Assembly (NCBI GenBank): GCA_947479455.1
Contig: CANJZE010000017.1
Span: 1 to 64,000 of the forward strand
Direction of reading: 5' to 3'
Length of the DNA stretch: 64,000 nucleotides
Source: Bacteroidota bacterium
Lineage (GTDB): Bacteria > Bacteroidota > Bacteroidia > Chitinophagales > LD1
This document shows, in pieces, positions 1-64,000 of the stretch. A program made the position numbers and the translations under genes. Numbering within the stretch: position 1 is the first letter of the stretch; every line of letters starts with the position of its first letter. Below the pieces are notes generated by a model that saw nothing but the letters and a program-made list of their open reading frames with translations, was not told the DNA's origin and searched no databases.

Positions 1-396
1 ACATTCATCAAGTGATTCTAACCGGTGTATGTCTTGAAAAGTCCAAACACCGATGGATATGTAAAACCGGTAAGGATTTCTAGCTAGAATCTCAACCCTT
101 TCTTCCAGTGTAGCATAAACGTGAGAATACTTGGGATGAGGGTCAGAATTGTTTTTCATGAATTGTATTTCCATATCCTGACTTGTATCTTTTGATTGTT
201 CAAGAAATGGCGCAATGGCTGAATCAAATTTTTCCTTAGTAATTGTGGCTGAACCCTTTTCTTTTGCTGTAGACCAGATCCAGTATTCATTTCTTGTGAA
301 CAGTTCTCGAGCCGGACTGAACGCAAGTGATTCGTTGGCGGTAAATGACTTCCGGCATAGCATTCCGGATTGCGATTCAAAATATTGATCTTCCAT
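1..396 (-). CDS. Unknown protein, C-terminal end cut by window edge
   Basis: The minus strand is open from an ATG at 396 to the left edge without a stop, giving at least 132 residues (start MEDQYFESQSGML). It begins 10 nt after the metK stop, so it is probably the last visible gene of the metK operon. The translation has a normal soluble, mixed charged/aromatic composition and no signal peptide or membrane segment. I do not recognise a family. A shorter ORF in another frame at 156-404 overlaps it and looks like a shadow. The 3' end lies outside the window. Confidence 0.7.
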   Translation of the reverse strand, partial: MEDQYFESQSGMLCRKSFTANESLAFSPARELFTRNEYWIWSTAKEKGSATITKEKFDSAIAPFLEQSKDTSQDMEIQFMKNNSDPHPKYSHVYATLEERVEILARNPYRFYISIGVWTFQDIHRLESLDEC

Positions 397-406
397 AAGT
401 TCAATG

Positions 407-1693
407 TTATTTGATTTTAAAAAGTTTCATTAAGTCGCTTGCTGCATCTGTTTGTTCCCATGTAAACAAATCCACTTTCACTTTTTTCTTGTTACCGCTT
501 ATGTCTTTAAAAGTTTTGATTACACCTTTTCTGAAATCACGTCCTACATGTCCGTAAGCCGCTGTTTCGCTGTAAATGGGATTGCGGAGTTTTAATTTCT
601 GTTCTATACCGTAGGGGGTCAGGTCGAAAAATCCTCTAACACGTTTGGAAATCTCTCCGTCACTTAGTTTGACTTTTGCCGTACCGTTAGTGTCTACATA
701 CAAACCGCATGGTTTGGCCACTCCAATAGCATAGGACAACTGCACCAATGCCCGGTCACAGATTCCAGCCTTCACTAAGTTCTTCGCTACATAGCGTGCG
801 GCATAAGCAGCAGACCTGTCAACTTTCGAAGGATCTTTCCCTGAAAATGCACCACCACCATGTGCGCCTCTACCACCATAAGTATCTACGATAATTTTCC
901 TACCAGTAAGTCCGGTATCGCCATGAGGTCCACCGATGATGAAAGTTCCGGTTGGGTTCACATGAAGAGTAAACTTCTGATTAAAGAATTTCCTGAACTG
1001 GACCGGTAGTTTTTTTACAACTCGCGGGAATAGAATCTGCTCAATATCCTGTCGAATATGCTTCTGCATTTTCAATTCGGCTGCTCGCTTATTTTTCTTA
1101 CCGGATGGAATAAATTCATCATGCTGGGTGGAAATCACGAGTGAATCAATTTTCACCGGATGATGTTCTTTGGTGTATTCAATCGTCACCTGACTTTTGG
1201 CATCAGGTCGAAGATATTTCATCTCTTTGCCCTCCTTCCTGATTAGGGAAAGTTCATGGACAAGCTTGTGAGCGATGTCAAGTGTAAGCGGCAGATAAGT
1301 GTCCGTTTCGTTAGAGGCATACCCGAACATCATTCCTTGATCACCGGCTCCCTGCTTTTTGGGATCGGCTTTTTCAACTCCTTGACGGATGTCCGGACTC
1401 TGCGCATGTAGCGCTGAAATGATACCGCATGTATGGGAGGAAAAGCAATACTCTTCTTTCGTGTAGCCGATGTCCCGGATAACACCCCGGATAATCTTTT
1501 GATGGTCCGGATGCGCATTGGAGTGCACTTCTCCTCCGATAATCACCTGACCGGTGGTTACAAAAGTTTCACAAGCAACTTTTGACTGTTGATCAAAAGC
1601 GAGATAGTTATCTAAAATGGCATCTGAAATTTGATCTGCAATTTTATCCGGATGCCCTTCGGAAACAGATTCTGAACTGAATAAGTAATTCAT
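407..1693 (-). CDS. metK: S-adenosylmethionine synthetase
   Basis: Makes S-adenosylmethionine from methionine and ATP in the cytoplasm. The 428-aa protein has the N-terminal SESVSEGHPDK nucleotide/metal-binding segment, the GAGDQGMMFGYA hexapeptide region, and the GGPHGDTGLTGRKIIVDTYGG and GGGAFSGKDPSKVDRS signatures near residues 255-300. It is slightly longer than the enterobacterial enzyme, as is usual in Bacteroidota. It sits 22 nt downstream of the 122-aa gene and probably shares its leader and promoter. Whether this is the only metK of the genome cannot be told from the window; finding it next to accessory genes is slightly unusual. Confidence 0.97.
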   Translation of the reverse strand: MNYLFSSESVSEGHPDKIADQISDAILDNYLAFDQQSKVACETFVTTGQVIIGGEVHSNAHPDHQKIIRGVIRDIGYTKEEYCFSSHTCGIISALHAQSPDIRQGVEKADPKKQGAGDQGMMFGYASNETDTYLPLTLDIAHKLVHELSLIRKEGKEMKYLRPDAKSQVTIEYTKEHHPVKIDSLVISTQHDEFIPSGKKNKRAAELKMQKHIRQDIEQILFPRVVKKLPVQFRKFFNQKFTLHVNPTGTFIIGGPHGDTGLTGRKIIVDTYGGRGAHGGGAFSGKDPSKVDRSAAYAARYVAKNLVKAGICDRALVQLSYAIGVAKPCGLYVDTNGTAKVKLSDGEISKRVRGFFDLTPYGIEQKLKLRNPIYSETAAYGHVGRDFRKGVIKTFKDISGNKKKVKVDLFTWEQTDAASDLMKLFKIK

Positions 1694-1715
1694 ATTATTG
1701 GATTTTTAGTTTAAA

Positions 1716-2084
1716 TTATTTTGAAAGATTTGTTCTGCTTTTATTTGGCAATACACCGGCTTTTATCAGGATCAGATAATACCGGAACTTCAGCCAGCCG
1801 GTTAGCTTCCGCAAATTGATGCCAGAGGAGAATGTCAGTTTATCGCCCGATAGTTTTACTCTTCGCTTTAAATTAATGCCACCGGAATCATCGATGACAA
1901 TAGAGCAGTCGATCCCTGTTTTTTGAATGGCCCTTCGTAGTTCAATTAGGTAAATGCCTCTGGCAGAAACCCAACCGATGTTTCCTACTTCGCGATTAAA
2001 TAAATCGATTAATTCCTCGCGGCTTTTATCCGAGAGTTGGTTCCTGAATCTAGCTTCAAGATTTCCGTTTTGTTCTGTGCTCAT
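1716..2084 (-). CDS. Unknown 122-aa protein, first gene of metK operon
   Basis: The family is not recognised. The 122-aa product is basic toward the C terminus and has a helical N-terminal half (SDKSREELIDLFNREVG) followed by a strand-rich part (CSIVIDDSGGINLKRRV). No signal peptide or membrane segment is visible. Its ATG is embedded in the 3' arm of a hairpin that competes with the closing stem of the structured leader upstream, so its translation may be controlled by RNA folding. It is followed at 22 nt by metK, which suggests co-transcription. Confidence 0.6.
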   Translation of the reverse strand: MSTEQNGNLEARFRNQLSDKSREELIDLFNREVGNIGWVSARGIYLIELRRAIQKTGIDCSIVIDDSGGINLKRRVKLSGDKLTFSSGINLRKLTGWLKFRYYLILIKAGVLPNKSRTNLSK

Positions 2085-2246
2085 GCAAATAGTTTTTAAG
2101 GTTAACTAATTTGCATTTCGTGCTACAACTAAGAATTATACAGGGAATACTCGTTTTATTTTGACCTGTAAAAGTCCGCATTGTTTTACCACCGCTGTGT
2201 CGACCACTCGGTTGGTACCATCCGTTTAAGGATGATGTCGAAATGC
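2083..2246 (-). ncRNA. Structured leader RNA, riboswitch-like
   Basis: The leader folds on paper into a closed multi-branched structure. P1 is an 8-bp perfect pairing of 2239-2246 with 2113-2120 (GCATTTCG/CGAAATGC in the transcript). Inside are P2 CATCC/GGATG (2230-2234 with 2219-2223), P3 TACCA-A-CCG/CGG-TGGTA with one bulged A (2209-2217 with 2187-2194), and P4 TACAGG/CCTGTA (2165-2170 with 2139-2144). After P1, a 12-bp hairpin with one bulge (2104-2116 with 2083-2094) covers the start codon of the 122-aa gene. It shares 2113-2116 with P1, so the two pairings exclude each other. This is riboswitch logic, but I do not recognise a known class; metK downstream makes a SAM-pathway ligand a natural guess. 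Confidence 0.5.
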
Positions 2247-2250
2247 GTTG

Positions 2251-2282
2251 CAAAGATGAAGAATATTATTCCATATTTCCAA
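2251..2282 (-). promoter_or_regulatory. Bacteroidota-type promoter for leader, 122-aa gene and metK
   Basis: The minus strand has CATCTTTG at 2251-2258, one mismatch from the TAnnTTTG -7 box, and a TTG -33 core at 2280-2282 with a 21-nt spacer. A start site a few bases downstream would put the transcript 5' end right at the beginning of the P1 stem of the leader, which supports both predictions. Confidence 0.5.
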
Positions 2283-2535
2283 AACTTGAAAAAATAATAT
2301 AAGAAATAAAGACTGTTTTATCAATGAAGAATAAATCCTAAATAAATTTATTCGCAGCGTTTTATTTTTAAAAATGTCTTTCTGCGCATAATAATTTTAA
2401 AGAATCATCGCTCATGTGAGAAGAGGTTATAAAGGATCTCATAACTACTAGCTACCGGTTAAGCATCAACCGTAAAATGCAGAAGGCAAAAAACCATCGC
2501 GCCCATTTATTTGCTGCTAAAATTCATCTGATTAA
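2283..2535. other. Intergenic stretch without a gene
   Basis: This AT-rich spacer lies between the divergent metK-operon promoter and the DUF1810 gene. I see no coding frame, RNA gene or strong inverted repeat here. The promoter of the rightward DUF1810-aat pair should lie in it, but no clear TAnnTTTG box stands out. Confidence 0.4.
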
Positions 2536-2559
2536 ATGAAATACACTAATTTAGTTTCT

Positions 2560-2988
2560 ATGGAAGCAACAAATTTAAACCGGTTTATCGAGGCGCAGGA
2601 AAACACTTTTCAGACCGCCCTGAGTGAAATCGAAATGGGCAGCAAGCAAGGTCACTGGATGTGGTTTATCTTCCCCCAGATCGCAGCACTTGGATTTAGT
2701 GAGACTTCAAGGTTCTATGCGCTTACAAATATCGCCGAAGCCAGCGCTTATTTAGCCCATCCCGTTCTCGGGAAACGTCTTATCGAAATTTCATCCGCCC
2801 TGTTTTCAGTTGAGGGAAAAACAGCTAAGCGGATGTTTGGAAGCCCTGATGATCTGAAGCTGCAATCCTGCATGACACTGTTCGCTACCCTGCCGGACAC
2901 TAATCCCGTCTTTAAGACGGTGTTGGATGAATTTTTCGAGGGCATAAAGGATCCCAAAACCTTAGCGCTGATTCAAGCGCAACCGTAA
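2560..2988 (+). CDS. DUF1810 family protein
   Basis: A small cytoplasmic protein of the DUF1810 family, whose function is not established. The family signature is clear: LNRFIEAQ near the N terminus, GHWMWFIFPQ, YLAHPVLGKRL, and FGSPDDLKLQSCMTLFA in the C-terminal half. I chose the ATG at 2560 because family members start a few residues before the LxRFxxAQ segment; an in-frame ATG at 2536 would add eight residues. The gene lies 13 nt upstream of aat on the same strand and is probably co-transcribed with it. Confidence 0.85.
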   Translation: MEATNLNRFIEAQENTFQTALSEIEMGSKQGHWMWFIFPQIAALGFSETSRFYALTNIAEASAYLAHPVLGKRLIEISSALFSVEGKTAKRMFGSPDDLKLQSCMTLFATLPDTNPVFKTVLDEFFEGIKDPKTLALIQAQP

Positions 2989-3001
2989 TTTCAATTTCCA
3001 T

Positions 3002-3646
3002 ATGGTGTTTCTGACAAAAGATTTATGGTTCCCGGATGTTACAGAAGCTGAGGAGGACGGCCTGCTGGCTGTTGGGGGTGATCTCAGCACCAAACGCCTG
3101 ATACTAGCCTACCAGAGCGGTATCTTCCCCTGGTTTATAGAAGAAGGTCTTCCGTTCTGGTTCTGCCCACCGGAGCGCTTTGTTTTATTTCCGGAAGCGA
3201 TTAAAATAAGCCGAAGCATGAAGCAATTGATACGACAGGAAAAATTTTCGGTGACTAAAAATCAAAGCTTCAAAGAGGTCATTCAAAACTGTGCTGCAAT
3301 TCATCAATTTAAAACCGGTTCGACCTGGATCTCCGAAGAGTTCATCCGGTCTTATCTTGAGCTGCATAAAAGAGGAAAGGCGAAATCGATAGAAGTTTGG
3401 GAGAACGGGAAACTGGTCGGAGGTTTGTATGGAGTGGAAGTCGGAAATGTTTTTTGCGGAGAAAGCATGTTCAGTATTCAGGCGAATGCCTCTAAACTTG
3501 CTCTTATTCATTTATGCCGTACCGGCAGGTATACATTGATTGATTGCCAGATGCCTACTGCCCATCTTGAATCCATGGGGGCAACGATAATCAGCAGGGA
3601 TACCTTTCTTAATGAATTGAAAAGGAATTTAACCCCGGATAACTGA
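3002..3646 (+). CDS. aat: Leucyl/phenylalanyl-tRNA--protein transferase
   Basis: Transfers leucine or phenylalanine from charged tRNA to N-terminal basic residues of proteins, marking them for ClpAP in the N-degron pathway. The 214-aa product is of normal family length and shows the hallmarks WFPDVTEAEEDGLLAVGGDL, LAYQSGIFPWF and PFWFCPPERFVLFP in the first third and VGGLYGVEVGNVFCGESMFS in the catalytic GNAT-like domain, then CQMPTAHLESMGA. It follows the DUF1810 gene closely and converges with the DUF3293 gene 8 nt downstream. Confidence 0.95.
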   Translation: MVFLTKDLWFPDVTEAEEDGLLAVGGDLSTKRLILAYQSGIFPWFIEEGLPFWFCPPERFVLFPEAIKISRSMKQLIRQEKFSVTKNQSFKEVIQNCAAIHQFKTGSTWISEEFIRSYLELHKRGKAKSIEVWENGKLVGGLYGVEVGNVFCGESMFSIQANASKLALIHLCRTGRYTLIDCQMPTAHLESMGATIISRDTFLNELKRNLTPDN

Positions 3647-3654
3647 AATTCCTC

Positions 3655-4059
3655 CTAGACCAGCATTAATAGTTCAGCAGGCTTGCTCTTCTCCCCTATC
3701 ACAATGGCATTTTGTTCATACAAAATACCAATTTTTGCGGCGTCACTTTTTGTTATACCGATAATAAGGAAACTCTTTTCCGGCAGCCAGTCAGGATTCC
3801 TTCCAACACCTTCGCCTTCAAAAAACCGGTAGTGTTGCAACCGGTCGCGAAGTTTTTCGTGCCGGAGTGAATTCTGATCTGCAGAGAGCATGTTGGAATA
3901 AGGATTATAGGCAGTGATATAGGCCCATTCAGAACAATTATTCTCTATTAGCAATGTTTCCAATTGATCACATGTGAAACCTATACGGATTTCCATTAGA
4001 GGTTGGATTACTTTGAAAATGGTATTGATGTAAGCACTCCGTAAATCTTCTGAAACCAT
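3655..4059 (-). CDS. DUF3293 family protein
   Basis: A 134-aa cytoplasmic protein matching the DUF3293 pattern: an N-terminal Y-x-N helix, the core WAYITAYNPYSN, the charged RHEKLRDRL stretch, the segment GEGVGRNPDWLPEKSFLI, and the terminal FEQNAIV-like YEQNAIVIG. The molecular function of the family is unknown. It is convergent with aat and probably transcribed with or without the small membrane protein gene behind it. Confidence 0.8.
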   Translation of the reverse strand: MVSEDLRSAYINTIFKVIQPLMEIRIGFTCDQLETLLIENNCSEWAYITAYNPYSNMLSADQNSLRHEKLRDRLQHYRFFEGEGVGRNPDWLPEKSFLIIGITKSDAAKIGILYEQNAIVIGEKSKPAELLMLV

Positions 4060-4089
4060 GGTTTATTTTTTTCTATCACAAAATATCTA

Positions 4090-4338
4090 TCAGCTGCCAA
4101 ACAGAAAATTGATCATTACAATAATCAAAGTAAAGAACCCTATCAAGACCGGAATTACTACCATGCAGCCGGTGGTGGTCCGGTTGTAAATCCTGTTATA
4201 TAAAGCTTTTTTAGGATCAGTAACCCATCCCCATCCTCGCGGAGCTTTCACTCCAAGATTGTGGCGGATGACCCGCTTCCATGAAGTGCGTGCGGCAATT
4301 CTTTTGTTGAGGTTGGGTATCCTAAATCCGAATTTCAT
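4090..4338 (-). CDS. Small membrane protein with YNRIYNRTT motif
   Basis: An 82-aa product starting at the ATG at 4338 (MKFGFRIPNL); an upstream in-frame ATG at 4386 would add 16 residues but looks less likely. A basic N-terminal half (RIAARTSWKRVIRHNLG) is followed by GWGWVTDPKKALYNRIYNRTT and one strong C-terminal transmembrane segment (residues about 58-80). Short proteins with a DPKKALYNxxYNxTT core recur in bacterial accessory regions, but I know no function for them. Confidence 0.6.
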   Translation of the reverse strand: MKFGFRIPNLNKRIAARTSWKRVIRHNLGVKAPRGWGWVTDPKKALYNRIYNRTTTGCMVVIPVLIGFFTLIIVMINFLFGS

Positions 4339-4405
4339 GACGATAATTTTTGCATGGGATGGTGATATTAGATAAAATTCATACACTGATTTATTTTGTA
4401 AGACA

Positions 4406-4978
4406 TCAGGAAGGGATACCTTCTTTTAGTTTATTCATGATGATCTCTGTAATTTCATTCTTGGAAAATCCATACGCACTTAGAATTAAAGATACCTTTT
4501 CAGTGTCCAATTTTATTTTCAAAATAGAATCTTCAATTTTTTCTGCAAGCTCATTGAACTCAATTTCTTTCTGAGTGTATTTGCCCGAAGCATTTAATCT
4601 GTATAAATCAACGTGAGAATAATTCACCGGTAAGTTAATGCTTCGCAGTATGCTGTCATCTTCAAAAAAGGTCGTGTAAACATTAAATAAAGTATTGCTA
4701 ATTTTAAGGGTGTCCTCAGTTAGCAAACAGTTTAAAACATCCATATCATAAGAGGTAAGTATGTCAATGATATACCATAACTTAATTACAAATTTTGCGC
4801 TGCCTTTTGTTTGTGCTTGAATGGTTTGTTCTCCTCCCGGAATGTTAAGCGTTAAACCCCCGTCAATTATTGTTACTTCAAGATTAGTGCCTTTGCTTTT
4901 GACATACTTTACAACCTTTTTGAACTGAATCAAGGCTGAAAGAAATTCTTTCCTTTTTACTGTAAAACTGCATTGCAT
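4406..4978 (-). CDS. Unknown 190-aa protein, beta-rich N-terminal domain
   Basis: No family is recognised with confidence. Residues 1-110 alternate strands and helices in a pattern like one domain of a DNA sliding clamp: a basic first strand and helix (FTVKRKEFLSALIQFKKVV), short strands (LEVTIIDGGLTLNIPGG), then a second helix (KLWYIIDIL). Residues 140-190 form a charged helical tail. The clamp-like reading is only an inference from pattern. There is no signal peptide. The gene stands alone between the small membrane protein gene and a broken DUF4258 gene. Confidence 0.55.
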   Translation of the reverse strand: MQCSFTVKRKEFLSALIQFKKVVKYVKSKGTNLEVTIIDGGLTLNIPGGEQTIQAQTKGSAKFVIKLWYIIDILTSYDMDVLNCLLTEDTLKISNTLFNVYTTFFEDDSILRSINLPVNYSHVDLYRLNASGKYTQKEIEFNELAEKIEDSILKIKLDTEKVSLILSAYGFSKNEITEIIMNKLKEGIPS

Positions 4979-5005
4979 AGTATTAAAATTTATCCCGTTT
5001 TGTAT

Positions 5006-5300
5006 TTATCGGTAGTGAATCTTGGGCTTTAGCTTAATGTTTTTCAGCGCTTTGGAGTTTTTATAGACCGTCAGAATAGAATTATCCGGATTCAGGATAA
5101 CCACGGTATTCTGTAAGCGCTCATTATATTGTTTTTGATGAAAATAGCTCAGACACTTTTTTCGTCATAATAAAATACCGCAGCCCTTGTTTACGAATCA
5201 TCTCTCCAAAGTGAATCGTATCCTCGATCATTTGCTCGGTGACACCACGTTGCTGACAACGTTTGATCGAGTGGCGGGTATGTATGGCTGTAAGTTCCAT
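5006..5300 (-). pseudogene. Frameshifted DUF4258-like gene
   Basis: From an ATG at 5300 the first frame reads MELTAIHTRHSIKRCQQRG, then GVTEQMIEDTIHFGEMIRKQG and RYFIMTKK, which fits the DUF4258 pattern (H-x-x-R near the start, R-G-I/V-x-x-x-x-I). It stops early after 56 residues. A second frame continues as LSYFHQKQYNERLQNTVVIL and VYKNSKALKNIKL to a stop at 5006-5008. Removing one A from the six-A run in the FIMTKK codons (on the plus strand, the T run near 5157-5164) fuses both frames into a 97-aa protein. A sequencing error, a real inactivating mutation or slippage are all possible. Confidence 0.6.
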
Positions 5301-5347
5301 AATTCATTTATTATAACGTGAAAAATGCCTGAGCATTTTGTTAGTGG

Positions 5348-6292
5348 TTAAGATTTTTTGTTGGCTAATGAAAGAGCGGTTAAGTGAACTAATTCTCTGT
5401 TATAATTCAATTCGAAACCGGAAACCGTATCACTGTTAAACCGCTTTTCTGCTCCAAGACCAACTCCCGGATGGACTTTGCGCTCTAATAGCTCAAGCGC
5501 ATCCATGAAGTCGAGGGCCTTGAACGATGCTTCCGCTTCAGTCATTTCCCCGGCTTCTGATTTCATGCCAAAAACGTCCATGGCAACACCTTTCAGGAGT
5601 TTTGAAAAATACTCGTTCATGATATCTGTTCGATTGAACACATCAAGGGCTAATGCCTTCTTATTTACGAAGAAAATTACTCCGTTTGCTTCCGGATGAT
5701 GGGTAAACGAATCAATAAACTTTTGATAAGAATTCTGTGAGCCATCGAAAACATCTGATAGATTGGAGGAATCTGATGTTACTCCAAGAGACTGTGAATA
5801 TTCCGATACATTATCCCACACTTCACGCTGGTCAGATTTATGTCCCTGCTTTGCATCTAAGTTGAAAGCCACCTTCATAGACTTGTTCGCTCGGAGATTT
5901 ACTGGTGCTACATAATCGGTAGGTTGGAAATTTCTGCTTTTGTAATTCCAACGTCCGGATTCTACACAGCTCACCGGAATCTTTGTTTTGGATTGAGGAG
6001 CAAGCAAAACGGAAGTGTTCATCACTCTGTTTTGTTTTGCGCCATCTAAAATGTCGCCATCCATCAGGAAAACGAACTTACCGGAATGATTTAGCACCAG
6101 TAATTCATTTACACTGCCCCCTTCACTAATCTCCTTAACTTCGATGAGATTGTTTTTGAGTGCGAAGGTCGAAGTGACGATTGGCAAGGTATTATTGGGA
6201 ATGGTGGAGAATTGAACAACCGCGAGGTTATCCTTTTGCTGGGTGGAGAGGATTTTTGTGTTCATGGTTTTTAATTTTTGATTCGCGTTCAT
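5348..6292 (-). CDS. ARPP-1 domain protein (DUF6569)
   Basis: A 314-aa soluble protein with the conserved ARPP-1 core: VNELLVLNHSGKFVFLMDGD, then DGAKQNRVMNTSVLLAPQ and KIPVSCVESGRW near residues 60-115. The family is widespread in bacteria and archaea without a proven activity. An in-frame ATG at 6265 (MNTKILS) is an alternative start that would remove nine residues. A copy of the island promoter motif lies upstream at 6334-6367, so the gene is probably part of the motif-defined regulon. Confidence 0.75.
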   Translation of the reverse strand: MNANQKLKTMNTKILSTQQKDNLAVVQFSTIPNNTLPIVTSTFALKNNLIEVKEISEGGSVNELLVLNHSGKFVFLMDGDILDGAKQNRVMNTSVLLAPQSKTKIPVSCVESGRWNYKSRNFQPTDYVAPVNLRANKSMKVAFNLDAKQGHKSDQREVWDNVSEYSQSLGVTSDSSNLSDVFDGSQNSYQKFIDSFTHHPEANGVIFFVNKKALALDVFNRTDIMNEYFSKLLKGVAMDVFGMKSEAGEMTEAEASFKALDFMDALELLERKVHPGVGLGAEKRFNSDTVSGFELNYNRELVHLTALSLANKKS

Positions 6293-6333
6293 GGTGGTGA
6301 GTTTTTTGATTTTAAAAAATTGAAATTCTGGGA

Positions 6334-6367
6334 CGAAGATGGCTACGGAGAACGCAACCTATTTGCG
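6334..6367 (-). promoter_or_regulatory. Island promoter motif, copy 1
   Basis: On the minus strand CGCAAATAGGTTGCG (6353-6367) is followed after exactly 17 nt from its TTG by TTCG (6334-6337). It lies 41 nt upstream of the ARPP-1 gene (or 68 nt from its alternative start). The 15-mer is palindromic (CGCAA, 5 nt, TTGCG). Four further copies with the same geometry occur in the window. Confidence 0.6.
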
Positions 6368-6415
6368 CTGGAATAAAAAAAAGAATCACAACCCAAATAC
6401 TAATATCAAAAGTTG

Positions 6416-7186
6416 TCATTTTTGCGTTATACCAGATAGCTTTTGCTCCTCATGAATATTTCTGCTCACGCTTAATATCACACCAATTGCTACACTCGTA
6501 AAAATTACAGAACTTCCTCCCATGCTGACCAAAGGCAATGTAACTCCTGTGACAGGTAAAAGGTCTACAGCTACGGCCATATTTATCATGGCCTGTGTTA
6601 CCAACGCAATTCCCAACCCCACCGCCAGCAATGCTCCGAATGTCTTAGGCGCATTGACGACCATCGTGATACAGCGGTATAGAAAGAAAATGTAAAGAAG
6701 TAGGATAAACGCTCCGCCCAACAAACCATACTCTTCAATAATGATGACATAAATAAAATCGTTGTAGGCCTCCGGCAGATAGTTGCGCTGATCACTACCT
6801 CCAGGATTCATCCGGAAAAAGCCGCCTTTTGTAATTGCAATTTTTGCTTGCTGAACCTGATAATCTTCATCGGGGTCTACACCATCCGACTTAACACCCG
6901 ATATATAGCTATCTATCCGATGTTTCCAAACGACTGACCGTTCGGAATATTTTCTTAGGACAGGTTCTGGAACTGTATAAAGCAGCGTAATAAATATGAC
7001 TGCGGCAATCAGGGTTAAGCCCGCAAGGATGCTTAGATTCTTAATGGAAACTCTGCCGATAAACATTACCAGCACAGATGTAAAATAAAGAATCAGCGCA
7101 GTAGATAAGTTGTCTCTGGCAATCAGCAGACAAGTTATAGCCACAGGAAGTATCATGGATAACATAACATCCTTGAACTCCTTCAT
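6416..7186 (-). pseudogene. FtsW/RodA-like (SEDS) protein, C-terminal part
   Basis: This frame encodes the C-terminal 256 residues of a SEDS peptidoglycan polymerase: several membrane segments (for example NLSTALILYFTSVLVMFIG), the conserved RNYLPEAYNDFIYVI segment with the Asp that is catalytic in SEDS proteins, EEYGLLGG, and a C-terminal PVTGVTLPLVSMGGSS motif typical of FtsW. Its ATG overlaps the stop of the N-terminal part (ATGA). Homology runs across the junction, so together they are one gene cut by a frameshift, or two translationally coupled halves. Confidence 0.75.
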
Positions 7187-7626
7187 TTTATCCTGAGTTG
7201 TCTGGAGAGAAACATAATCAGTGCAATTTTGGCGAGGTCAGATGGTTGAAATGTAAGACCGATTAAAGGAAGTTCAATTACTCTACTGGCACCATTTATG
7301 TGCCTTCCAAATACCATCGTGTAAATCAGCAAAGGAATACTGATATACCAAAGCAGTTGCGATATCCTTGAATAATACTTATAGTTGATTATATGAGTGA
7401 AATATATCAGAAATACTCCCAATATACTTATGCCGATCTGTTTTATCAGATACGTCTCATTACCAACATTCATTTTATAAGCCAAGCTTCCTGTGGCACT
7501 GTAAACAGAAAGCATAGACACAATAAACAGGCACAGGATGATAACCCAGATAAATCTGTCCCCCTTGAAATTCTGCCCTAAAAATGAAAGTATCTTGCGG
7601 TTCACGATTGTCTTTTTTACAAGCAA
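7183..7626 (-). pseudogene. FtsW/RodA-like (SEDS) protein, N-terminal part
   Basis: Encodes the first 147 residues of an FtsW-like protein: KGDRFIWVIILCLFIVSML (membrane helix 1), YKYYSRISQLLWYISIPLL and LTFQPSDLAKIALIMFLSRQ, all in family order. The frame stops at 7183-7185 in a cytoplasmic loop. Restoring a single base after CAACT would read S-R-Q-L-Q-D-K-M-K-E and join it to the other half, giving about 400 residues, the usual FtsW length. No cell-division or cell-wall cluster surrounds it, so a paralogue rather than the main FtsW is likely. Confidence 0.75.
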
Positions 7627-7648
7627 TAAATATTCTTAAGGGCTTATT

Positions 7649-8389
7649 CTATTGTATTATTCTCCTTACCAGCTTATTCAAAAATCCTTCGCTTTTAGGA
7701 GGATTGGTTTTATTCGATTGCTCTCCAGAAGTATCTTTCGCTGTCTGTTTCTTTTCAACAAGATCATCCTCATCATAAAAACGGCTGGCAAGATCTTCTC
7801 TTCCAATTTTTTGATAATACATTTTTCTTGCTTTTTTCTCTTTCTCAAACATAGCATGGACTTCTTCGTCCCTTGCTTCAAACTTCATGTGGTTAACAAT
7901 AGATAATTGAGTGGCAGCTTTCTGTACATCATGATTAGCTCCGATGTAGGTGAATGTCCACCCTTTGCGCTTTTGATCTTCAATCATTTGACGGATTTGT
8001 TTCCAGGTGTATTCACGGGATGAGTTTTCCTCTCCATCCGTTAAAATAGTAACCAGAACCTGAAGATTTTCCTCAGTCCGGATACTGTTTCGCAGGTTGA
8101 CTATGCTTTGCCCTATGGCATCATATAAAGGTGTGCCAGCATCGGGCTGAAAGGTATCTTCGTTTAGCTCATTTAATTCGATTGCTTTTGCCTTGTCTAA
8201 CTTAGTTCTGACACTCAATGCATTAAAAGTTACCAGAGATATATAGTGCTCCTGATTTAAATTTTCTTTTTCTGCTCCTTTAATGGTTTGTGCCAATTCG
8301 TTAAACCCGCGAATGGTAGGCTGCTTTATATAATCCATTGATCCGCTTTCATCTAAAATGATGAGGTTGTATACTTTTATTTTTTCCAT
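7649..8389 (-). CDS. Cytoplasmic vWA domain protein
   Basis: A 246-aa protein with no signal peptide. Residues 5-185 form a von Willebrand factor A domain with a complete MIDAS metal site: DESGSM at residues 13-18, the TPLYDAIG Thr, and ILTDGEEN. The C-terminal 50 residues are charged and probably disordered. A paralogue of the same layout lies at 42429-43157 on the other strand, sharing LIILDESGSM, VTILTDGEEN-S-REY and the WTFTYIG-HDV segment. vWA proteins of this type usually act as metal-dependent protein-interaction modules. Here the gene lies between a split ftsW-like gene and a second, exported vWA protein. Confidence 0.85.
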   Translation of the reverse strand: MEKIKVYNLIILDESGSMDYIKQPTIRGFNELAQTIKGAEKENLNQEHYISLVTFNALSVRTKLDKAKAIELNELNEDTFQPDAGTPLYDAIGQSIVNLRNSIRTEENLQVLVTILTDGEENSSREYTWKQIRQMIEDQKRKGWTFTYIGANHDVQKAATQLSIVNHMKFEARDEEVHAMFEKEKKARKMYYQKIGREDLASRFYDEDDLVEKKQTAKDTSGEQSNKTNPPKSEGFLNKLVRRIIQ

Positions 8390-8470
8390 GTCGTTAAATT
8401 ATAGTTGGGTTAGTAAATGATTTTAATTCGATTGTGATGTGTTTTATATAAGCCTGCTGATGATATGCGA

Positions 8471-9856
8471 TCATTTCTGAATGATGAATTCAATAGTCTT
8501 TGATTGCTGGCCCACTGCCTGTATCAATGCGAAATAGTTACCACTTTCCAAATCGGTTAAGTCTATCTGCATTTCTTCACCGGAAATCTCAAAAGTCCGG
8601 AGCAACTGTCCACTGAAATTCAATATCTGCACTTGACCTGTGCTGCTTTCATAATTAAGATTCAAAATGCCGTTTGTAGGATTTGGATAAACCTTTTTGA
8701 TGACCGGCTGACTTTCATTTCTCTTTTTTCGCTGGTAATAAAAAAGTAGTGTTCCGGCTGCAAGAAGAGCGAGGACGAATACTTCTCCTTTCACTAAATA
8801 CTGCTTATCCCTTTCCTTTTTCTCCATTAACTCAACCAATGCAGATGGAAAGTTTGATGTCTCCGGATGAGTAAAAAGGTAAATGCTGTCAATATCAAAG
8901 GAGAGTTCAATTTGTCTGCTGCTGTCCGTTGCTAAAAGATTAGGTGAGCTATAAACCAGTTCATAGAATGCCTGAACCCGTTTGCTTATTGCCGCATAAA
9001 CCGTATCAAGCGATGCAGACGATTGCGTATAATAAAATTGCCCTTTCGTTGAATTTGCAATGTGTTGTAGTGACTGAATATTTACAGAGCCAAGACCTAT
9101 GATGTAAACCGGGATATTTTCCCTGTTGGCCTGTTCAACAACATCTTCTAATTTTGATTTTGAGCTATTATCCTGTCCGTCTGTCAGCACTACAAGAACT
9201 TTTATACCCTCTGCTTTTTTTATCTCCTCAATACCCGCAATCATACCATCGTATAATGCTGTGGAATAATCAGCCTTCATCGAATCTACTATGGATTTGA
9301 TTTGAGTAATGTCCTGAGTCAGTGGTAATTTTTTATCTACAAGAGCCGAGAATCCAATAACGCTTATGAAATCTTTTGCAGAGTTAAAACTTGTCACAAA
9401 ATTTTCAACTGCTGCTTTTGCTTTGTCGATTGGCGGAATGTAGCCCTCTGGGAAAATGGGTCGATTGTATCCATCGTAAGAAAATAATGGGTTGCCATTT
9501 TTATCAAAGAGTTGCGCAGCATCCTGCGTCATGGATCCTGAATGATCAATTACAATTCCCAGATTTATTGGTCTGTTCCTGGAAATTTGCTCGATAGAAA
9601 TAACGTCACAGTTTTGTGAATTCTCCATGACTTTCATTTTCTCTTTGGTCAGATTCCATACCGGTTCACCATTCCTTCGTTCTGCCTTGAAAACCACAGA
9701 TACATTTGGAAATGATTCCGGATAAATATTCAGAATAGTAAGCTCTGCTGTATCAACGGTTGACAAGGTGCCTTGCACCTTGTCCGTCTGTCCGAAAACT
9801 ACAACTGAAATATTTACCGCGATAAGAAGCAACAATGCATTTTTACAAAGTCTCAT
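8471..9856 (-). CDS. Exported vWA protein with T9SS sorting domain
   Basis: A 461-aa protein. Residues 1-22 are a signal peptide ending in VVVFGQ. A strand-rich N-terminal domain (about 30-95) is followed by a vWA domain (about 96-300) with MIDAS residues DHSGSM at 104-109, a TALYDGM Thr and LTDGQDNSS. Residues about 350-375 look like a membrane helix followed by RKKR. The last 75 residues (from VYPNPTNG) match the type A T9SS C-terminal sorting domain. A membrane anchor placed before a T9SS sorting domain is contradictory, because that domain normally needs to reach the periplasm; either the helix is not membrane-inserted or the protein is a mosaic. Confidence 0.8.
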   Translation of the reverse strand: MRLCKNALLLLIAVNISVVVFGQTDKVQGTLSTVDTAELTILNIYPESFPNVSVVFKAERRNGEPVWNLTKEKMKVMENSQNCDVISIEQISRNRPINLGIVIDHSGSMTQDAAQLFDKNGNPLFSYDGYNRPIFPEGYIPPIDKAKAAVENFVTSFNSAKDFISVIGFSALVDKKLPLTQDITQIKSIVDSMKADYSTALYDGMIAGIEEIKKAEGIKVLVVLTDGQDNSSKSKLEDVVEQANRENIPVYIIGLGSVNIQSLQHIANSTKGQFYYTQSSASLDTVYAAISKRVQAFYELVYSSPNLLATDSSRQIELSFDIDSIYLFTHPETSNFPSALVELMEKKERDKQYLVKGEVFVLALLAAGTLLFYYQRKKRNESQPVIKKVYPNPTNGILNLNYESSTGQVQILNFSGQLLRTFEISGEEMQIDLTDLESGNYFALIQAVGQQSKTIEFIIQK

Positions 9857-9867
9857 GGTCTTTATTT

Positions 9868-10305
9868 TTAAAACGGTATCTCTTCACTCTTTACTTCGAA
9901 CTGCTTACACAACCAGACAAGCAATGTTTCTCGTTTAGTTTGTGTAAACACCAGGTTAAACTGCCAGAGCAGTTTGTTGTTCTTAATGGAGTTTACAGTT
10001 ACACCAAGCCCACTCGTTCCTCTATTGCAGGTTCCCCTGCCGCATTGGCCTGGCACTGTATGCACATAAACACCTTGATATTTTTCATCCATACGGTCGC
10101 AGAAACCTATAAACTTGCTGATAAAACCTTTCTTATCTCCCCATGTCGAGTGTCTGTCTGCATCATCGATCAATTGGTCTAATCCTATCGCATCTCTGTT
10201 TTGCAAAGCATAAGCGAACTGTTCTACTAAATCGAAGTTGGTTGTAGGGAGTGTTATCGGTTTAAGCTCCCTATCAAGAATGAGTTCTAATTGATTTTCT
10301 TTCAT
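9868..10305 (-). CDS. Unknown 145-aa retron-linked protein with SSB-like tail
   Basis: The family is not recognised. The N-terminal half (FDLVEQFAYALQNRD, then LDQLIDDADRHSTWG) resembles an NTF2/SnoaL-like start, with a Cys-containing turn CGRGTCNRGTSG in the middle and strands toward the end. The C terminus is KSEEIPF, closely resembling the acidic tip of single-stranded DNA-binding proteins (DDDIPF in E. coli). The gene lies 58 nt downstream of the retron reverse transcriptase on the same strand and is probably in its operon, so it is a candidate retron accessory or effector. This role is inferred from position only. Confidence 0.6.
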   Translation of the reverse strand: MKENQLELILDRELKPITLPTTNFDLVEQFAYALQNRDAIGLDQLIDDADRHSTWGDKKGFISKFIGFCDRMDEKYQGVYVHTVPGQCGRGTCNRGTSGLGVTVNSIKNNKLLWQFNLVFTQTKRETLLVWLCKQFEVKSEEIPF

Positions 10306-10363
10306 ACAATATTTTTTTTGTGATTGCTTTAGTTAATTCGTTAAAAAGAATTGGTTTAAAATT

Positions 10364-11365
10364 TCAAGTCACTTGCTGCTGAAGGGTGCGGAATTTTTGG
10401 TAAAGGTTCCAGTAAACTGTATCATCCTTACCTCTTACCATACTCAGAAAATCTAGCTTCCCTTTTAATATGTTCAGGAACTGAAATGCACTTTCGTTTT
10501 GTGAGGATGCCTTGACCAAACCGTGTGTTGCCCAGTTATTGAGCATCGCACGGATATTCCGGATGTATTTCCGGTCAACGTTTACTTTCTCGTTTACTTT
10601 GAGCCCTGTAACGACCTGTTGACCTCTGCCCGTAAAGATTCTCGTCTTCTCTTCATTCACTGTAAAACCATATTCTTTGATTATTTCTGACGCAGCACGA
10701 ATTGTAGTATCTGTAATTTTCCGGTTCGAAGAAAAAGTAAGGTCATCAGCATAGCGTGTAAAGCATAGCTCCTGTTCTTCGGCAAACCGCATCATTCTTC
10801 TGTCGAATAAAAAACAAGCGAGGTTCGAAATAACCGGTGAAGTAGGTGCCCCCATTGGCAATCGTTCCTGATAGGTGGTGAGTAGCGCTAAATAGGAGGC
10901 CATATCATTTCCGAAGAAAAATGGATAGCTCATAAATACACGCTTCACCCGCCAAATATCAACGCTGTGAAAAAAATCCTGCAAGTCCATGTTCACCACA
11001 TACTGCGCTTTCACATGTGGTGCGGCATTACTCACAATGCTAAACGACTCTCCATGTTCCGTTACCGTTTTTACGAACCCGTGCACACAGGCCGGTTTCA
11101 TACCGTAGTAAATAACGCTCAGCAAATAATTGATTCGCTTTTGAATCAGCTTTAAACTGCTGTTTGGTGAATCAATCTCGCGATAGCCACCTCGCTTCTT
11201 CGGTATCTTAAAAGCGTGGTAACTCTCATCCAACTTTTCAATCAGTTCCAGAAGGAGTTTAGTCGGCACCTGAATCATCCTTGCTAAATCATCGATGTCC
11301 TGCGCCTGCAAAAACTCATTTGCCCGTGCGTAAATTTTAATTTCTTTTTCTTTCAACGTTTCCAT
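10364..11365 (-). CDS. Retron reverse transcriptase (retron 1)
   Basis: A 333-aa reverse transcriptase. Retron-specific hallmarks are both present: NAAPH (NAxxH) at residues 113-117 and VTG at 252-254. The catalytic FTRYADD lies at 202-208, and the MDLQDFF motif A carries the first catalytic Asp. In retrons the enzyme primes cDNA from a 2'-OH in its partner msr-msd RNA. That RNA is visible directly upstream (11369-11521), ending 3 nt before this start codon. The 145-aa gene follows and a DnaB-like helicase gene precedes the RNA on the same strand. There is no fused extra domain. Confidence 0.9.
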   Translation of the reverse strand: METLKEKEIKIYARANEFLQAQDIDDLARMIQVPTKLLLELIEKLDESYHAFKIPKKRGGYREIDSPNSSLKLIQKRINYLLSVIYYGMKPACVHGFVKTVTEHGESFSIVSNAAPHVKAQYVVNMDLQDFFHSVDIWRVKRVFMSYPFFFGNDMASYLALLTTYQERLPMGAPTSPVISNLACFLFDRRMMRFAEEQELCFTRYADDLTFSSNRKITDTTIRAASEIIKEYGFTVNEEKTRIFTGRGQQVVTGLKVNEKVNVDRKYIRNIRAMLNNWATHGLVKASSQNESAFQFLNILKGKLDFLSMVRGKDDTVYWNLYQKFRTLQQQVT

Positions 11366-11368
11366 AAA

Positions 11369-11521
11369 AGGGGATTGACTTTATATTATCTACTTGATCA
11401 ACTGCCTGTAATTTTTGTCTCAAAAATTACAGGCAAAAATTCAACACACATTCATAACAAGCCGCAGTAACAACAGCCCGATAGTCTTTCTTGACTCATA
11501 ATATATTTTTGTCAATCCCCT
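11369..11521 (-). ncRNA. Retron msr-msd RNA (retron 1)
   Basis: An 11-bp perfect inverted repeat, AGGGGATTGAC in the transcript, has its a1 arm at 11511-11521 and a2 arm at 11369-11379, and encloses the stretch immediately upstream of the reverse transcriptase. Inside, a perfect 14-bp stem with a 3-nt loop (GCCTGTAATTTTTG, AGA, then its complement, 11403-11433) fits an msd hairpin, and a short AGTC/GACT stem lies in the msr part. a1 overlaps the stop codon of the DnaB-like gene. Order (a1, msr, msd, a2, RT) and size (about 153 nt) match known retrons. Confidence 0.75.
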
Positions 11522-12962
11522 AAAATGGTGGATCATCATCTATCTTCTTAAAGATTTTATACTTCTGTTTTATTCGATTTTCCATATCGACTTCTGAATA
11601 CTGATTCGCTCCAGCAAACTCATCAAGATTTTCGAATCTCGCAAAGCGATTAATAAAGCGCATACGCACGGTACCAACAGGACCGAAACGATTCTTAGCC
11701 ACAATTACTTCTGCGATATCTTTTGTCGGATTACCCTCCCAATCCTGTTCAAGCCCATAATATTCACCGCGATACAAAAACAAAACTTTATCCGCTTCCT
11801 GCTCGATGGATCCTGATTCACGTAAGTCCGAAAGAATTGGTTTTTTGTCACCGCCTCTTGTCTCCACCGCACGGCTTAACTGCGATGTAACAATTACCGG
11901 TATGTCTAATTCACGGGCCAATGCTTTTAATCCGCGCATGATAGCTGAAATTTCTGCTTCCCGGTTACCGCTATGCGTTCGGGAGGATGAAACACCTATC
12001 AGTTGGAGATAATCTACAATCAGCATTTCAATTCCGTGTTGATGTTTCATCCGGTTAGCCATAAAACGTATTCGTTGAATGGTGAGCCCCGGCTCATCTA
12101 CCAGATATAGCGGAGCATCATCTATTTCTGCCGATTTGAGGTGAAGATTTCTAAATTCATCCTGATCGAGTTTCTTTCTGCGAATTTTATCCTCATTAAT
12201 GCCCGAATGCTGTGATAGCAAACGAATAACCATTTGCTGGTTACTCATCTCCAGAGAGAAAAAAGCAACCGGATTTTTCATGTGCATACAACTGTTCAAA
12301 AGCATTGACATCACAAAAGCAGTTTTGCCCATTGCCGGTCGTGCCGCAACTATGATAAGTTCTCCGGCATTAAAGCCATCGGTAATTTTATCGAGGTCAA
12401 GAAACCCGGTTTGAATACCGGTTATGCCATCCGGGTTATCCATGCTTTTTAGAGCATCGTATATAATGTTTTCTGCTACTGATGAAAATGTCTGAACCGG
12501 TTTACGTTCGTTATCAGAATTTATTTCTTCCAATCGTGCAATCGCTTTGTTCATGGTGTTTCCAACATCTACCGATGGATCGTTTGATTCACCCGAAAGT
12601 TCATCGCCCAGTTCGCCTAAACGCTTTTTCTTCGAGGAATAAAGAACGATTCGATAATATTCTTCGGTTAGCAGAGCATCATTGTTCGTGCTCTGCAGCG
12701 AATCAATGTAATCAAGACCACCGGCAATTTCGAGTTGTCTGTTTTTAAGCAATTGCGCTTTCAGCGTAATTGTATCAAGCGGGGTCATGCCCAGCATCAG
12801 TTGAATGATGTTGGAATAAATGACCTGATGGCGGCTATCAGCAAAATGTATAGGCTTTAAATTTTGAAGAACACTTCCGTTCTTTTTCTCTGATGAAATT
12901 AGATTAGAAAGAAGATTTTGCTCCGCCTGGAAGACAGTGATTTGATAGGTATTTGGTGCCAT
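11520..12962 (-). CDS. DnaB-like replicative helicase
   Basis: A 480-aa DnaB family helicase that would unwind DNA as a hexamer. The N-terminal domain (1-150) is divergent; the RecA-like C-terminal domain has Walker A (ARPAMGKTA, about 207-215), VAFFSLEMS, Walker B (LIVDYLQLI), TSQLSRAVE and the LRESGSIEQEADKVLFLYR segment. The protein ends in KKIDDDPPF, an SSB-like acidic tip that ordinary DnaB proteins are not known for. Its stop codon lies inside the a1 arm of the retron RNA, so helicase and retron are probably transcribed together. It is more likely a mobile-element copy than the chromosomal dnaB. Confidence 0.85.
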   Translation of the reverse strand: MAPNTYQITVFQAEQNLLSNLISSEKKNGSVLQNLKPIHFADSRHQVIYSNIIQLMLGMTPLDTITLKAQLLKNRQLEIAGGLDYIDSLQSTNNDALLTEEYYRIVLYSSKKKRLGELGDELSGESNDPSVDVGNTMNKAIARLEEINSDNERKPVQTFSSVAENIIYDALKSMDNPDGITGIQTGFLDLDKITDGFNAGELIIVAARPAMGKTAFVMSMLLNSCMHMKNPVAFFSLEMSNQQMVIRLLSQHSGINEDKIRRKKLDQDEFRNLHLKSAEIDDAPLYLVDEPGLTIQRIRFMANRMKHQHGIEMLIVDYLQLIGVSSSRTHSGNREAEISAIMRGLKALARELDIPVIVTSQLSRAVETRGGDKKPILSDLRESGSIEQEADKVLFLYRGEYYGLEQDWEGNPTKDIAEVIVAKNRFGPVGTVRMRFINRFARFENLDEFAGANQYSEVDMENRIKQKYKIFKKIDDDPPF

Positions 12963-13021
12963 AACCTTAGTGATTTAATGCGTATAAAATGTAACAGAGG
13001 AAATAATTCCGAAGTGTGCGG

Positions 13022-13053
13022 CAAATGTATGGACGCAAAAAATCGGAAAACAA
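13022..13053 (-). promoter_or_regulatory. Promoter of the dnaB-retron 1 operon
   Basis: On the minus strand a perfect TAnnTTTG box, TACATTTG, lies at 13022-13029, with a TTG core at 13051-13053 and a 21-nt spacer. It lies about 60 nt upstream of the DnaB-like start. This is the canonical Bacteroidota promoter form, unlike the motif-type promoters elsewhere in the island. Confidence 0.55.
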
Positions 13054-13186
13054 GTAGTGTGCAAAGATTTCAATTTGTGTATTTTAAAATCAACATGGTT
13101 AAAACCCTTTCTGAATAAGCGTTACAAGAATTTGTGAACAGAATAATGTGCAGCATAGAAATAGTTTTGCACTTTACTTTTGTGAA

Positions 13187-13489
13187 TTAGGGACTGTGAT
13201 TTGATGCAGAAGTATCACGATCAGATGATAACTTGGGATTAGGAATATTTCCTGGAGTAAGAAGATTGTGTTTTCTTGATAATTCTTTGAACTCTTCAAA
13301 GGAAATCTCCGTCAACTCTTCATGGGGAAGAGGATATGCTAAATAGGAAATCTCTTTTTTATATTGTTCATCAATCGCATACTTTGTTGTTCGTGTTATA
13401 AAACCAAATTCGTCATCTGAACGACAAACTACAAGCAACTGAATTAATTTTCCTTGTTTTTCTCTCTTAAGAAAATGTGTGTTTGCCAT
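13187..13489 (-). CDS. Unknown 100-aa protein
   Basis: No family is recognised. The product starts MANTHFLKREKQGKLIQLLV, has a strand-rich first half with CRSDDEFGFITRTTKYA, and a polar, Pro/Ser-rich C-terminal tail that is probably disordered. There is no signal or membrane segment. A copy of the island promoter motif at 13511-13544 lies 21 nt upstream of its ATG, which argues that it is a real, regulated gene. Confidence 0.55.
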   Translation of the reverse strand: MANTHFLKREKQGKLIQLLVVCRSDDEFGFITRTTKYAIDEQYKKEISYLAYPLPHEELTEISFEEFKELSRKHNLLTPGNIPNPKLSSDRDTSASNHSP

Positions 13490-13510
13490 TGTGTTCTAGA
13501 TTTAACACGG

Positions 13511-13544
13511 CAAATATGATGGTGGTAAATGCAACCTATTTGCA
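13511..13544 (-). promoter_or_regulatory. Island promoter motif, copy 2
   Basis: On the minus strand TGCAAATAGGTTGCA (13530-13544) is a TGCAA-N5-TTGCA palindrome, followed after exactly 17 nt from its TTG by TTTG (13511-13514, within CATATTTG). It faces the 100-aa gene and also lies in the region from which the RecQ-like gene is transcribed in the other direction. Confidence 0.7.
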
Positions 13545-13691
13545 TTCCTTGAAGTAACCTTTTCTAAAAGATATTTGGTCCTGTACTTTTATCAAATTCA
13601 ATTAAGAACTTTTACTGAAATGATTCAGTTTAATGCCAATCTTAGTCGTGAAATCAAATATTTCATTTTGTTACATTGCACACTCTAAGTT

Positions 13692-16600
13692 ATGAAACAA
13701 TATCAAGCCGGGTATATACTTGACAGTATCAATGAGACGTTAAAAGAAAAGAAATTCGAAAAGGGGAGGGTAACGGGACTTCTTAAATACATGTCTTGCT
13801 TTGATCTCGAAACGACGACAAGCCTAGACAAAAAATTAGACGACCCTTTTGTTTCGGTAATTCATAACTTAATTTCTAGGGGTATCCCTACCCGACCAAG
13901 CATTTTTCTTGAGAAAGAATTTTCAACGGCTTTTGGAAAATCGCATTTAGACACTTCTGACATTGCCGAACAACTTGGCAACATCAAGTATTTACCAAAC
14001 TTTACAGAGGAAGAACAACAAAGCATTTTCGCAGCACTACATTTAGTTGATCCGCGACTAAAACTAACCGAAAGTAATTATGCTTCAAAGCTTGAAAGCA
14101 GCTTTGAAAGAGAATTCCTTTTTAAGTACTTGCCTGAGCAAAATCTCGAATTCCTATCTCAGGTATTTGAGCCGCAAAGAAAAATAAACACCATTGTAAA
14201 AGCAGAGGCAGTTAAAGATTTTCATTCACAGAGGGTAGATTTTTCTTATGAGTTTCCGTATCTACACGAAAACACTTTTACTCTTTACGGTGAAAAGAAA
14301 GTTACTTACTACAATAAAGGGTGGATTATTGAAATTGATGGTGCAAAGTTCCATACAACGAAAGAACAAAAGCTATTGGACAAACAGAGGGACAATGCAA
14401 TTAAAGATACTAAGTGGCAAACAAAAAGAATTACAGATTTCAGTAAAACAGATTTTAAGGAGTATGTCAGCAAGTCAGCTTCAATCAAAATCGTAAAGGA
14501 GAATTTCAGCAAAAAAATTGAAGGCAACTGGTTACAAATTCTCCAATTGACCTTATCTCCTTTTGCAATTGCAAGAGTTCAGAAAACAATTGTTGAGTTG
14601 ATTCTTTCAAACAACCTTGACTTAAAGAAAAAGCAATGGAACATTCTAGCAATTGAAAGAGATGTTCCTTGTGTGAACATGGCAATAGAGGATTTGAAAC
14701 AACAGTTTCAAAATCTCTATTCACTTTCAAATTTTACACTTGAATTCCCTGAAATAAATCTTCAAGTTTTAACCACAGAGGAGTTTGCAGAATCAAGTTT
14801 ACATAGGAAAGAAACGAAAACGATTACATCGTTTTCGTCATCTGTAAACTTTGATTTGCTAATTGATGTTTCAATGCTTCGCAGAAACGGAATTGAAAAA
14901 GTTGAAACAAGTTTCAAAGCCAAATGTGTTGCAACAATCCGTTCAACACATTACATAAACTCTGAACGAAAAATTTACACATCGGAGTTTATTGATTACA
15001 AACCAGCGACAGAGAAATTAGAAAACGAAACCTATCAAGCATTTTCGGAATCCGAAAAATGCTTGACCTATTTTCTTCAAAACATTTTCAGAAAGAAAGA
15101 ATTCAGACCAGGACAATTGCCAATCTTGAATCGTGCCTTACAAGGAAAAAGTGTAATCGGACTTTTACCAACAGGAGGCGGAAAATCTTTGACTTATCAG
15201 TTAGCATCAATGCTACAAGCGGGAGTTACAATTGTGATTGACCCAATCAAATCATTGATGCAAGACCAATATGACAACCTGCTAAAAAACGGAATTGACT
15301 CTTGCAATTTTATCAACTCCAAATTAAGCCGAGAAGAAAAGACAATTGCAACAAGTCAGGTTACAGAAAGCAAAATGATTTTTTCTTTTGTTTCGCCTGA
15401 ACGATTACAGATTGAAGATTTTAGAACCTCACTGAAAGAGATGCACAAAAACAAAGTGTATTTCAGCTATTGTGTAATTGATGAAGTGCATTGCGTTTCA
15501 GAGTGGGGACATGATTTTAGAACTTCATATTTAAGTCTAGGAAAAAACGTTATTGGACATTGCTGGAAAAAAGACACAAACATTATTATAGAAAATGGGA
15601 AAGAGAAAATACTCAATCCGGTTTCGATTTTAGGATTAACGGCAACAGCATCTTTTGATGTCCTTGCTGATGTTGAAAGAGAATTATCCGGCAACGGACT
15701 TACAGGGATTGATACAGATGCAATCGTAAGATTTGAAAACACAAACCGAGTTGAACTTCAATATCAAATTATAAATGTTGATGTAGAATTTGAAAGAGAC
15801 GAAAGGTTCAAACCGAAGTTGAAGGACAGGAAAGTAATTACACTTCCAGTTCATCCAATAAAGACAGACATTAAAAAGGCAACTGCAATAGAGAAGCAAA
15901 AGGAATTGCAAAGAATCATTGACATGATTCCTGAAAATATTTCTCAATTCAATGAGCAATCCGAAACAATCATTGATTGGACGAAGGATAGATTTTCAAC
16001 AGGAGAACCAACAAATAGAAATATCAGAATTGAAAATTTTGATTCTGAAAAATTCTTTAATGAAACCAATAGCAACGGAGGAATAATATTTTGTCCTCAC
16101 AGAACCGGGCTTTTCGGAGTAACAGATAAATTTAATTGGTACAAATATTCAGAAGATGAACTTGATGACAAAGGGAATATTATTCATGAAAAAGGTGAGT
16201 TTGTTTTAGACAACGACAAAAAGAAAGTAAAACTACCACCACGTTATAGGAAAGCAGTTGCTGATTGCATCAATAAAGAAAATATCAAAGTAGGAATCTT
16301 CATGGGAAGTTCAGACGAAGATGAAAGTGTAGGAAAGGAAATAGAAGCTGAATCTTTTGAGAATCAAAGAAGGTTCATCAATAACGAGCAAAATTTAATG
16401 GTTGCAACGAAAGCATTTGGAATGGGAATAGATAAACTAAATGTTCGGTTTACAATTCACTTCAACATTCCAAGTTCAATTGAAAGTTTTGTACAAGAAG
16501 CCGGTAGAGCGGGCAGAGATAGAAAGATTGCACTTTCCACAATTATTTTCAATCAACAGAAGGTTGTAAATTTCAATCAAAGAGTTTTAGAAGCTTTGAA

Positions 16601-18362
16601 ATCAAATCTTGAAGAGGATGCTTTCAAACTCATTAAGCAATTCAAGGACAGAAAATTTTACACAGAGGAAATTACAGAAATTTTAAAAGCTATTGGAAAC
16701 GATAACTTACTTCAAAATGAAATTGAAATCCTAAAGGCACTTAAAGAGAAAGGAACTATTTTTCCCGACAAGGACAATTTAGTTTTCTTTCATAGCAACT
16801 CTTTCAAAGGGCAAGCAAAAGAAATGGTTGTGATAAATGAGCTGCTTAATGAGATTCTTGAGCCAAGTAGAAGTAACTTAAACTTGCTTAATGAAAAACT
16901 GCACGAAGAAACAGAAGACGAAGATTTATGGTTAAACTTAAATGACAATTGGCTTAATGTCAGAGTTGGAAAAGCGGGGAAGGTTGGCTCAGTAAATCTT
17001 TCAAATTTCAACAACAATTTCTTTGATTCAATCTATGAAAGGAAACATGCAACACAAATTTTAGATTTTCTTTCCCTTTCTATTAGATATAAATGTTCTA
17101 ATTATAGCGACCCAACAAAACTAAAAACATGGCTGACCCAAAAAGTCAAGGGAAGTTCAGCAGCGGGAATTGAAAAGCGATTGAATAAGATTGAGTATCA
17201 GCAAGAAGTCAAACCCGAAATTGTAATTCCATTCTTTAACAAGTATGCTGACAAACCAGTTTTTCACGAAGAACTTATTTTGCTTTGCAAAAAAGTAGTC
17301 TCGGACAAATTAAGTGATAAAACAATTACAGAAGCTATTGAAGGGAATTTTGAAACCTTCATCAATAATATTTCCGCGAAATTGGAAATGGAAATTGATT
17401 CAAGACAAGAATCTTTGTTTGCATTGAAGCAATTGTATTACAGCCCAAGAGTTAAAGCCGATACAGATAAAGCAATTTTCCGTTTAGTATCTATTGGAAT
17501 TGTTGATGATTACACAGTTGATTACAATAAGAAATGCTACACAGTTATTATCACAAAAAAAACAAATGATGAATACATTGAACAACTGGGTGTGTTCATG
17601 CGGAAATATTATTCAGCTAACAGAGTGGAAACCGAACTGCAAAAAGTTTTGGATTACCGAGGGGATACAGTTCTTCAAAAATGTTTGACATTTCTAATAG
17701 AATTTGTCTATGAGGAAATTGGCAAAAAAAGATTGCGTTCTGTTGACGACATGATACTCGCTTGTGAGTATGGATTAAAGGAGAATGGGAATGAAGAACT
17801 AAAAGAGTTTATCTTCTTTTATTTTAATTCCAAATATGGAAGAGAAAACTATTCTTACAAACGTAGAATTGATGGGCAAGAAGTTGATGCTTCGTTGAAG
17901 GCAGATACAAATAGAGGAACTGAATATGACTTTGATATAGTTTGGAAATATATTCAAGCAGTTAACGAAGATAGTAGCGGAGGACATATAAATAATGCAA
18001 AGCATCTTAGAGGAGCAGCATTACTTATGCTAAGAGACAAATTAGATAACGGTGCTTTACACTTACTAAAAGCATTCACACTATTTGTTTTAGGAATTGG
18101 TAAAAATGAAATAATAAAGGAAGAAGCAAAGCAAAGTTTAAAATCAGGGTTCAAACTTTTCAGAGAGAAATATAGAGAACTTACTTTTGAAGAATTAGCT
18201 TCAAACATTGAAAAGTATAAAATAGAGGTAATTAACAACGCAAACAACAGGAATGAAGTTAGGGCAATCTTGAATGAAATAATTGAGGAAATGTATTTAG
18301 AGTTTCACAACAACTGGCTTAAAACATTTAACGAAAAATATCTTTTAGAGTATGACAGATAA
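13692..18362 (+). CDS. Nuclease-RecQ helicase fusion, probable defence protein
   Basis: A very large (1556 aa) cytoplasmic protein. Residues about 140-250 look like a PD-(D/E)XK nuclease of the DUF559/Vsr type: ESSFEREFLFKYL, RVDFSYEFPY, and WIIEIDGAKFHTTKEQ followed by a D-x-x-R-D segment. Residues about 470-950 are a RecQ-type SF2 helicase: FRPGQLPIL, Walker A TGGGKS (about 495), DEVH (about 597) in VIDEVHCVSEWGHDFR, TATAS, and FVQEAGRAGRDRK (about 940). An unusual insert separates the two RecA-like lobes. The remaining 600 residues are helical and unrecognised. It overlaps by 11 nt the coiled-coil membrane gene, so the pair is translationally coupled and probably works together. The defence role is inferred from architecture and setting. 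Confidence 0.85.
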   Translation: MKQYQAGYILDSINETLKEKKFEKGRVTGLLKYMSCFDLETTTSLDKKLDDPFVSVIHNLISRGIPTRPSIFLEKEFSTAFGKSHLDTSDIAEQLGNIKYLPNFTEEEQQSIFAALHLVDPRLKLTESNYASKLESSFEREFLFKYLPEQNLEFLSQVFEPQRKINTIVKAEAVKDFHSQRVDFSYEFPYLHENTFTLYGEKKVTYYNKGWIIEIDGAKFHTTKEQKLLDKQRDNAIKDTKWQTKRITDFSKTDFKEYVSKSASIKIVKENFSKKIEGNWLQILQLTLSPFAIARVQKTIVELILSNNLDLKKKQWNILAIERDVPCVNMAIEDLKQQFQNLYSLSNFTLEFPEINLQVLTTEEFAESSLHRKETKTITSFSSSVNFDLLIDVSMLRRNGIEKVETSFKAKCVATIRSTHYINSERKIYTSEFIDYKPATEKLENETYQAFSESEKCLTYFLQNIFRKKEFRPGQLPILNRALQGKSVIGLLPTGGGKSLTYQLASMLQAGVTIVIDPIKSLMQDQYDNLLKNGIDSCNFINSKLSREEKTIATSQVTESKMIFSFVSPERLQIEDFRTSLKEMHKNKVYFSYCVIDEVHCVSEWGHDFRTSYLSLGKNVIGHCWKKDTNIIIENGKEKILNPVSILGLTATASFDVLADVERELSGNGLTGIDTDAIVRFENTNRVELQYQIINVDVEFERDERFKPKLKDRKVITLPVHPIKTDIKKATAIEKQKELQRIIDMIPENISQFNEQSETIIDWTKDRFSTGEPTNRNIRIENFDSEKFFNETNSNGGIIFCPHRTGLFGVTDKFNWYKYSEDELDDKGNIIHEKGEFVLDNDKKKVKLPPRYRKAVADCINKENIKVGIFMGSSDEDESVGKEIEAESFENQRRFINNEQNLMVATKAFGMGIDKLNVRFTIHFNIPSSIESFVQEAGRAGRDRKIALSTIIFNQQKVVNFNQRVLEALKSNLEEDAFKLIKQFKDRKFYTEEITEILKAIGNDNLLQNEIEILKALKEKGTIFPDKDNLVFFHSNSFKGQAKEMVVINELLNEILEPSRSNLNLLNEKLHEETEDEDLWLNLNDNWLNVRVGKAGKVGSVNLSNFNNNFFDSIYERKHATQILDFLSLSIRYKCSNYSDPTKLKTWLTQKVKGSSAAGIEKRLNKIEYQQEVKPEIVIPFFNKYADKPVFHEELILLCKKVVSDKLSDKTITEAIEGNFETFINNISAKLEMEIDSRQESLFALKQLYYSPRVKADTDKAIFRLVSIGIVDDYTVDYNKKCYTVIITKKTNDEYIEQLGVFMRKYYSANRVETELQKVLDYRGDTVLQKCLTFLIEFVYEEIGKKRLRSVDDMILACEYGLKENGNEELKEFIFFYFNSKYGRENYSYKRRIDGQEVDASLKADTNRGTEYDFDIVWKYIQAVNEDSSGGHINNAKHLRGAALLMLRDKLDNGALHLLKAFTLFVLGIGKNEIIKEEAKQSLKSGFKLFREKYRELTFEELASNIEKYKIEVINNANNRNEVRAILNEIIEEMYLEFHNNWLKTFNEKYLLEYDR

Positions 18363-19224
18363 TAACACACACACAATACTTTTTGAACTGCAAAAGAATC
18401 TTGAAGATTTATCTTCTGCAAAAATGCAAATGGAAGAGTTCCGTTCATCTTCTAAAAGTGTCGTTCAGGGAATTGGAAATGTTCAAGAAAAGTTTGTAAA
18501 ACATCTCACAGATTTAGAAACAGATTACAAGCAACGAGTAAATCAACTTGAAGAAAGTTTGACTTCTTTTCTTGCATATAACAAGGAGGAAAACAATAAC
18601 ACAATTCAGCAAGTCGCTACAGTATCTGAAAAAGAAATCCGCAAAGGAGCTGAGCAGTTCAGCAAAGTTGCGGGCAAGGTTGAGACGTCAAACGATGAAA
18701 AGATTTTAGCAATTACAAAGTTGCTTGAACATTATAAAAGCGTTGTTGAAGCAAGCCGTTCTTTGATTGACACACTTAACGCAATAGACTTCCCTTCTAA
18801 ACTTGATGCTCTTTCTTCAAAGACACAATTGATAATTGAATCCATCACCAACGCAAAACAAGCGCTTGAGTTGAAGTCCAATGAAACACAAACTTCAATT
18901 AATAACAAGACCGCTACAGCAAAGGAACAAATAATTCAGCATGCGGATACAAATTTTCGAATACTTTCCGATCATTTGAATAACGTGGATGAGAAGTCAA
19001 AAGTGTTTATTACACATGCCCTTGATGAAAAAGCTAGAAAATCCGAAGAACGATTTACACAATTAAATCATTCACTAAAATTACTTTCAGAGCAACTAAA
19101 TTTAGGTCAAAACAAACTTGAGAATGAAATCAAATTATTTTGGCAAATTCTTGGAGGGGTTGGTTTTTTTCTGACATGTATTCTTGGTGTTCTTACAGTC
19201 ATAATTTATCTAAAACTTACATAG
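18352..19224 (+). CDS. Coiled-coil protein with C-terminal membrane anchor
   Basis: A 290-aa product predicted to be almost wholly alpha-helical: long heptad-rich stretches (for example DLETDYKQRVNQLEESL) from about residue 10 to 255, then one strong transmembrane helix at about 262-288 (GGVGFFLTCILGVLTVIIYL). There is no signal peptide, so the coil should face the cytoplasm. Its start overlaps the end of the nuclease-RecQ gene, which implies a two-gene system in which a membrane-anchored coil partners a DNA helicase/nuclease. Confidence 0.75.
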   Translation: MTDNNTHTILFELQKNLEDLSSAKMQMEEFRSSSKSVVQGIGNVQEKFVKHLTDLETDYKQRVNQLEESLTSFLAYNKEENNNTIQQVATVSEKEIRKGAEQFSKVAGKVETSNDEKILAITKLLEHYKSVVEASRSLIDTLNAIDFPSKLDALSSKTQLIIESITNAKQALELKSNETQTSINNKTATAKEQIIQHADTNFRILSDHLNNVDEKSKVFITHALDEKARKSEERFTQLNHSLKLLSEQLNLGQNKLENEIKLFWQILGGVGFFLTCILGVLTVIIYLKLT

Positions 19225-19274
19225 GTTAATGCTTACTTCTCTATAAGAATTCCGGAAGAATTATCCTAACCTAT

Positions 19275-19673
19275 TTAAAATGGAACACCATCATCTAGAT
19301 TTTCCTCTTTAATTTCCCTAATCAAATCTTTAGCTTCTTCACCAGATATGTAAATCCTCTTATTGGGATCCAATCCATGATTCATAATACTAGACACATT
19401 ATTTCCATTAGCTTCAATAATTTTCCAAGCTTTTACATCTGTATACCATTTGCCATTATACTCCCGGCTACTAAGATCAAAACTTATATTAAGCTGAGTT
19501 CCAGTTGCAGTTTTTTCAATTTGGTCAACGAGTTCTTTCCAAGCCGTGATACAAATTGTTTTAGGAAATTTATCCGCTGTTTCAATTATGAAATCACATT
19601 TCTTCCAAGGCCCGTTCTTCCCGGTTCCGGTTTGTGCAGGAAGTATCTGAATTAGTTTACCCGTAATTTCCAT
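19275..19673 (-). CDS. DUF3127 OB-fold protein with SSB-like tail
   Basis: A 132-aa protein of the DUF3127 family, which resembles OB-fold single-stranded DNA-binding proteins: GKLIQILPAQTGTGKNGPWK and KCDFIIETADKFPK at the N terminus, ITAWKELVDQI, and a YNGKWYTDVKAWKI strand. It ends in NLDDGVPF, an SSB-type acidic tip. It is the last gene of an operon with a helicase and a helical-repeat/OB protein (4-nt gap upstream) and may act as the single-strand binding partner of that helicase. Confidence 0.8.
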   Translation of the reverse strand: MEITGKLIQILPAQTGTGKNGPWKKCDFIIETADKFPKTICITAWKELVDQIEKTATGTQLNISFDLSSREYNGKWYTDVKAWKIIEANGNNVSSIMNHGLDPNKRIYISGEEAKDLIREIKEENLDDGVPF

Positions 19674-19677
19674 AATG

Positions 19678-21270
19678 TTAGTTTTCTACTTTAAATAATT
19701 TCCAACCCCACTCCTTTTTTTCAGAGTTGTAAGTTCGTACCGCTTGCCCCTTAACTATAAGCCCGTTTGAGAGATTCGATGCTTTTACCGTGGATGGATG
19801 TATGTATGCATCGTCTATAAATCCGAAATTTTTTCCAACTGCAATTCTGACAGTTCCAGAAACTGATTTTAATAACGAAGAAGAGGCGCCAGGTCCGTTG
19901 GCTTTCGAAATAGAGTAAACTTGCTGCGGACCTTCCGCTTTCTTTTCCTTAAACCGGACATTCAAGACATCTCCAATATTTACATCAGTTATAAAACGGT
20001 CATACTTAAAGAATCCAGACTGGTTATCTACTGAAACAAAATTCAATATTTTCTTATCCGAATTTACAAAGTCAACTACAATTTCGTACTCTGGAAAGTC
20101 GGAAAATAATAACGCTTCAGCTGCAACCTGATGCTGTTTGTAAAAGTCGATGTTGTTGTCTTTTGAAGGTCCGTTTATAAACCAATCCTGTTTCATCCAG
20201 TTTGCTACAACAACTGGAATTTTAAACTCTTTCTCAGTCCTTGCAATTACAAGTAATTCAATTTCCTTTTTCGCTTCCTTAAAGAAACCTTTTCTAATCA
20301 GTAAAGCTGCCATCCTTTGACGAATTCCCACCAGAAATTCTTCAGGCGTTCTGCATAATAAAGCCTTGCAATAGCACGATAAAATCTGGTCTTCATCATT
20401 TAAAGCTTCACTCAAAACCTCCCACACCCAGAAATCATTTAATTTTTTTCTGGCAAATGGCAGTAATGCCGATAACATATTTTCCTTATCTCCAAGGGCC
20501 AGCAAAAGTTTGGCTTTGAAATAAGGTGGGTATTGGAACTCCGGGTGGTCATCAATTACCTTATCTAATTTCGGTATAAATGCCTTTATCTTTTCAATAT
20601 CTACGAACTTGTCATTGTTTTTGGGCAATAAGTGTTTAGCATAGGCAATAAATGCTTGCTCCGCAATCGACATAACATCCTTTCCGTTTGGAATTTTTTC
20701 CTTATCAAAGTCCTCTTTTCTGAAATTTTCAAATCCCCACCAATCTGCCAATTCAAAATATTTATCCCATTCTTTCAGCAACTTATGAAAAGCTTTAAAA
20801 AGAAAGCTGTAAGCCTCTGAAGGTTTGCTGTAAGAAAAAGTCTTAGCAATTTGTAAAATGTCATACCCCGCCTGTGGAAACAAAACGAACTTTGGCAAAG
20901 CTCCAGCGTTATCGGAACTTTTCATAATAGCAAATACAACTTTCCCCACTTGCCAAGCCAATTGGTCAAAAAGCATTGTTTCATTTTCAGGAAGATCTAA
21001 ACTTGTAACTTCGGACAAATACCTAATGAAGTTGTCTATCTTATTTAACTGTGCGTTAGCTTTCAAATAGTCAAATAAGACCCAACTAATATTTCTCCTT
21101 GCCCACAACACTTTGTTATCACTGTTAACCACAGCTTTCTTATCTTCTTCACTTAGTCCTTCGGCAAAGGAAAACGCACCTATCAATTCATCCAACTCTG
21201 CTTTCGCCATCAAGTAAGCCTCATCCGTTTTTCCTGCTTTCCTTAATTCCTTTATTTCTTTAGCCGGCAT
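19678..21270 (-). CDS. Helical-repeat protein with C-terminal OB/cold-shock-like domains
   Basis: A 530-aa cytoplasmic protein. Residues 1-350 are helical with TPR-like pairs (for example AFIAYAKHLLPKN, YFKAKLLLALGDKENML). Residues about 370-530 are strand-rich with two short OB/cold-shock-like units (NQSGFFKYDRFITDVNIGDV and GTVRIAVGKNFGFIDDAYIH). The first start region overlaps the helicase stop by 11 nt, showing translational coupling. A role as an RNA/DNA-binding scaffold for the helicase is an inference; I do not know a named function. Confidence 0.7.
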   Translation of the reverse strand: MPAKEIKELRKAGKTDEAYLMAKAELDELIGAFSFAEGLSEEDKKAVVNSDNKVLWARRNISWVLFDYLKANAQLNKIDNFIRYLSEVTSLDLPENETMLFDQLAWQVGKVVFAIMKSSDNAGALPKFVLFPQAGYDILQIAKTFSYSKPSEAYSFLFKAFHKLLKEWDKYFELADWWGFENFRKEDFDKEKIPNGKDVMSIAEQAFIAYAKHLLPKNNDKFVDIEKIKAFIPKLDKVIDDHPEFQYPPYFKAKLLLALGDKENMLSALLPFARKKLNDFWVWEVLSEALNDEDQILSCYCKALLCRTPEEFLVGIRQRMAALLIRKGFFKEAKKEIELLVIARTEKEFKIPVVVANWMKQDWFINGPSKDNNIDFYKQHQVAAEALLFSDFPEYEIVVDFVNSDKKILNFVSVDNQSGFFKYDRFITDVNIGDVLNVRFKEKKAEGPQQVYSISKANGPGASSSLLKSVSGTVRIAVGKNFGFIDDAYIHPSTVKASNLSNGLIVKGQAVRTYNSEKKEWGWKLFKVEN

Positions 21271-23464
21271 ATTCTTCGCTTTTAATTCTTTGAATAGCAG
21301 TCTTAATATCTGAAATTAAAACTGGACTGTTACATTTTTTCACCAACGGAACCACTCTACCGAAAAACCCTTGCTGGTTATATTGGAAATCAATCTCCGC
21401 TTTTTCACTTCCTCTTGAAAACGTATACCTTTCTTTATACTGTTGGTGGTTTATATCTTCAATAGATATTCCGTATTCAGAAACATTTGCCGTTATGTCT
21501 TCAAAAAGAGTTCTGGTAAAAGGCAATTTTTCTTCTACAGCTGCATCAAATTCTAATTTAGTAATAATAGTTTCAGAGGTGTTTCTTTTTATACTCAGAT
21601 TCGGTAATGCTGTGATCAGATCTCCCACCTCTTTTAGAAATTCCTTAGAATTTGTTCCAATTGAAATTTCCATGAATTTTCCGTTGAATTTATTGTTCCC
21701 ATCAATCCATGTTTTCAAGGCAGAGGTCTTCGCTTCACGCTTAAATGAATATCTCACTTCATATCCTACTTTCTCCCAACCGGTAACTTCAACATATTTA
21801 TGAGACAGAACAGTCAATACTTTGATGAAATGATCTTGTAGTAGAATATCCTTTTCGAGTAAGCCAAATCTTTGCAACTGGGTTAGAATAGCATCATCCA
21901 ATTCTATTTCTTGTGGATGTTGGTTGATTCCTGTAAGTTCGGTCAAACTATTCAGCACAGCGTCATCGGTAAATGCCATTGTAGAATAAGAATTAAAATA
22001 TGGGGGATTAACAGCATAGAGCTTTTCAGATGCTCTGGTTACAGCGGTATAAGCCCACCGGTAGAAGTCCTGATTCGTTTTACCCGCTTTTCTTTGTGAT
22101 TCACGGAAACAGTCATATCCTTCTCGAGAGTCATGGTCCCAAAATGTAAAAACATGAGGCCATTCGCCACCCTGTGCTTTATGACAGGTTACGGCATATC
22201 CATATTTTACCATGATCGAATTATAAAATGGATCATTTAGAATCGCATCTTTAAATGCATCAGTCTTTGGCTTTAGATTAGGATGACGGTTTTTGAAGTC
22301 TACATATAGAGCCTGCATTTCATCCGGTTTAAGGAAATTTTCACCAAACAGAAAATTATCCAGCATCTTACCTCGAACAACTTTGCCATTCGTTTCCCCA
22401 TCAGGAAAAACTAATTCAACATTCCGCCATTTAAGCAAAACAGATTTCTTACCGCGCAGATGAATTTCCCTGTCTAATGAAACCTGATCTACTTCATTTA
22501 CTACAGCAAATTCTCCGTTCATAATCCCTTTACGATAATTATTGGCACCTATTATTACGATGTCTCCTTTCTGAATGGGAAGACCTTTACTACCATATTT
22601 CAGTTCTCTGATTTCAGCATTTAGCTCTTTACAAGTTTCATTCTTATAAGCAACTATTATTTTCCTTTCATTGATTCTACTATAGACATCTAAAAACTCT
22701 TCGTATGAAGGATTGATAATGTCCGTTCCGTTTTGGCTCAGATTAAAATCATTAAAAAAACCGGAAGTGAGTGACTTACGTAATCTCGCAGCTACTTTCA
22801 TAACTCCACTCGATTCGCTGTATCTTTTTACTTCTTTCATTTCCACCTGCTCTGAAACTAAACTGAATTTCTCAGCCAAATAATTTTCATCAAATGCCTT
22901 AGATGAATTATCTCCTACCGGAGGTAGCTGGGCAGGGTCGCCCACAAAAATAATTTTGGTATTGCTTGTTTGCTCCTTAACCCGTGAATAATAAATCAAA
23001 TCGGTAAGTAAATGTCCGGTGCCAAATCTGAAAAACTCCCCTTGACTAAATGCATCGGAAAGCATCGATGACTCATCTACGATAAAAATCTTATTGGCAA
23101 CATCATCGTTGTTGCGGATTTTATATGCGTAGTAGAACGTTTTCTCCTCATTCTCGTTCTTAGGTTCTATTTCAACCAGCTCTTCGTAATTGTAAATTGC
23201 TTTATGGATAGTGGTGGCTTCTTCACCAGTTTTTTCACAGATCACTTTAGCCGCTCTTCCAGTTGGTGCCATCAGGCATACAGGTCTTTCAATCGAATTC
23301 AGATAATCTACAAGACCTTTGAGTATAGTTGTTTTACCACTGCCGGCATATCCTTTCAACATGAAGACATGACTATTTCCTGAAAGGAATGCCTCCAATT
23401 TCTCCAATGCGATTTGCTGATCGTTGGAAAGTTGAATTTCAGGAAAATGATTTAAAATACTCAT
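21260..23464 (-). CDS. RecD/Dda-like SF1B DNA helicase
   Basis: A 734-aa helicase of superfamily 1B. Motif I is GYAGSGKTT (about residues 38-46), then MAPTGRAAKVI (Ia), FIVDESSML (II), FVGDPAQLPPVG (III) and YAVTCHKAQGGEWPHVF plus WAYTAVTRASEKL (V/VI), which are the typical UvrD_C_2 motifs. The last 230 residues are an unrecognised alpha/beta extension. It opens a three-gene operon with the helical-repeat/OB protein and the DUF3127 protein, and a motif-type promoter lies 17 nt upstream of its ATG. Mobile elements often carry such helicases for their own repair or replication; a defence role is also possible. Confidence 0.9.
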   Translation of the reverse strand: MSILNHFPEIQLSNDQQIALEKLEAFLSGNSHVFMLKGYAGSGKTTILKGLVDYLNSIERPVCLMAPTGRAAKVICEKTGEEATTIHKAIYNYEELVEIEPKNENEEKTFYYAYKIRNNDDVANKIFIVDESSMLSDAFSQGEFFRFGTGHLLTDLIYYSRVKEQTSNTKIIFVGDPAQLPPVGDNSSKAFDENYLAEKFSLVSEQVEMKEVKRYSESSGVMKVAARLRKSLTSGFFNDFNLSQNGTDIINPSYEEFLDVYSRINERKIIVAYKNETCKELNAEIRELKYGSKGLPIQKGDIVIIGANNYRKGIMNGEFAVVNEVDQVSLDREIHLRGKKSVLLKWRNVELVFPDGETNGKVVRGKMLDNFLFGENFLKPDEMQALYVDFKNRHPNLKPKTDAFKDAILNDPFYNSIMVKYGYAVTCHKAQGGEWPHVFTFWDHDSREGYDCFRESQRKAGKTNQDFYRWAYTAVTRASEKLYAVNPPYFNSYSTMAFTDDAVLNSLTELTGINQHPQEIELDDAILTQLQRFGLLEKDILLQDHFIKVLTVLSHKYVEVTGWEKVGYEVRYSFKREAKTSALKTWIDGNNKFNGKFMEISIGTNSKEFLKEVGDLITALPNLSIKRNTSETIITKLEFDAAVEEKLPFTRTLFEDITANVSEYGISIEDINHQQYKERYTFSRGSEKAEIDFQYNQQGFFGRVVPLVKKCNSPVLISDIKTAIQRIKSEEYAG

Positions 23465-23481
23465 TGTTAGTTTTTCTGTTG

Positions 23482-23515
23482 CAAAGGTTTATAGCTTTAA
23501 TGCAATCTATTTGCA
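23482..23515 (-). promoter_or_regulatory. Island promoter motif, copy 3
   Basis: On the minus strand TGCAAATAGATTGCA (23501-23515), a perfect TGCAA-N5-TTGCA palindrome, is followed 17 nt after its TTG by TTTG (23482-23485, within AACCTTTG). The helicase ATG begins 17 nt further on. Confidence 0.7.
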
Positions 23516-23524
23516 TTACTGCCA

Positions 23525-25273
23525 TTAAACTATCCTGGGAAATATTTTTCCTAAAGTTTGATTTATTTCTAAGCAATCTTCCTTACGCATTTTTTGATAA
23601 TCTGCTAAGTTATCAGGGTGGATAAATTTTTTTCTTGTCAGTTGATAAGAATAAATTTTCCGGGCTAATGCTATATGACTAACATCTCTCGTGATATCAA
23701 AAGACAACTTCTTAAGTATGTTGTAAATTTTTAGCGATGTGGAAGTTTTGTAGGGATCCCAAACAGCTTGAGCGGCAAATGAGTATGCATTATTATATTG
23801 GCAACTCTCAATAACTGCCCCGGTGTCTCTAAAAACCAGTTGTTTATTGGTTGGATTATATTCAATATAATAATCGTTCAATAGTTCGTAAATTTTGTAG
23901 TAAGACAAAAATGACCAACTAAAATTAAGGTCGTTTTTAAATGAACCCTTCAAAAGTTCAAAAGCCTGATCCAGTTGAATGATAACCTCGTTCTTTAATT
24001 TAAGCTTAGCAAGTGCCATTAAACCACCTCCCCCGCCCACAGAACTAATTGATGTAAGATGCTCTTTGATCATTTTCGTTTCTATTGCTATCTTTTTCAA
24101 AAAGCTTCTTTCTGTTGCTTTTCTTAGTTCGTATTTTAGGTTTTCGAAGAAATTGTAAGATACAGTTGTAATTTCGTTCTCTGGAGATATTTTAAGAATA
24201 AACCCATCAATACCTCTATTTTGTAATTCAAGTAAATTCCAGACCTTGTTTGACGCTGTGATCGCGATAACTTGAAGCCCCGGATTAATTTTCTCTTTTA
24301 TTTTTTTTAAGATTTTCAATCCTGTCATGTCATCAGCGGTTTTGTCTTTTTCGAAATCTTCATCATGCAAGCGCAGATCAAGAAGTATAATATCAGGATC
24401 ATAAGATAGTATGGTTTTCTCTATGTCATCAACCAGTTCATCAGAGGTCTCAAAATCTGTAAATTGTTTTGCGGGTTTATAGCAACTATATCCAATGTTG
24501 ACTTGATTAGAAAAAATTTTGGTAAAAATTTCATCCCAACCTTTTTGGTATTCGTCATCTATAAAAAGAATTTTTTGGGCTTGCCCTGTTAAGTTAAAAT
24601 TAGGTATAGAGGATATTGAGACCGCAGGAATTTCAACCTTTGCTAAAAGGTATTTAAAATATAACTGTGCTCTGAAGTAATCGATTTGTTCCTTAATTTT
24701 CTCATTAAGGCCCAAGGCTTGTGATAGCGTTAAGATTGACCACTCATTGGCAGTAGAATGATGTGAACTTGATTGGTTGTGACTTGAAATATTGATTTTA
24801 TCCGTTGCTATGTTACATGAATTCAATCCACCACTTACCACCTTGTCAATTTCATCTTTATGAGGCTTACATAAGTGGTTGCCAGATGCTGTAATCATAT
24901 CACCTCCATCAGCCAATTTTATTATGTGCAAAGGATCCATCCAGCTAACAAAAATTATCGGAAGAAATCTTTTTTCCGAAAGCGATTGTGTCAGTCTTAT
25001 ATGCTGAGCTAATCTTATCCCCGAAAAATCGAGCGGAGTGGTTGTAAGGGATAAAGGGATTATGTAATAGTCAATATTACAGGAAGCAATCTGTGATATA
25101 ATACTCGCAGAACCATTACTAATGAAGGTATCTATATTTACAAAGTCCCCATTTAAGTCTGACTCTTCCGGAAGTTTATATCCAATGGAAATACCATTCT
25201 CCATTTTGAGAATAGGACCGTATCTGCTATCGGTTGAATCAATTAGTAATGATTTCATTTGAGTGAATTTCAA
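23525..25273 (-). CDS. Tandem receiver-like protein of retron 2
   Basis: A 582-aa protein. Residues 235-370 form a response-regulator receiver domain with all key positions: acidic pair D239/D240 in ILFIDDEY, phospho-acceptor D299 in IILLDLRLHDED, T339 in IAITAS and K361 in GFILK. Residues about 60-130 (FSGIRLAQHIR, FLPIIFVSW) look like a second, degenerate receiver. The C-terminal 200 residues are helical and unknown; there is no DNA-binding or kinase domain. The start overlaps the previous gene by 35 nt. With the 230-aa protein and the reverse transcriptase it forms a three-gene operon behind the retron RNA. Confidence 0.75.
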   Translation of the reverse strand: MKFTQMKSLLIDSTDSRYGPILKMENGISIGYKLPEESDLNGDFVNIDTFISNGSASIISQIASCNIDYYIIPLSLTTTPLDFSGIRLAQHIRLTQSLSEKRFLPIIFVSWMDPLHIIKLADGGDMITASGNHLCKPHKDEIDKVVSGGLNSCNIATDKINISSHNQSSSHHSTANEWSILTLSQALGLNEKIKEQIDYFRAQLYFKYLLAKVEIPAVSISSIPNFNLTGQAQKILFIDDEYQKGWDEIFTKIFSNQVNIGYSCYKPAKQFTDFETSDELVDDIEKTILSYDPDIILLDLRLHDEDFEKDKTADDMTGLKILKKIKEKINPGLQVIAITASNKVWNLLELQNRGIDGFILKISPENEITTVSYNFFENLKYELRKATERSFLKKIAIETKMIKEHLTSISSVGGGGGLMALAKLKLKNEVIIQLDQAFELLKGSFKNDLNFSWSFLSYYKIYELLNDYYIEYNPTNKQLVFRDTGAVIESCQYNNAYSFAAQAVWDPYKTSTSLKIYNILKKLSFDITRDVSHIALARKIYSYQLTRKKFIHPDNLADYQKMRKEDCLEINQTLGKIFPRIV

Positions 25274-25931
25274 CGTTTATAATATTTGCTAACTCCTCCA
25301 GAAGGATTGAAAGCTCTTCATTTATGTTTACCATCTTTCCATCCGAAATTGTTTCGAAGCTTGATAAAATTTTACTTTTAGGGAAGAATTGACAAAAAGA
25401 AGATGTATAGCCAATGCGCTGCTTAAGAACGTTAAGAGGAACTGATTTCCCGATTTCTTGAATACTACCTAAGTAGTTCTGAATTTGATCACTAAGAGTA
25501 TAAAGCAGATTTAATTTCCATTTTTTTCCAAATGCAAGAATCTGAAGATTGGGTTTATCTGTGTTTTCTGCATCATCCAAAAAATCTATCAACCTACTGC
25601 TATACAACTCTTTTGAGTTGATTGAAAGAATTCTATTATTTAAAATGGTAGCTGGAGTTCCGCCTGAAAACAGCACTAAATACTTTTCGGTATTTATAAC
25701 GTAGTCTTTTAATAGAAGCCTATAGGATTGTTCTAAGAATGATCTATGAAAAATAATCACAGAATATTGATCAAATACAGACGTATCTCTCTCATTCATT
25801 TTCGCCTTCAAGGAAATTAGGTATTCGCCTTGAATATTATCCAGAACCGAATGCTCAAGTGCGTTACTAATACTTTCACTATATATCTCCTGTCTTGACT
25901 TTCTGTCGTCAACTAATACAACCTTTTTCAT
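25239..25931 (-). CDS. Pseudo-receiver protein of retron 2
   Basis: A 230-aa protein starting KKVVLVDDRKSRQEIYSES, which fits the first strand and acidic pair of a receiver domain. At the place of the phospho-acceptor strand it reads YSVIIFHRSFLEQSY, so the Asp is missing and phosphorylation is unlikely. LVLFSGGTPA and ILSINSKELY follow as later strands; the last 100 residues are helical. It overlaps the reverse transcriptase stop by 4 nt (ATGA) and the downstream receiver gene by 35 nt, so all three should be made together. Family not known to me. Confidence 0.65.
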   Translation of the reverse strand: MKKVVLVDDRKSRQEIYSESISNALEHSVLDNIQGEYLISLKAKMNERDTSVFDQYSVIIFHRSFLEQSYRLLLKDYVINTEKYLVLFSGGTPATILNNRILSINSKELYSSRLIDFLDDAENTDKPNLQILAFGKKWKLNLLYTLSDQIQNYLGSIQEIGKSVPLNVLKQRIGYTSSFCQFFPKSKILSSFETISDGKMVNINEELSILLEELANIINVEIHSNEIITN

Positions 25932-28675
25932 AGGTAAAACTTTAAAATATGCGTAAATCCTTTTATGGATGAGTCTTGAATTTCTTGAAAAAAAGGGTCA
26001 TTATTAGCTGTAAGATAGTTCAACCTGTAAGTCTTTCCGTCACCAAATTTTGACTCTACGGACCAATCACATAAATGCACAAAACATACTTTCAGATAAA
26101 AACAATCTCCGGACCTACCATCAAGTTTTGGATCATTAACCATTCGTTGACTGAAACTACCTACTTGTGTAATTCTAACTTCAATGTATGGCTGATTATT
26201 CTTGGTATCTATTGCAATGTCGCTACGTTGAATAATAGCCTTGTCGAAAGTGCTGCGTCCACCTTGAATGAAAGATTCGAAAATTCTTTTTAACCCTTCT
26301 TCTATCTTTTGCGTGTCTGTAAAAAAAGACAGCCCTTTAAGTTTTTCAAGATCGGCCGTATCTAATTGGATAGCAAAATGCCATACTTTATCCCATAAAT
26401 GAAGAATCAAATTGTAGAATTGACTTGTGTCTTCTCTAAACTCAATTTCACTTTTGAAAAGTACCGTTACGTCCTTAAAACTATAAAGTATTTTGCCATT
26501 TACCTCCAATTGCTTTTCAATCGGTAACGGATAGTTCAATGGATTTTCTTTTGGATTTTCAGTAGCCCATTTACGGAGTTCCAAACTTGACCAGCCAAAA
26601 CGTACAAAATTTTTACCCCAACCTTGGGATTTTCGGGCTACCCCAGCTTTCCATATAAACATAAAATCTGGAGATGAAATAAAGAGATCAATTTTTTTCC
26701 AAAGAGATTTAGGTATTTTGTATTGCCACTTATTATCTATCCATACTCTGTATTTTCTTTTGATAGTATTCCATTCTGCGGTTAACTTATTCGAGAATTC
26801 GATAAAGCCAGAATAATGTCCTTCATCTTCTCCTATACCAAATTCCCAACTGTGTGTTGAATATTTCAAAAGGCTTTCTGAACTTTGAAATAATTTTAAA
26901 ACAGTAAGAGTGCCTAATGGGTTATGTTGTTTATTAACAATCACTTCAGGTAAATTCTCAACCTCATTTTCATACGGCACTTCCGTTCCCTTGCGTATAG
27001 TAATATCTCTATTTAAAGTGCCTTTCTTTTTTCTCTCTTTAGCTGTTATTACAACTCGAACATTAGAATCTTTTATGTCGAAGTTTTCTTCGACTTGTGT
27101 AAACTTTCCTCCAAAAGCATTTCCAAAATTTTCCAGAATAGTAATTTCTATTATGGCCTTGTTTCTTACCAATCCTGCGTTAAAACATAATACTTGGCTA
27201 TTTAAACGGTCTTCAAAATTTTGCGCTGTTTTAACCGATTCGGGAATACCCTCCGTATCTCCCAATTCAAAATTATCTATCTTAAATTTTTGATCTGAGA
27301 TTTCAATTTTCATACCGGCTACCAGTTCGCCACTTGTTGTAAAATACCGATAATACCCGTTGGTTAAATTATATACTTGCTCAAAACTCTTTTGATACCC
27401 TATCTTTACAAGATCAGTACCTTTCACCATCATTAAAACTTCTTTATATTCCTCAGGAGTAATCCATCCTGCTTTTTCGGAATCAGTTATATCTGTTTTG
27501 ATATTTGGGATATTTGCAACTAACCCCTTTGGAGGAACCGCTATTTTAACTGATTCAATTTTCCTTTCAGTCAGTTTCTCAAAACGGATGGATAATCCAA
27601 CGTACACTCCATCCTTCTTTCCTTTTACCATTTTCAGATACTCCAACTTTCCCCAGATAACATGTGCCATATTGGGTTTGCCTTTTAGCAAATGCCCTCT
27701 ATCGCCAACGTAATCTCTTGTAAAAATTTGCTCTGCTTTTATGTAGCCGTAATGTTCCCAGAGATATAGCCACAAGCGCAATCGCTTAATGAAGCGCTTA
27801 GATACATTCACTTTCTCATTCACAATTAAACCGGTTACTTCCTGCCTGTAACCGGGACGCTGTAACCGCACTTTACTTTCTTTAATATGAAACCCCTGCG
27901 CGGCAATTATTCGGTGCAGCTCTTTTATAAAATCGCCATCCTTCTGATAAACATTATGCATGGATGAGAAGGTTATATCATCTGCATAGCGGGAATACTT
28001 CAGTCCAAAACGTTTTGCCACAGCGGTTAGATAAAAATCTAATCGTTCGCAAATAATGTTTGTGATGGTTGGAGAAGTTGGAGCTCCTTGAGGTAAAACA
28101 TTTTTCACCACTTTTGTCCATTCGCCCTTTTCATCCATACGCTCCACCTCCATTTCTTCAAAGCACAAACCTCCAATGATATTGGCTAAGTCAAGTCGGT
28201 CGCTTTTCTTATTAAGGTTAAACGGTGGATGCTGTAACCTTCCCCATAATCTTGCCTGATCTACACTTGGGAAAAAGTCTTTCAAATCAATATTGTAAAC
28301 GTATAAACTGCCGGTATGCTGCTTGGCATTATCTACAATTGATTTATTCGCAACAAATCCGGTTGCCGCTTTATGAGGTTCATATGTGCATTGCAACACT
28401 AAATTCAGGCACTTCAAAACAGACTTCAGCCCTTTATTAGGAGCGTGAATAGTTCTTGTTCCGCCCGCTTTTTTAGGAATAGAAAAACGCACATACCTTC
28501 TCCGGTTAGCTTTGGGATTAGAGTGGAAGCGAAGATGCTTTATTTCAAAAGGCACAGCCTTGTCCCCGTAAATTATTGGCTTTGTATAATTCAGCAGTGC
28601 AAGGAAATCTTGCTTGCTTTTCATTTGCTGAAAAGCATCTTTTATAAAAAGTAATTGTTCGTCTTCAAGTTTCAT
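25928..28675 (-). CDS. Retron reverse transcriptase with long C-terminal extension (retron 2)
   Basis: A 915-aa protein. Residues 1-370 are a reverse transcriptase with both retron hallmarks, NAKQH (116-120) and VTG (280-282), the motif A segment YNIDLKDFF and the catalytic YADD at 230-233. Residues about 400-915, over 500 residues, are an alpha/beta extension I cannot assign: it contains ARKSQGWGKNFVRFGWS, QFYNLILHLWDKVWHFAIQ and a late QRSDIAID, YIEVRITQVGSF pair. An msr-msd-like RNA ends 14 nt upstream. Two receiver-like genes follow with overlapping ends. In retron biology the extension or the partners would be the effector, with the RNA-DNA hybrid holding it inactive. Confidence 0.85.
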   Translation of the reverse strand: MKLEDEQLLFIKDAFQQMKSKQDFLALLNYTKPIIYGDKAVPFEIKHLRFHSNPKANRRRYVRFSIPKKAGGTRTIHAPNKGLKSVLKCLNLVLQCTYEPHKAATGFVANKSIVDNAKQHTGSLYVYNIDLKDFFPSVDQARLWGRLQHPPFNLNKKSDRLDLANIIGGLCFEEMEVERMDEKGEWTKVVKNVLPQGAPTSPTITNIICERLDFYLTAVAKRFGLKYSRYADDITFSSMHNVYQKDGDFIKELHRIIAAQGFHIKESKVRLQRPGYRQEVTGLIVNEKVNVSKRFIKRLRLWLYLWEHYGYIKAEQIFTRDYVGDRGHLLKGKPNMAHVIWGKLEYLKMVKGKKDGVYVGLSIRFEKLTERKIESVKIAVPPKGLVANIPNIKTDITDSEKAGWITPEEYKEVLMMVKGTDLVKIGYQKSFEQVYNLTNGYYRYFTTSGELVAGMKIEISDQKFKIDNFELGDTEGIPESVKTAQNFEDRLNSQVLCFNAGLVRNKAIIEITILENFGNAFGGKFTQVEENFDIKDSNVRVVITAKERKKKGTLNRDITIRKGTEVPYENEVENLPEVIVNKQHNPLGTLTVLKLFQSSESLLKYSTHSWEFGIGEDEGHYSGFIEFSNKLTAEWNTIKRKYRVWIDNKWQYKIPKSLWKKIDLFISSPDFMFIWKAGVARKSQGWGKNFVRFGWSSLELRKWATENPKENPLNYPLPIEKQLEVNGKILYSFKDVTVLFKSEIEFREDTSQFYNLILHLWDKVWHFAIQLDTADLEKLKGLSFFTDTQKIEEGLKRIFESFIQGGRSTFDKAIIQRSDIAIDTKNNQPYIEVRITQVGSFSQRMVNDPKLDGRSGDCFYLKVCFVHLCDWSVESKFGDGKTYRLNYLTANNDPFFQEIQDSSIKGFTHILKFYL

Positions 28676-28689
28676 GATAAAAAGTTCCC

Positions 28690-28938
28690 GAATGCCTGCC
28701 TTCTATTCTTTGTGTATGAAACAGTTAAAACGATTTCAGTTCTAACGAATACTTTATATTATATTATTAATATCTATAACATAACATATATATCTATTGC
28801 TCCGTAATCATGCAAAATGATCGGTAAAAATGACCAAGAAACATTCAATGCAGGGATTACTCCCTACACTATCAGCCGATCTGAAACAACCTTTCGGTAA
28901 TTTCCAGCTGACACAATCAATATTTTCGGCAGGCATTC
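28690..28938 (-). ncRNA. Retron msr-msd RNA (retron 2)
   Basis: An 11-bp perfect inverted repeat, GAATGCCTGCC in the transcript, has a1 at 28928-28938 and a2 at 28690-28700, enclosing about 227 nt just upstream of the reverse transcriptase. Inside are an ACC-GAAA-GGT hairpin near the 5' side, an outer GATCGG/CCGATC pairing with an inner GTAGGGA/TCCCTGC stem around a GTAA loop, and an AT-rich region. The promoter motif ends 13 nt before a1, so the transcript 5' end should fall right at a1, as in known retrons. Confidence 0.65.
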
Positions 28939-28951
28939 AAGGAACGTGATG

Positions 28952-28985
28952 CAAATGAACGTACACTGAGTGCAATCTATTTGCA
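28952..28985 (-). promoter_or_regulatory. Island promoter motif, copy 4 (retron 2)
   Basis: On the minus strand TGCAAATAGATTGCA (28971-28985), identical to copy 3, is followed 17 nt after its TTG by TTTG (28952-28955, within TTCATTTG). It stands directly before the a1 arm of the retron 2 RNA and not before a protein start, which fits a promoter for the retron transcript. Confidence 0.7.
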
Positions 28986-29020
28986 TGGGATATAAATATA
29001 TTATTAAGATGCATCCCCTT

Positions 29021-29410
29021 CTATTTTTTTATATTCTTGGATGCTAATGAGGTTAATACGTCCTCTAAATCCTTTTTCACGAACGAATTTACGTCGCAAC
29101 CTGTGTATTTTAAATTGTGCCTTAGCCGAATTATGTCAGTTATCATAGTCGCACGAAAATTCAGAACTCGTATACAGTAAGTTTTGAATACGGAATGAAC
29201 CATGTTGTCTTGAATATCATATCCATGTTCTAAGAAAAACAGAAATACATATCGCAATGCCATGTTGTAGTCAGACAAATAATCGTTCCTTATAGAAAGT
29301 TTCTGAAGTGCATTACTTTCAATCCTCATTCTATGTTCGGGTCTGGGACTTTTAAATATGAGCCCAGAGCGAGTAAACTCATTAATTATAGAATTGATTT
29401 CGCTATTCAT
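29021..29410 (-). CDS. Unknown 129-aa helical protein
   Basis: No family is recognised. The product is predicted to be mostly alpha-helical, with basic patches (RPEHRMRIESNALQKL, RATMITDIIRLRHNLKY) and no membrane segment or signal peptide. Its start overlaps the GreA-like gene by 8 nt, so it is the last gene of the four-gene operon divergent from the sigma54 activator. It ends 36 nt before the retron 2 promoter motif. Confidence 0.6.
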   Translation of the reverse strand: MNSEINSIINEFTRSGLIFKSPRPEHRMRIESNALQKLSIRNDYLSDYNMALRYVFLFFLEHGYDIQDNMVHSVFKTYCIRVLNFRATMITDIIRLRHNLKYTGCDVNSFVKKDLEDVLTSLASKNIKK

Positions 29411-29885
29411 TAATGATATTTTTAATTTTTATAATGGCCCTTCCTCGTGGGAGCTCAACTTCATTCTCTTCATCAACAAGCGCGCTGCAAAGAGCTTTTC
29501 CCATAGGCGAATCATAACTTATCCTATTGTTCTTAATATCGGATTCCCCACTACCAACTATGTCTACTATTTGGCAAACAAAATCTTCAGTATTTCTTTT
29601 GATTAGAAACTCGACTTTGCAACCAATCTGAACTTTCTTATTGTCTATTGATGACTTTTCGAAGATGGATGCATTTGCTATTTTGTGTTGCAGAACACCA
29701 ATTTCTGAAGCAAGCATTTCTTCCTGCTGCCCGAGTTGGGTCCAACCCGGGTTGTCGTGCCAACCGTCCCCACTCACCGAGTAGGCATGCGCCTTTTCGT
29801 CCCTAAGAGTTTTGAGCATATCAATCTTATTATTAAGCCTCTCTTGCAACACTTTGAGACCAGTTTTTGTAATTTTTGTTTTCAT
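29403..29885 (-). CDS. GreA-like transcript cleavage factor homologue
   Basis: A 160-aa protein with GreA/GreB layout: an N-terminal coiled coil (ITKTGLKVLQERLNNKIDML, then an acidic-containing tip SGDGWHDNPGW and a second helix QEEMLASEIGVLQHKIANA) and a C-terminal FKBP-like domain (VQIGCKVEFLIKR, RISYDSPMGKALCSA, VELPRGRAIIKI). Canonical GreA would bind RNA polymerase through the C-terminal domain and insert the coiled-coil tip into the secondary channel. The tip differs from GreA (no clear DE-L pair), so it may act on the polymerase or a nuclease without stimulating cleavage. It belongs to the cupin-kinase operon. Confidence 0.75.
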   Translation of the reverse strand: MKTKITKTGLKVLQERLNNKIDMLKTLRDEKAHAYSVSGDGWHDNPGWTQLGQQEEMLASEIGVLQHKIANASIFEKSSIDNKKVQIGCKVEFLIKRNTEDFVCQIVDIVGSGESDIKNNRISYDSPMGKALCSALVDEENEVELPRGRAIIKIKNIINE

Positions 29886-29947
29886 TTTTTGTATTTTATG
29901 TATTGGTTAATAATATTTCTGGGCACTGAAATCAAATCGGATAGTTC

Positions 29948-30577
29948 TCATGTAAAATTCTTTGAGTAATAATCAAAAATTGATGTTATCTCACTCGTTG
30001 TTTCATGACTGTTTCCACAACAACCTACTTCCACGATTTGACACTTAAATCCTTTGCGTAAAAGCAGTCGGTCTTTGAACAATTCCTGATAAATGTCTTT
30101 GGCTAGAATCAGCGAATTCGCTTTTTCTTCCCTTTGTCCAAGTTCTTTGGTTTTTCGAGCAGCAATGTTTACGGAAGCCGCTTCAACTGTTGAATTGAGC
30201 CAAATAATTACATCCGGTTTCATAATATTTTCGTACTGTGCATTTACTCGGCCTATTGTATAGTACGGGTCCTGCCATCGCTCCCATCTAGTAACATATG
30301 ATGTGACGATACTTCTGTCTCCTAAAATTACTGGGCTTTTTTTACAATGTATCTGATTCCAATGAGCTCTTTCCCTGAATAGATGCTCCATGAATGCGTC
30401 ATTTTCTCTTAACGCTGGAAAATTGTGATGCATATTCTCTAAAGGATGCCCGCTGTACATAGGACTGGTTATCGAAAACAAGCTTGTTCCTGATTGCACT
30501 GAATCCTTCTGAGCAACCATATTTCCTAGTATCGTTGACTTTCCACTTCCCTTAATACCTTCAATAGCTATATGCAT
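29948..30577 (-). CDS. Thymidylate-kinase-like P-loop kinase
   Basis: A 209-aa protein with Walker A GIKGSGKST (residues 7-15), the DR motif in ILGDRSIVTSYVTR and a basic lid-like stretch (AARKTKELGQREEKANS), all in the order of thymidylate kinases. The usual thymidine-binding details are altered, so the substrate may be another nucleoside monophosphate or a polynucleotide end. It lies 5 nt downstream of the cupin gene and upstream of the GreA-like gene; a housekeeping Tmk would not be expected in such a setting. Confidence 0.75.
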   Translation of the reverse strand: MHIAIEGIKGSGKSTILGNMVAQKDSVQSGTSLFSITSPMYSGHPLENMHHNFPALRENDAFMEHLFRERAHWNQIHCKKSPVILGDRSIVTSYVTRWERWQDPYYTIGRVNAQYENIMKPDVIIWLNSTVEAASVNIAARKTKELGQREEKANSLILAKDIYQELFKDRLLLRKGFKCQIVEVGCCGNSHETTSEITSIFDYYSKNFT

Positions 30578-30582
30578 TATTA

Positions 30583-31404
30583 TTAATTTTTTTGAGGTGC
30601 GATTTTTTCGATAATGCCATCAAGAATTTTCACCAACGTTTTATGCTCGTACTTAACGGTTAGTTTTTCCCGCTCAAGTATTGATCTTTTTGCATATAGA
30701 TTGCAGTTGGCATCAACTGGATTACCAGTTATAATAAGGGTAATAGATTCTTCCCCATGGTTATTCTTGATACGGTGCAATTCATCTGGAAGCATCAGAT
30801 AACTTTCACCTGCGTTAAATGTCCGGGTATTTTCCTTTCGCAAGAACGATTTACCCTTTAATTCCGTAGAATAGCTGCCGCCTTTTTTATCCGAATCATA
30901 AATGAAATGATAAAGCTCTTCAGCCTCTTCGGAAGTTTTTGTAAGTTTGAAAAGTTCCATATTTAGATGACCATATAGAACAGAAGAAGCAAATGGCCAG
31001 CGGTGATCGTGAATGTTCTCCATAGGTGCTTTATATGAAACACCGAAATGATGAAGCCTCAGTTTAAAATTTCGCCCAGAAAGAAGAACGATTTTGTGAA
31101 ACCCATTTTCATGGTAATACGAATTGTTTAGCAATTCAGAAGAAAGCATTCCATCGTTCAATATTCTCCTAATTAGAATGGAAAGAATTAATGGATTTGC
31201 AACAGCCTGATTAATATCTAGTAAAGCCTCTTCAGGTGTTGAATCAACGGCATCAGATATAATGTTGGATAAAAGTTCAATGGGACCATTAAGAATGCAT
31301 TTTGTTATCTCCGATTGGCAAAGAGCGATATTGTTATTAAATCCCATAGTGAATATATTTTCTCCACTATAATCCAATGCTATGCCTTTATTTTTTAAAA
31401 TCAT
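30583..31404 (-). CDS. Cupin-fold protein, first gene of a sigma54-activator-divergent operon
   Basis: A 273-aa protein whose middle is cupin-like: FKLRLHHFG, then NIHDHRWPFASSVLYGHL with a H-x-H pair, and FNAGESYLMLPDELHRI with the second motif His. The N-terminal 100 residues are helical. The activity is unknown; cupins can be dioxygenases, isomerases or ligand binders. The annotated ATG at 31404 lies inside a perfect 13-bp inverted repeat; a later in-frame ATG at 31347 is possible. The next gene follows after 5 nt. Confidence 0.65.
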   Translation of the reverse strand: MILKNKGIALDYSGENIFTMGFNNNIALCQSEITKCILNGPIELLSNIISDAVDSTPEEALLDINQAVANPLILSILIRRILNDGMLSSELLNNSYYHENGFHKIVLLSGRNFKLRLHHFGVSYKAPMENIHDHRWPFASSVLYGHLNMELFKLTKTSEEAEELYHFIYDSDKKGGSYSTELKGKSFLRKENTRTFNAGESYLMLPDELHRIKNNHGEESITLIITGNPVDANCNLYAKRSILEREKLTVKYEHKTLVKILDGIIEKIAPQKN

Positions 31405-31430
31405 ATGTAATTGATTGTCAATTACATATG
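31402..31430. promoter_or_regulatory. Perfect 13-bp inverted repeat at the cupin gene start
   Basis: CATATGTAATTGA (31402-31414) is followed by TTG and its exact reverse complement (31418-31430). The repeat includes the ATG of the cupin gene and lies in the intergenic region of the two divergent units. As DNA it is a good operator for a dimeric regulator; as RNA it would lock the start codon in a 13-bp stem. Confidence 0.6.
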
Positions 31431-31450
31431 TTATTTAAAAAATAATATTT

Positions 31451-31485
31451 TGTTATATTATATAATTGTTGTTATATTGTATAAT
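31451..31485. repeat. Two AT-rich direct repeats before the sigma54 activator
   Basis: TGTTATATTATATAAT (31451-31466) recurs as TGTTATATTGTATAAT (31470-31485) with one mismatch. The second copy runs into the ATG of the activator at 31484. They may be binding sites for autoregulation, or the activator's promoter. Confidence 0.5.
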
Positions 31486-32965
31486 GAAAATTTTAATCAC
31501 TTGGATCGGATTTAATGAAGATTTTATTAAAACACCCTCAGGGAGTCTGCAGATTTCCGCTAAAGGCTTCACCTCTAGCTTACATAAGGACATATATGAG
31601 GCATATAAATTTGAAAAACATATAATACTGTGTACTACTGACAGCTCTAATCAGATTTCAAAAGAATTAGAAGTTAGAAAATACCTTTTGCGACAATATC
31701 TTAAAGACATTTACGGTACTCACAATGTGGAATTTGCCGATTCTGGTATAGACAAAGGAGAATTGCAAAATTTTCCAATTATAGAAAGTCACTTGCGCAA
31801 TTTTCTACAAAGGTTTGATGCGACTGAAGAACTTCATGTTGTTGCGGGTACTGGTCCGACATCTGTAAGCATGGCCTGGTGCACTTTGAGTTTGTCAATG
31901 GAAGACAAACTACAGTTACATGTAATGCAACTTCCGGAATATGCATCTGAAGGAAATCTTTCATTACTAAAAGAGATCAAACCGCATATTAATAAGCTAC
32001 TTGACAACAAACTCAGAGAGAAAAATCTGAATATAGATTTACCGCACAACATATACAAAGACGAGATAATTCTTAAGGAATATGAAACTGCCGAAGCAAT
32101 TGCCCCAGCTATTGATGTTAACGTACTGATACTAGGTGAAACCGGTTGCGGAAAAGACTTACTTGCTGAGAGAATCGTAGAAATTTCACCACTACCCCGT
32201 GATAAATATAAAGCCATAAACTGCGCTTCCCTTTCGGATGATCTCTTAGGCAGCGAATTATTTGGTCATGTAAAGGGTGCGTTCACAGGTGCTAATGACC
32301 ACAGAAAGGGTTTATTTGAAGAATGCAATGGTGGTACTTTGTTCTTAGATGAAATTGGAGATATTTCCAAGTTTATGCAACAAAGTCTTCTCAGAGCAAT
32401 AGAAAATAAACAAATCAAAAAAATAGGTGGCAACCAGATAATAAATAATGTCCGGGTTAGGATAATTGCTGCAACGAATAACAATCTATATGGAAAATGT
32501 AGGTCAGGCAAATTTAGATGGGATTTATATTATCGTTTATGTTCGATGGAAATTGAACTAGAGTCCTATAGGACTAGAACCAAACAACAGCGTAATGGGG
32601 CAATTAAATTTTATATCCAACAGGCAGAAATTAAATGGAATAGAAAAATAATTATCACCGAAGAAGCACTAGAAATAATCAAATCATATAGCTTCCCAGG
32701 TAACTTCCGCGAAATTAATAACTCGATTAATGCACTATTTGCACTTGGCATTAAAACGATAACAAAGGAGGTACTACCAAAAAGATTTACCTATACTGAG
32801 GCTCTTATCGATGAAAGCTATGAATCAGTATTAAAGAAACACTGTATAAGCTTGTACCAAAAATACAACTATGATCTCGCAGCTTCTAGAAAAGCTTTAG
32901 GCTATAAAAACAGTACCCAATTGAAAAATAAACTCATTGAATGGGGTGTATACAAGGACGAGTAA
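31484..32965 (+). CDS. Sigma54-dependent activator with RtcR/CARF-like sensor
   Basis: A 493-aa regulator. Residues 1-190 are a Rossmann-like sensor related to the RtcR/CARF group, with the glycine loop VVAGTGPTSVSMAW at about 119-132. Residues 200-430 are the AAA+ sigma54-activator domain: Walker A GETGCGKD (218-225), the sigma54-contact loop GAFTGA (265-270) and Walker B GGTLFLDE (283-290), then a conserved SFPGNFRE. The last 40 residues are a Fis-type helix-turn-helix (SRKALGYKNSTQLKNKL). RtcR proteins sense RNA with damaged ends and induce RNA repair. I took the ATG at 31484 and not an upstream TTG. No consensus sigma54 promoter (TGGCAC-N5-TTGC) is visible in the shared intergenic region. 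Confidence 0.85.
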   Translation: MKILITWIGFNEDFIKTPSGSLQISAKGFTSSLHKDIYEAYKFEKHIILCTTDSSNQISKELEVRKYLLRQYLKDIYGTHNVEFADSGIDKGELQNFPIIESHLRNFLQRFDATEELHVVAGTGPTSVSMAWCTLSLSMEDKLQLHVMQLPEYASEGNLSLLKEIKPHINKLLDNKLREKNLNIDLPHNIYKDEIILKEYETAEAIAPAIDVNVLILGETGCGKDLLAERIVEISPLPRDKYKAINCASLSDDLLGSELFGHVKGAFTGANDHRKGLFEECNGGTLFLDEIGDISKFMQQSLLRAIENKQIKKIGGNQIINNVRVRIIAATNNNLYGKCRSGKFRWDLYYRLCSMEIELESYRTRTKQQRNGAIKFYIQQAEIKWNRKIIITEEALEIIKSYSFPGNFREINNSINALFALGIKTITKEVLPKRFTYTEALIDESYESVLKKHCISLYQKYNYDLAASRKALGYKNSTQLKNKLIEWGVYKDE

Positions 32966-33247
32966 CTGGCGCAAAGTATGAATATGAATAGCAAATATAC
33001 GTGTTCTGGATATTAAATCAACCAAAGACGAGAGGTCCGCATATTCCAACAGAACCAGATTTTTTGGTTTACTATTTAAAAGAAATCTTAATGAAGTATA
33101 ATTGAATGGCCCAATTCTCAACGTGGGAATCATCATCGAAATTCTTTTAGTGATCAGTAACTTTGTTACATTTACAATGATACTAATTTAAGCTCCTATG
33201 CTTAATTCATACACTATATTTCTAACCCTAACCCCCAATTTCATCAG
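32966..33247. other. Intergenic stretch without a convincing gene
   Basis: AT-rich spacer between the sigma54 activator and the DarTG-like operon. A 79-codon minus-strand ORF at 32897-33136 overlaps the activator gene and shows no family features, so I do not call it. The promoter of the DarTG-like operon should lie near 33170-33240 but no clear box stands out. Confidence 0.4.
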
Positions 33248-33946
33248 ATGAAATCATTCGTGAACTATCTTTCTGGTTTTTTCGGTAATCAGGACAATCC
33301 GAAGTTAATCAAAGGAAAGGAGATAAAAGATGCTTATGCTCTTTACACAAAAAGAATAGGTAAAACAAAATTAAGCTTAGAAGAACTTCAACCGTTAATT
33401 CTCAACTTGGCATATCTAGAAATTATGAGAGCTAGGAAAAATGGGAATTCCCCAAATGAAAGAAGAGTTTACCAAGATTATACTACCTCAGCGATTTCAT
33501 TATTTCCAGAATATGAAAGCGTAAACGATTCCAGACTTTTTATTGGGTTTCAAGCTACTTTACAATGGGATGGGTTATGGAATTTTTTAAAAGAATACTT
33601 TGAAAGTAAAGTGGGTATCAGAATTGATGAAGAGAGAAGAAGTATGGTCGAGTTCAACTCATCTTACCATGAAAGATATGAAAACGATACTAAAATAAGT
33701 GTAAGTGAAGTACCAAGAAAAGTATCTATCTATTTTTCAGAAGATAAATCTACTGCCCAGTTTAGTATATCGGAGACTCTTTCTCCGAAAGAAAGCTTTT
33801 TAAAATCTAAGACACAAAAGAGGCACACCTATCTAGGAACAGATGCAGATTTTTTGTTTGTAATTACTTATGACGATTTTGAAAATGTAGAACACCTCAG
33901 TTTACAAAGAATGGATAAGGACTTAAGAATAGAATACTTCGAATGA
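33248..33946 (+). CDS. Unknown first protein of a DarTG-like operon
   Basis: No family is recognised for this 232-aa product. The first half is helical (LIKGKEIKDAYALYTKRIG, LEELQPLILNLAYLEIMRAR) and the second half strand-rich (KVSIYFSEDKSTAQFSISE), ending RMDKDLRIEYFE. There is no signal or membrane segment. It overlaps the DarT-like gene by 4 nt (ATGA), so the two are translationally coupled. Standard DarTG systems have only two genes, so this is an additional component, possibly a chaperone or regulator. Confidence 0.6.
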   Translation: MKSFVNYLSGFFGNQDNPKLIKGKEIKDAYALYTKRIGKTKLSLEELQPLILNLAYLEIMRARKNGNSPNERRVYQDYTTSAISLFPEYESVNDSRLFIGFQATLQWDGLWNFLKEYFESKVGIRIDEERRSMVEFNSSYHERYENDTKISVSEVPRKVSIYFSEDKSTAQFSISETLSPKESFLKSKTQKRHTYLGTDADFLFVITYDDFENVEHLSLQRMDKDLRIEYFE

Positions 33947-35079
33947 CCTTTTTTTTGAAGGAATACAATGATAACACCTATTTAAAGCTTTGTTATCTTC
34001 TATCTGAAGAAATTTCAGGCATACAATCATTTATTTCTGAAATAAGGGAAAATCGTGATTTCCCTAGATTGTCAGAACTAATAGAAAGATACGAAAATGT
34101 GTTTTCTAAAGAGTTGATATCAAAGTATACAACTTTGAAAATCGAAAGAGTAATTAACCCACATTATTCGTTATTTCTTTCAATACCTCTGAATGCTGGT
34201 AATTCGACCTTTTTTATAAGCCTCAAAATCACAAATCCGGAATTGTTACAAATTGACGAAATCTACAATAAATCACTTAGCGGATTACTAAGACTTTATA
34301 AGAACATATTTTCTGTACTAGATAGACCTTATTACGAAATCGGTGAGGATATCTTATTGAAATATGAAAGGCTTATTGAAAATATAAACATCAAGATTAA
34401 AGAGATAAGCGCATCCTCATTCGACAAACAACAGATAGAGAAAAGGAAGCAGCTAACCAGAAGTAAAATTTTAAACCTACCACATAAGGGTTTTTATCAT
34501 ATGACACATCTTGACAATCTTGAAAGCATTACCTCTAAGGGATTATTCTCCCATAAAGAAGTTTATCAAAATGGGTTCCTAAGGGTAGACATTTCCAATT
34601 CAAAAGTTCAGGAAGAAAGAAATCGTACTGAATCTGTTTTTAATAAAAATATCCAGGAGTATGTCCCTTTATATATCAATCCTGTTAACCCAATGATGAA
34701 TTCTGAAAAGGTAAAAATGTATATTGATGATATTGTATTACTTGAAATAATCCCACACATTTTAGTCCAAAAAGAAAATACGTTATTTTCTGATGGAAAT
34801 GCTGCTCAGAAAAACACAAATTTCTATCACAATCAAAGCGATCTAGAAAAAGTAGATTGGAAATTATTACAAAAAGGAGAATGGACTTCGGGTTCTGAAA
34901 GCCACAGGATGATGTGCTCTGAAGTTCTTGTGCCCGATAAGATTGAGGTATACTACATTCAATCGCTTATTCTGAAAAGCGAAATGCAATTGAAAAAAGT
35001 ATTGCCTCTTTTCCCAAATCATAAGGGAATACAAGTAGAAATTAATTCCAAATATTTTACATCAACCCTTTTAAACTAA
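33943..35079 (+). CDS. DarT-like DNA ADP-ribosyltransferase
   Basis: A 378-aa protein. The first 180 residues are an unrecognised helical extension. From about residue 180 it follows DarT (DUF4433): GFYHMTHLDNLESITSKGLF, a basic patch, YVPLYINPVNPMM, TLFSDGNAAQKNTNFY (about 280-295) and CSEVLVPDKI, whose Glu (about 326) is in the place of the DarT catalytic Glu. Known DarT toxins modify thymine (or guanine) in single-stranded DNA, and a macrodomain antitoxin reverses it. Here the macrodomain partner follows after 4 nt. Confidence 0.8.
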   Translation: MTFFLKEYNDNTYLKLCYLLSEEISGIQSFISEIRENRDFPRLSELIERYENVFSKELISKYTTLKIERVINPHYSLFLSIPLNAGNSTFFISLKITNPELLQIDEIYNKSLSGLLRLYKNIFSVLDRPYYEIGEDILLKYERLIENINIKIKEISASSFDKQQIEKRKQLTRSKILNLPHKGFYHMTHLDNLESITSKGLFSHKEVYQNGFLRVDISNSKVQEERNRTESVFNKNIQEYVPLYINPVNPMMNSEKVKMYIDDIVLLEIIPHILVQKENTLFSDGNAAQKNTNFYHNQSDLEKVDWKLLQKGEWTSGSESHRMMCSEVLVPDKIEVYYIQSLILKSEMQLKKVLPLFPNHKGIQVEINSKYFTSTLLN

Positions 35080-35083
35080 AGAT

Positions 35084-36169
35084 ATGAGCTTGTTAAATGT
35101 CATTTCAGTTCCCACAGCCACAGGCATTAAAACTATTGAAATTCATAATACCGATATTTCTCAGTTGAAGTGGGATGTTGACCTACTTGTAATATCTGCT
35201 TACCAAAATAAATATACGCCGCAACCAAACACGGTGATACAATCGCTTCAAGATAATACGGGAATTATCATCAAAGACCTGGCGATGAAACCCTTTTTAG
35301 ATTTTAGAGAGTCCTTAAATTGCTGGATAAGCCCTAGAATAAACGACTTACATTTTAAATACATTCTATGCGTGGAAGGAATAAAATCAAACATAGCGTA
35401 TGATGGAACGAGTGAAGGAGCCATATCAAACTTATTTGCTGTATTGTCGATATTGCAATATAAAAACGTTGCTACTTCAAGTATAGCTTTACCATTACTT
35501 GGAACCGGTTACCAAAATAATTCAATAGAAATAATTCTCCCAATCTTAATTGATCAAGCAATCAAGGCTTTAAACACTAACTCCAATCTCGATACAATAT
35601 ATTTTGTCGAAGTTGATGAACGTAAGGCTAAATTAATTGACGATACAGTAAACAAATACTTAAAAAGAAGTAATGAAACACTTGAGATGGTTCTTGAAGA
35701 CCCACACATATCAAATATTTTTGATCAAATTTTGAGTAAACTAATAGTCGTAAGGGATTCAAACCCTAAAATGACTGATAATAAAACGATATCTGATATA
35801 ATCGAAAAAATAGTCACTAAGCAGCTGCGTTTCTTTGAACTTGGTATATTAAACAGGAAATTACTTGAGCTATTATTATCAGAAATGTCAAACATCAAAT
35901 CGGATAAATACATCTCTTTGTTCGATTATATAAACGACTTAAAAAACAGCAACATTGCCGATTGGATGATAACGTATCTACATACTTTGAGAGTTTTTGG
36001 AAATTTTGTTTCTCATAAAGATGATGCTAAGGAAATACCCAATCATATGGAAAAGACCGATATCATTTTTTTTGTTCATGCAATGAATAGATTTTTGGAA
36101 TTTTATTTGAACTGTAAGGGAGGTGTTACCTACAATAGACAACCTGCTACTCTTTCCTTAGTATCATAA
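35084..36169 (+). CDS. DarG-like macrodomain antitoxin with DUF4145-like tail
   Basis: A 361-aa protein. Residues 1-190 are macrodomain-like: IEIHNTDISQLKWDVDLLVIS, and the loop ALPLLGTGYQNNSIE in the ADP-ribose binding position (about 145-158). The remainder is helical, with a DUF4145-like stretch (MITYLHTLRVFGNFVSHKDD). It lies 4 nt after the DarT-like gene and probably detoxifies its product. The macrodomain is divergent from canonical DarG, and the N-terminal Asn-Ala-Ala-Asn signature is not evident. Confidence 0.7.
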   Translation: MSLLNVISVPTATGIKTIEIHNTDISQLKWDVDLLVISAYQNKYTPQPNTVIQSLQDNTGIIIKDLAMKPFLDFRESLNCWISPRINDLHFKYILCVEGIKSNIAYDGTSEGAISNLFAVLSILQYKNVATSSIALPLLGTGYQNNSIEIILPILIDQAIKALNTNSNLDTIYFVEVDERKAKLIDDTVNKYLKRSNETLEMVLEDPHISNIFDQILSKLIVVRDSNPKMTDNKTISDIIEKIVTKQLRFFELGILNRKLLELLLSEMSNIKSDKYISLFDYINDLKNSNIADWMITYLHTLRVFGNFVSHKDDAKEIPNHMEKTDIIFFVHAMNRFLEFYLNCKGGVTYNRQPATLSLVS

Positions 36170-36260
36170 CAAAATGATACGCCTTCAGATCTAGTTTAAT
36201 TGTTTATCAGTTATTACTGAACTGCCTCTCAAAATATCGTATGGCAAATGTTTTCAACTG

Positions 36261-36294
36261 CGCAAATAGGTTACGTTACACCACGCTAAATTCG
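36261..36294 (+). promoter_or_regulatory. Island promoter motif, copy 5
   Basis: CGCAAATAGGTTACG (36261-36275) is followed 17 nt after its TTA by TTCG (36291-36294, within TAAATTCG). It is the only copy on the plus strand and stands 18 nt upstream of the DUF2779 gene, in the same orientation relative to its gene as the other four copies. Confidence 0.6.
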
Positions 36295-36312
36295 CTTTAG
36301 AATAAAACTAAA

Positions 36313-37779
36313 ATGACGAAACATATACTCTCCAAATCAACCTTCATGTATGGATGCCAATGTCCAAAACGGTTGTATCTACATAAGTTTAAACCGGAGT
36401 TATGTAATCCTGAAGATGAGGGGCAACAAGCCATATTTGCTGCAGGAACCAATGTTGGATTAATAGCGCGTGATCTTTTCCCCGGAGGAGAGGATGCCTC
36501 ACCAACTGATACATACTCTTACCAGAAATCAGTAGAAAAAACAAAACAACTTATTGAAGGCGGTGCCACCGTAATTTATGAAGCGGCATTTCAGTTTGAT
36601 GCAGTACTTTGTGCGCTTGATATACTCGTTAAGAAGAAAAACAGATGGTATGCTTATGAAGTAAAGGGGAGTACCTCCGTGAAGCCCCAATATATTCAGG
36701 ACGCGTCATTACAGTATTATGTCATCACAAATTCGGGTTTAAAACTTGAGGACATTTCAATTGTGTATCTCAACAACGAATATGAGCGAGTTGGTGATTT
36801 GGATATCGTACAGTTATTCAACATAGATTCAATTCATGATCAAGTTTTGGAACAGCAATCGTTTGTGCAAGAAAAGATTGCTGAATTAAAATCGATGTTG
36901 AACAAAAAGAAAGAACCAACAACGGACATCGGTCCACACTGCTCAGACCCTTATGATTGCAATTTCAGTGAACATTGTTGGCAAGACTTCCCACGAGAAA
37001 ACAACATATTCTCATTGGCTTACGGACCTGGATGGAAACTTTACAATGACGGGTTTAAACATTTGGATGAAATACCAGAAGATTATAGTTTGTCTTCTCG
37101 TCCCGCTTTGCAGCTTAAGCATTATCGCAATGGAGAAACTCTAATTAATAAAGTTGCGATTCGTGAATTTCTAGGGGAGTTTCAATACCCACTTTATTTT
37201 TTTGATTTTGAAACTATAATGCCCTCCGTACCAGAATTCGATCATTCTCGACCGTATCAGCAATTACCTTTTCAGTTTTCATTGCACATAAAAAGAAGTG
37301 AGGATGCGGAATTAGAGCACTTCGCTTTTCTAGGGGATGGAATCAATGATCCGCGTGAGACTTTGATAAATGAGATGATTAAACTACTTGGCAAAAAAGG
37401 AAGTATTGTAGGATGGAATGCCTCATTTGAGAAAACTTGCATTAATGGACTTATTGCCAACTACCCCAAATATAAAAAGCAATTAGAATCTATAAACGAA
37501 CGTTGGGTTGATTTAATGAAGCCATTTCAAAGTCGCTGGTATTATCATCCCAATTTTGCAGGAAGTGCTTCTATCAAAAATGTGTTACCTGTGATGGTTC
37601 CTGAACTGAGTTACCAAGATCTGGATATCCAGGAAGGCGGAACCGCCAGTTTGGTCTACTCGCAACTTAAAAGTCAAACTCTTGAAGTGCAAGCAGTTGA
37701 ACGAAAACAACTTTTGGAATATTGCAAATTGGATACGCTTGCTATGGTGAGAATTTGGGAGGAGTTAAATGACTTATAA
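36313..37779 (+). CDS. DUF2779 protein with nuclease-like domains
   Basis: A 488-aa protein. The N-terminal 220 residues resemble a Cas4/Dna2-type PD-(D/E)XK nuclease: CQCPKRLYLHKF at the start, YEAAFQFDAVLCALDILVKK, then AYEVKGS with the E-x-K pair, and C-terminal cysteines (HCSDPYDCNFSEHCW) that could bind an Fe-S cluster. Residues 290-488 are DUF2779, with an RNase H/exonuclease-like start FFDFET, a GWNASFEK motif and EYCKLDTLAMVRIW, consistent with a DEDD-type exonuclease. The cellular role is unknown; the motif-type promoter links it to the other island genes. Confidence 0.8.
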   Translation: MTKHILSKSTFMYGCQCPKRLYLHKFKPELCNPEDEGQQAIFAAGTNVGLIARDLFPGGEDASPTDTYSYQKSVEKTKQLIEGGATVIYEAAFQFDAVLCALDILVKKKNRWYAYEVKGSTSVKPQYIQDASLQYYVITNSGLKLEDISIVYLNNEYERVGDLDIVQLFNIDSIHDQVLEQQSFVQEKIAELKSMLNKKKEPTTDIGPHCSDPYDCNFSEHCWQDFPRENNIFSLAYGPGWKLYNDGFKHLDEIPEDYSLSSRPALQLKHYRNGETLINKVAIREFLGEFQYPLYFFDFETIMPSVPEFDHSRPYQQLPFQFSLHIKRSEDAELEHFAFLGDGINDPRETLINEMIKLLGKKGSIVGWNASFEKTCINGLIANYPKYKKQLESINERWVDLMKPFQSRWYYHPNFAGSASIKNVLPVMVPELSYQDLDIQEGGTASLVYSQLKSQTLEVQAVERKQLLEYCKLDTLAMVRIWEELNDL

Positions 37780-37897
37780 TAAATTGCAACTTAAATCATC
37801 TTTTTGAAAAATATTATCCTTGAAATAATTTGTCACCTGTATAGATTTAATCGATAACGAATGATAGACATACAAAAGCTTAGGAACCTTGTTCTAA

Positions 37898-38107
37898 TTG
37901 GAATTTGAGCACGATATTGAATTTAGAACAGAGTTCAGTGATGTACTTCATGATCGAGAATTAAAAATGAATAATGGTTGGAGTATAAAAATGGGAAGGG
38001 GTCTGGATTATTTTCAATCGTTGGGTGGAAATTACTTCCAGATCGGAACAAATGATTTGGAATTAAGACCTTGCTTAGAAACAAGTTTTGATTTTTATAA
38101 AAGCTAA
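37898..38107 (+). pseudogene. Remnant of an MIT_C domain protein
   Basis: The frame encodes only the C-terminal part of an MIT_C (MITD1 C-terminal, phospholipase-D-like) domain: VLHDRELKMNNGWSIKMGRG, then LDYFQ and DLELRPCLETSFDFY. Its 5' end is not normal: an in-frame TAA stands right before the first TTG codon and there is no ATG or coding sequence upstream that would complete the domain (usual size about 140 residues). I read it as a decayed gene fragment. It ends next to the DUF262 gene, so a lost partner or an old rearrangement is possible. Confidence 0.55.
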
Positions 38108-38138
38108 AAAGGATTCTAGGAATTTAGAAGCAAAAATT

Positions 38139-40037
38139 ATGCAAGCAAATAAACTTTCCTTCGCGGATTTACTCAAAATCGAAGGCAACATTGAACACTA
38201 CCATATTCCGAAATATCAAAGAGAGTATGTATGGGGTAAGTATGAATGGGAGACGCTATTAAATGACATCAATGAAAACGATTTAGACTATTTTGTAGGT
38301 TCGGTTATAGTAGTTTCATATTCCGATGTTCGTCCTGGTGCTGAGAAGATTTATCAGGTAATTGATGGTCAACAACGACTGACCACTCTTACGCTTTTAT
38401 TAGCTGCGATATATTCTAAATTTCTAACCTTCAAGGATTCTTTTGATCCAGAGGATCAAGATGCGATTTCTGATTTTCAGGTCAAGCTAAACAGCATCAG
38501 AAAGAAATTGATCTTTAAAAAGACTCAGATATACAATGATGAAATTGGAGGCTTTACAGATGGTAACTATCAATGCTTCTTGAGAGTTCAACCTTCAACC
38601 CAAAACAACAATCTGGCTGATTACAAGTATATCTTTAAGGAATGTGGTTTAATTAATCGTGCAGATGTTACAAAGAATTTTGGGAATCGAAGATTTTCAA
38701 AGGCGTTTCAATTTTTTCTTCTTGAAACGCCAGATATCTTGGATGAATTGAATCAATTATTGGAGAAAATCAATCGACTTGTATTTATCCATATTGCTGT
38801 AAGCACACAATCAGATGCTTTCGTTCTTTTCGAAACGTTGAACAATCGTGGTGTAGACCTGTCTCCAATTGACATAATAAAAAACAGTTTACTGGCTGAG
38901 ATGGAAAAACAAAGGAGTCAAAACATTGATGATTCTTTTCAACGGTGGCAAGAGTTGATGGAATTGATACCAGAATTTGAAAATCAACTTCGCTTCCTAA
39001 GGCAATATTACAATGCGTTCAAAGTGAATCCAGCGATCAAACATGATAAGGTCACTAAAGCTACAAAAACAAATGTGCTTCTAGTCTATGAGCGTCTAAT
39101 AAAGAATAATGCTGAATTTGTTTTTGATGAGCTAATTGCGAAAGCCCAATTGTATAGCCAACTCATAGAAGTAACCCCTTCAAGTAGTGCTGAAATCAAC
39201 CAAAAATTGACCGAACTCAATCGGGTTGGAGCTGCTGCGTCATATACGTTGTTACTTTATTTGTTGGAAAACAAATCAAAACTTTCTTCTCCGGATGTAT
39301 TTGGCAAGACCCTTGACTTTTTAATTAAATATTATCTAAGAAGAAATGTGACTGATATTCCCAATACCAGGGACCTTGATTCCATAAACATTGAGGTTGT
39401 TGAAAAGTGTCATCAGGCAATTGGAAGAGGAGAAGCGATTTCATTTGATTTTATAAAAACGCTACATATTAATAGCAACAGATCAAAACCTGCCTCATTA
39501 GATACTTTCAAAGAATGGCTGAATGGTGCTATGTATGAAAACAACGTAGGAATGACCAGATACCTGTTGTGGAAAGTAGATAGTATCTATCATACAAGGG
39601 AATATGCTCCTGATCTTTGGAAACGAGATGATGTTAGCCAAAAATATGTTTGGACAATTGAGCACGTATTTCCAGAAGGCAAAAACATTCCTCCATCCTG
39701 GGTCAATATGATTGGCGGAGGTGACCAAACTAAAGCTGAGCAAATACAAGGAGAATGCGTTCACAAACTTGGAAATTTGACTCTTTCTGCCTACAACTCA
39801 AAATTATCTAATCGTTCTTTTCAGGATAAACGGAATCTTTCAACTAGAAGAGTAGGAACAGAGGATTTGAAAATTGGGTATTTAAATGGCTTAGGATTGA
39901 ACAAATTGAAATATGATATAGGGGCCAATTCAGAATCTTTGGCTTCTACAACGGTCTGGAACAGGGAACACATTGATGCCAGGACTGAAGCGGTGGTAAA
40001 GATATTGATTCAAATTTTCAAATTTGACAATGAATAA
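38139..40037 (+). CDS. GmrSD-type (DUF262/DUF1524) modification-dependent endonuclease
   Basis: A 632-aa protein fusing the two halves of GmrSD-like type IV restriction enzymes. DUF262 (GmrS-like, NTP-dependent) covers the N terminus: YHIPKYQREYVWGKYEWETL, YQVIDGQQRLTTLTLLLA and FETLNNRGVDLSPIDIIKN. DUF1524 (GmrD-like HNH nuclease) covers the C terminus: WTIEHVFPEGKNIPPSW, then HKLGNLTLSAYNSKLSNRSF. Such enzymes cut modified phage DNA. I took the ATG at 38139; an upstream ATG at 38088 overlaps the MIT_C remnant. Confidence 0.9.
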   Translation: MQANKLSFADLLKIEGNIEHYHIPKYQREYVWGKYEWETLLNDINENDLDYFVGSVIVVSYSDVRPGAEKIYQVIDGQQRLTTLTLLLAAIYSKFLTFKDSFDPEDQDAISDFQVKLNSIRKKLIFKKTQIYNDEIGGFTDGNYQCFLRVQPSTQNNNLADYKYIFKECGLINRADVTKNFGNRRFSKAFQFFLLETPDILDELNQLLEKINRLVFIHIAVSTQSDAFVLFETLNNRGVDLSPIDIIKNSLLAEMEKQRSQNIDDSFQRWQELMELIPEFENQLRFLRQYYNAFKVNPAIKHDKVTKATKTNVLLVYERLIKNNAEFVFDELIAKAQLYSQLIEVTPSSSAEINQKLTELNRVGAAASYTLLLYLLENKSKLSSPDVFGKTLDFLIKYYLRRNVTDIPNTRDLDSINIEVVEKCHQAIGRGEAISFDFIKTLHINSNRSKPASLDTFKEWLNGAMYENNVGMTRYLLWKVDSIYHTREYAPDLWKRDDVSQKYVWTIEHVFPEGKNIPPSWVNMIGGGDQTKAEQIQGECVHKLGNLTLSAYNSKLSNRSFQDKRNLSTRRVGTEDLKIGYLNGLGLNKLKYDIGANSESLASTTVWNREHIDARTEAVVKILIQIFKFDNE

Positions 40038-40132
40038 ATGGTATTAGATAAATACATCCTATCCGATTTTTACGGGTAATTACAAAATCTTTAGTTGACG
40101 TTTACATATAGTACCCTTTCATTTATCCATAC

Positions 40133-40594
40133 TTAGAAAAAAGGTACCATGATGTCATGTGGTGTTGCATAACCAGGCAATTCTTGTCCGATTGATTCTT
40201 CCAATGATTTTTCCTCGTCACGGACTTTACCCATAGTTTTTTGATGCCCGATATTCTTTAGTCGCGCTATTTCATCAAATGCTGCTTTTAACTGGCTCTG
40301 GGAATTCTGAATTTCAATTCGACCAGTTTCCAATTCCTTAACCAATGAATTCGTTTCCAAATTGTGCTTGGCTTCTGAATTAGATAAATTATTTTGGGAA
40401 GATTCTAATTCAGATTTGAGCTTTACAATTTCATCTTGGTCCTTTGACCCATTGATGAGAACCATTTCATAATACTGACTTGGAGGTAGCCCTGCAGCTT
40501 GTGCTTGGTTGATTAATTGTTGTTTAACAGCTGCGCTGCAGCGGAAAGTCGCATTGACTTTTGCCTCTATGGGCTTTGAATTTTTGTTGTCCAT
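40133..40594 (-). CDS. Coiled-coil protein with ribbon-helix-helix-like N terminus
   Basis: A 153-aa protein. Residues 8-50 (VNATFRCSAAVKQQLINQA, then GLPPSQYYEMVL) look like a ribbon-helix-helix DNA-binding unit as found in mobilization accessory proteins. Residues 55-120 form a coiled coil (LKSELESSQNNLSNSEAK). It ends in HDIMVPFF, distantly like the tips described elsewhere in the window. Together with the nearby excisionase-like gene it suggests leftover mobile-element functions, but no relaxase is present. Confidence 0.6.
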   Translation of the reverse strand: MDNKNSKPIEAKVNATFRCSAAVKQQLINQAQAAGLPPSQYYEMVLINGSKDQDEIVKLKSELESSQNNLSNSEAKHNLETNSLVKELETGRIEIQNSQSQLKAAFDEIARLKNIGHQKTMGKVRDEEKSLEESIGQELPGYATPHDIMVPFF

Positions 40595-40688
40595 TGATTT
40601 TTGATTTTGTTTTGAAAAAATATTTATCCTACTCCTAATGCATTATTATAAATAACCATTCCACTTACCCAATACAGCTATTATTCTA

Positions 40689-40979
40689 TTAGCTCATAAC
40701 ATTTTGTTTTAAAAATGATTCCAAACTTTTACGAGAGATTTTGGATTTTCTTCCAAACTGAGAAAATTTGAAAACGCCTTGCGATTTCATTTGAAAAAAT
40801 TTTGTTCGTCCAACCCCCAACAATTCACGAGCCTCAACAGGGCTAATCCATTCGTCGCTATTATTAACTCTACCCCCTAATGCTTCTCTTAATTTAGCAA
40901 CTTCAGTTTTAATAAAGCTTACATCAGCGGTTAGCTGGTTGTATTCATTTACTTCTAAGATTACATATTCTTTTCTCAC
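40689..40979 (-). CDS. Excisionase-type helix-turn-helix protein
   Basis: A 96-aa protein with an N-terminal helix and a C-terminal HTH_17/excisionase-type DNA-binding domain: WISPVEARELLGVGRTKFFQ, then FGRKSKISRKSLESFL. In Bacteroidota such proteins are common in integrative and mobilizable elements, where they act as excision or regulatory factors. No integrase is visible nearby, so its element may be incomplete or lie outside the window. Confidence 0.75.
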   Translation of the reverse strand: MRKEYVILEVNEYNQLTADVSFIKTEVAKLREALGGRVNNSDEWISPVEARELLGVGRTKFFQMKSQGVFKFSQFGRKSKISRKSLESFLKQNVMS

Positions 40980-41130
40980 GGCTCAAAAATAAGTGGTAGA
41001 ATTGTTATCACCACAAAAAGGTTTTCAAGCCCTCCATTGAATTTATTGATTACTCGGTGCAAAGCAGCTTGCATAAATTACATAATTGTTTGATAATTAA
41101 TGAGTAATCCGATTTATTTCAGTAACCTCA

Positions 41131-41158
41131 TTTTCAATTCATGATTGAAAAGTCCAAC
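41131..41158 (+). promoter_or_regulatory. Promoter-proximal repeat B, copy 1
   Basis: A 28-nt element (41131-41158) that matches the one at 44372-44399 in 25 of 28 positions. It holds the inverted repeat TTTCAAT-N5-ATTGAAA followed by AAGTCCAAC-like bases. It lies 50 nt upstream of the 360-aa gene. Confidence 0.5.
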
Positions 41159-41208
41159 TTTTACCATATTAAAATATCAATAAGTATGCGCCTATATTCA
41201 CCTTTCAT

Positions 41209-42291
41209 ATGAATATCCATCTTATAAAAACAGCCGAATACAGCATCGATAAGTTTACAGAAATTTACGAGTTGCTTTGTTCAAGTGATGGCCCGATTAA
41301 GTTTATCACTCATAACTGTGATTCGGATACAGATGATATGCCTTTGCTGAATATGGGGGATAAGAATTCAGTTTCCAACTTTGAAAAGGTTACTAAAAAA
41401 ATTCTTCATACATCGAACGAATCTCATCCAGCAAGCTGGCAGGAACTATTTTCCATCTGTAACTACTACCGGAATTACTTGAAGGTAGATTCGAATGATA
41501 TTGTTGTTTTACTTACCTCCCATAGAAACGAATTAAACTGGTTCAGCATTTTTGATAACGAAAAAAATGCTTTCGTTCATACAGGAGACTGGGAGCATTT
41601 TATTCAAAGCCCTCACAAATTTCCTGTGGCCTATGAAGTTGTTGCCAATATTCTTAGAATCAGCATGAACCTTTCTTGGGAAACTGAAAACCCGTGCGTA
41701 CACCGGTCACCAATCGGATGCGTGAATGATTTGTGCCAAAACAAAAAGGAGATAATTCTTAAATTACGAACCGGTGACATCTGTGGCGAATGCCTTAAAC
41801 AAATGGAATCCGAAGGGGTCGGTGAAGATATCATCAACCATGTTCTTGAAATTTTCGAAACCATCAGGAATCAAATGCTGTTCCGTATGGGGTTCACAAG
41901 AAATATTCATCCGCGTGCGGTAAAGGTCACCGACACCGGTGCGATTATTATCGGAGAAAAGAAAATAGAGTTAACTCCTATTCGCAAAGCGCTTTATATC
42001 TTTTACCTTAAACATAGAGAGGGCATCCGGTTGGTGAATCTTCAGGATTTCAAAGAAGAACTAAGGAAAATATACCTAACGATAAGACCTGGTGGGGAGG
42101 AAAACAAAATAGAGAGATTGATTTCACTTATAGATGGCACCTTCAGCACAAACAAAACGAGAATCAACAAAGAGATAAAAAAGCAACTTGGCGAACCCCT
42201 TGCCAATTTCTATTATTTGACTGGTAATCCAGGAGAAGCGTTTAGAATAAACCTTCCGGAGAATTGTATTTCTATCGATACGAAGTACTAA
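41209..42291 (+). CDS. Unknown 360-aa protein with Cys pairs
   Basis: No family is recognised. Around residues 165-205 there are several cysteines (CVHRSPIGCVNDLC, then DICGECLKQM), which could form a zinc ribbon. The last 130 residues (LTPIRKALYIFYLKHREGIR, then STNKTRINKEIKKQL) resemble a winged-helix DNA-binding region. No membrane or signal segment. It leads a run of rightward genes (vWA, deacetylase-like, exonuclease) and has repeat B upstream, so it might be their regulator. Confidence 0.6.
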   Translation: MNIHLIKTAEYSIDKFTEIYELLCSSDGPIKFITHNCDSDTDDMPLLNMGDKNSVSNFEKVTKKILHTSNESHPASWQELFSICNYYRNYLKVDSNDIVVLLTSHRNELNWFSIFDNEKNAFVHTGDWEHFIQSPHKFPVAYEVVANILRISMNLSWETENPCVHRSPIGCVNDLCQNKKEIILKLRTGDICGECLKQMESEGVGEDIINHVLEIFETIRNQMLFRMGFTRNIHPRAVKVTDTGAIIIGEKKIELTPIRKALYIFYLKHREGIRLVNLQDFKEELRKIYLTIRPGGEENKIERLISLIDGTFSTNKTRINKEIKKQLGEPLANFYYLTGNPGEAFRINLPENCISIDTKY

Positions 42292-42428
42292 TCAATATCC
42301 TTCCTTACTGAAACTGCAAGGTTGCAAAGTTCCCTTAACGGCCTCTTTGCTACGATATTTGTCGTCTTAAACCGATATACAGGTTCTGGCATTTATTAAT
42401 TCATTTTTCATCAGTAAAATCAAACATC

Positions 42429-43157
42429 ATGAGCACAAAACACCAGGTACACAACTTAATCATTCTGGACGAGAGCGGTTCCATGCAGGGCATCAAAAGA
42501 ACGATAATCGAGGGGTTCAACGAGATCGTTCAAACTATAAAGGGAATAGAAAAAGAATATCCGGAGCAGGAACATTTTATCTCATTGGTAAGCTTTAATG
42601 GTCTTGCATTAAAACCGATACATTTTTTAGAGCCAGTGAGTAGTCTTGGCATTATTGATGAAAGCAGATATAACCCAGACGCATCAACTCCCTTGTTCGA
42701 TGCGATGGGATATAGCCTTAACCGGTTGAAAGCCGAATTAGTAAATGCTATCGACTATAATGTTCTGGTTACCATTTTGACAGATGGTGAAGAGAATGCT
42801 TCAAGAGAATATGACGGAATCGCCATAAAAAAATTGATAGAAGAACTAAAACTAAATCGATGGACATTCACATATATAGGAACTGAGCATGATGTTGAGA
42901 AAGTGGCAGCTTCGTTTTCAATCACTAATACTATGACTTTCTCAAAAAGCCATGCGGCTATGAAGAGAATGTTTGAGAAAGACAAGTTTGCAAGATCGGG
43001 TTATAGCGAGAAGATTAGAAGGAAAGAAGATACCACCCATGAATTCTACGATAAGGAGAATGAAAATGAAACGAATAAGGCTACCCTAACCGGTAACCCC
43101 AAAAATTATAAAAACTGGTGGCCAAAGATTTCAGACCCTAACATCACATCATCATGA
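42429..43157 (+). CDS. Cytoplasmic vWA domain protein, paralogue of 7649-8389
   Basis: A 242-aa vWA protein with a full MIDAS site: DESGSM at residues 14-19, the TPLFDAMG Thr and ILTDGEEN. It matches the vWA protein at 7649-8389 along its whole length, including FNEIVQTIKG, the HDVEKVAASFSI segment and MFEKDKFAR, but the C-terminal tails differ. It stands between the 360-aa gene and the histone-deacetylase-like gene, with about 80 nt to the latter. Confidence 0.85.
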   Translation: MSTKHQVHNLIILDESGSMQGIKRTIIEGFNEIVQTIKGIEKEYPEQEHFISLVSFNGLALKPIHFLEPVSSLGIIDESRYNPDASTPLFDAMGYSLNRLKAELVNAIDYNVLVTILTDGEENASREYDGIAIKKLIEELKLNRWTFTYIGTEHDVEKVAASFSITNTMTFSKSHAAMKRMFEKDKFARSGYSEKIRRKEDTTHEFYDKENENETNKATLTGNPKNYKNWWPKISDPNITSS

Positions 43158-43235
43158 GATAGATGGTGAGTATTAATTCTATTCCAACATTGATAGTAAC
43201 CACAAACAATTTTAAACCCCATAAACAAATAGCCT

Positions 43236-44189
43236 ATGCGTGATAACAGGATAAAAACATTTTATACTTCAAAACAAGTATTGCAAAAAGACAATACAAA
43301 CTTTTCCAAATCACCGTTAAAGCCAAAGCTGTTGATCGAATATTTAGAAAAACAGAACCTGTCAGCTCATTTCGATATCATATCTGATTTCAGAAGATTT
43401 TCTGAAAACGATTTTTTAGTCGCGCACACAAAAGAGTATGTGAGCGCTTTTTTCAAGGGGAATAAACCGCTTTGTGAAAGCAACAGCCTTCGATGGTCAC
43501 TGCAATTTGCTGACTCTATCCGGTACACCAATTCTTCGCTATATCACGCGATAAAACATTCGATTGAGCACCCGGAGCATATTTGCTTTGCTCCGGTATC
43601 CGGAATGCATCACGCAACACCAGAGAGAGGCGGTTCGTTTTGTTCAATGTCAGGCCAGGTGATTGCTTCTATAAAAATTTTCAGAGAGTTCGGACTATCA
43701 GGAGCGTATCTTGACTTGGACGGTCATTACGGAAATTCCATTGAAGATAGTCGCTATTTCGTAGAGGATTTGGATAAGGCAATTCCAATTGGCTGCAATA
43801 TCAATCCTTTTGGCCGTCACCAGAATTACATAGATGACTTGAAAGAACATCTCGAAGACCTAGGTGAGAAAATATTGAGCGGTAAAATTCACTACTTAGT
43901 TTTTGCACATGGGGCTGATAGCCATGAATCTGATGATTTAGGAGGGCAGTGCTCAACGGCTGAATGGATGCAGTCCAGTGAGCTAGTTTATGACTTTGTA
44001 AAAGATGTAAGTGTAAAAATGAAGAAGCCCCTGCCATTAACATTGGCGTTATTCGGTGGTTACCGGCAGGATGACTTTGATAGTGTTCTGAGTTTGCATA
44101 CCGCAGATTTAGTGACCTGCTTAAATAAATTAGTAGAAGCAAGAATTCATTTTGAACCGGATGTAAAGGTGGAGGAACCGGAAGCTTAG
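43236..44189 (+). CDS. Histone-deacetylase-fold (AcuC/HDAC-like) protein
   Basis: A 317-aa protein of the arginase/deacetylase fold. The conserved positions are recognisable: SGMHHATPERGGSFC (tandem His, metal side), YLDLDGHYGNS (D-x-D and H-G-N) and VFAHGADSHESDDLGG. The sites correspond to the zinc ligands and His dyad of acetoin-utilization and HDAC-like deacetylases. The family acts on acetylated lysines or acylated polyamines; the substrate here is unknown. It ends with an acidic tail. Placement after a vWA protein is unusual. Confidence 0.8.
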   Translation: MRDNRIKTFYTSKQVLQKDNTNFSKSPLKPKLLIEYLEKQNLSAHFDIISDFRRFSENDFLVAHTKEYVSAFFKGNKPLCESNSLRWSLQFADSIRYTNSSLYHAIKHSIEHPEHICFAPVSGMHHATPERGGSFCSMSGQVIASIKIFREFGLSGAYLDLDGHYGNSIEDSRYFVEDLDKAIPIGCNINPFGRHQNYIDDLKEHLEDLGEKILSGKIHYLVFAHGADSHESDDLGGQCSTAEWMQSSELVYDFVKDVSVKMKKPLPLTLALFGGYRQDDFDSVLSLHTADLVTCLNKLVEARIHFEPDVKVEEPEA

Positions 44190-44371
44190 ACCATTATAGG
44201 CCGGAATTCTAAATCAAGAGAGGCTGGAAATTTTTGACCACCATTTATCTGATCCAAAAATTATGCAAATCAAGTCTTTAAGAGTTGCTTCATAATATAC
44301 TAACCTGTCCAAACGTGATCCTCAATCCGCCACAGCCTTGAATCATCTCTGACTCCGGCTCATCCACCCTA

Positions 44372-44399
44372 ATTTCAATTCATCGTTGAAAAGTCCAAC
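44372..44399 (+). promoter_or_regulatory. Promoter-proximal repeat B, copy 2
   Basis: A 28-nt element matching 41131-41158 in 25 of 28 positions, with the inverted repeat TTTCAA-N7-TTGAAA and followed by ATTTG. It stands 60 nt upstream of the exonuclease gene. A looser relative (GAAAAGT-GAACATTTG at about 45531-45546) lies upstream of the DUF3268 gene. Confidence 0.5.
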
Positions 44400-44459
44400 A
44401 TTTGCAATTCCTTAGAATCAATTTTAGCAACCCCCAATAATATAAATCAGACTAAAAAT

Positions 44460-44978
44460 ATGGCTTACATAATGGTTGATATAGAGAGTGACGGACCAAT
44501 CCCAGGAGATTTTTCAATGATTTCCTTTGGAGCTGTGTTGGTAGACGAACAGCTTGATAAAACCTTCTACGGCAAACTTAAACCTGTTTCAGACAAGTTT
44601 ATTCCGGAAGCACTTGCGGTTTCAGGACATTCAAGAGAAGAAACATTATCCTTTGACGAACCAAACATTGTAATGGAGGGCTTTGCCGATTGGATAAATA
44701 AAATTTGTAAAGACAGACCGATTTTCATAAGTGACAATAACGGTTTTGACTGGATGTTTATTTGCTGGTATTTCCACCATTTTCTTGGAACAAATCCTTT
44801 TGGATTTAGCTCTCAAAATTTAGGAAGTTTATACAAGGGAATGGAAAAAGACACTTTCAAATCGTTTAAACATTTACGCAAAACCAAACACACTCATAAT
44901 CCTCTTGATGACGCAAAAGGAAATGCGGAAGCTTTATTGACCATGAAAAATGAGTTTGGACTTAAAATCAAGTTTTGA
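44460..44978 (+). CDS. DEDDh-type 3'-5' exonuclease
   Basis: A 172-aa exonuclease-fold protein with the DEDDh residues in order: DIESDGP (D and E, residues 7-9), ISDNNGFDWMF (second Asp), and THNPLDDAKGNAEAL (His and final Asp). It would remove nucleotides from 3' ends of DNA or RNA and is shorter than DnaQ but complete for a single-domain exonuclease. Repeat B upstream suggests regulation together with the 360-aa gene. Confidence 0.8.
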   Translation: MAYIMVDIESDGPIPGDFSMISFGAVLVDEQLDKTFYGKLKPVSDKFIPEALAVSGHSREETLSFDEPNIVMEGFADWINKICKDRPIFISDNNGFDWMFICWYFHHFLGTNPFGFSSQNLGSLYKGMEKDTFKSFKHLRKTKHTHNPLDDAKGNAEALLTMKNEFGLKIKF

Positions 44979-45100
44979 TGAAGTACTTAACAAGGGAAAC
45001 AGAAATTGAACACGCCTAAATCCGCATTTTTCGACAACTGCGGTTCCATTCTACGTATTAAATATCTATATGAGTCTTTTATAATCGTTGGTACTTATGC

Positions 45101-45406
45101 TCAACCTATTTTATCGCTTTCCACACGCACCCATTGATAGTTGCATTCGTATTCTTCGTTTTCATATATCTGCATCATTCCCCAATAATTTCCACCGTCC
45201 TTGACATGGGAAATTTCAAACTCTTTCCACCCTCCATTTTGAGGTGGTTCATCTGTTGATTTTTCCACCCTAACTATGAATCGATATTTGTCTGCGGTTG
45301 AGTTATCTTCAAGGATTTTTACCATTACTATCCAACCATCTTCTTTGTATTGATAGGTACTTCCAACTTTTACAAAGTCCCATCCGCAGTTATTTGCGCT
45401 CGCCAT
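45101..45406 (-). CDS. Unknown 101-aa protein
   Basis: Small acidic protein with many aromatic residues (CGWDFVKVGSTYQYKEDGW, GGWKEFEISHVKDGGNYWG, NYQWVRVESDK), predicted as beta-rich and soluble. No family is recognised. It is transcribed against its neighbours; coding character is supported by normal composition and one clean start. Confidence 0.5.
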   Translation of the reverse strand: MASANNCGWDFVKVGSTYQYKEDGWIVMVKILEDNSTADKYRFIVRVEKSTDEPPQNGGWKEFEISHVKDGGNYWGMMQIYENEEYECNYQWVRVESDKIG

Positions 45407-45606
45407 CTCTTATTTTTTTCGAATCTAATTTTATTTATTCATACCCTTATAAATCTTACACCACAATAACCTTTTTCAAGCCCATGTTTTTACTCTAAAC
45501 TCATCGGGTTATCCCAGTTCATTTGTTCGTGAAAAGTGAACATTTGGATTATTTTCAACGAAGCTAAATATACATGGCAGATGTGACAGAACCATAAATA
45601 CGTATC

Positions 45607-46056
45607 ATGACTGAATTCGAAAAAATACTAATTGGCAAAATCTGCCCCTACTGTAAATGTGAAACGGAATTAGTTTCAGGCAAAATAATTTTTGGGCAAA
45701 GTTCAAAATATGGAGGAATGTATTACAGATGTAAAATCAACCCGGATCATTATGTTGGAACTTATAAGGATGGCATTAAATCTTTAGGAAGTTTGGCGGA
45801 CAAAGAACTAAGAGAATGGAGATCAAAAGGCCACTCAAATTTTGACCCCTTATGGAAAGAGAAACCTAAGTTTTTTAGAAGTAAGTGGAATGCCTACGAA
45901 TGGTTATCTAAAGTAATGGGAGTCGAACGGAGGTATGCTCATTTTGGCATGTTTAGTATTGAACAATGTGAAAAATCGATATTTGAATGTATAGAATTGA
46001 AACGAAAAATCAATAACCTCACTTGCACAAAGAAGTCAACCTCAGAACAATCCTAA
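45607..46056 (+). CDS. Zinc-finger-containing DUF3268 protein
   Basis: A 149-aa protein with an N-terminal CPYC-type zinc finger (KICPYCKCETELVSG, then YRCKINPDHYVGTY) and a second half with WNAYEWLSKVMGV and a FGMFSIEQCEKSI segment, the pattern of DUF3268 (zinc-finger-containing) proteins. Function unknown. It ends shortly before the S1/P1 nuclease gene, whose N-terminal in-frame extension overlaps it by 34 nt without being a likely start. Confidence 0.75.
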   Translation: MTEFEKILIGKICPYCKCETELVSGKIIFGQSSKYGGMYYRCKINPDHYVGTYKDGIKSLGSLADKELREWRSKGHSNFDPLWKEKPKFFRSKWNAYEWLSKVMGVERRYAHFGMFSIEQCEKSIFECIELKRKINNLTCTKKSTSEQS

Positions 46057-46106
46057 AAAAGGGGTGCTTACATCCCCTTTACATTTTTCTTTTTCCTTCG
46101 CGGCTT

Positions 46107-47201
46107 ATGAAACTCAAACTAATTAGCCTGCTCTTTATTTTATCTATTTTCAATCTTCGCTATTCCTACGGATGGGGCGCAGAGGGTCATGCCATTGTTG
46201 CGCGTCTAGCTATGCAGTTGGTAAAAGATGATGTAAGGCAAAATGTGTTGCAAGCATTAAATGGTATGCCGCTAGATACCGCTGCCAATTGGATGGACAT
46301 TATGAAATCAAACTCCGATTATGATTTTATGCGTACCTGGCATTATGTAGACTTTGATAAAGGCGAAACCTACAAACCCACTAATCAGGAAAACATCATC
46401 AACCGCTTAACACTCACTTACAACGAACTGAAACATAAAAACACCCTGTGCGATGCACAAATAAAAGACGACCTCTGTATTCTCTTTCACTTAACAGGCG
46501 ACTTGCACATGCCGCTCCACACCGGCTATGAAGATGACCTCGGTGGCAACAAAACCACCGTAAAATACGACACCAACAAAATAACCAACCTGCATTCGTT
46601 TTGGGATGAGGGCATTATCAAATACGGAAAGATTACCGATAATTCATGCCTTGCCTTTTACAACAAGAGCATGGCAGATTCCATCAAGTTAGTTGATTTC
46701 ACCGCATGGATGTACGATGGCAGAAAACTCTTAGACAGCGTTTATGCTTTCCCAGGTTATGAATTAGATGAAAACTACTTACAGAAAAATAAAATAGTCG
46801 TACAACATCAACTGCTCAAGGCAGGCTTGCATCTCGCGCTTATTTTAAACCGTTTGTTTTACACCCCAGCACCGGAAATTGATTTTGCCGCACTGGCTAA
46901 AACATTCGGCAATGGAATAGAAGCAAAAGATGCCGCAGAAAAAGAAGGCAAACGGGTGACCGTTTGCGCTCGTGTATTCAGCATTAAATCTACCGATGCC
47001 ATTACACAACTTTCGCTGGGCGGTGCTTATCCCAACAATCCAATGACCGTTGTTATTTTCGCCAAGAACTACAGCAAGTTTGATATACCTTTCGAAGACC
47101 TTTACAAAAACCGGAACATCACCGTAAAAGGAACTATAGAATTATACAAAGACAAACCTCAAATTATTATTGATGAACCCGGGGATATACGGGTTTTGTA
47201 A
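46107..47201 (+). CDS. Exported S1/P1 nuclease with C-terminal OB-like domain
   Basis: A 364-aa secreted protein. The signal peptide (MKLKLISLLFILSIFNLRYSYG) is followed by the mature N-terminal Trp (WGAEGHAIVARLA), whose amine normally binds zinc in S1/P1 nucleases. Further ligands appear in NWMDIMKSN, WHYVDF, LTGDLHMPLHTGYEDDLGG and LHSFWDEG. Residues 275-364 are strand-rich and resemble an OB fold (VTVCARVFSIKSTD, then ITVKGTIELYKDKPQIII). The enzyme would degrade single-stranded nucleic acids in the periplasm or outside. I took the ATG at 46107 because it opens the signal peptide; the longer frame to 46023 is not supported. Confidence 0.9.
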   Translation: MKLKLISLLFILSIFNLRYSYGWGAEGHAIVARLAMQLVKDDVRQNVLQALNGMPLDTAANWMDIMKSNSDYDFMRTWHYVDFDKGETYKPTNQENIINRLTLTYNELKHKNTLCDAQIKDDLCILFHLTGDLHMPLHTGYEDDLGGNKTTVKYDTNKITNLHSFWDEGIIKYGKITDNSCLAFYNKSMADSIKLVDFTAWMYDGRKLLDSVYAFPGYELDENYLQKNKIVVQHQLLKAGLHLALILNRLFYTPAPEIDFAALAKTFGNGIEAKDAAEKEGKRVTVCARVFSIKSTDAITQLSLGGAYPNNPMTVVIFAKNYSKFDIPFEDLYKNRNITVKGTIELYKDKPQIIIDEPGDIRVL

Positions 47202-47239
47202 ATTCAATACGGGCAGAAGCGCTTTTCTATTTTAATCCC

Positions 47240-47986
47240 ATGTGCTACCATTTTCAAGACCACGATACAGAAGACTACATCAAATGGTTTATGTCGCATA
47301 ACCCTCAATACAAAAGCTATGTATGGCAGGGCGCACGGTATTATATTAATGGTTTTGCTCACGGCAAAAATTATGTAGCCAAACAAGGTGGAGAAGCAAT
47401 AGAAAGTTTAGAGTGGGGTTTAATTCCCTTTTGGGTTAAAACAAAAGAAGATGCCAAGCTTCGGCAAAACCAAACTCTCAACGCCAAAGCAGAAACCGTG
47501 TTTGAGTTACCTAGCTTCCGCCACTGCATCAAAAAACAAAAGTGCCTCATCTTCGCCAAAGGCTTCTTCGAGTGGCGGCATATAGATACCAAAACAAAAA
47601 TCCCTTACATCATTGGCGTGCGCAGTCAGAAGGATACATTCGTTCCCTTCACCTTTGGCGGCATCTTCGATAAATGGATAGATAAAGAAACCGGTGAAGT
47701 GCGCGAAACCTTCTCCATCATCACTACAACGGCTAACGAAATGATGAGCCAGATACATAACACCAAAATGCGTATGCCCCTCATCATCCCAGAAGCTAAC
47801 CAAGCCGAGTGGCTAACCACCACCGAGGAAAAACGCATTAAAGAACTGATGGTACCATACCCAACTGATAAAATGATGGCTCACCCTGTTTCCAAACTCG
47901 TCTCGCAACAAAAATTAGAAAAAGACATTCCCGAAATAACACAAGGTGAAGAATACAACGAAGTGGTGTTTGATGAGTTTTTGTAA
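47240..47986 (+). CDS. SRAP (HMCES/YedK-like) abasic-site protein
   Basis: A 248-aa SRAP protein. Catalytic Cys2 directly follows the initiator Met (MCYHF), as needed for the thiazolidine crosslink with abasic sites in single-stranded DNA. Other family positions are NAKAETVFELPSFR, the Glu in GFFEWRH, and the His in HNTKMRMPLI. It protects abasic sites at replication forks. It follows the S1/P1 nuclease by 39 nt. Confidence 0.93.
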   Translation: MCYHFQDHDTEDYIKWFMSHNPQYKSYVWQGARYYINGFAHGKNYVAKQGGEAIESLEWGLIPFWVKTKEDAKLRQNQTLNAKAETVFELPSFRHCIKKQKCLIFAKGFFEWRHIDTKTKIPYIIGVRSQKDTFVPFTFGGIFDKWIDKETGEVRETFSIITTTANEMMSQIHNTKMRMPLIIPEANQAEWLTTTEEKRIKELMVPYPTDKMMAHPVSKLVSQQKLEKDIPEITQGEEYNEVVFDEFL

Positions 47987-48303
47987 TGCATCCCTTATAA
48001 TACCCCACCATTTGATTTTCTATTCATTAATACTTTTTTAGACCACGACATACTTTGGTATTAATAGTTTAATAGCATGTTGAATATTTCAATTTGAAAC
48101 ATATATTGAAATATTTTTAAAAAAAATTTTACGAACCGGTGTATGAGAGGGAATTTCTTCAAGCCAATGCCCAAAAACTTACTCGTTCACCGAGGTAAAA
48201 ACCTCAAAATGTTTAAACCATGTTTAAACCAGAGCACATATATGGATTATTTCATATAAATAAAAAACCCTTGAAAGCTAGAGCTGACAAGGGTTTCCGA
48301 GTG
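47987..48303. other. Intergenic edge of the accessory region
   Basis: No gene is visible. The stretch holds an 11-nt tandem repeat TGTTTAAACCA (48210-48220 and 48221-48231), each copy containing the palindrome GTTTAAAC, a short hairpin GAGGT-AAAA-ACCTC near 48192-48205, and a terminator for the tRNA gene. It is the boundary between island-like and core sequence. Confidence 0.5.
48262..48296 (-). terminator. Rho-independent terminator of tRNA-fMet
   Basis: In the tRNA direction AAACCCTTG (48288-48296) pairs with CAAGGGTTT (48265-48273), with an AGCT-rich inner part, followed by a T-rich run. It begins 8 nt after the tRNA. Confidence 0.65.
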
Positions 48304-48376
<73 letters not shown>

Positions 48377-48444
48377 ATTTGGGGCGGCAAATATATTCGT
48401 TCTTTAGTACAAAGCAAGTTGCTTTCTTAAATTCGCAGCCCGTA

Positions 48445-49320
48445 ATGAATCACAAAGCAGGTTTCGTAAATATTATTGGTCTACCAAACGTAGGTAAGTC
48501 AACCTTGATGAATGAGTTAGTGGGTGAGCGTATGAGTATTATTTCTCCAAAAGCTCAAACTACCCGCCATCGTATTTTAGGAATGGTGAATACGGAGGAT
48601 TATCAAATAGTTTTTTCAGATACTCCCGGTTATATCAATCAACCTGCTTATAAACTGCAAAATGCCATGAACAATTTTGTGGCAAACGCTTTTGATGATG
48701 CTGATGTTTTGATTTTTGTCACCGATAAGTTCCAAAAAGAAGATGAGCAAAAGCATTTGATTGAATTGATTCAAGGTACCAAGACTCCAACCTTTGTTCT
48801 GGTCAATAAAATTGACTTATACCAAATAGAAGAAACAGAAGCTTTGGTCAACTATTGGTATGAAAAATTGAATTGTGAGGTAATTCCTATTACTGCTTCC
48901 TCGGGTATCAACGCAAAAAGGGTTATTAAGAAGATTGTGGAATTACTTCCTGAATCACCAGCCTATTTTGACAAGGGCGAATTTACCGATAGAAATGTCC
49001 GGTTCTTCGTTTCTGAAATTGTTCGCGAAAAAATATTTCTGAATTACACGAAGGAAATTCCATACTCCTGTGAAGTAGTAGTAGACACCTACAAAGAGGA
49101 GGAAAAACTTGACCGTATTCGATGCGTAATATTTGTTGAACGCGAGTCGCAAAAAGCAATTATCATTGGCAACAAAGGCGAAGCTTTAAAAAAAGTAGGA
49201 ATTGAAGCCAGAAAAAGTATAGAAGAACTTGTAGGCAAACATGTGCATCTTGAACTTTTTGTAAAAGTAAAAGACAAGTGGCGCAACGATGAATCAACCT
49301 TGAAAAAACTGGGTTACTAA
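48445..49320 (+). CDS. era: GTPase Era, 16S rRNA maturation
   Basis: A 291-aa GTPase that binds the 3' end of 16S rRNA during 30S assembly. G1 GLPNVGKST is near residue 10, then AQTTRHRI (switch I), SDTPGYI (G3), VNKIDLY (G4) and ITASSGIN (G5). The C-terminal KH domain is recognisable (EIPYSCEVVVDTYKEE, then IIIGNKGEALKKVGIEARKS). I set the start at the ATG at 48445, because the frame continuing to 48334 would run through the tRNA gene. Confidence 0.96.
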   Translation: MNHKAGFVNIIGLPNVGKSTLMNELVGERMSIISPKAQTTRHRILGMVNTEDYQIVFSDTPGYINQPAYKLQNAMNNFVANAFDDADVLIFVTDKFQKEDEQKHLIELIQGTKTPTFVLVNKIDLYQIEETEALVNYWYEKLNCEVIPITASSGINAKRVIKKIVELLPESPAYFDKGEFTDRNVRFFVSEIVREKIFLNYTKEIPYSCEVVVDTYKEEEKLDRIRCVIFVERESQKAIIIGNKGEALKKVGIEARKSIEELVGKHVHLELFVKVKDKWRNDESTLKKLGY

Positions 49321-49362
49321 TAGCCTTTTTAATTATTTAGCAATTACCATCAATCAATTCGA

Positions 49363-50673
49363 ATGGGATTTACAGTAGCAATCATTGGCCGACCGAACGT
49401 AGGCAAATCAACTTTATTCAATCGTTTAATTGGCGAAAAAAAAGCAATTGTGGACGATTTTAGCGGGGTAACGCGTGACCGCATTTATGGAGAATGCGAG
49501 TGGGGAGGCAAAACATTTAATGTGATTGATACCGGTGGGTTTGTTCCGCATTCAAAGGATGTGTTTGAAAAACATATTCGTGAGCAAGTTTTGATTGCCA
49601 TTGAGGAAGCATCGCTGCTTTTGTTTTTGGTTGATGCCACCACAGGAATTACAAATCTTGACGATGACTTTGCTCGTTTACTTCGCAAACATCAAAAAAA
49701 TGTTTTTTTAGTCGTCAATAAAGTCGACAACCATACTCGCATGAACGAAGCAAATGAGTTTTATAGTCTGGGTTTAGAAAATATTTTTTTCATAGCCTCT
49801 ATGACAGGCTCCGGCTCAGGTGAACTTTTAGATGCTGTTGTAGAGAAAATAAGAGACGATAACAACGAAGAATTAGCTGAACAGGATGTTCCAAAAATTT
49901 GCATCATCGGTCAGCCTAATGTAGGCAAGTCATCGTTGGTAAATGCCTTGTTAGGTGAAGAAAGAAATATTGTAACAGACATTGCAGGAACTACCCGCGA
50001 TTCGTTGCATTCGCGCTATAGTAAATTTGGCAAAAACTTAATTCTTATTGATACGGCAGGTATAAGAAGCAAGGCCAAAGTTCACGAGAATTTAGAATTT
50101 TACTCCGTTATAAGAGCTATTAAGGCGCTCGATGAATCAGATATTGCCGTTATTGTAATTGATGCCTCAAAAGGGATTACACATCAAGATTTGTCTATTT
50201 ACAAAATGGCAATTAAGAAACACCGAGGAATAGTGATAGCCGTGAACAAATGGGATTTAATAGTTAAGGAAACAAATACCGCACGGGACTATGAAGCAAC
50301 ATTGCGCTCAAAACTAGCTCCCTTTAGCGATGTACCTATTATATTCATTTCGGTTCATGATAAGCAACGTATCTTCCGTATCATTGAACTCGTAGAAAAG
50401 GTTTATGAAAATCTTAGAAGGAAAATTCCAACCTCCAAACTGAACGAAGTAATGCTAGAAGTAATTGAGCATTATCACCCTCCGGCTATGGATGGAAAGT
50501 TAGTAAAGATTAAATATGTAACTCAACTCCCAACACCCACACCAGCTTTTGCTTTTTTCGCTAATCATCCCAAATATATTCGTGAGTCATACCGCAATTA
50601 CTTAGAAAATAAGCTTAGGGACACCTTCGATTTTAACGGAGTTCCAATCAATATTTTTTTCCGTGAAAAATAG
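49363..50673 (+). CDS. der: Double-domain GTPase Der, 50S assembly
   Basis: A 436-aa protein with two consecutive GTPase domains: first G1 GRPNVGKST (residues 8-16), VTRDRIY, DTGGF, NKVD; second G1 GQPNVGKSS (about 182), TTRDSLHS, DTAGI, NKWD. The last 80 residues form the KH-like domain. It is needed for maturation of the large ribosomal subunit. It lies 42 nt after era on the same strand. Confidence 0.97.
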   Translation: MGFTVAIIGRPNVGKSTLFNRLIGEKKAIVDDFSGVTRDRIYGECEWGGKTFNVIDTGGFVPHSKDVFEKHIREQVLIAIEEASLLLFLVDATTGITNLDDDFARLLRKHQKNVFLVVNKVDNHTRMNEANEFYSLGLENIFFIASMTGSGSGELLDAVVEKIRDDNNEELAEQDVPKICIIGQPNVGKSSLVNALLGEERNIVTDIAGTTRDSLHSRYSKFGKNLILIDTAGIRSKAKVHENLEFYSVIRAIKALDESDIAVIVIDASKGITHQDLSIYKMAIKKHRGIVIAVNKWDLIVKETNTARDYEATLRSKLAPFSDVPIIFISVHDKQRIFRIIELVEKVYENLRRKIPTSKLNEVMLEVIEHYHPPAMDGKLVKIKYVTQLPTPTPAFAFFANHPKYIRESYRNYLENKLRDTFDFNGVPINIFFREK

Positions 50674-50814
50674 CACTGCCCCAAACCCGCTACAGTTCTG
50701 CATTTGGAGTGTGGATAGCTACGGCAAAAAAAAATTAATAAAATTTGGTAATCCTAATAATGGAAAATTATATTTGCGCGTCAATTAATTAACCTTAAAC
50801 TAAAAACAAAAGAA

Positions 50815-51003
50815 ATGAAAAAGGTATTTTTCGCTTTCGTAGCAGTAACTGTAATGGTTCTTTCTGCTTGCAACAACAAACCTGCTGAATCAACTGAAGC
50901 AACTGCTGACACAACTGCTGTGGCTGCTGCTGCTGAAACTACAGCACCTGCTGATTCTACAGTTGCACCTGCTGATACTACAGCTGCTGCTCCTGCTAAG
51001 TAA
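50815..51003 (+). CDS. Small Ala/Thr/Pro-rich lipoprotein
   Basis: A 62-aa product with a lipoprotein signal peptide, lipobox LSAC (Cys at residue 19), followed by a low-complexity tail of Thr, Ala, Glu, Asp and Pro with repeats of the form APADTTA/TVAPADTTA. No folded domain is visible. Expressed from its own leader and ended by a strong terminator. Confidence 0.75.
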   Translation: MKKVFFAFVAVTVMVLSACNNKPAESTEATADTTAVAAAAETTAPADSTVAPADTTAAAPAK

Positions 51004-51022
51004 TTAGTAAAAAGCACAAAAT

Positions 51023-51054
51023 AAAAAGGTCATGCATTCGTGCATGACCTTTTT
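51023..51054. terminator. Strong hairpin terminator with TTCG loop
   Basis: A perfect 14-bp stem (AAAAAGGTCATGCA with its complement) closed by a TTCG tetraloop at 51037-51040, with A and T runs on either side. It ends the lipoprotein transcript. Confidence 0.85.
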
Positions 51055-51093
51055 GTTTTTAGAACTTTTAATTTTTGAAATATTTTTACAAAA

Positions 51094-51489
51094 ATGAAAA
51101 AGAAGCAAAAAAACTTATCGCCTACTAACAGCAACTTCGATCCTGAACTTCTACGAATGTACATGATGGGTGCAACAAATCCTGGTTTCAGTAACAAGAT
51201 TGAAAATGCGGCCGATGAAATTGATTTACACCTGGAGCAAACACAGTTAACTAAAGGAAAAATTCCTTCACAAGATGCTTTGTTTCATCAACTTGATGAA
51301 TTCGAAAAAGCACTTGATAAAGCTATTGCTGCCGGTAAATTTGAATTTCGCGTAGTGCACGGGTTGGGTAAAGGCAAATTAAAAGAAGAAATTTTCAAAC
51401 TCCTCGAAAAACATCCCCAAATAAAAAGTTATAGTAACGAATATCACAGCCGCTATGGCTATGGCAGTACCATCATTTACTTTTTCTGA
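51094..51489 (+). CDS. Smr domain protein
   Basis: A 131-aa protein whose C-terminal half is an Smr domain: EIDLHLEQ (DLH), then VVHGLGKGKLKEEIFKLL and YGYGSTIIYF. The Smr domain, also at the end of MutS2, has nicking or RNA-cleaving activity in several proteins. The N-terminal 40 residues are polar and have no domain. Its end overlaps that of the convergent YihY gene by 13 nt. Confidence 0.88.
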   Translation: MKKKQKNLSPTNSNFDPELLRMYMMGATNPGFSNKIENAADEIDLHLEQTQLTKGKIPSQDALFHQLDEFEKALDKAIAAGKFEFRVVHGLGKGKLKEEIFKLLEKHPQIKSYSNEYHSRYGYGSTIIYFF

Positions 51490-52457
51490 GAAACATCTTT
51501 TACGTCCAACTCTTTTGTACGTAGAGTGGTATTGTAGTGAATGCTGGCGTTAATTTCATAACCAATCAACAGAACAAAGGCATTGAGATTTAGCCAAATC
51601 ATTAAAAGCATAATAGTGCCAATGGACCCGAAGATGACATTCAGTTTATTGAAATTACTTACCCAGTAAGAAAAACCTATTGAAACTAAAATTGAAAGTA
51701 CGGTAGCAACCGTAGCCCCAGTTGAAATAAACTTATATTTCTTTTTTGTGGCAGGACCGTAGTAATAAATTAGGGAGATACCTAAAAACAACATTAAGAG
51801 TATAAGTGCATAGCGTAAAAAATTTAACAGCAGATGAGTAAAAGAACTCTTGATTCTTAGTGCATCAAAAAGGTAAGCAAGAATATCCTGACCAAGAATA
51901 ACGAGCGCTAATGAGAAAATGAAAAGAATGACGAGCAGCGCGGTTATTTGCAGCGCCACTAAGCGACTATGAATAGCATTACGCTTTTTATAATGATCGT
52001 ATGATTTATCAAAGGAACTCATCATAGCCATTACTCCATTAGACGTGAGGAATACCACCATAAAAATGGACCCCGTTAACAAACCTCCACGCTTGTGCCT
52101 AGCTAAATCTTTAAGCAGCGGTTGAATGAATGACTTAATAAAGGTATAGGTTTCTTTGTTTGGTAAAACCTGTCTTAAAAATTCCATAATCTTATCATCC
52201 ATATCGCTGAAATATGGAATGTAAGGAATAAGCGAAAACACAAAAGTGAGTGCTGGAAAAATGGCCAGGAAAAAACTGAAAGCAATAGATTTACTACGAG
52301 TAGGTAACGAATTAGCTCTGATTTCTGCAATAAAAAATTGAAAAACAGTAAATACAGGAATGCCATCAAAACCAGGCAACGTAAAGGTTTTTGCCTTTAC
52401 TAAAAGGTCGATTAAAAAAGGATAGCGTTCTGCAAGTTTTGCCCAAATCTCGTTCAT
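51477..52457 (-). CDS. YihY/virulence factor BrkB family membrane protein
   Basis: A 326-aa inner-membrane protein with several strong membrane helices (for example AFSFFLAIFPALTFVFSLI, LVILFIFSLALVILGQDIL, ALILLMLFLGISLIYYYG) and the YihY layout (P-x-L-T region, conserved G-S-I-F-M-V segment, final NLNAFVLLIGYEINA). The role of the family is not settled. It ends overlapping the Smr gene and starts 27 nt before the thioesterase gene's end. Confidence 0.9.
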   Translation of the reverse strand: MNEIWAKLAERYPFLIDLLVKAKTFTLPGFDGIPVFTVFQFFIAEIRANSLPTRSKSIAFSFFLAIFPALTFVFSLIPYIPYFSDMDDKIMEFLRQVLPNKETYTFIKSFIQPLLKDLARHKRGGLLTGSIFMVVFLTSNGVMAMMSSFDKSYDHYKKRNAIHSRLVALQITALLVILFIFSLALVILGQDILAYLFDALRIKSSFTHLLLNFLRYALILLMLFLGISLIYYYGPATKKKYKFISTGATVATVLSILVSIGFSYWVSNFNKLNVIFGSIGTIMLLMIWLNLNAFVLLIGYEINASIHYNTTLRTKELDVKDVSQKK

Positions 52458-52484
52458 AGTTAAATTAGCTATGCTAAAATAAAA

Positions 52485-52889
52485 TTAATAGAAGGCTTTC
52501 ATTTTTTCGAGTAGAATAGATGGAGTTATTTTCAATTTTTTAGTAAGTGCATCAATAAAGATCAATTGGGTTTCTCCCTCGTTTATCAGCCTATTTTCTT
52601 CGTTGAAAATTTCATATTTGAATAGCATCATTCGGTTAGGCAAGTCAGGCACCCAGGTTTTTATATTCAGCAATTCATCGTACCGTGCCGGATGAATGTA
52701 TTTAATATTCATTCTGGTAATGGGCATCATGGTTCCGCTGTCTTCAATTTCTTTATAACTGATACCTAACGAACGTATGGCTTCTGAACGAGCCTGCTCA
52801 TAATAATATCCATAGTTGCCGTAATACACATAACCCATTTGGTCCGTATCCCCGTAACGCACTCGTAACTGATGGTTGTAAATAAACAT
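52485..52889 (-). CDS. Hot-dog fold acyl-CoA thioesterase (YbgC/4HBT type)
   Basis: A 134-aa protein with the 4HBT signature: RVRYGDTDQMGYVYYGNYGYYYEQARSEAIR, where the Asp in GDTDQMG is the catalytic position, then IDALTKKLKITPSI at the end. Small proteins of this type hydrolyse acyl-CoA thioesters. It is transcribed with the YihY-type gene. Confidence 0.9.
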   Translation of the reverse strand: MFIYNHQLRVRYGDTDQMGYVYYGNYGYYYEQARSEAIRSLGISYKEIEDSGTMMPITRMNIKYIHPARYDELLNIKTWVPDLPNRMMLFKYEIFNEENRLINEGETQLIFIDALTKKLKITPSILLEKMKAFY

Positions 52890-53023
52890 GGGGTAAATTT
52901 TGATGGCAATTTATTCGATATTTTGATTTGCTCTTTTGCTAATAGTATTTCCAAAAAATATTCAATTTTATATTTTAGCCTCTGCAACATAAATAATACA
53001 ATCACCATCAATCTCTTTTAATC

Positions 53024-53647
53024 ATGAAAAACAATCTTGCTCTTCTTTTCGCTGTTTGCAGTTTAAATTTTGCCGTGGCTCAAGACGCTAAAATGATTTT
53101 TACAACTAATGAAATGGTTTGGTTTGGTTTAGACTTTACCAAAGCGAAATTAGCGATACCTGATGCGAAGGACGATGAGATTAAAAGCAAATATTTCAAT
53201 GAATGGAACTACACGCTAGTTTCTGAATCTCGATATTACAAGGAGGGAGCTTTCGAAAAAAGAGATGTTTACAATGACTTAACTGTAGTGCAAGCCCGCA
53301 ATGCAGCCCTAGATATGAATAGCACACACGGCAAACCTGTTTCGATAACAAAGGAAATGATAGCACAGGCAATAGCAGAGTACAAGATTACAGGAGATCA
53401 TAAATCTGGTTTGGGTTGCGTTTTTTTTGTTGAAAGCTTTAGCAAAGCGAAAGGCGAAGGCGTTGCGCACCTTGTATTTTTTGATATAGCCAAATTAAAG
53501 GTTTTGTTTACCGAAAGAATGACAGGTGAACCTGGTGGTCCAGGACTGAAGTTTTACTGGGCGCATCCTTTTCAGGATATGTTTGAAGCCATTAGTAGCA
53601 AAAAGTATTCGGCTTGGAAGAAAGCAACAATGGGAGGAAAACAATAA
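53024..53647 (+). CDS. Unknown exported protein
   Basis: A 207-aa protein with a clear signal peptide (MKNNLALLFAVCSLNFAVAQ). The mature part starts DAKMIFTTNEMVWFGLDFTK and ends in WAHPFQDMFEAISSKKY; it contains alternating strands and helices. Similar proteins are common in Bacteroidota but I know of no defined function. It is followed 5 nt on by the DUF5522 gene. Confidence 0.75.
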   Translation: MKNNLALLFAVCSLNFAVAQDAKMIFTTNEMVWFGLDFTKAKLAIPDAKDDEIKSKYFNEWNYTLVSESRYYKEGAFEKRDVYNDLTVVQARNAALDMNSTHGKPVSITKEMIAQAIAEYKITGDHKSGLGCVFFVESFSKAKGEGVAHLVFFDIAKLKVLFTERMTGEPGGPGLKFYWAHPFQDMFEAISSKKYSAWKKATMGGKQ

Positions 53648-53652
53648 CGCAC

Positions 53653-53844
53653 ATGAGTTTTCCTATAGGAGAAGAAGCACTTTACTATTTTGATGAGTTT
53701 GGGCTAATGGTGTTTACCGAGAAGTACCATTTAGAGCGGGGATCTTGCTGTGCAAACGGTTGCAAACATTGTCCATACGGAATTCAAAAAGAAAAACCTT
53801 CACTTCAAGAACTTACCGATTCAGATGCTGAATGCAAAATCTAG
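53653..53844 (+). CDS. DUF5522 cysteine-rich protein
   Basis: A 63-aa protein with the DUF5522 core: MVFTEKYHLERGSCCANGCK, then HCPYGI, four to five Cys in a compact pattern that suggests metal or Fe-S binding. I took the ATG at 53653 since the longer frame from a TTG at 53614 would overlap the previous gene. Confidence 0.85.
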   Translation: MSFPIGEEALYYFDEFGLMVFTEKYHLERGSCCANGCKHCPYGIQKEKPSLQELTDSDAECKI

Positions 53845-53846
53845 TT

Positions 53847-54761
53847 TTAGTTGCTTTCAATTTGCAATTGCTTGAAACCGCTTAAGCCTTGTAGGCCTCC
53901 AGTGTGCAATGCAACCATACGCGAACCTTTCGGGAAATAATCTTTCTGTATTAAATCGAACAAGCCATAAAACATTTTACCTGTATAAACGGGTTCTAAC
54001 TGAATGTTGAATTTTTGCTTGAAGTCTAAAATGAATTCAATCAACTCCGGTTTTGTTTTGGCGTAACCACCAAAATGATAATCGAAGTAGATAGAGAAGT
54101 TTGAAAATTCAACACCCGTATATGCTTTCACTAATTCATTCACTTTCTGGGTAAGCGTATCTTCTCCTTTTAAAGAGCTGAAACCGATTGCATTTTTCGC
54201 GCCACGTAACCCAGCTACTAAGCCCGCGAGTGTTCCCGCAGTGCCACATGCCGTGCATACATAATCGAAAGGCATGTTGAGTTCTTCAATAATTTCTTCT
54301 ACTCCTTCTAAGGCATTAACATTGGTTCCACCTTCGGGTATGTAATAGAAATCGCCAATCTGCACGCGCAGGCTTTCAATATTTTCCGGACTATCTTTTT
54401 GACGATACATTTCCCTGTCCATGTAATACAGTTCCATTCCCTGCGAAGCGGCAAACTGAAGAGTGTCGCTTTTTATCTGCGACTCTTCGCCACGTATAAT
54501 ACCTATGGCCTTGAAATGAAAAAGTTTTGCTGCAGCCGCTGTGGCGTAGATATGATTAGAGTATGGTCCACCAAAAGTGAGCAATGTGTTTTGTTTGTTC
54601 AATCGCGCTTCATACAAGTTGTATTTGAGCTTGCGCCATTTGTTTCCCTGAACGTGTTCGTGAATTAAATCATCACGCTTAATGAAAACTTCCACAACTT
54701 TTTCTTCAAAAAGTTTGTCGTGTAATTGTTGAAGCGGAGAAACGTTGAAAGGATTTTGCAT
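53847..54761 (-). CDS. ACC deaminase / D-cysteine desulfhydrase family PLP enzyme
   Basis: A 304-aa pyridoxal-phosphate enzyme of the D-cysteine desulfhydrase/1-aminocyclopropane-1-carboxylate deaminase type. The PLP lysine lies in HVQGNKWRKLKYNL (about residue 44), the phosphate-binding turns in FGGPYSNHIYATAAA and CGTAGTLAG. Exact substrate cannot be told from sequence alone. It overlaps the start of maf by one base. Confidence 0.88.
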   Translation of the reverse strand: MQNPFNVSPLQQLHDKLFEEKVVEVFIKRDDLIHEHVQGNKWRKLKYNLYEARLNKQNTLLTFGGPYSNHIYATAAAAKLFHFKAIGIIRGEESQIKSDTLQFAASQGMELYYMDREMYRQKDSPENIESLRVQIGDFYYIPEGGTNVNALEGVEEIIEELNMPFDYVCTACGTAGTLAGLVAGLRGAKNAIGFSSLKGEDTLTQKVNELVKAYTGVEFSNFSIYFDYHFGGYAKTKPELIEFILDFKQKFNIQLEPVYTGKMFYGLFDLIQKDYFPKGSRMVALHTGGLQGLSGFKQLQIESN

Positions 54762-55324
54762 CAGAAGTTTTTCAGTTCCTGATAAACACGATTGATGGGC
54801 AAACCAACTACATTAAAATAATCGCCTTCAAATTTTTTAATGGCAACGGCCCCAATCCATTCCTGACAAGCATAGGAACCTGCTTTATCGTAGGGTTTAA
54901 ATTTTTTGACGTAAAATTTTATTTCCTCTTTAGTTAGTTCATTGAAATATACAGTAGTCGTTTCGCTGAACGTGATTTCCTTTTCTTTTGAATAAATACA
55001 AACACCGGTTACTACTTCATGCATGTTACCACTAAGTGCCTTAAGCATTCTTATGGCATCCTTTTCATCTTTCGGTTTCTCAAATATTTTCCCATCCAGT
55101 ATCACAACGGTATCTGCACCTAGAACCACATCGTCATAAGTAATATCATTCATCAGAGAACGCGCTTTTTTTCTTGCTAAATAGACAGGAATCAATTCAG
55201 GTTGCACTCCTATCGGATGTGTTTCGTTCACATTTTTAGTTATTACTTCAAACTCAAAACCTGCCATAGTTAGCAGTTCTTTTCTGCGCGGAGAATTAGA
55301 AGCAAGGATGATATTGAATGCCAT
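54761..55324 (-). CDS. maf: Maf-like nucleoside triphosphate pyrophosphatase
   Basis: A 187-aa protein with the Maf signature LASNSPRRKELL, then the Glu/Asp positions in VVLGADTVV and EKPKDEKDAIRML, and a final AGSYACQEWIGA. It hydrolyses dTTP or related nucleotides and modified nucleotides (house-cleaning). The TTP-type residues near the SPRR loop fit the YhdE group. It lies between the PLP enzyme and the prenyltransferase. Confidence 0.92.
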   Translation of the reverse strand: MAFNIILASNSPRRKELLTMAGFEFEVITKNVNETHPIGVQPELIPVYLARKKARSLMNDITYDDVVLGADTVVILDGKIFEKPKDEKDAIRMLKALSGNMHEVVTGVCIYSKEKEITFSETTTVYFNELTKEEIKFYVKKFKPYDKAGSYACQEWIGAVAIKKFEGDYFNVVGLPINRVYQELKNF

Positions 55325-55326
55325 AA

Positions 55327-56271
55327 TTATTTACGGAAATAATAAAACGCTGGTATAGATAGAATGCCGAAAAGCATAATGGCTTTGAGTAAAAGATTGA
55401 CAAGCGCATATTGCTTTTTGTCTTTTGCTATAATGAGAAAAACGATTGCAGCAAGAGTTGGAAAAACAATTAGCGAAAGCAAATAGAAAAACTCTTTCAG
55501 GGCGTGCATATCCCAAAAGCCTTTCATGAAATAACCGATACCACTGAGCAATACAAGCAATACCAAGGCAGCAGTTGCTTTAGCAAAGTTGTCACCATAT
55601 TGCACGGGCAGTGTTTGAATATTGTAAGCTTCATCACCTTCCCGGTCTTCGAGGTCTTTTACAATTTCGCGTGCAAGATTAGTGAGAAAAGCAAAGCCCC
55701 CGTAAAACACCACCGCCTGTTTTAAAATGTTTACCGTGCGCTCTGCAAATTCAAAATGTACGGTGTTGAGGAAATTGACTTCAAACATCATGAGCAACAA
55801 AAACACAAAACCCGTAAGTGCTGCAATTACCATATTGCCTACAAGAGCTATCTTTTTTAAGTAAGAAGAATACAAATACAAAAGCAGCACCGCCATAATA
55901 TACATGTAGCCAATCTTGAAATAGTTGTAACCCCAACCGAGATAAAAGCCGAGACCGATTCCCGCAAAAGCAAATGCCGCATGCATATACATGGCAGTAT
56001 CTAAAGAAAATGCTGCCTGCGGCAGCGGACGCTCTGGTTTATACTCTTTGTCTAATTCAAAATCGAAATAATCGTTGATAATGTTTCCGGCAGCCGCTAC
56101 AAAAACTACCGATAAAACAAAGAGCACAAAATCAATTTTCGTAAAAGGCAAGAGTTTAGTGCCAAGTTGAAATTCGTGATTGGGAACAATCAGAAAAAAG
56201 TAAAACAACGAAAGCCCGAGAGCAATGATGAGTAGGTTATAAATTCGGATGAGGCGGAAGAATGCGAGCAT
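55327..56271 (-). CDS. UbiA-family prenyltransferase, geranylgeranylglycerol-phosphate type
   Basis: A 314-aa integral membrane enzyme with about nine helices. The first Asp-rich motif is NIINDYFDFELD (NDxxDxxxD) and the second is in DLEDREGDE. The Bacteroidota relatives are annotated as geranylgeranylglycerol-phosphate geranylgeranyltransferase-like, whose role is open in bacteria; a quinone-biosynthesis role is also possible. It lies 2 nt after maf. Confidence 0.85.
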   Translation of the reverse strand: MLAFFRLIRIYNLLIIALGLSLFYFFLIVPNHEFQLGTKLLPFTKIDFVLFVLSVVFVAAAGNIINDYFDFELDKEYKPERPLPQAAFSLDTAMYMHAAFAFAGIGLGFYLGWGYNYFKIGYMYIMAVLLLYLYSSYLKKIALVGNMVIAALTGFVFLLLMMFEVNFLNTVHFEFAERTVNILKQAVVFYGGFAFLTNLAREIVKDLEDREGDEAYNIQTLPVQYGDNFAKATAALVLLVLLSGIGYFMKGFWDMHALKEFFYLLSLIVFPTLAAIVFLIIAKDKKQYALVNLLLKAIMLFGILSIPAFYYFRK

Positions 56272-56301
56272 GCTTATTTGATAATTAATGAAGGCGCAAT
56301 G

Positions 56302-57072
56302 CTAAAGTTCTTTGGTGGCAGTTGCAATAATACTATCGGTAAGAATTTTGTAAATCTGTTGTAAGCGTCCATCATCCGCCAGTAACGCCATATGCTTTGC
56401 AATTACATGCACATCATTTCTTGCAGCAGGACCTGTTTGAATTTCGGCTGGCGAAAAGCGATTCATATTTTCGATAGAACTGAAAATAAGCGGTTTTAGA
56501 ATTTCGAAGGGAAGGTTGTGCCCAAGCAACAGCGATTCTGAAATACTATAAAGATGGTTGGTGAAATTGTTTGCAAAGACTGCGGCTATGTGAATCCACT
56601 GGCGCTGTTGTTCATCTACACGATGCACATTTTGTGAAATTGACTTTGCCAGTGCTTCTAATTTTTCATTAGTCGCATCATCGCTTCCTTCAATCAAGAG
56701 CGGAACGTTTTTGAAATCAACTTTTGAAAGTTTGGTCATGGTTTGCAACGGATAAAAAATACCATAGTGAAGCGAAGTGCCCTGCAATAAATCTTTTGAC
56801 TGGGTGCCAGAGGTGTGCGCTACTATTTTGCCGATTGCTTTTAGTTGTTGGGCACGCTCTTCGATGGCATCGTCTTTTACAGCTATGAGATAGATATCAG
56901 CCTCTTGCAAATGTTCTATGTCTGAAGAAAAACCAGCGGCTACCGTTTTAGCTAATTCCTCTCCTGCTTCATTGCTGCGGTTGTAAATTTCGACAATAAC
57001 GTGTCCTGCTTTTTTGAAAGCAAGGGCTAACTGAGTAGCTACGTTACCAGCACCTAAAATAGAAATTTTCAT
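56302..57072 (-). CDS. DUF2520 Rossmann-fold NAD(P) protein
   Basis: A 256-aa protein with the N-terminal nucleotide-binding turn ISILGAGNVATQLALAF and a DUF2520-type helical C-terminal domain (HIAAVFANNFTNHLYSISE). Similar to a NADP oxidoreductase coenzyme F420-dependent fold. Reaction unknown. It sits just before the UbiA-family gene with a 30-nt gap. Confidence 0.85.
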   Translation of the reverse strand: MKISILGAGNVATQLALAFKKAGHVIVEIYNRSNEAGEELAKTVAAGFSSDIEHLQEADIYLIAVKDDAIEERAQQLKAIGKIVAHTSGTQSKDLLQGTSLHYGIFYPLQTMTKLSKVDFKNVPLLIEGSDDATNEKLEALAKSISQNVHRVDEQQRQWIHIAAVFANNFTNHLYSISESLLLGHNLPFEILKPLIFSSIENMNRFSPAEIQTGPAARNDVHVIAKHMALLADDGRLQQIYKILTDSIIATATKEL

Positions 57073-57395
57073 GCTGCTAAATTAAAAGAAGAAGCCAATG
57101 TGAGCTAGAGAAAAACCAGTTTCTACTCTACCGTTAATTACTCATATCCGTTACTCCAAAGAAGTTTTTCAAAAATTATTGAGAATAAAAAGTAGAATGA
57201 ATTCAACTATGATTAAACCTTAGTTGATTTAGGTAATAAATGAAAAAGCAGAAGTGAATGATGTGGTTGTATTCATCAACGAATGCCATGTTTTCAAAAA
57301 GAGCTTCTATTACCATTTAACTTATGATTGTTCGCAAAAAAAGTCAAAGTGCTACAAAAGTTTCGTAGCCGCAAGTTAACCAATACCGAGTGATC
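57073..57395. other. Intergenic stretch between prfB and the DUF2520 gene
   Basis: No coding frame, tRNA or strong hairpin is visible. The AT-rich sequence probably holds the prfB 3' end and the promoter of the DUF2520-UbiA-maf series, but no TAnnTTTG box is clear. Confidence 0.4.
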
Positions 57396-58485
57396 TTATA
57401 TTTTCTTAGTGGCATGAAGCAGATACGCTTTGATAAACTCATCCAACTCACCATCTAAAACGGGTTGCACATTTCCTGTTTCAAAACCCGAGCGATTATC
57501 CTTTATCAATTTGTATGGATGCAAAACGTAATTGCGAATTTGAGAGCCCCACTCGTTTTTCATTTTTGTTCCTTCAATTTTGTCGCGTGCTTCATTTCGC
57601 TTCTGCACTTCTATTTCGTAGAGTTTTGATTTCAACATCTTTAACGCGCGTTCGCGATTATCATGCTGTGAGCGCGTAACCTGGCAGTTCACCACAAGTC
57701 CCGAAGGAATATGCTTTACCCGCACAGCCGTTTCTACTTTGTTAACGTTCTGTCCACCTGCCCCACTGGCGCGAAAAGTTGACCACTCCATTTCCGAGGG
57801 TGGAATTACAATTTCAATCGTATCATCTGCAATAGGATAAACAAATACAGAAGCGAACGAAGTATGTCGCTTACCATTTGAATCAAACGGGGAAATACGT
57901 ACTAAGCGATGTACTCCGTTCTCACCTTTCAAATGGCCGTAAACAAACTCGCCTTCTATTTCGAGCGATACTGATTTTATTCCAGCCACATCGCCATCGG
58001 TGCGCTCGGCTTCTGTAATTTTAAACCCGTGACTCTCGGCCCACATTATATACATGCGCAAAAGCATGCTTGCCCAGTCGCAACTCTCTGTGCCACCAGC
58101 GCCTGCATTTATTTCCAACACGGCACCAAACTGGTCCTCGGGTTGATTGAGTGTAGTGCGAAATTCCAAATCATCGGCTGCTGCAGCAGCGCGCTGATAT
58201 GCTTCTTTCATTTCGGCATCGTTGGCCTCATTGGCCTCATAAAACTCGCGCATGACAATGGCATCTTCACACGCCTTCATAGCGTTGTCGTAAGCACTCG
58301 TCCAAAATTTGTTGATTTTAATTTCTTTGAGAATCTCTTCCGCTTTTTTTGGATTGTTCCAAAAGTCGGGGTGAGTAGTAGTGTGTTCGTCCTGTTGTAT
58401 CTTTAATTCGCGATTAGCATAGTCAAAGATACCCCCTCAAAACCAGTAAACGGCTCCTTATATCATTTAAATTTTCTGTGGTCAT
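57396..58485 (-). CDS. prfB: Peptide chain release factor 2, with programmed frameshift
   Basis: Terminates translation at UGA and UAA. The long downstream frame carries the GGQ loop ([16 protein letters not shown]) and the stop-codon-reading SPF motif ([12 protein letters not shown]). The true start is an ATG at 58485 ([14 protein letters not shown]), 21 codons before an in-frame TGA at 58423-58425. The site reads AGGGGG TAT CTT TGA C, identical to the classic RF2 programmed +1 shift with its internal Shine-Dalgarno-like AGGGGG at 58432-58437. After the shift the reading goes on as [11 protein letters not shown]. The full protein is about 362 aa. RF2 autoregulation through this site is expected. 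Confidence 0.96.
58423..58437 (-). promoter_or_regulatory. RF2 programmed +1 frameshift site
   Basis: CTT TGA C with AGGGGG directly upstream, as in E. coli prfB. The ribosome pauses at TGA when RF2 is low and slips +1 from CTT to TTT. This is why the gene appears as two frames. Confidence 0.93.
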
Positions 58486-58716
58486 GTTTTTAAAAATTGA
58501 GTGGCGAATATAGAAATTCAAGTTACAGATGTTGCTGTCATCCCGAAAGTAGGCTTTACGAAGTGAGAGCCTGTCCCGATTTTTTTATCGGGAGAACTTG
58601 TATTTTCTAAATGGATTAATACAAGATGTTTCGCTACGCAGCGCCTTCGCTCAACATGAAATGTTTGAAATAAAAGCTTAAGAACTCTTTTACATTCGTT
58701 ACTACAAGAAAAGCAA

Positions 58717-60174
58717 ATGAATACTATCTACGACCAACTAATTATAGGGGCAGGATTTTCCGGATTGTGTGCTGCCATTCAATTAAAAAAAAATGGTGAA
58801 AACAATTTTTTAATTCTTGAACGCAACGATCATTTGGGTGGAACCTGGTACAGTAATCATTACCCTGGTGCCGCCTGCGATGTGGAATCGCATCTGTATT
58901 CTTTTTCGTTTGAACCAAATCCGAATTGGAGCCGACAGTTTAGCCCTCAACAAGAGATTTTAAAATACATGGAGCATTGTGCCGAGAAGTATGAATTGCA
59001 AAATCATTTTCGTTTTGGTGCAAATATTACCAATGCCATTTTTGATGAAGCTAATGGAAAGTGGAATGTAGAAACAGAAAATGGTGAGAAGTTTACTTCG
59101 AAAATAATTGTGTCTTGCTCAGGCGGGCTAAGTCAACCTTCATTCCCCGATATTAAAGGGTTAGAAACATTTAAAGGCAAAATGTTTCACACCGCGCAAT
59201 GGGAAAATGATTTTGATTTGAGCAACAAAACTGTTGCCGTAATAGGAACGGGTGCGAGTGCTATTCAAATTGTTCCCGCTATTGTTTCAAACGTAAAACG
59301 GTTAAATTTATATCAACGAACTCCACCATGGATTCTTCCAAAACCCGATGGAGAAATTTCATCTGTCCGCAAATGGCTCTATACTAATTTTCCTGCTGTT
59401 CAGCGTTTACATCGTAACCGATTGTACTGGCAACATGAAATAATGGCCTTAGCATTTATTAAAAAACCCGGTCTTCTAAAATTGTTCAGCAACTTATCGC
59501 TGCGGTTTCTAAAACAAAATATTGCTGACGAAACGTTGCGCGCAAAACTTACACCTAACTATGTAATGGGTTGCAAACGTGTGCTAATCAGTAACGATTA
59601 CTTTCCTGCATTGGCACAAAAGAATGTGGAAGTGATTACCGAAAAAATTAATTGTATCAATGAAACAGGCGTGTTGACCAATGACGGCAAGCAACTACCT
59701 GCAGATGTAATAATTCTGGCCACCGGTTTTAAAGCAGCCGAAGAGGTAAGCCGCTTTGCAGTAAAAGGAAGAAATGGAATTGACTTAAACGATGCATGGC
59801 GCGATGGAGCCGAAGCTTACCTCGGCACTTCTGTGGCTGGCTTCCCGAATATGTTTTTAGTAGTGGGGCCTAACACAGGGCTTGGACATAGCAGTATGAT
59901 ACTGATGATAGAGGCACAGGTTAATTTTATACTTGAAGCCGTGAAAGAATTGAAGCAAAGCGGAGCTAAATTTGTGGATATAAAACAAGAAACGCAACAA
60001 CAGTTTAATAAGGACATTCAAGAAAAACTAGCCACTACGGTTTGGCAAAGCGGGGGTTGTACCAGCTGGTATCAAACCAAAAGCGGAAAGAACGTTACCC
60101 TCTGGCCTGGATTTACTTTTGACTTTATGAAACGCACCGCTACTTTTGAGAAAGAGAAGTATGAGATGGTGTAA
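58717..60174 (+). CDS. Flavin-containing monooxygenase (Baeyer-Villiger type)
   Basis: A 485-aa flavoprotein. The FAD-binding motif is GAGFSGLCAAIQLKK (about residues 12-26), then GGTWYSNHYPGAACDVES. The Baeyer-Villiger fingerprint FKGKMFHTAQW lies near residue 150, and the NADPH motif is GTGASAIQIVP. It would insert oxygen next to a carbonyl. Substrate unknown. It stands apart from its neighbours with its own spacing. Confidence 0.9.
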   Translation: MNTIYDQLIIGAGFSGLCAAIQLKKNGENNFLILERNDHLGGTWYSNHYPGAACDVESHLYSFSFEPNPNWSRQFSPQQEILKYMEHCAEKYELQNHFRFGANITNAIFDEANGKWNVETENGEKFTSKIIVSCSGGLSQPSFPDIKGLETFKGKMFHTAQWENDFDLSNKTVAVIGTGASAIQIVPAIVSNVKRLNLYQRTPPWILPKPDGEISSVRKWLYTNFPAVQRLHRNRLYWQHEIMALAFIKKPGLLKLFSNLSLRFLKQNIADETLRAKLTPNYVMGCKRVLISNDYFPALAQKNVEVITEKINCINETGVLTNDGKQLPADVIILATGFKAAEEVSRFAVKGRNGIDLNDAWRDGAEAYLGTSVAGFPNMFLVVGPNTGLGHSSMILMIEAQVNFILEAVKELKQSGAKFVDIKQETQQQFNKDIQEKLATTVWQSGGCTSWYQTKSGKNVTLWPGFTFDFMKRTATFEKEKYEMV

Positions 60175-60182
60175 CAATTATT

Positions 60183-60623
60183 TTAGTGCAACTTTTTCTC
60201 CATCCTATAATGTGGCAAATTCACCTCAGTAAATTCATTGCTTACAATTTTGTAACCCATACTTTCGTAGAAAGGCACAGCCGTTTTTCGAGCATTGCAA
60301 AATATCATTTCAAATCCGTTTTCAAGAGCATACTTCTCTCCTGCTTGGCTTAATTTTTTGCCTAAGCCTTTTCCTTGTTCGGCATCTTCAACAGCCACCT
60401 GCCGCATTTTCATACTGTTGTTTTCGCAACGTGTTAGCGTAATACAAGCAAGTATTCTTTTGCCTTCAAACAATCCCAAATGAATATCGTGTTTATCTTT
60501 TTCAAGTTCTTCCGCAGTAAATTCTAAACCTAATGGAACCCGAAGAATACGATGCCTGAGTTGCAGCGCTTGCGTATAATCCAGCGAAGGGCAAACAAAA
60601 TTTCGAATCGTAATATTTAACAT
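60183..60623 (-). CDS. GNAT family N-acetyltransferase
   Basis: A 146-aa acetyltransferase with the GNAT acetyl-CoA binding motif MRQVAVEDAEQGKGLGKKL (Q-x-x-G-x-G/A) and a C-terminal YESMGYKIVSNEF segment. N-terminal LRHRILRVPLGLE resembles ElaA-type members. Substrate is unknown. Confidence 0.88.
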   Translation of the reverse strand: MLNITIRNFVCPSLDYTQALQLRHRILRVPLGLEFTAEELEKDKHDIHLGLFEGKRILACITLTRCENNSMKMRQVAVEDAEQGKGLGKKLSQAGEKYALENGFEMIFCNARKTAVPFYESMGYKIVSNEFTEVNLPHYRMEKKLH

Positions 60624-60711
60624 GCTTGCTAAAAAAGTAAAATTGCAATTAACGCGGGTTGGAAATAGAAAGTTTTATTTTACTTTCGAACACACAAAAA
60701 TTAAAACAATC

Positions 60712-61113
60712 ATGAAAAAATTATTTATCGCAATGGCCGTAGTTGTATCTTCTTTTGGAATGGTAAACGCGCAAACAGCGCAAACAACCAGAGCAGGGGC
60801 TACAGAAAAACTTCCTGAAGTAAGAGCTAAAGAAATGGTAGCTAAAATCAACACCGCAGTTGTGCTTACAGGAAATCAATTTGGTACGGTGAACAATCTT
60901 TACATTGAATTCTTTAAAAAGCAAGATGCTTTAAGAGCTCAAAAAGGAACTTTAGATGCTACTTCTTTCGAACAGAAAATGGATGCATTAAAAAGTGAGC
61001 GCGATGCACAATTGGGCAAACTTTTAACTACTGAGCAAAATGCAAGTTTAGACAAGGCAAGAACCGCTGAGAAAGCTGAAAAAGAGGCAAGAGCTAAGAC
61101 TACTACCAAGTAA
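60712..61113 (+). CDS. Unknown exported small helical protein
   Basis: A 133-aa protein starting at the ATG at 60712, with a signal peptide (MKKLFIAMAVVVSSFGMVNAQ) and an almost entirely helical, Lys/Ala/Glu-rich mature part (KMDALKSERDAQLGKLLT, ending in EKEARAKTTTK). It resembles the small periplasmic helical proteins common in Bacteroidota (Spy/DUF4168-like in look). No function is known. A frame extending to 60622 exists but this start has the signal peptide. Confidence 0.7.
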   Translation: MKKLFIAMAVVVSSFGMVNAQTAQTTRAGATEKLPEVRAKEMVAKINTAVVLTGNQFGTVNNLYIEFFKKQDALRAQKGTLDATSFEQKMDALKSERDAQLGKLLTTEQNASLDKARTAEKAEKEARAKTTTK

Positions 61114-61126
61114 TATTCTCTCTCCC

Positions 61127-61171
61127 GCATAAAAAAACGCAACGACAAAAATCGTTGCGTTTTTTTTATGC
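61127..61171. terminator. Rho-independent terminator
   Basis: ACGCAACGA (61137-61145) pairs with TCGTTGCGT (61152-61160), flanked by A and T runs that extend the stem out to GCAT/ATGC with a small bulge. It can end both the helical protein gene and the convergent gpmI transcript. Confidence 0.8.
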
Positions 61172-61186
61172 AGAAAACGAATTGAT

Positions 61187-62701
61187 TTAAAATAAAGTCA
61201 ATCCTGTCATTTCTTTCGGTTGTTCAATAGCCATTAACTTCAAAACTGTTGGGGCGATGTCTGCAAGTTTGCCAGGGTTAAGCAATGGCTTAAAGTTTTT
61301 GTTGATTAAAAAGAAAGGAACGGGATTCATGGTGTGAGCCGTGTTCGGAGAACCATCATCATTAATCATGTAATCTGCATTACCGTGGTCGGCAGTAATA
61401 AGAATGGTGTAGTCTTTTATTAAAGCAAGTTCAGTGATTCGATGTGCGCAACCATCAACTGTTTCGGCAGCTTTTACAGCAGCTGAAAAAACTCCGGTGT
61501 GACCAACCATATCGGTGTTTGCAAAATTGATACAAACAAAATCAGGGAGATTTTTTTGAACCTCTTGCAAAATCATTTCTGTCAGCGGAAGCGCACTCAT
61601 CTCCGGTTGCAAATCGTAAGTAGCCACTTTAGCTGATGGTGCCATGATTCGTTTTTCACCAATAAATTCTTTTTCTCTTCCGCCACTAAAGAAAAAGGTA
61701 ACGTGCGGATACTTTTCTGTTTCAGCTGCGCGCACTTGAGTTTTGTTGTTTTGTTCTAGCACTTCGCCTAAAGTCATCCTTAAATCATCGTTTGAAAAAA
61801 TATTTTCAATATTTTTGAAAGCGTGGTCATACACTGTCATGGTAGTATAATGAAGATTCAGTTTCTTCATTCCGAAATCAGGAAAATCCTGCTGGGTTAA
61901 TGCCTTAGTAATTTCACGGCAGCGATCTGTTCTGAAATTAAAACAAACAACAGCATCACCCTCTTGAATTGGCGCAAAATTTTGCTCTACTAAAATTGGC
62001 TTGATAAATTCGTCAGTTACATTTTCATTGTAACTCTTTTGAATAGCAGCTGCTGCATCGTTTGTTTTTTCAGCAATTCCCCGGGTCAATAAATCATAAG
62101 CCAATTTCACGCGCTCCCATCGATTATCTCTATCCATCGCGTAATATCTACCGCAAACACTTGCAATTTTCCCAACAGAATTTTTCAAATGCTCATCTAA
62201 TTCTTTCATAAAACTCAACCCGCTTTTAGGGTCGCAATCTCGTCCATCTGTAAAAGCGTGAATGAAAACTTTGTCGCTTTGCAAACCGTTTTCTTTCGCA
62301 ATGTCGCACAATGCTTTCAGGTGATTGATATGCGAATGAACTCCACCATCCGAAACCAAACCAATGAAATGAAGCGGTTTGTTTTTCTCTTTAGCATAAC
62401 GAATAGCATTAAGCAGTTTTTCGTTCTTCGCCAAATCTCCGTTTCTGATAGCTACGTTAATTCGCTGCAGTTCCTGATACACAATTCTTCCGGCACCAAT
62501 ATTCAAATGACCTACTTCGCTGTTTCCCATTTGCCCTTCAGGCAAGCCAACAGCTTCGCTGTGTGTGGCCAATTCGGTGTTCGAATAATTTTTATAAAGT
62601 GAATCAACAAAAGGAGTATTTGCTTGTGCAATTGCACTGCGTTTCGGTTCGGGTCCGTGACCCCAACCATCTAGAATCATGAGGATAACTTTTTTTGTCA
62701 T
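61187..62701 (-). CDS. gpmI: Cofactor-independent phosphoglycerate mutase
   Basis: Interconverts 3- and 2-phosphoglycerate in glycolysis. The 504-aa protein shows the metal and catalytic Ser signatures: LMILDGWG, QMGNSEVGHLNIGAGR (Ser about residue 62), HIHAFTDGRDCDPKSG-like IHAFTDGRDCDP, ITADHGNAD, and HTMNPVPF. Complete in the family-typical length. Convergent with the helical protein gene. Confidence 0.96.
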   Translation of the reverse strand: MTKKVILMILDGWGHGPEPKRSAIAQANTPFVDSLYKNYSNTELATHSEAVGLPEGQMGNSEVGHLNIGAGRIVYQELQRINVAIRNGDLAKNEKLLNAIRYAKEKNKPLHFIGLVSDGGVHSHINHLKALCDIAKENGLQSDKVFIHAFTDGRDCDPKSGLSFMKELDEHLKNSVGKIASVCGRYYAMDRDNRWERVKLAYDLLTRGIAEKTNDAAAAIQKSYNENVTDEFIKPILVEQNFAPIQEGDAVVCFNFRTDRCREITKALTQQDFPDFGMKKLNLHYTTMTVYDHAFKNIENIFSNDDLRMTLGEVLEQNNKTQVRAAETEKYPHVTFFFSGGREKEFIGEKRIMAPSAKVATYDLQPEMSALPLTEMILQEVQKNLPDFVCINFANTDMVGHTGVFSAAVKAAETVDGCAHRITELALIKDYTILITADHGNADYMINDDGSPNTAHTMNPVPFFLINKNFKPLLNPGKLADIAPTVLKLMAIEQPKEMTGLTLF

Positions 62702-62795
62702 GGAGCGTAAAGTTATTCGAGTTTCTTACTTTCAACATACCATTTAAGTTTCCATTGGCATGATATTCGACAGTCTAACCCACGAAAATTCAGTT

Positions 62796-63194
62796 ATGAA
62801 AAAGAATATTTTAAAAATGCTGGTTGTTTTACTACTCACAGTAGTTTTCACGAACAATCAACTAAACGCACAAAGTTTTGAAGGGATAGCCTCTAGCATT
62901 CGTTCGGGCAATGCCGCAGCGCTTTCTGCAAATTTTCAAGGCAATGTAGAAATCACTGTTAAAAATGCAGGCAACTCCTATAGCAAGAGCCAGGGTGAAA
63001 TGGTGTTGAAGAATTTCTTTAGTACTCATCAACCTAAGAGCTTTACAATCGTTCATGAAGGAACTTCACCCGAAGGTTCTAAATACTTTATTGGAAATCT
63101 TTCTACTTCAGATGGTAACTACCGCACTTACGTTTATGCAAAAACTTCGAACGGAACTTTGATTATTCAGGAGATACGATTTGAAGAACAGTAA
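62796..63194 (+). CDS. DUF4783 exported protein
   Basis: A 132-aa protein with signal peptide (MKKNILKMLVVLLLTVVF region, ending LNAQ) and a DUF4783 NTF2-like domain (SIRSGNAAALSANFQGNVEI, FFSTHQPKSFTIVHEG, GNYRTYVYAKT). I took the ATG at 62796 that opens the signal peptide. It is followed at about 100 nt by nadC. Confidence 0.85.
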   Translation: MKKNILKMLVVLLLTVVFTNNQLNAQSFEGIASSIRSGNAAALSANFQGNVEITVKNAGNSYSKSQGEMVLKNFFSTHQPKSFTIVHEGTSPEGSKYFIGNLSTSDGNYRTYVYAKTSNGTLIIQEIRFEEQ

Positions 63195-63291
63195 AATCAG
63201 CAGGCAGCAGCAGGATGCAGTTGCAGTAAAAATACAAGCGAGTCGGCAACGGGTCGCTTTTTTGTTTCCCAAAAATCTATTTTCACACCCC

Positions 63292-64000
63292 ATGAGTTAT
63301 AGCATTGAAAAATTTATTGACGAAGCATTGGCTGAGGATATAGTTGACGCCAGCGGAATAATTGCCAAAGGCGACCATTCTTCTCTAGCGTGTATAGTGG
63401 GAAACAAAACAGGAGCGGCACAATTACTTTGCAAAGCAGAAGGAATTTTAGCTGGAGTCGAACTGGCAGAAATAATTTCCACAAGAGTGGATACAGAACT
63501 TCGTTTCGAAAAAATATTGCAGGACGGAACCGCTATTAAAAAAGGAGATATTGCTTTCAAAATTTATGGAGAAGTAAAATCCATTCTTCGTGCCGAAAGA
63601 ATCATTCTGAATTTCATGCAGCGAATGAGCGGTATTGCTACACATACTTCTAAATTTGTAAAAGCCGTTGAAGGAACTAACGCAAAAATACTTGACACAC
63701 GAAAAACAACTCCAAACTTCCGTTACTTCGAAAAATGGGCGGTGCGTATTGGTGGAGGATACAACCATCGCTTTGGTTTGTATGATATGATTATGCTAAA
63801 AGACAATCACATTGATTTTTGCGGAGGTATTTCAAAAGCAATTGACGCAGTAAACAACTATCAGTTTAATAACAAGCTGAATCTCCCTGTTGAAATTGAA
63901 ACGAGAACTTTGCAAGATGTAGAAGAAGTTTTGAAAGCAGGAGGCGTCAATCGAATTATGTTCGACAACTTTACTCCCGAAATTATGAAACAGGCAGTGC
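63292..64000 (+). CDS. nadC: Nicotinate-nucleotide pyrophosphorylase, 5' part
   Basis: The frame is open from an ATG at 63292 to the right edge (236 codons, no stop). It makes nicotinate mononucleotide from quinolinate in NAD synthesis. Signatures are NFMQRMSGIAT, DTRKTTPNFRYFEKWAV, GGGYNHRFGLYDMIM, and LKDNHI, all in family order. The 3' end is outside the window. Confidence 0.95.
   Translation, partial: MSYSIEKFIDEALAEDIVDASGIIAKGDHSSLACIVGNKTGAAQLLCKAEGILAGVELAEIISTRVDTELRFEKILQDGTAIKKGDIAFKIYGEVKSILRAERIILNFMQRMSGIATHTSKFVKAVEGTNAKILDTRKTTPNFRYFEKWAVRIGGGYNHRFGLYDMIMLKDNHIDFCGGISKAIDAVNNYQFNNKLNLPVEIETRTLQDVEEVLKAGGVNRIMFDNFTPEIMKQAV

Follow-up and report, generated by a model that had tools for sequence, protein, structure and literature searches.

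A Bacteroidota retron locus that appears to send its alarm through two-component-signaling parts

The locus described here looks, from its sequence, like a retron type that sends its alarm through two-component-signaling parts, and we think that it probably works as an abortive-infection system in which two-component-like proteins relay the alarm to a HEPN-like RNase. It lies in a 64,000-nucleotide stretch of a Bacteroidota contig (hereafter, the window) and comprises three minus-strand ORFs (915, 230, and 582 aa) preceded by a structured RNA (Table 1). The initial annotation, made from the letters of the window, had described a reverse transcriptase (RT), a pseudo-receiver, a protein with one degenerate and one complete receiver, overlapping gene ends, and an upstream retron-type RNA, all of which are present. 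As the set of RT, HisKin-conflict domain, and receivers recurs in a dozen Bacteroidota loci, it looks like a retron type.

Table 1. Features of the retron-type locus and its neighborhood (positions in the window)
Feature	Position	Strand	Basis
RT-HisKin fusion, 915 aa	25928..28675	-	ORF; Pfam; PADLOC
Retron RT domain, residues 46-381, NAKQH / YADD / VTG	27533..28540	-	Pfam, PADLOC, motifs, tree
HisKin-conflict domain, residues 582-914, H-box-like H608	25934..26932	-	Pfam PF22561 6.3e-53
iREC1, receiver-like protein, 230 aa	25239..25931	-	H62 in the phospho-Asp place (register by reading); hhalign
iREC2-REC-HEPN-like protein, 582 aa (putative effector)	23525..25273	-	TTG start; in-frame ATG is the 6th codon
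Inactive receiver domain (PF22563), residues 41-131	24881..25153	-	Pfam iREC 2.9e-16
Receiver domain, D239/D240, D299, T339, K361	24149..24580	-	Pfam; alignment
HEPN-like C-terminal domain, R547-x4-H552	23528..24109	-	Motif and HEPN matches of four homologues; window copy without match
Retron-type ncRNA (msr-msd), arms a1 GAATGCCTGCC (28928-28938) and a2 GGCAGGCATTC (28690-28700)	28687..28941	-	Covarying arms and first stem; R1 match
Operator-like dyad RTGCA-N7-TGCAY (GTGCAATCTATTTGCAT) upstream of the retron RNA	28970..28986	.	Motif count
Second operator copy, upstream of the RecD/TOTE genes (neighboring unit)	23500..23516	.	Motif count
RecD-like helicase with TBP-TOTE domain	21260..23464	-	Neighboring; 5/12 loci; may be a separate system
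S1CSD-TOTE / DUF7017 protein	19678..21270	-	Partner of the RecD-like gene

The RT carries both of the retron hallmarks first reported for it, NAKQH (residue 116) and VTG (residue 280), together with YADD (residue 230). It matches RVT_1 in Pfam (E = 1.3e-20), is fitted best by the retron RT models of PADLOC (top match RT-Protease_XI, 3.1e-95), and groups with other retron-like RTs in a tree of 52 of 74 RTs (73 collected plus L094). Directly upstream lies a dedicated ncRNA with inverted arms, as had been proposed; both 11-bp arms were located, and the stretch 28676-28985 folds with z = -8.0. The RNA covaries across loci (18 pairs, 97.2% paired, 28 double-changed cells vs. 8.3 when shuffled, 0/500). 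The RNA model R1 matches 28831-28938 at 79.6 bits, the window belonging to its training set, and this match is the sole one at E <= 0.001 in the genome. A model built from nine loci recovered the RNA directly upstream of the RT in the held-out loci L040, L041, and L093 (E = 3.9e-7, 5.2e-7, and 7.5e-4, respectively). The arms of L033 are imperfect, and those of L040 were beaten by another stem when a longer stretch was folded.

The long C-terminal extension of the RT noticed in the initial annotation exists, but its description as a domain of unknown fold is not supported: it matches the HisKin-conflict family, and therefore a kinase-like domain is present where none had been recognized, though its ATP-binding motifs are not visible. 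An H-box-like His is invariant in 10/10 aligned HisKin domains, in an LKxxTHxxD-like context that we read as an H-box. Neither the ATP-binding N-box Asn nor DxGxG was seen in the same 10 domains, in a register taken partly from a weak hhalign match. Against 20 ordinary kinases with HATPase_c encoded in that genome, the hhalign match of the domain was weak (prob 3.9, E = 0.011, score 25.4 vs. <= 17.2 for shuffled controls). Its profile found no kinase among PDB sequences (best match PCNA, E = 0.012). For the system as a whole, NCBIfam gave nothing beyond RT and response-regulator matches below cut-off and a few other weak ones. The names a1/a2, H-box, N-box, and G1 are applied in their customary sense.

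The 230-aa iREC1 has no Pfam match, and its reading as receiver-like is borne out by profile comparison: a profile made from 12 homologues is similar to the receiver domains of the system itself (hhalign score 35.6, 55 columns, prob 70), with scores of <= 14.9 for 20 column-shuffled targets. A His (H62 in the window), invariant in 12/12 homologues, follows the strand that bears the phospho-Asp in receivers; because the hhalign match spans the C-terminal half only, this register is a reading. The third protein combines a degenerate and a complete receiver, as originally described, the latter matching Response_reg over residues 287-370 (4.8e-7, 30.4 bits vs. a cut-off of 30.2). Its DD, D, T, and K residues are invariant in 9/9 aligned receivers; those of L040 and L041 carry S instead of T, and that of L020 reads DD, D, S in a reading that excluded its K.

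The C-terminus of this protein, judged by motif and distant homology, likely holds the effector, a HEPN-like domain that the earlier reader had missed. The motif R-x4-6-H occurs in 12/12 effectors (a raw count, without a chance baseline for the motif alone), in the window in the divergent form RKKFIH. HEPN_RiboL-PSP matches were obtained in four of the 11 effectors scanned (6e-5 in L033, 1.6e-4 in L035, 0.0019 in L034, and 0.041 in L017), all under Pfam's cut-off and all covering the stretch with the motif, and were absent from the other seven, the window's included. A comparison of the effector C-terminus with HEPN gave an hhalign score of 35.1 (prob 48) vs. <= 9.2 for shuffled controls. Helicity of this C-terminus appears in a poor AlphaFold2 model (pLDDT 35). 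The two models, obtained from two-row alignments, reached pLDDT values of 34.5 and 35.2, the pairwise alignment of the second being out of register at mid-length, and therefore no fold is confirmed.

HisKin-conflict loci were found in 10 distinct genomes (above cut-off) and on two Chryseobacterium plasmids, whose copies were detected by tblastn (Pfam 6.4e-32 and 1.2e-33). At all 12 a retron-type RT is fused or adjacent, followed by iREC/REC genes, which upholds the view that the receivers belong to the retron; the effector role among these linked genes is predicted. The HisKin-associated RTs form one clade (100/99). In a 395-genome draw from the class, the five genomes with strong iREC matches were the same five that carried HisKin in a class draw of equal size. 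That these genes are chance neighbors in a defense island is extremely improbable, and we reject it: defense-like genes such as a DpdF-like helicase and a second retron-like RT also lie in the window, but the linkage is conserved across all 12 loci, the gene ends overlap in the window, and the distributions of iREC and HisKin match. Moreover, RT identities to the window of 38-51% in the four loci compared argue against recent copies of one another.

Used as a single query against the genome contigs, the 915-aa protein found no relative. An alignment scan returned, among the matches listed, one true relative (Mucilaginibacter rigui) and six receiver-only matches, one of which (L023) proved to be an ordinary CheY-type regulator. 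Receiver alignments found no match in viral contigs, and tblastn found none for the window HisKin in plasmids or for the L034 effector in phages. A match in G1126 was dropped, as it fell below the cut-off in a frame with stops; of two further iREC matches, that of G386 lay just over the cut-off (27.5 vs. 27) and that of G101 below it. Viral RT loci numbered 51 and 67, with partner genes read for L093 and L094 only.

The "island motif" placed by the initial annotation at the retron promoter, which was taken as RTGCA-N7-TGCAY, is present next to the retron RNA and occurs three times in the window (13529, 23500, and 28970) vs. 0.30 expected, a count reached in 0/100 shuffles. The motif likewise precedes the RT in L019, L020, L036, L039, L040, L041, and L093. 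WYL regulators adjoin five loci with related RTs, and HisKin is present at four of these. In the window the operator is common to the retron and to the RecD-TOTE pair, and the two genes of this pair lie downstream in 5/12 loci (window, L019, L039, L040, and L041), so that retron, receivers, and helicase pair could form one larger system with the pair as nucleic-acid effector or sensor. We consider this unlikely: the 15-20 kb examined at each of L017, L018, L033, L034, L035, and L036 gave no tblastn match to either gene (the 6.4-kb contig of L020 being uninformative), and the pair has a promoter region of its own and belongs to separate PADLOC and Pfam families (PDC-M16A/B, TOTE).

As in retron types XI (RT-protease) and XII (RT-TIR), an effector-side domain is fused to the RT C-terminus, and RT-Protease_XI is the best PADLOC match of the window and of 9/10 other HisKin RTs scanned, L041 lying outside the scan; the L018 RT, a 266-aa fragment, had no PADLOC match at 1e-70. 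Unlike in these types, the C-terminal part is a HisKin-conflict domain, receivers are encoded by two additional genes, a HEPN-like effector is present, and no protease or TIR was matched. Among the described retron-type partners of PADLOC-DB 2.0.0, the iREC1 and the receiver-effector of the window had no match at E 0.1, the RT part alone matching RT types. Homologues gave weak matches to Csx1 (0.015, L034), SduA (0.0056, L018), and PDC-M45C (0.016, L040 HisKin). In the type IX retron Kva2 (RT, winged helix, HEPN), too, an RNA-RT sensor guards a HEPN RNase, which is putative in the present system; here, however, the HEPN-like domain forms part of a receiver protein and retains the R-x4-6-H that Kva2 reportedly lacks (PMC13405049). 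The RT_IX model fits the RT worse (151.9 vs. 318.1 bits), far below XI, and Pfam found no winged helix in the unit.

Detocs (Rousset et al. 2023) reportedly consists of a histidine kinase, a stand-alone receiver, and a receiver-effector fusion, and its competent kinase is said to phosphorylate both receivers. This three-part plan is common to both systems, whereas the present one has a retron RT and RNA on the sensor side, a HEPN-like effector, a stand-alone receiver without Asp, and degenerate kinase motifs. As their Pfam names indicate, the HisKin and iREC domains (PF22561 and PF22563, both matched here) have already been noticed in conflict systems. The portions of the literature searched, which did not extend to the source papers of these two families, showed no retron partnered by receivers or histidine kinases; to that extent the earlier impression of an undescribed type holds. 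A figure legend in PMC13092281 lists HATPase and REC among the domains of predicted E. coli systems.

Comparison supports well that the RT is encoded with a dedicated structured RNA, from which it should make msDNA. The RT-RNA-DNA complex, together with the HisKin-conflict domain, would then hold the downstream proteins inactive and sense a phage-caused change; that such a complex keeps its partners in check is reasonable to expect by analogy with characterized retrons. The target of the HisKin domain would be the intact receiver in the third protein, reached either through phosphate passed from H608 to D299 or through a conformational contact; iREC1 would serve as a tether or buffer. Once freed, the HEPN-like domain would cut host RNA and stop growth. 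Phosphotransfer is the least certain part, because the kinase-like domain lacks recognizable ATP-binding motifs, and we regard it as doubtful even with the H-box-like His conserved. A true phosphorelay, in which the msDNA complex is the sensor module and a phage disturbance of the msDNA would send phosphate from the RT-fused His to the receiver and thereby activate the HEPN RNase, or would pass it via the His-substituted pseudo-receiver, is a tentative and rather unlikely version.

A serious possibility, which we rate somewhat below even, is a conformational scaffold: HisKin, iREC1, and iREC2 would be catalytically dead and only tether the HEPN protein to the retron complex, with the intact-looking receiver structural or nucleotide-binding. 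The RT and winged-helix protein of Kva2 hold their HEPN that way (PMC13405049). The ATP motifs missing from the HisKin alignment and the His in the phospho-Asp place of every iREC1 agree with it, as do two RTs of the same clade that have no HisKin, iREC, or REC next door and a different partner gene (that of L093 with RNESSH). However, the invariance of the H-box-like His and of the receiver residues would be unexpected if phosphorylation never occurred. There is also a small chance that the receiver module senses a nucleotide or metabolite independently of phosphate and arms the HEPN RNase in response, with the retron as second input. Phosphate-independent sensing by conflict receivers is a proposal of Burroughs and Aravind, as cited in PMC8195603, and the WYL regulators hint at nucleotide-linked expression control; but that proposal covers receivers without a kinase, whereas the kinase-like domain is kept in 12/12 loci here, and no ligand-binding motif was identified.

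Characterized retrons guard their effectors directly. In the relay reading that we prefer, the guard seems to address its RNase through two-component-signaling parts, and close RT relatives that do without them are therefore a natural comparison for how a retron alarm is transmitted. If the relay were a true phosphorelay, it would to our knowledge be the first union of retron sensing with two-component chemistry. The system also makes it possible to test concretely if phosphate is still moved by the degenerate kinase and receiver domains of immune systems.

Three minus-strand ORFs with overlapping ends follow the retron RNA in the window (see table). The first encodes a retron RT with the NAKQH, YADD and VTG motifs, for which RT-Protease_XI was the best PADLOC model (3.1e-95), while its C-terminal end (residues 582–914) matches the Pfam family HisKin-conflict (PF22561, hereafter HisKin; E 6.3e-53) and the Pfam scan left residues ~382–581 without a match. 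The initial annotation had described this extension as being of unknown fold and had seen no kinase, which was wrong because the protein ends in HisKin-conflict. The second protein (iREC1) had no match in Pfam or PADLOC at E 0.1, and the third, the likely effector, contains Pfam iREC (inactive receiver, PF22563; 2.9e-16) and Response_reg (4.8e-7) domains.

Coordinates of the retron unit, neighbouring elements and related viral-contig RT loci
Feature	Sequence	Position	Strand	Remarks
RT-HisKin ORF	window	25928-28675	minus	915 aa
iREC1 ORF	window	25239-25931	minus	230 aa
Receiver-protein (effector) ORF	window	23525-25273	minus	582 aa
RecD-like helicase (TBP-TOTE) and S1CSD-TOTE partner	window	19678-23464		downstream; TOTE-conflict Pfam domains; PADLOC PDC-M16A/B
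Dyad RTGCA-N7-TGCAY	window	13529-13545		before DpdF-like gene
Dyad RTGCA-N7-TGCAY	window	23500-23516		before RecD-like gene
Dyad RTGCA-N7-TGCAY	window	28970-28986		before retron RNA
RT locus	L093	5998-8045		viral contig, HisKin-RT clade
RT locus	L094	5884-8311		viral contig, HisKin-RT clade; RT split into two ORFs

Other RTs were present in the same genome (G000). A second retron-like RT (window 10364-11365; RT-Protease_XI model 2.2e-98) has a ~90% identical RT in genome G015 and stands beside a 145-aa protein (9868-10305) without a family match, and a third RT (RVT_1 9.7e-15) is located on contig C8 (82961-83671). An FtsW/RodA match in the window (6416-7626) covers two overlapping ORFs (profile positions 3–121 and 132–353), a possible frameshift.

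Of 395 genomes drawn from the class, 5 had PF22561 above the cut-off, as did 2 of 395 drawn from the phylum (both known from the class draw) and 1/10, 5/250, 2/249 and 1/46 genomes of four orders, giving 10 distinct genomes from draws that overlap and from orders selected for containing a match. A third match in the 249-genome draw was below the cut-off and was dropped. Beyond the Bacteroidota phylum draws the search covered plasmids and 14 control genomes: tblastn with the HisKin of locus L034 matched 2 of 72,556 plasmid records, both from Chryseobacterium and both with proteins matching PF22561, and none was found in the controls. A second class draw (395 genomes) gave five strong iREC matches, which fell in the five genomes with HisKin in the first class draw, together with one just above the cut-off (G386) and another that did not reach it. 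HisKin is fused to a retron-type RT in the window, L017, L033, L034, L035, L036 and L039; in L018 (where the contig ends within the RT), L019, L020, L040 and L041 the RT is the gene directly before it. In 12/12 loci iREC and REC genes then follow. No other genome of the window's genus (17 searched) matched the 915-aa protein over its whole length, and four matched just its RT part.

The upstream RNA was compared in 11 HisKin loci (L018 runs off its contig and was excluded). In 10 of them the arm pair, spanning 152–266 nt, was the best uninterrupted stem (G-U allowed) from 300 bases upstream to the RT start; a stem this good was reached by 0/60 shuffles in the window, L017, L019, L020, L035 and L039, by 1/60 in L036 and L041, 2/60 in L034 and 3/60 in L040, where a different stem beats the arms by one point over a longer stretch. 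The L033 arm pair is imperfect and extends into the annotated ORF start. Across eight aligned RNAs, 97.2% of the cells in the arms and first stem were paired (26–49% when partners were slid by 1–3 columns), with 28 double-changed cells vs. 8.3 in shuffles (0/500), values favoured by a structure derived from the same alignment; the number of further pair types was no better than in shuffles (190/500). A covariance model built from nine loci recovered the non-training loci L040 (E 3.9e-7), L041 (5.2e-7) and the viral-contig locus L093 (7.5e-4), each immediately upstream of the RT. The model missed L094, and its next-best match among 29 sources (439 kb) stood at E 0.47; a search of the host genome gave no match at E ≤ 0.001 other than the window copy. 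On the features of both RT and RNA, the unit can be classified as a retron predicted to produce msDNA.

Among the signalling parts, the receiver residues DD, D, T and K were kept in 9/9 aligned proteins, with DD, D, S, K in L040 and L041 and DD, D, S in L020. iREC1 has an invariant His in 12/12 loci, which by our reading would stand at the position of the receiver's Asp. The HisKin domains share a single invariant His in an H-box-like setting (10/10), neither the N-box Asn nor DxGxG was seen in these 10 aligned domains, and their likeness to 20 ordinary host kinases was weak and above shuffles (25.4 vs. 17.2). AlphaFold2 models had pLDDT ~35 and were set aside. The two-component-like module may perform phosphotransfer or may be a dead scaffold.

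The effector C-terminus carries R-x4-6-H in 12/12 loci, a motif that PMC3710099 assigns to HEPN RNases, and in an alignment of 11 effectors its His was invariant and its Arg almost so. HEPN_RiboL-PSP matched L033 (6e-5), L035 (1.6e-4), L034 (0.0019) and L017 (0.041), and HEPN_MAE_28990 matched at 0.0035 and 0.013, all below the Pfam cut-off; Csx1 models gave 0.015 for L034. The other 7 of the 11 effectors scanned (those of all loci but L020), the window's among them, had no HEPN profile match. With hhalign, the effector profile scored 35.1 vs. ≤ 9.2 for shuffled targets against ten Bacteroidia HEPN proteins, a partly circular comparison as these were chosen for carrying the motif, and 13.7 against kinases, inside the shuffle range.

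The dyad occurs three times in the window vs. 0.30 expected and is possibly a shared operator of three defence units. It also precedes the RT in L019, L020, L036, L039, L040, L041 and L093, is absent from L017, L033, L034 and L035, and matches another RT-bearing viral contig (L088/L136). A divergent WYL regulator gene lies beside the RT locus in L019, L020, L036, L039 and L093. The RecD and S1-domain genes adjoin the retron unit in 5/12 loci and are treated here as neighbours, possibly of a separate system. The window also encodes a DpdF-like helicase protein (1556 aa, 13692-18362; related DNA in L018), a GreA/GreB-like gene close to the island unit (29403-29885) and a sigma-54 activator (31466-32965) that we take to be RtcR-like; L019 carries a relative close to its own HisKin-retron system.

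We assign the unit to a retron type outside the coverage of PADLOC-DB 2.0.0; it combines a HEPN-like effector with a two-component-like module. We regard it as a variant and do not claim a first sighting, because the HisKin and iREC Pfam labels stem from earlier conflict-system work. In an RT tree that took in 52 of 74 RTs, the 12 HisKin RTs and two viral-contig RTs formed one clade (100/99), the L093 RT being nearest to that of the window (62% identity, 355 columns). The next gene encodes a 241-aa protein with RNESSH in L093 and a 309-aa protein with RNMNH in L094, the two viral contigs for which partners were read, and neither protein had a Pfam or PADLOC match. The presence of both RTs in the HisKin clade with different next genes argues that the RT lineage exchanges partners, and we suggest that a protein with an RN-H motif may be its common element.

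What the first reader, a model, noticed from the sequence alone, without database searches (positions are those of the whole stretch)
29021..32965. RtcR/CARF-like sigma54 activator divergent from a cupin, TMK-like kinase and GreA-like operon
The activator has a complete AAA+ domain with GAFTGA and an RtcR/CARF-like sensor, a group that responds to RNA-end or nucleotide signals. The divergent genes combine a nucleotide-kinase fold, a transcript-cleavage-factor homologue and a cupin. This set is not the classic rtcBA RNA repair cassette, so it could be an uncharacterised stress or conflict response acting on nucleotides or the RNA polymerase.
Basis: partly seen in the sequence, partly recalled or inferred. 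Interest (0 to 1): 0.75.

Follow-up and report, generated by a model that had tools for sequence, protein, structure and literature searches.

The report
CARF switch with cupin-kinase-Gre cassette
A defence-island gene set found in three related bacteria joins a signal-sensing gene switch to three proteins that look built to alter nucleotides and act on RNA polymerase, a combination I could not find described and that may be a new way to fight phages or survive damage.

Summary
The window has a CARF + AAA+ sigma54 activator (31484-32965 +), divergent from a compact operon: cupin, nucleotide kinase, GreA-like factor and a 129-aa protein. The neighbourhood is conserved. Two other genomes of the same order carry activator, cupin, kinase and GreA-like gene in the same divergent order, at 60/41, 52/33, 49/29 and 61/45% identity; everything outside the cassette differs. 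The activator belongs to the non-Rtc RtcR-like branch (PADLOC RtcR_PspF2), already linked to restriction and other defence loci; this genome has no RtcB. New details: the cupin is three-histidine, cysteine-dioxygenase-like; its relatives sit beside nucleotide kinases in plasmid biosynthetic clusters, beside SLATT membrane proteins, and near RNA-repair genes in phages. The GreA-like protein keeps its acidic coiled-coil tip, by far its most conserved part. In one instance a near-consensus sigma54 promoter precedes the cupin, and a SLATT/CD-NTase (CBASS-like) pair follows the activator. Best reading: an inducible defence or stress cassette in which cupin and kinase make or process a nucleotide and the Gre-like factor acts on RNA polymerase. 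Chemistry, ligand and phenotype are untested. New variant of a known kind; very rare (three instances found).

The parts
31484..32965 (+). CARF + AAA+ (GAFTGA) + HTH sigma54 activator, RtcR_PspF2 type
   Evidence: Pfam, NCBIfam, PADLOC; ATG start by orthologue alignment; 60% and 41% identical to the activators in L002 and L030
30583..31347 (-). cupin, three-His cysteine-dioxygenase-like (ORF extends to 31404; likely start M20 at 31347)
   Evidence: HxH...H invariant in all relatives; PHROG 4786 E 3e-7 for the L030 orthologue; hhalign to CDO_I proteins E 9e-5 in a single comparison, controls 0.38-0.81
29948..30577 (-). P-loop nucleotide/nucleoside kinase of the TMK/dNK superfamily (EGIKGSGKST, GDRS)
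   Evidence: 5 bp after the cupin stop codon
29403..29885 (-). GreA-like factor; coiled-coil tip SGDGWHDNPGW with two acidic residues (D40, D44)
   Evidence: 26 of 29 residues invariant at the tip against 38 of 131 elsewhere; a separate canonical GreA is on contig C14
29021..29410 (-). 129-aa accessory protein of unknown fold, overlapping the end of the GreA-like gene
   Evidence: 36% identical to the gene at the same place in L002; absent from L030
31402..31430 (.). perfect 13-bp inverted repeat CATATGTAATTGA-TTG-TCAATTACATATG in the divergent spacer; candidate operator (inferred)
   Evidence: not found in L002 or L030
31372..31387 (-). degenerate sigma54 -24/-12-like site AGGCATAGCATTGGAT, 24 nt before the cupin M20 codon; weak candidate only
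   Evidence: same spacing as the strong site in L030 (TGGCACTCCACTTGAA, 25 nt before the cupin ATG)
33248..33946 (+). 232-aa ORF of unknown function downstream of the activator (loosely linked, window only)
   Evidence: no family match at a meaningful E-value
33943..35079 (+). DarT-like ssDNA ADP-ribosyltransferase with a long N-terminal extension (loosely linked, window only)
   Evidence: PF14487 E 1.4e-37 over residues 185-372
35084..36169 (+). macro-like + DUF4145 protein; also directly follows the activator in L002, without DarT
   Evidence: DUF4145 E 2.7e-5; 32% identical to L002:4249-5226; macro similarity weak (PARP14 macrodomains E 0.03)

Best explanation
A mobile, inducible conflict/stress cassette. 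A CARF-domain sigma54 activator senses an infection- or damage-derived oligonucleotide (RNA ends, or a cyclic oligonucleotide where a CD-NTase is encoded beside it) and switches on a divergent operon. The cupin (non-haem, three-His, oxygenase-like) and the TMK/dNK-type kinase act in sequence on a nucleoside or nucleotide and yield a modified nucleotide. The GreA-like factor enters the RNA polymerase secondary channel and restarts or edits transcription complexes stalled by that nucleotide or by damage. Shown here: gene identities, conserved divergent linkage in three genomes, conserved metal-ligand and tip residues, defence context, and a near-consensus sigma54 promoter in one instance. Inferred: ligand, substrate, direction of effect, anti-phage role, and how the parts work together.
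For: Linkage: same four genes, same divergent order, in the window, L002 and L030 with unrelated flanks. All three strong members of this GreA-like subfamily found lie in the cassette; a scan of 296 genomes of G734's family returned only G734 at E<=1e-20. Switch: RtcR_PspF2 family; rpoN present; TGGCACTCCACTTGAA, the best site in 15 kb on either strand, 25 nt before the L030 cupin (expected 0.06). Nucleotide theme: the kinase is TMK/dNK and also resembles PADLOC PDC-M51B (L002 kinase E 6e-8), whose partner model PDC-M51A matches radical-SAM-type proteins; cupin relatives sit next to thymidylate kinase + pyrF in Vibrio plasmids and near a dNK-like gene + histidine phosphatase in a Pantoea plasmid. 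RNAP theme: tip conservation 26/29 against 38/131 elsewhere. Defence theme: TOTE-like, GmrSD, RT-HisKin and DpdF-like genes nearby; SLATT + CD-NTase behind the L030 activator; cupin + SLATT-like pairs in L033 and L034.
Against: No activity, ligand or phage phenotype is known. The window's own spacer lacks a convincing sigma54 promoter. The GreA-like tip loop appears one residue longer between its two acids than in GreA, so cleavage may be lost. Kinase and cupin fall below curated cut-offs of named families. Phage relatives of the cupin lie near RlaP or RNA ligase/polynucleotide kinase genes, pointing equally to RNA repair. Only three cassettes were found.
Confidence: 0.4

Rival explanations
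1. RNA-damage or nucleotide-damage tolerance cassette: the CARF activator senses broken RNA as classical RtcR does; kinase and cupin process damaged nucleotides or RNA termini, and the GreA-like factor rescues arrested RNA polymerase. It is repair, with no toxic or antiviral product.
For: RtcR CARF binds tRNA halves ending in 2',3'-cyclic phosphate (PMC7790460); phage relatives of the cupin sit close to RlaP, an RNA-repair polymerase-beta family, and in Daredevil in a region with RNA ligase and polynucleotide kinase genes; the genome has no RtcB.
Against: The kinase is of the TMK/dNK type, not the polynucleotide-kinase type; no ligase or RNA-binding module in the cassette; plasmid cupin relatives lie in metabolite clusters.
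Confidence: 0.25
2. Shut-off cassette: the GreA-like protein is a Gfh1-like secondary-channel inhibitor, and the cupin/kinase products or signals serve abortive infection; the operon stops transcription rather than rescuing it.
For: The tip departs from the canonical GDLxENAEY motif; Gfh1 is among the solved relatives (E 3e-9); partners behind the activator are toxin- or effector-like (DarT, SLATT).
Against: Two acidic residues are kept at the tip and the closest solved relative is GreA itself (1grj, E 1e-13).
Confidence: 0.2
3. Operon of convenience: metabolic genes (cupin, kinase) carried in a defence island, with the activator serving mainly the genes downstream of itself (DarT/macro, SLATT/CD-NTase).
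For: Genes behind the activator are contiguous with it in L002 and L030; the window's divergent spacer lacks a clear sigma54 site.
Against: The divergent operon is the constant part and the downstream genes are the variable part; in L030 the strong sigma54 site faces the cupin.
Confidence: 0.15

Closest known systems
RtcR / rtcBA RNA-repair regulon
   Same: CARF + sigma54 AAA+ + HTH activator divergent from its presumed target operon
   Different: Regulated genes differ entirely; genome lacks RtcB; activator scores 219 bits against the RtcR cut-off of 650
RtcR-like CARF-AAA-HTH activators linked to R-M and CoCoNuT loci (PMC4012209, PMC11090510)
   Same: Same family of activator (PADLOC RtcR_PspF2), same defence-island setting; relatives L012 and L013 adjoin Type I R-M-like genes
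   Different: No restriction or CoCoNuT gene in the divergent operon; cupin, kinase and GreA-like cargo not described in the papers I could search
Radical-SAM + kinase defence pairs (PADLOC PDC-M51; prokaryotic viperin as a recalled analogy)
   Same: A nucleotide kinase of related type beside an enzyme that could modify nucleotides
   Different: No radical SAM enzyme here; a cupin instead; a Gre-like factor added
CBASS (CD-NTase + 2TM effector)
   Same: Present directly behind the activator in L030
   Different: Not present in the window or L002 cassette
GreA/GreB/Gfh1
   Same: Gre C-terminal domain and coiled coil with an acidic tip
   Different: Tip SGDGWHDNPGW instead of GDLxENAEY; a separate canonical GreA exists in the genome
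Cysteine dioxygenase-type cupins
   Same: HxH...H ligands in register; PHROG 4786 E 3e-7
   Different: No Pfam CDO_I hit; about 25-30% identity even to plasmid and phage relatives; substrate unknown

Membership tests
RtcR (rtc RNA repair activator) | N-terminal CARF + AAA+ with GAFTGA + HTH | tested here: met
RtcR (rtc RNA repair activator) | equivalog score / control of rtcBA | tested here: not met
   219 bits against cut-off 650; no RtcB in the genome
RtcR (rtc RNA repair activator) | CARF binds RNA with 2',3'-cyclic phosphate | not testable with these tools
   needs a binding assay
RtcR_PspF2 non-Rtc CARF activators | profile match over CARF and AAA+ regions | tested here: met
   E 1.6e-82, 6.7e-93 for L030
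RtcR_PspF2 non-Rtc CARF activators | defence-locus context | tested here: met
Sigma54-dependent operon | -24/-12 promoter before the operon | tested here: inconclusive
   clear in L030, degenerate in the window, ambiguous in L002
GreA/GreB | Gre C-terminal domain | tested here: met
   PF01272 60 bits, cut-off 26.9
GreA/GreB | catalytic acidic pair at the coiled-coil tip | tested here: inconclusive
   D40 and D44 invariant, but loop apparently one residue longer
GreA/GreB | curated GreA score | tested here: not met
   77 against 139 bits
dTMP kinase | curated score | tested here: not met
   39 against 83 bits; TMK/dNK superfamily only
Cysteine dioxygenase-type cupin | three-His metal site | tested here: met
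   invariant in all aligned relatives
Cysteine dioxygenase-type cupin | Pfam CDO_I match | tested here: not met
   only remote similarity
CBASS | CD-NTase plus effector | tested here: not met
   absent from the window genes tested; present in L030
Prokaryotic viperin | radical SAM enzyme in the operon | tested here: not met
   no radical SAM hit among the cassette genes

The most novel reading that the evidence does not exclude
An oxygenase-kinase pair (cupin + TMK-like kinase) makes a transcription-poisoning modified nucleotide on a CARF-sensed infection signal, and a dedicated Gre-type factor gives the host polymerase self-immunity by excising it: a viperin-like strategy with different chemistry and a built-in transcription-proofreading antidote.
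Probability: 0.2. Interest if true: 0.9.

Novelty: new variant of a known kind. Interest (0 to 1): 0.6.

Why it matters
It extends CARF-sigma54 switches from RNA repair and restriction loci to a cargo aimed, by its parts, at nucleotides and RNA polymerase, and it places a CD-NTase directly behind a CARF activator in one genome. That makes a long-open question (what the non-Rtc RtcR-like CARF domains sense) testable. If the modified-nucleotide reading is right, it would be a new chemical branch of antiviral nucleotides with a dedicated self-protection factor.

Tried and rejected
AlphaFold of the cupin (two-sequence alignment) failed (pLDDT 34), and that of the kinase is poor (pLDDT 51; fold hits TMK/dCK/AbmG not relied on). 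PDB sequence searches with the cupin, CARF and 129-aa profiles gave nothing useful. No viral-contig relatives of the cupin, kinase or GreA-like protein. Kinase, GreA-like protein, CARF and macro/DUF4145 gave no plasmid hits. A simple rtc regulon was rejected. Chance neighbours were rejected. Paper searches for the combination found nothing; one search was spoiled because 'grea' also matches 'great'; the meaning of the PADLOC name VakA could not be verified; the main RNA-repair survey I wanted (10.1093/nar/gkw722) is not held. A reading of the cassette kinase as the only dTMP kinase is not supported: another TMK-type gene lies on contig C5, though also below the model's cut-off.
Full report
WHAT IS THERE. 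The window, part of a 3.76-Mb, 95.9%-complete genome in 70 contigs, has the genes described at the stated coordinates. The activator is a CARF + AAA+ + HTH protein with GETGCGK, GAFTGA and LFLDEIGD motifs. Its best PADLOC family is RtcR_PspF2--CARF_AAA_HTH (E 1.6e-82, residues 7-445). Divergent from it lie cupin, kinase, GreA-like and 129-aa genes with gaps of 5 bp, 62 bp and an 8-bp overlap, as expected for an operon. Orthologue alignment moves the activator start to ATG 31484 and the cupin start probably to M20 at 31347.

IS IT CONSERVED? Yes. L002 (CANFGZ010000018.1, a MAG labelled Chitinophagaceae) has all five genes in the same divergent order: activator 60%, cupin 52%, kinase 49%, GreA-like 61%, 129-aa 36% identical. 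L030 (genome G734, same order, another family) has activator, cupin, kinase and GreA-like gene in the same order at 41, 33, 29 and 45%, without the 129-aa gene. Apart from a macro-like/DUF4145 gene shared by the window and L002, flanking genes differ in all three. The cassette is rare: a GTDB-species contig scan returned one further locus; profile searches found the cupin family in 1 of 395 phylum and 6 of 398 order genomes, the window genome included. Of the other five order genomes, four have the cupin outside such a cassette as far as their contigs show. The GreA-like subfamily appeared at E<=1e-20 in only 1 of 296 genomes of G734's family, G734 itself. Every strong member of that subfamily that I found lies in this cassette.

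THE SWITCH. Makarova et al. 2014 (PMC4012209) describe RtcR-like CARF activators not linked to Rtc and often near restriction-modification systems; the CoCoNuT paper (PMC11090510) describes RtcR homologues leading defence superoperons. Two distant relatives found here, L012 and L013, adjoin genes that read as Type I R-M. The window genome has rpoN and no RtcB. In L030, TGGCACTCCACTTGAA lies 25 nt before the cupin ATG. It is the single match in 15 kb (expected 0.06) and nothing else in the locus scores as high. The window has only a degenerate site, AGGCATAGCATTGGAT, at the same spacing (24 nt; score 2.4 against 11.7), plus a perfect 13-bp palindrome (31402-31430) in the spacer. So activator control is likely in L030 and plausible in the window; it is not shown.

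THE CARGO. (a) Cupin: HxH and a distal His are invariant in all relatives. The L030 orthologue hits PHROG 4786 'cysteine dioxygenase' at 3e-7, and profile-profile comparison with CDO_I proteins gives E 9e-5 with the metal ligands in register, against 0.38-0.81 for four unrelated profiles (a single comparison, not a database search). (b) Kinase: EGIKGSGKST P-loop, GDRS motif, profile hits to thymidylate and deoxynucleoside kinases; it is below the curated dTMP-kinase cut-off, so the substrate is open. (c) GreA-like: Gre C-terminal domain, closest solved relative GreA. Residues 30-58 around the tip are 26/29 invariant across the three orthologues, against 38/131 elsewhere. The tip reads SGDGWHDNPGW where GreA has GDLxENAEY; two acids remain but their spacing seems one longer. 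The genome has a separate canonical GreA. (d) The 129-aa protein has no informative match.

CONTEXT CLUES. The genes behind the activator vary: 232-aa ORF + DarT + macro-like/DUF4145 in the window; macro-like/DUF4145 alone in L002 (32% identical); SLATT_6-like 2TM protein + SMODS CD-NTase in L030. Cupin relatives outside the cassette occur beside SLATT-like 2TM proteins (L033, L034; SLATT is my reading of the sequences, the L033 Pfam match being non-significant), beside a predicted NTPase (L031), next to thymidylate kinase and pyrF in Vibrio plasmid clusters with an adenylation enzyme and acyl carrier protein, in Pantoea/Erwiniaceae plasmid clusters with histidine phosphatase and a dNK-like gene, and in phages a few genes from RlaP-type or other annotated nucleotidyltransferases, or in a region with RNA ligase and polynucleotide kinase genes. 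The kinase also resembles PADLOC PDC-M51B (L002 orthologue E 6e-8), whose partner model PDC-M51A matches radical-SAM-type proteins (radical SAM judged from the CxxxCxxC-like motif). These clues agree on nucleotide or RNA chemistry and on biological conflict, but not on one pathway.

MECHANISM. Most likely: signal -> CARF activator -> sigma54 transcription -> cupin + kinase change a nucleotide, GreA-like factor services RNA polymerase. Shown: identities, linkage, residue conservation, defence setting, one sigma54 promoter. Inferred: ligand, substrate, and whether the product is a weapon (best reading), a repaired metabolite (rival 1) or part of a shut-off (rival 2). Confidence 0.4 for the best reading as a whole. 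I would put about 0.9 on the narrower claim that this is a real, conserved, CARF-associated defence-island cassette.

NOVELTY. The switch is of a known kind; the cargo combination was not found in the searchable literature, and PADLOC has no match for the cupin or the GreA-like protein of the window. Subscription papers and preprints were not searchable, so an earlier description cannot be excluded.

Noticed in passing
window 23525-28675 (-): Reverse transcriptase (retron-like) fused to a HisKin-conflict histidine-kinase domain, with a 230-aa gene and an iREC + receiver-domain protein: a possible RT plus two-component-like conflict system.
   Followed up: no
window 19678-23464 (-): Two genes matching PADLOC PDC-M16A/B with TOTE-type domains (TBP-TOTE, S1CSD-TOTE).
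   Followed up: no
window 13692-19224 (+) and 38088-40037 (+): DpdF-like helicase with a partner gene, and a GmrSD-type restriction enzyme; the region is a dense defence island.
   Followed up: no
window 33943-36169 (+): DarT with a ~180-aa N-terminal extension followed by a macro-like + DUF4145 gene; the latter also follows the activator in L002 without any DarT.
   Followed up: partly
L033:5635-7054 and L034:6557-7997: Two-gene pairs of cupin and SLATT-like 2TM protein in two genomes, possibly a small defence system of their own.
   Followed up: no
L003, L004, L005, L006: Vibrio and Pantoea/Erwiniaceae plasmid gene clusters with the cupin, nucleotide kinases, pyrF or histidine phosphatase, and in Vibrio NRPS-like genes: possible uncharacterised nucleoside-type metabolite clusters.
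   Followed up: partly
L047 (Candidatus Pantoea carbekii plasmid): A 7.6-kb plasmid of an insect symbiont keeps the cupin and the histidine phosphatase, which suggests a retained metabolic role.
   Followed up: no
L048, L049, L051: Actinophages carry the cupin (PHROG 8313) a few genes from an annotated nucleotidyltransferase, RlaP-type in L048 and L049.
   Followed up: partly
L030:293-1880 (+): A second SMODS CD-NTase with an upstream 260-aa gene, about 5.7 kb before the activator of the same locus.
   Followed up: no
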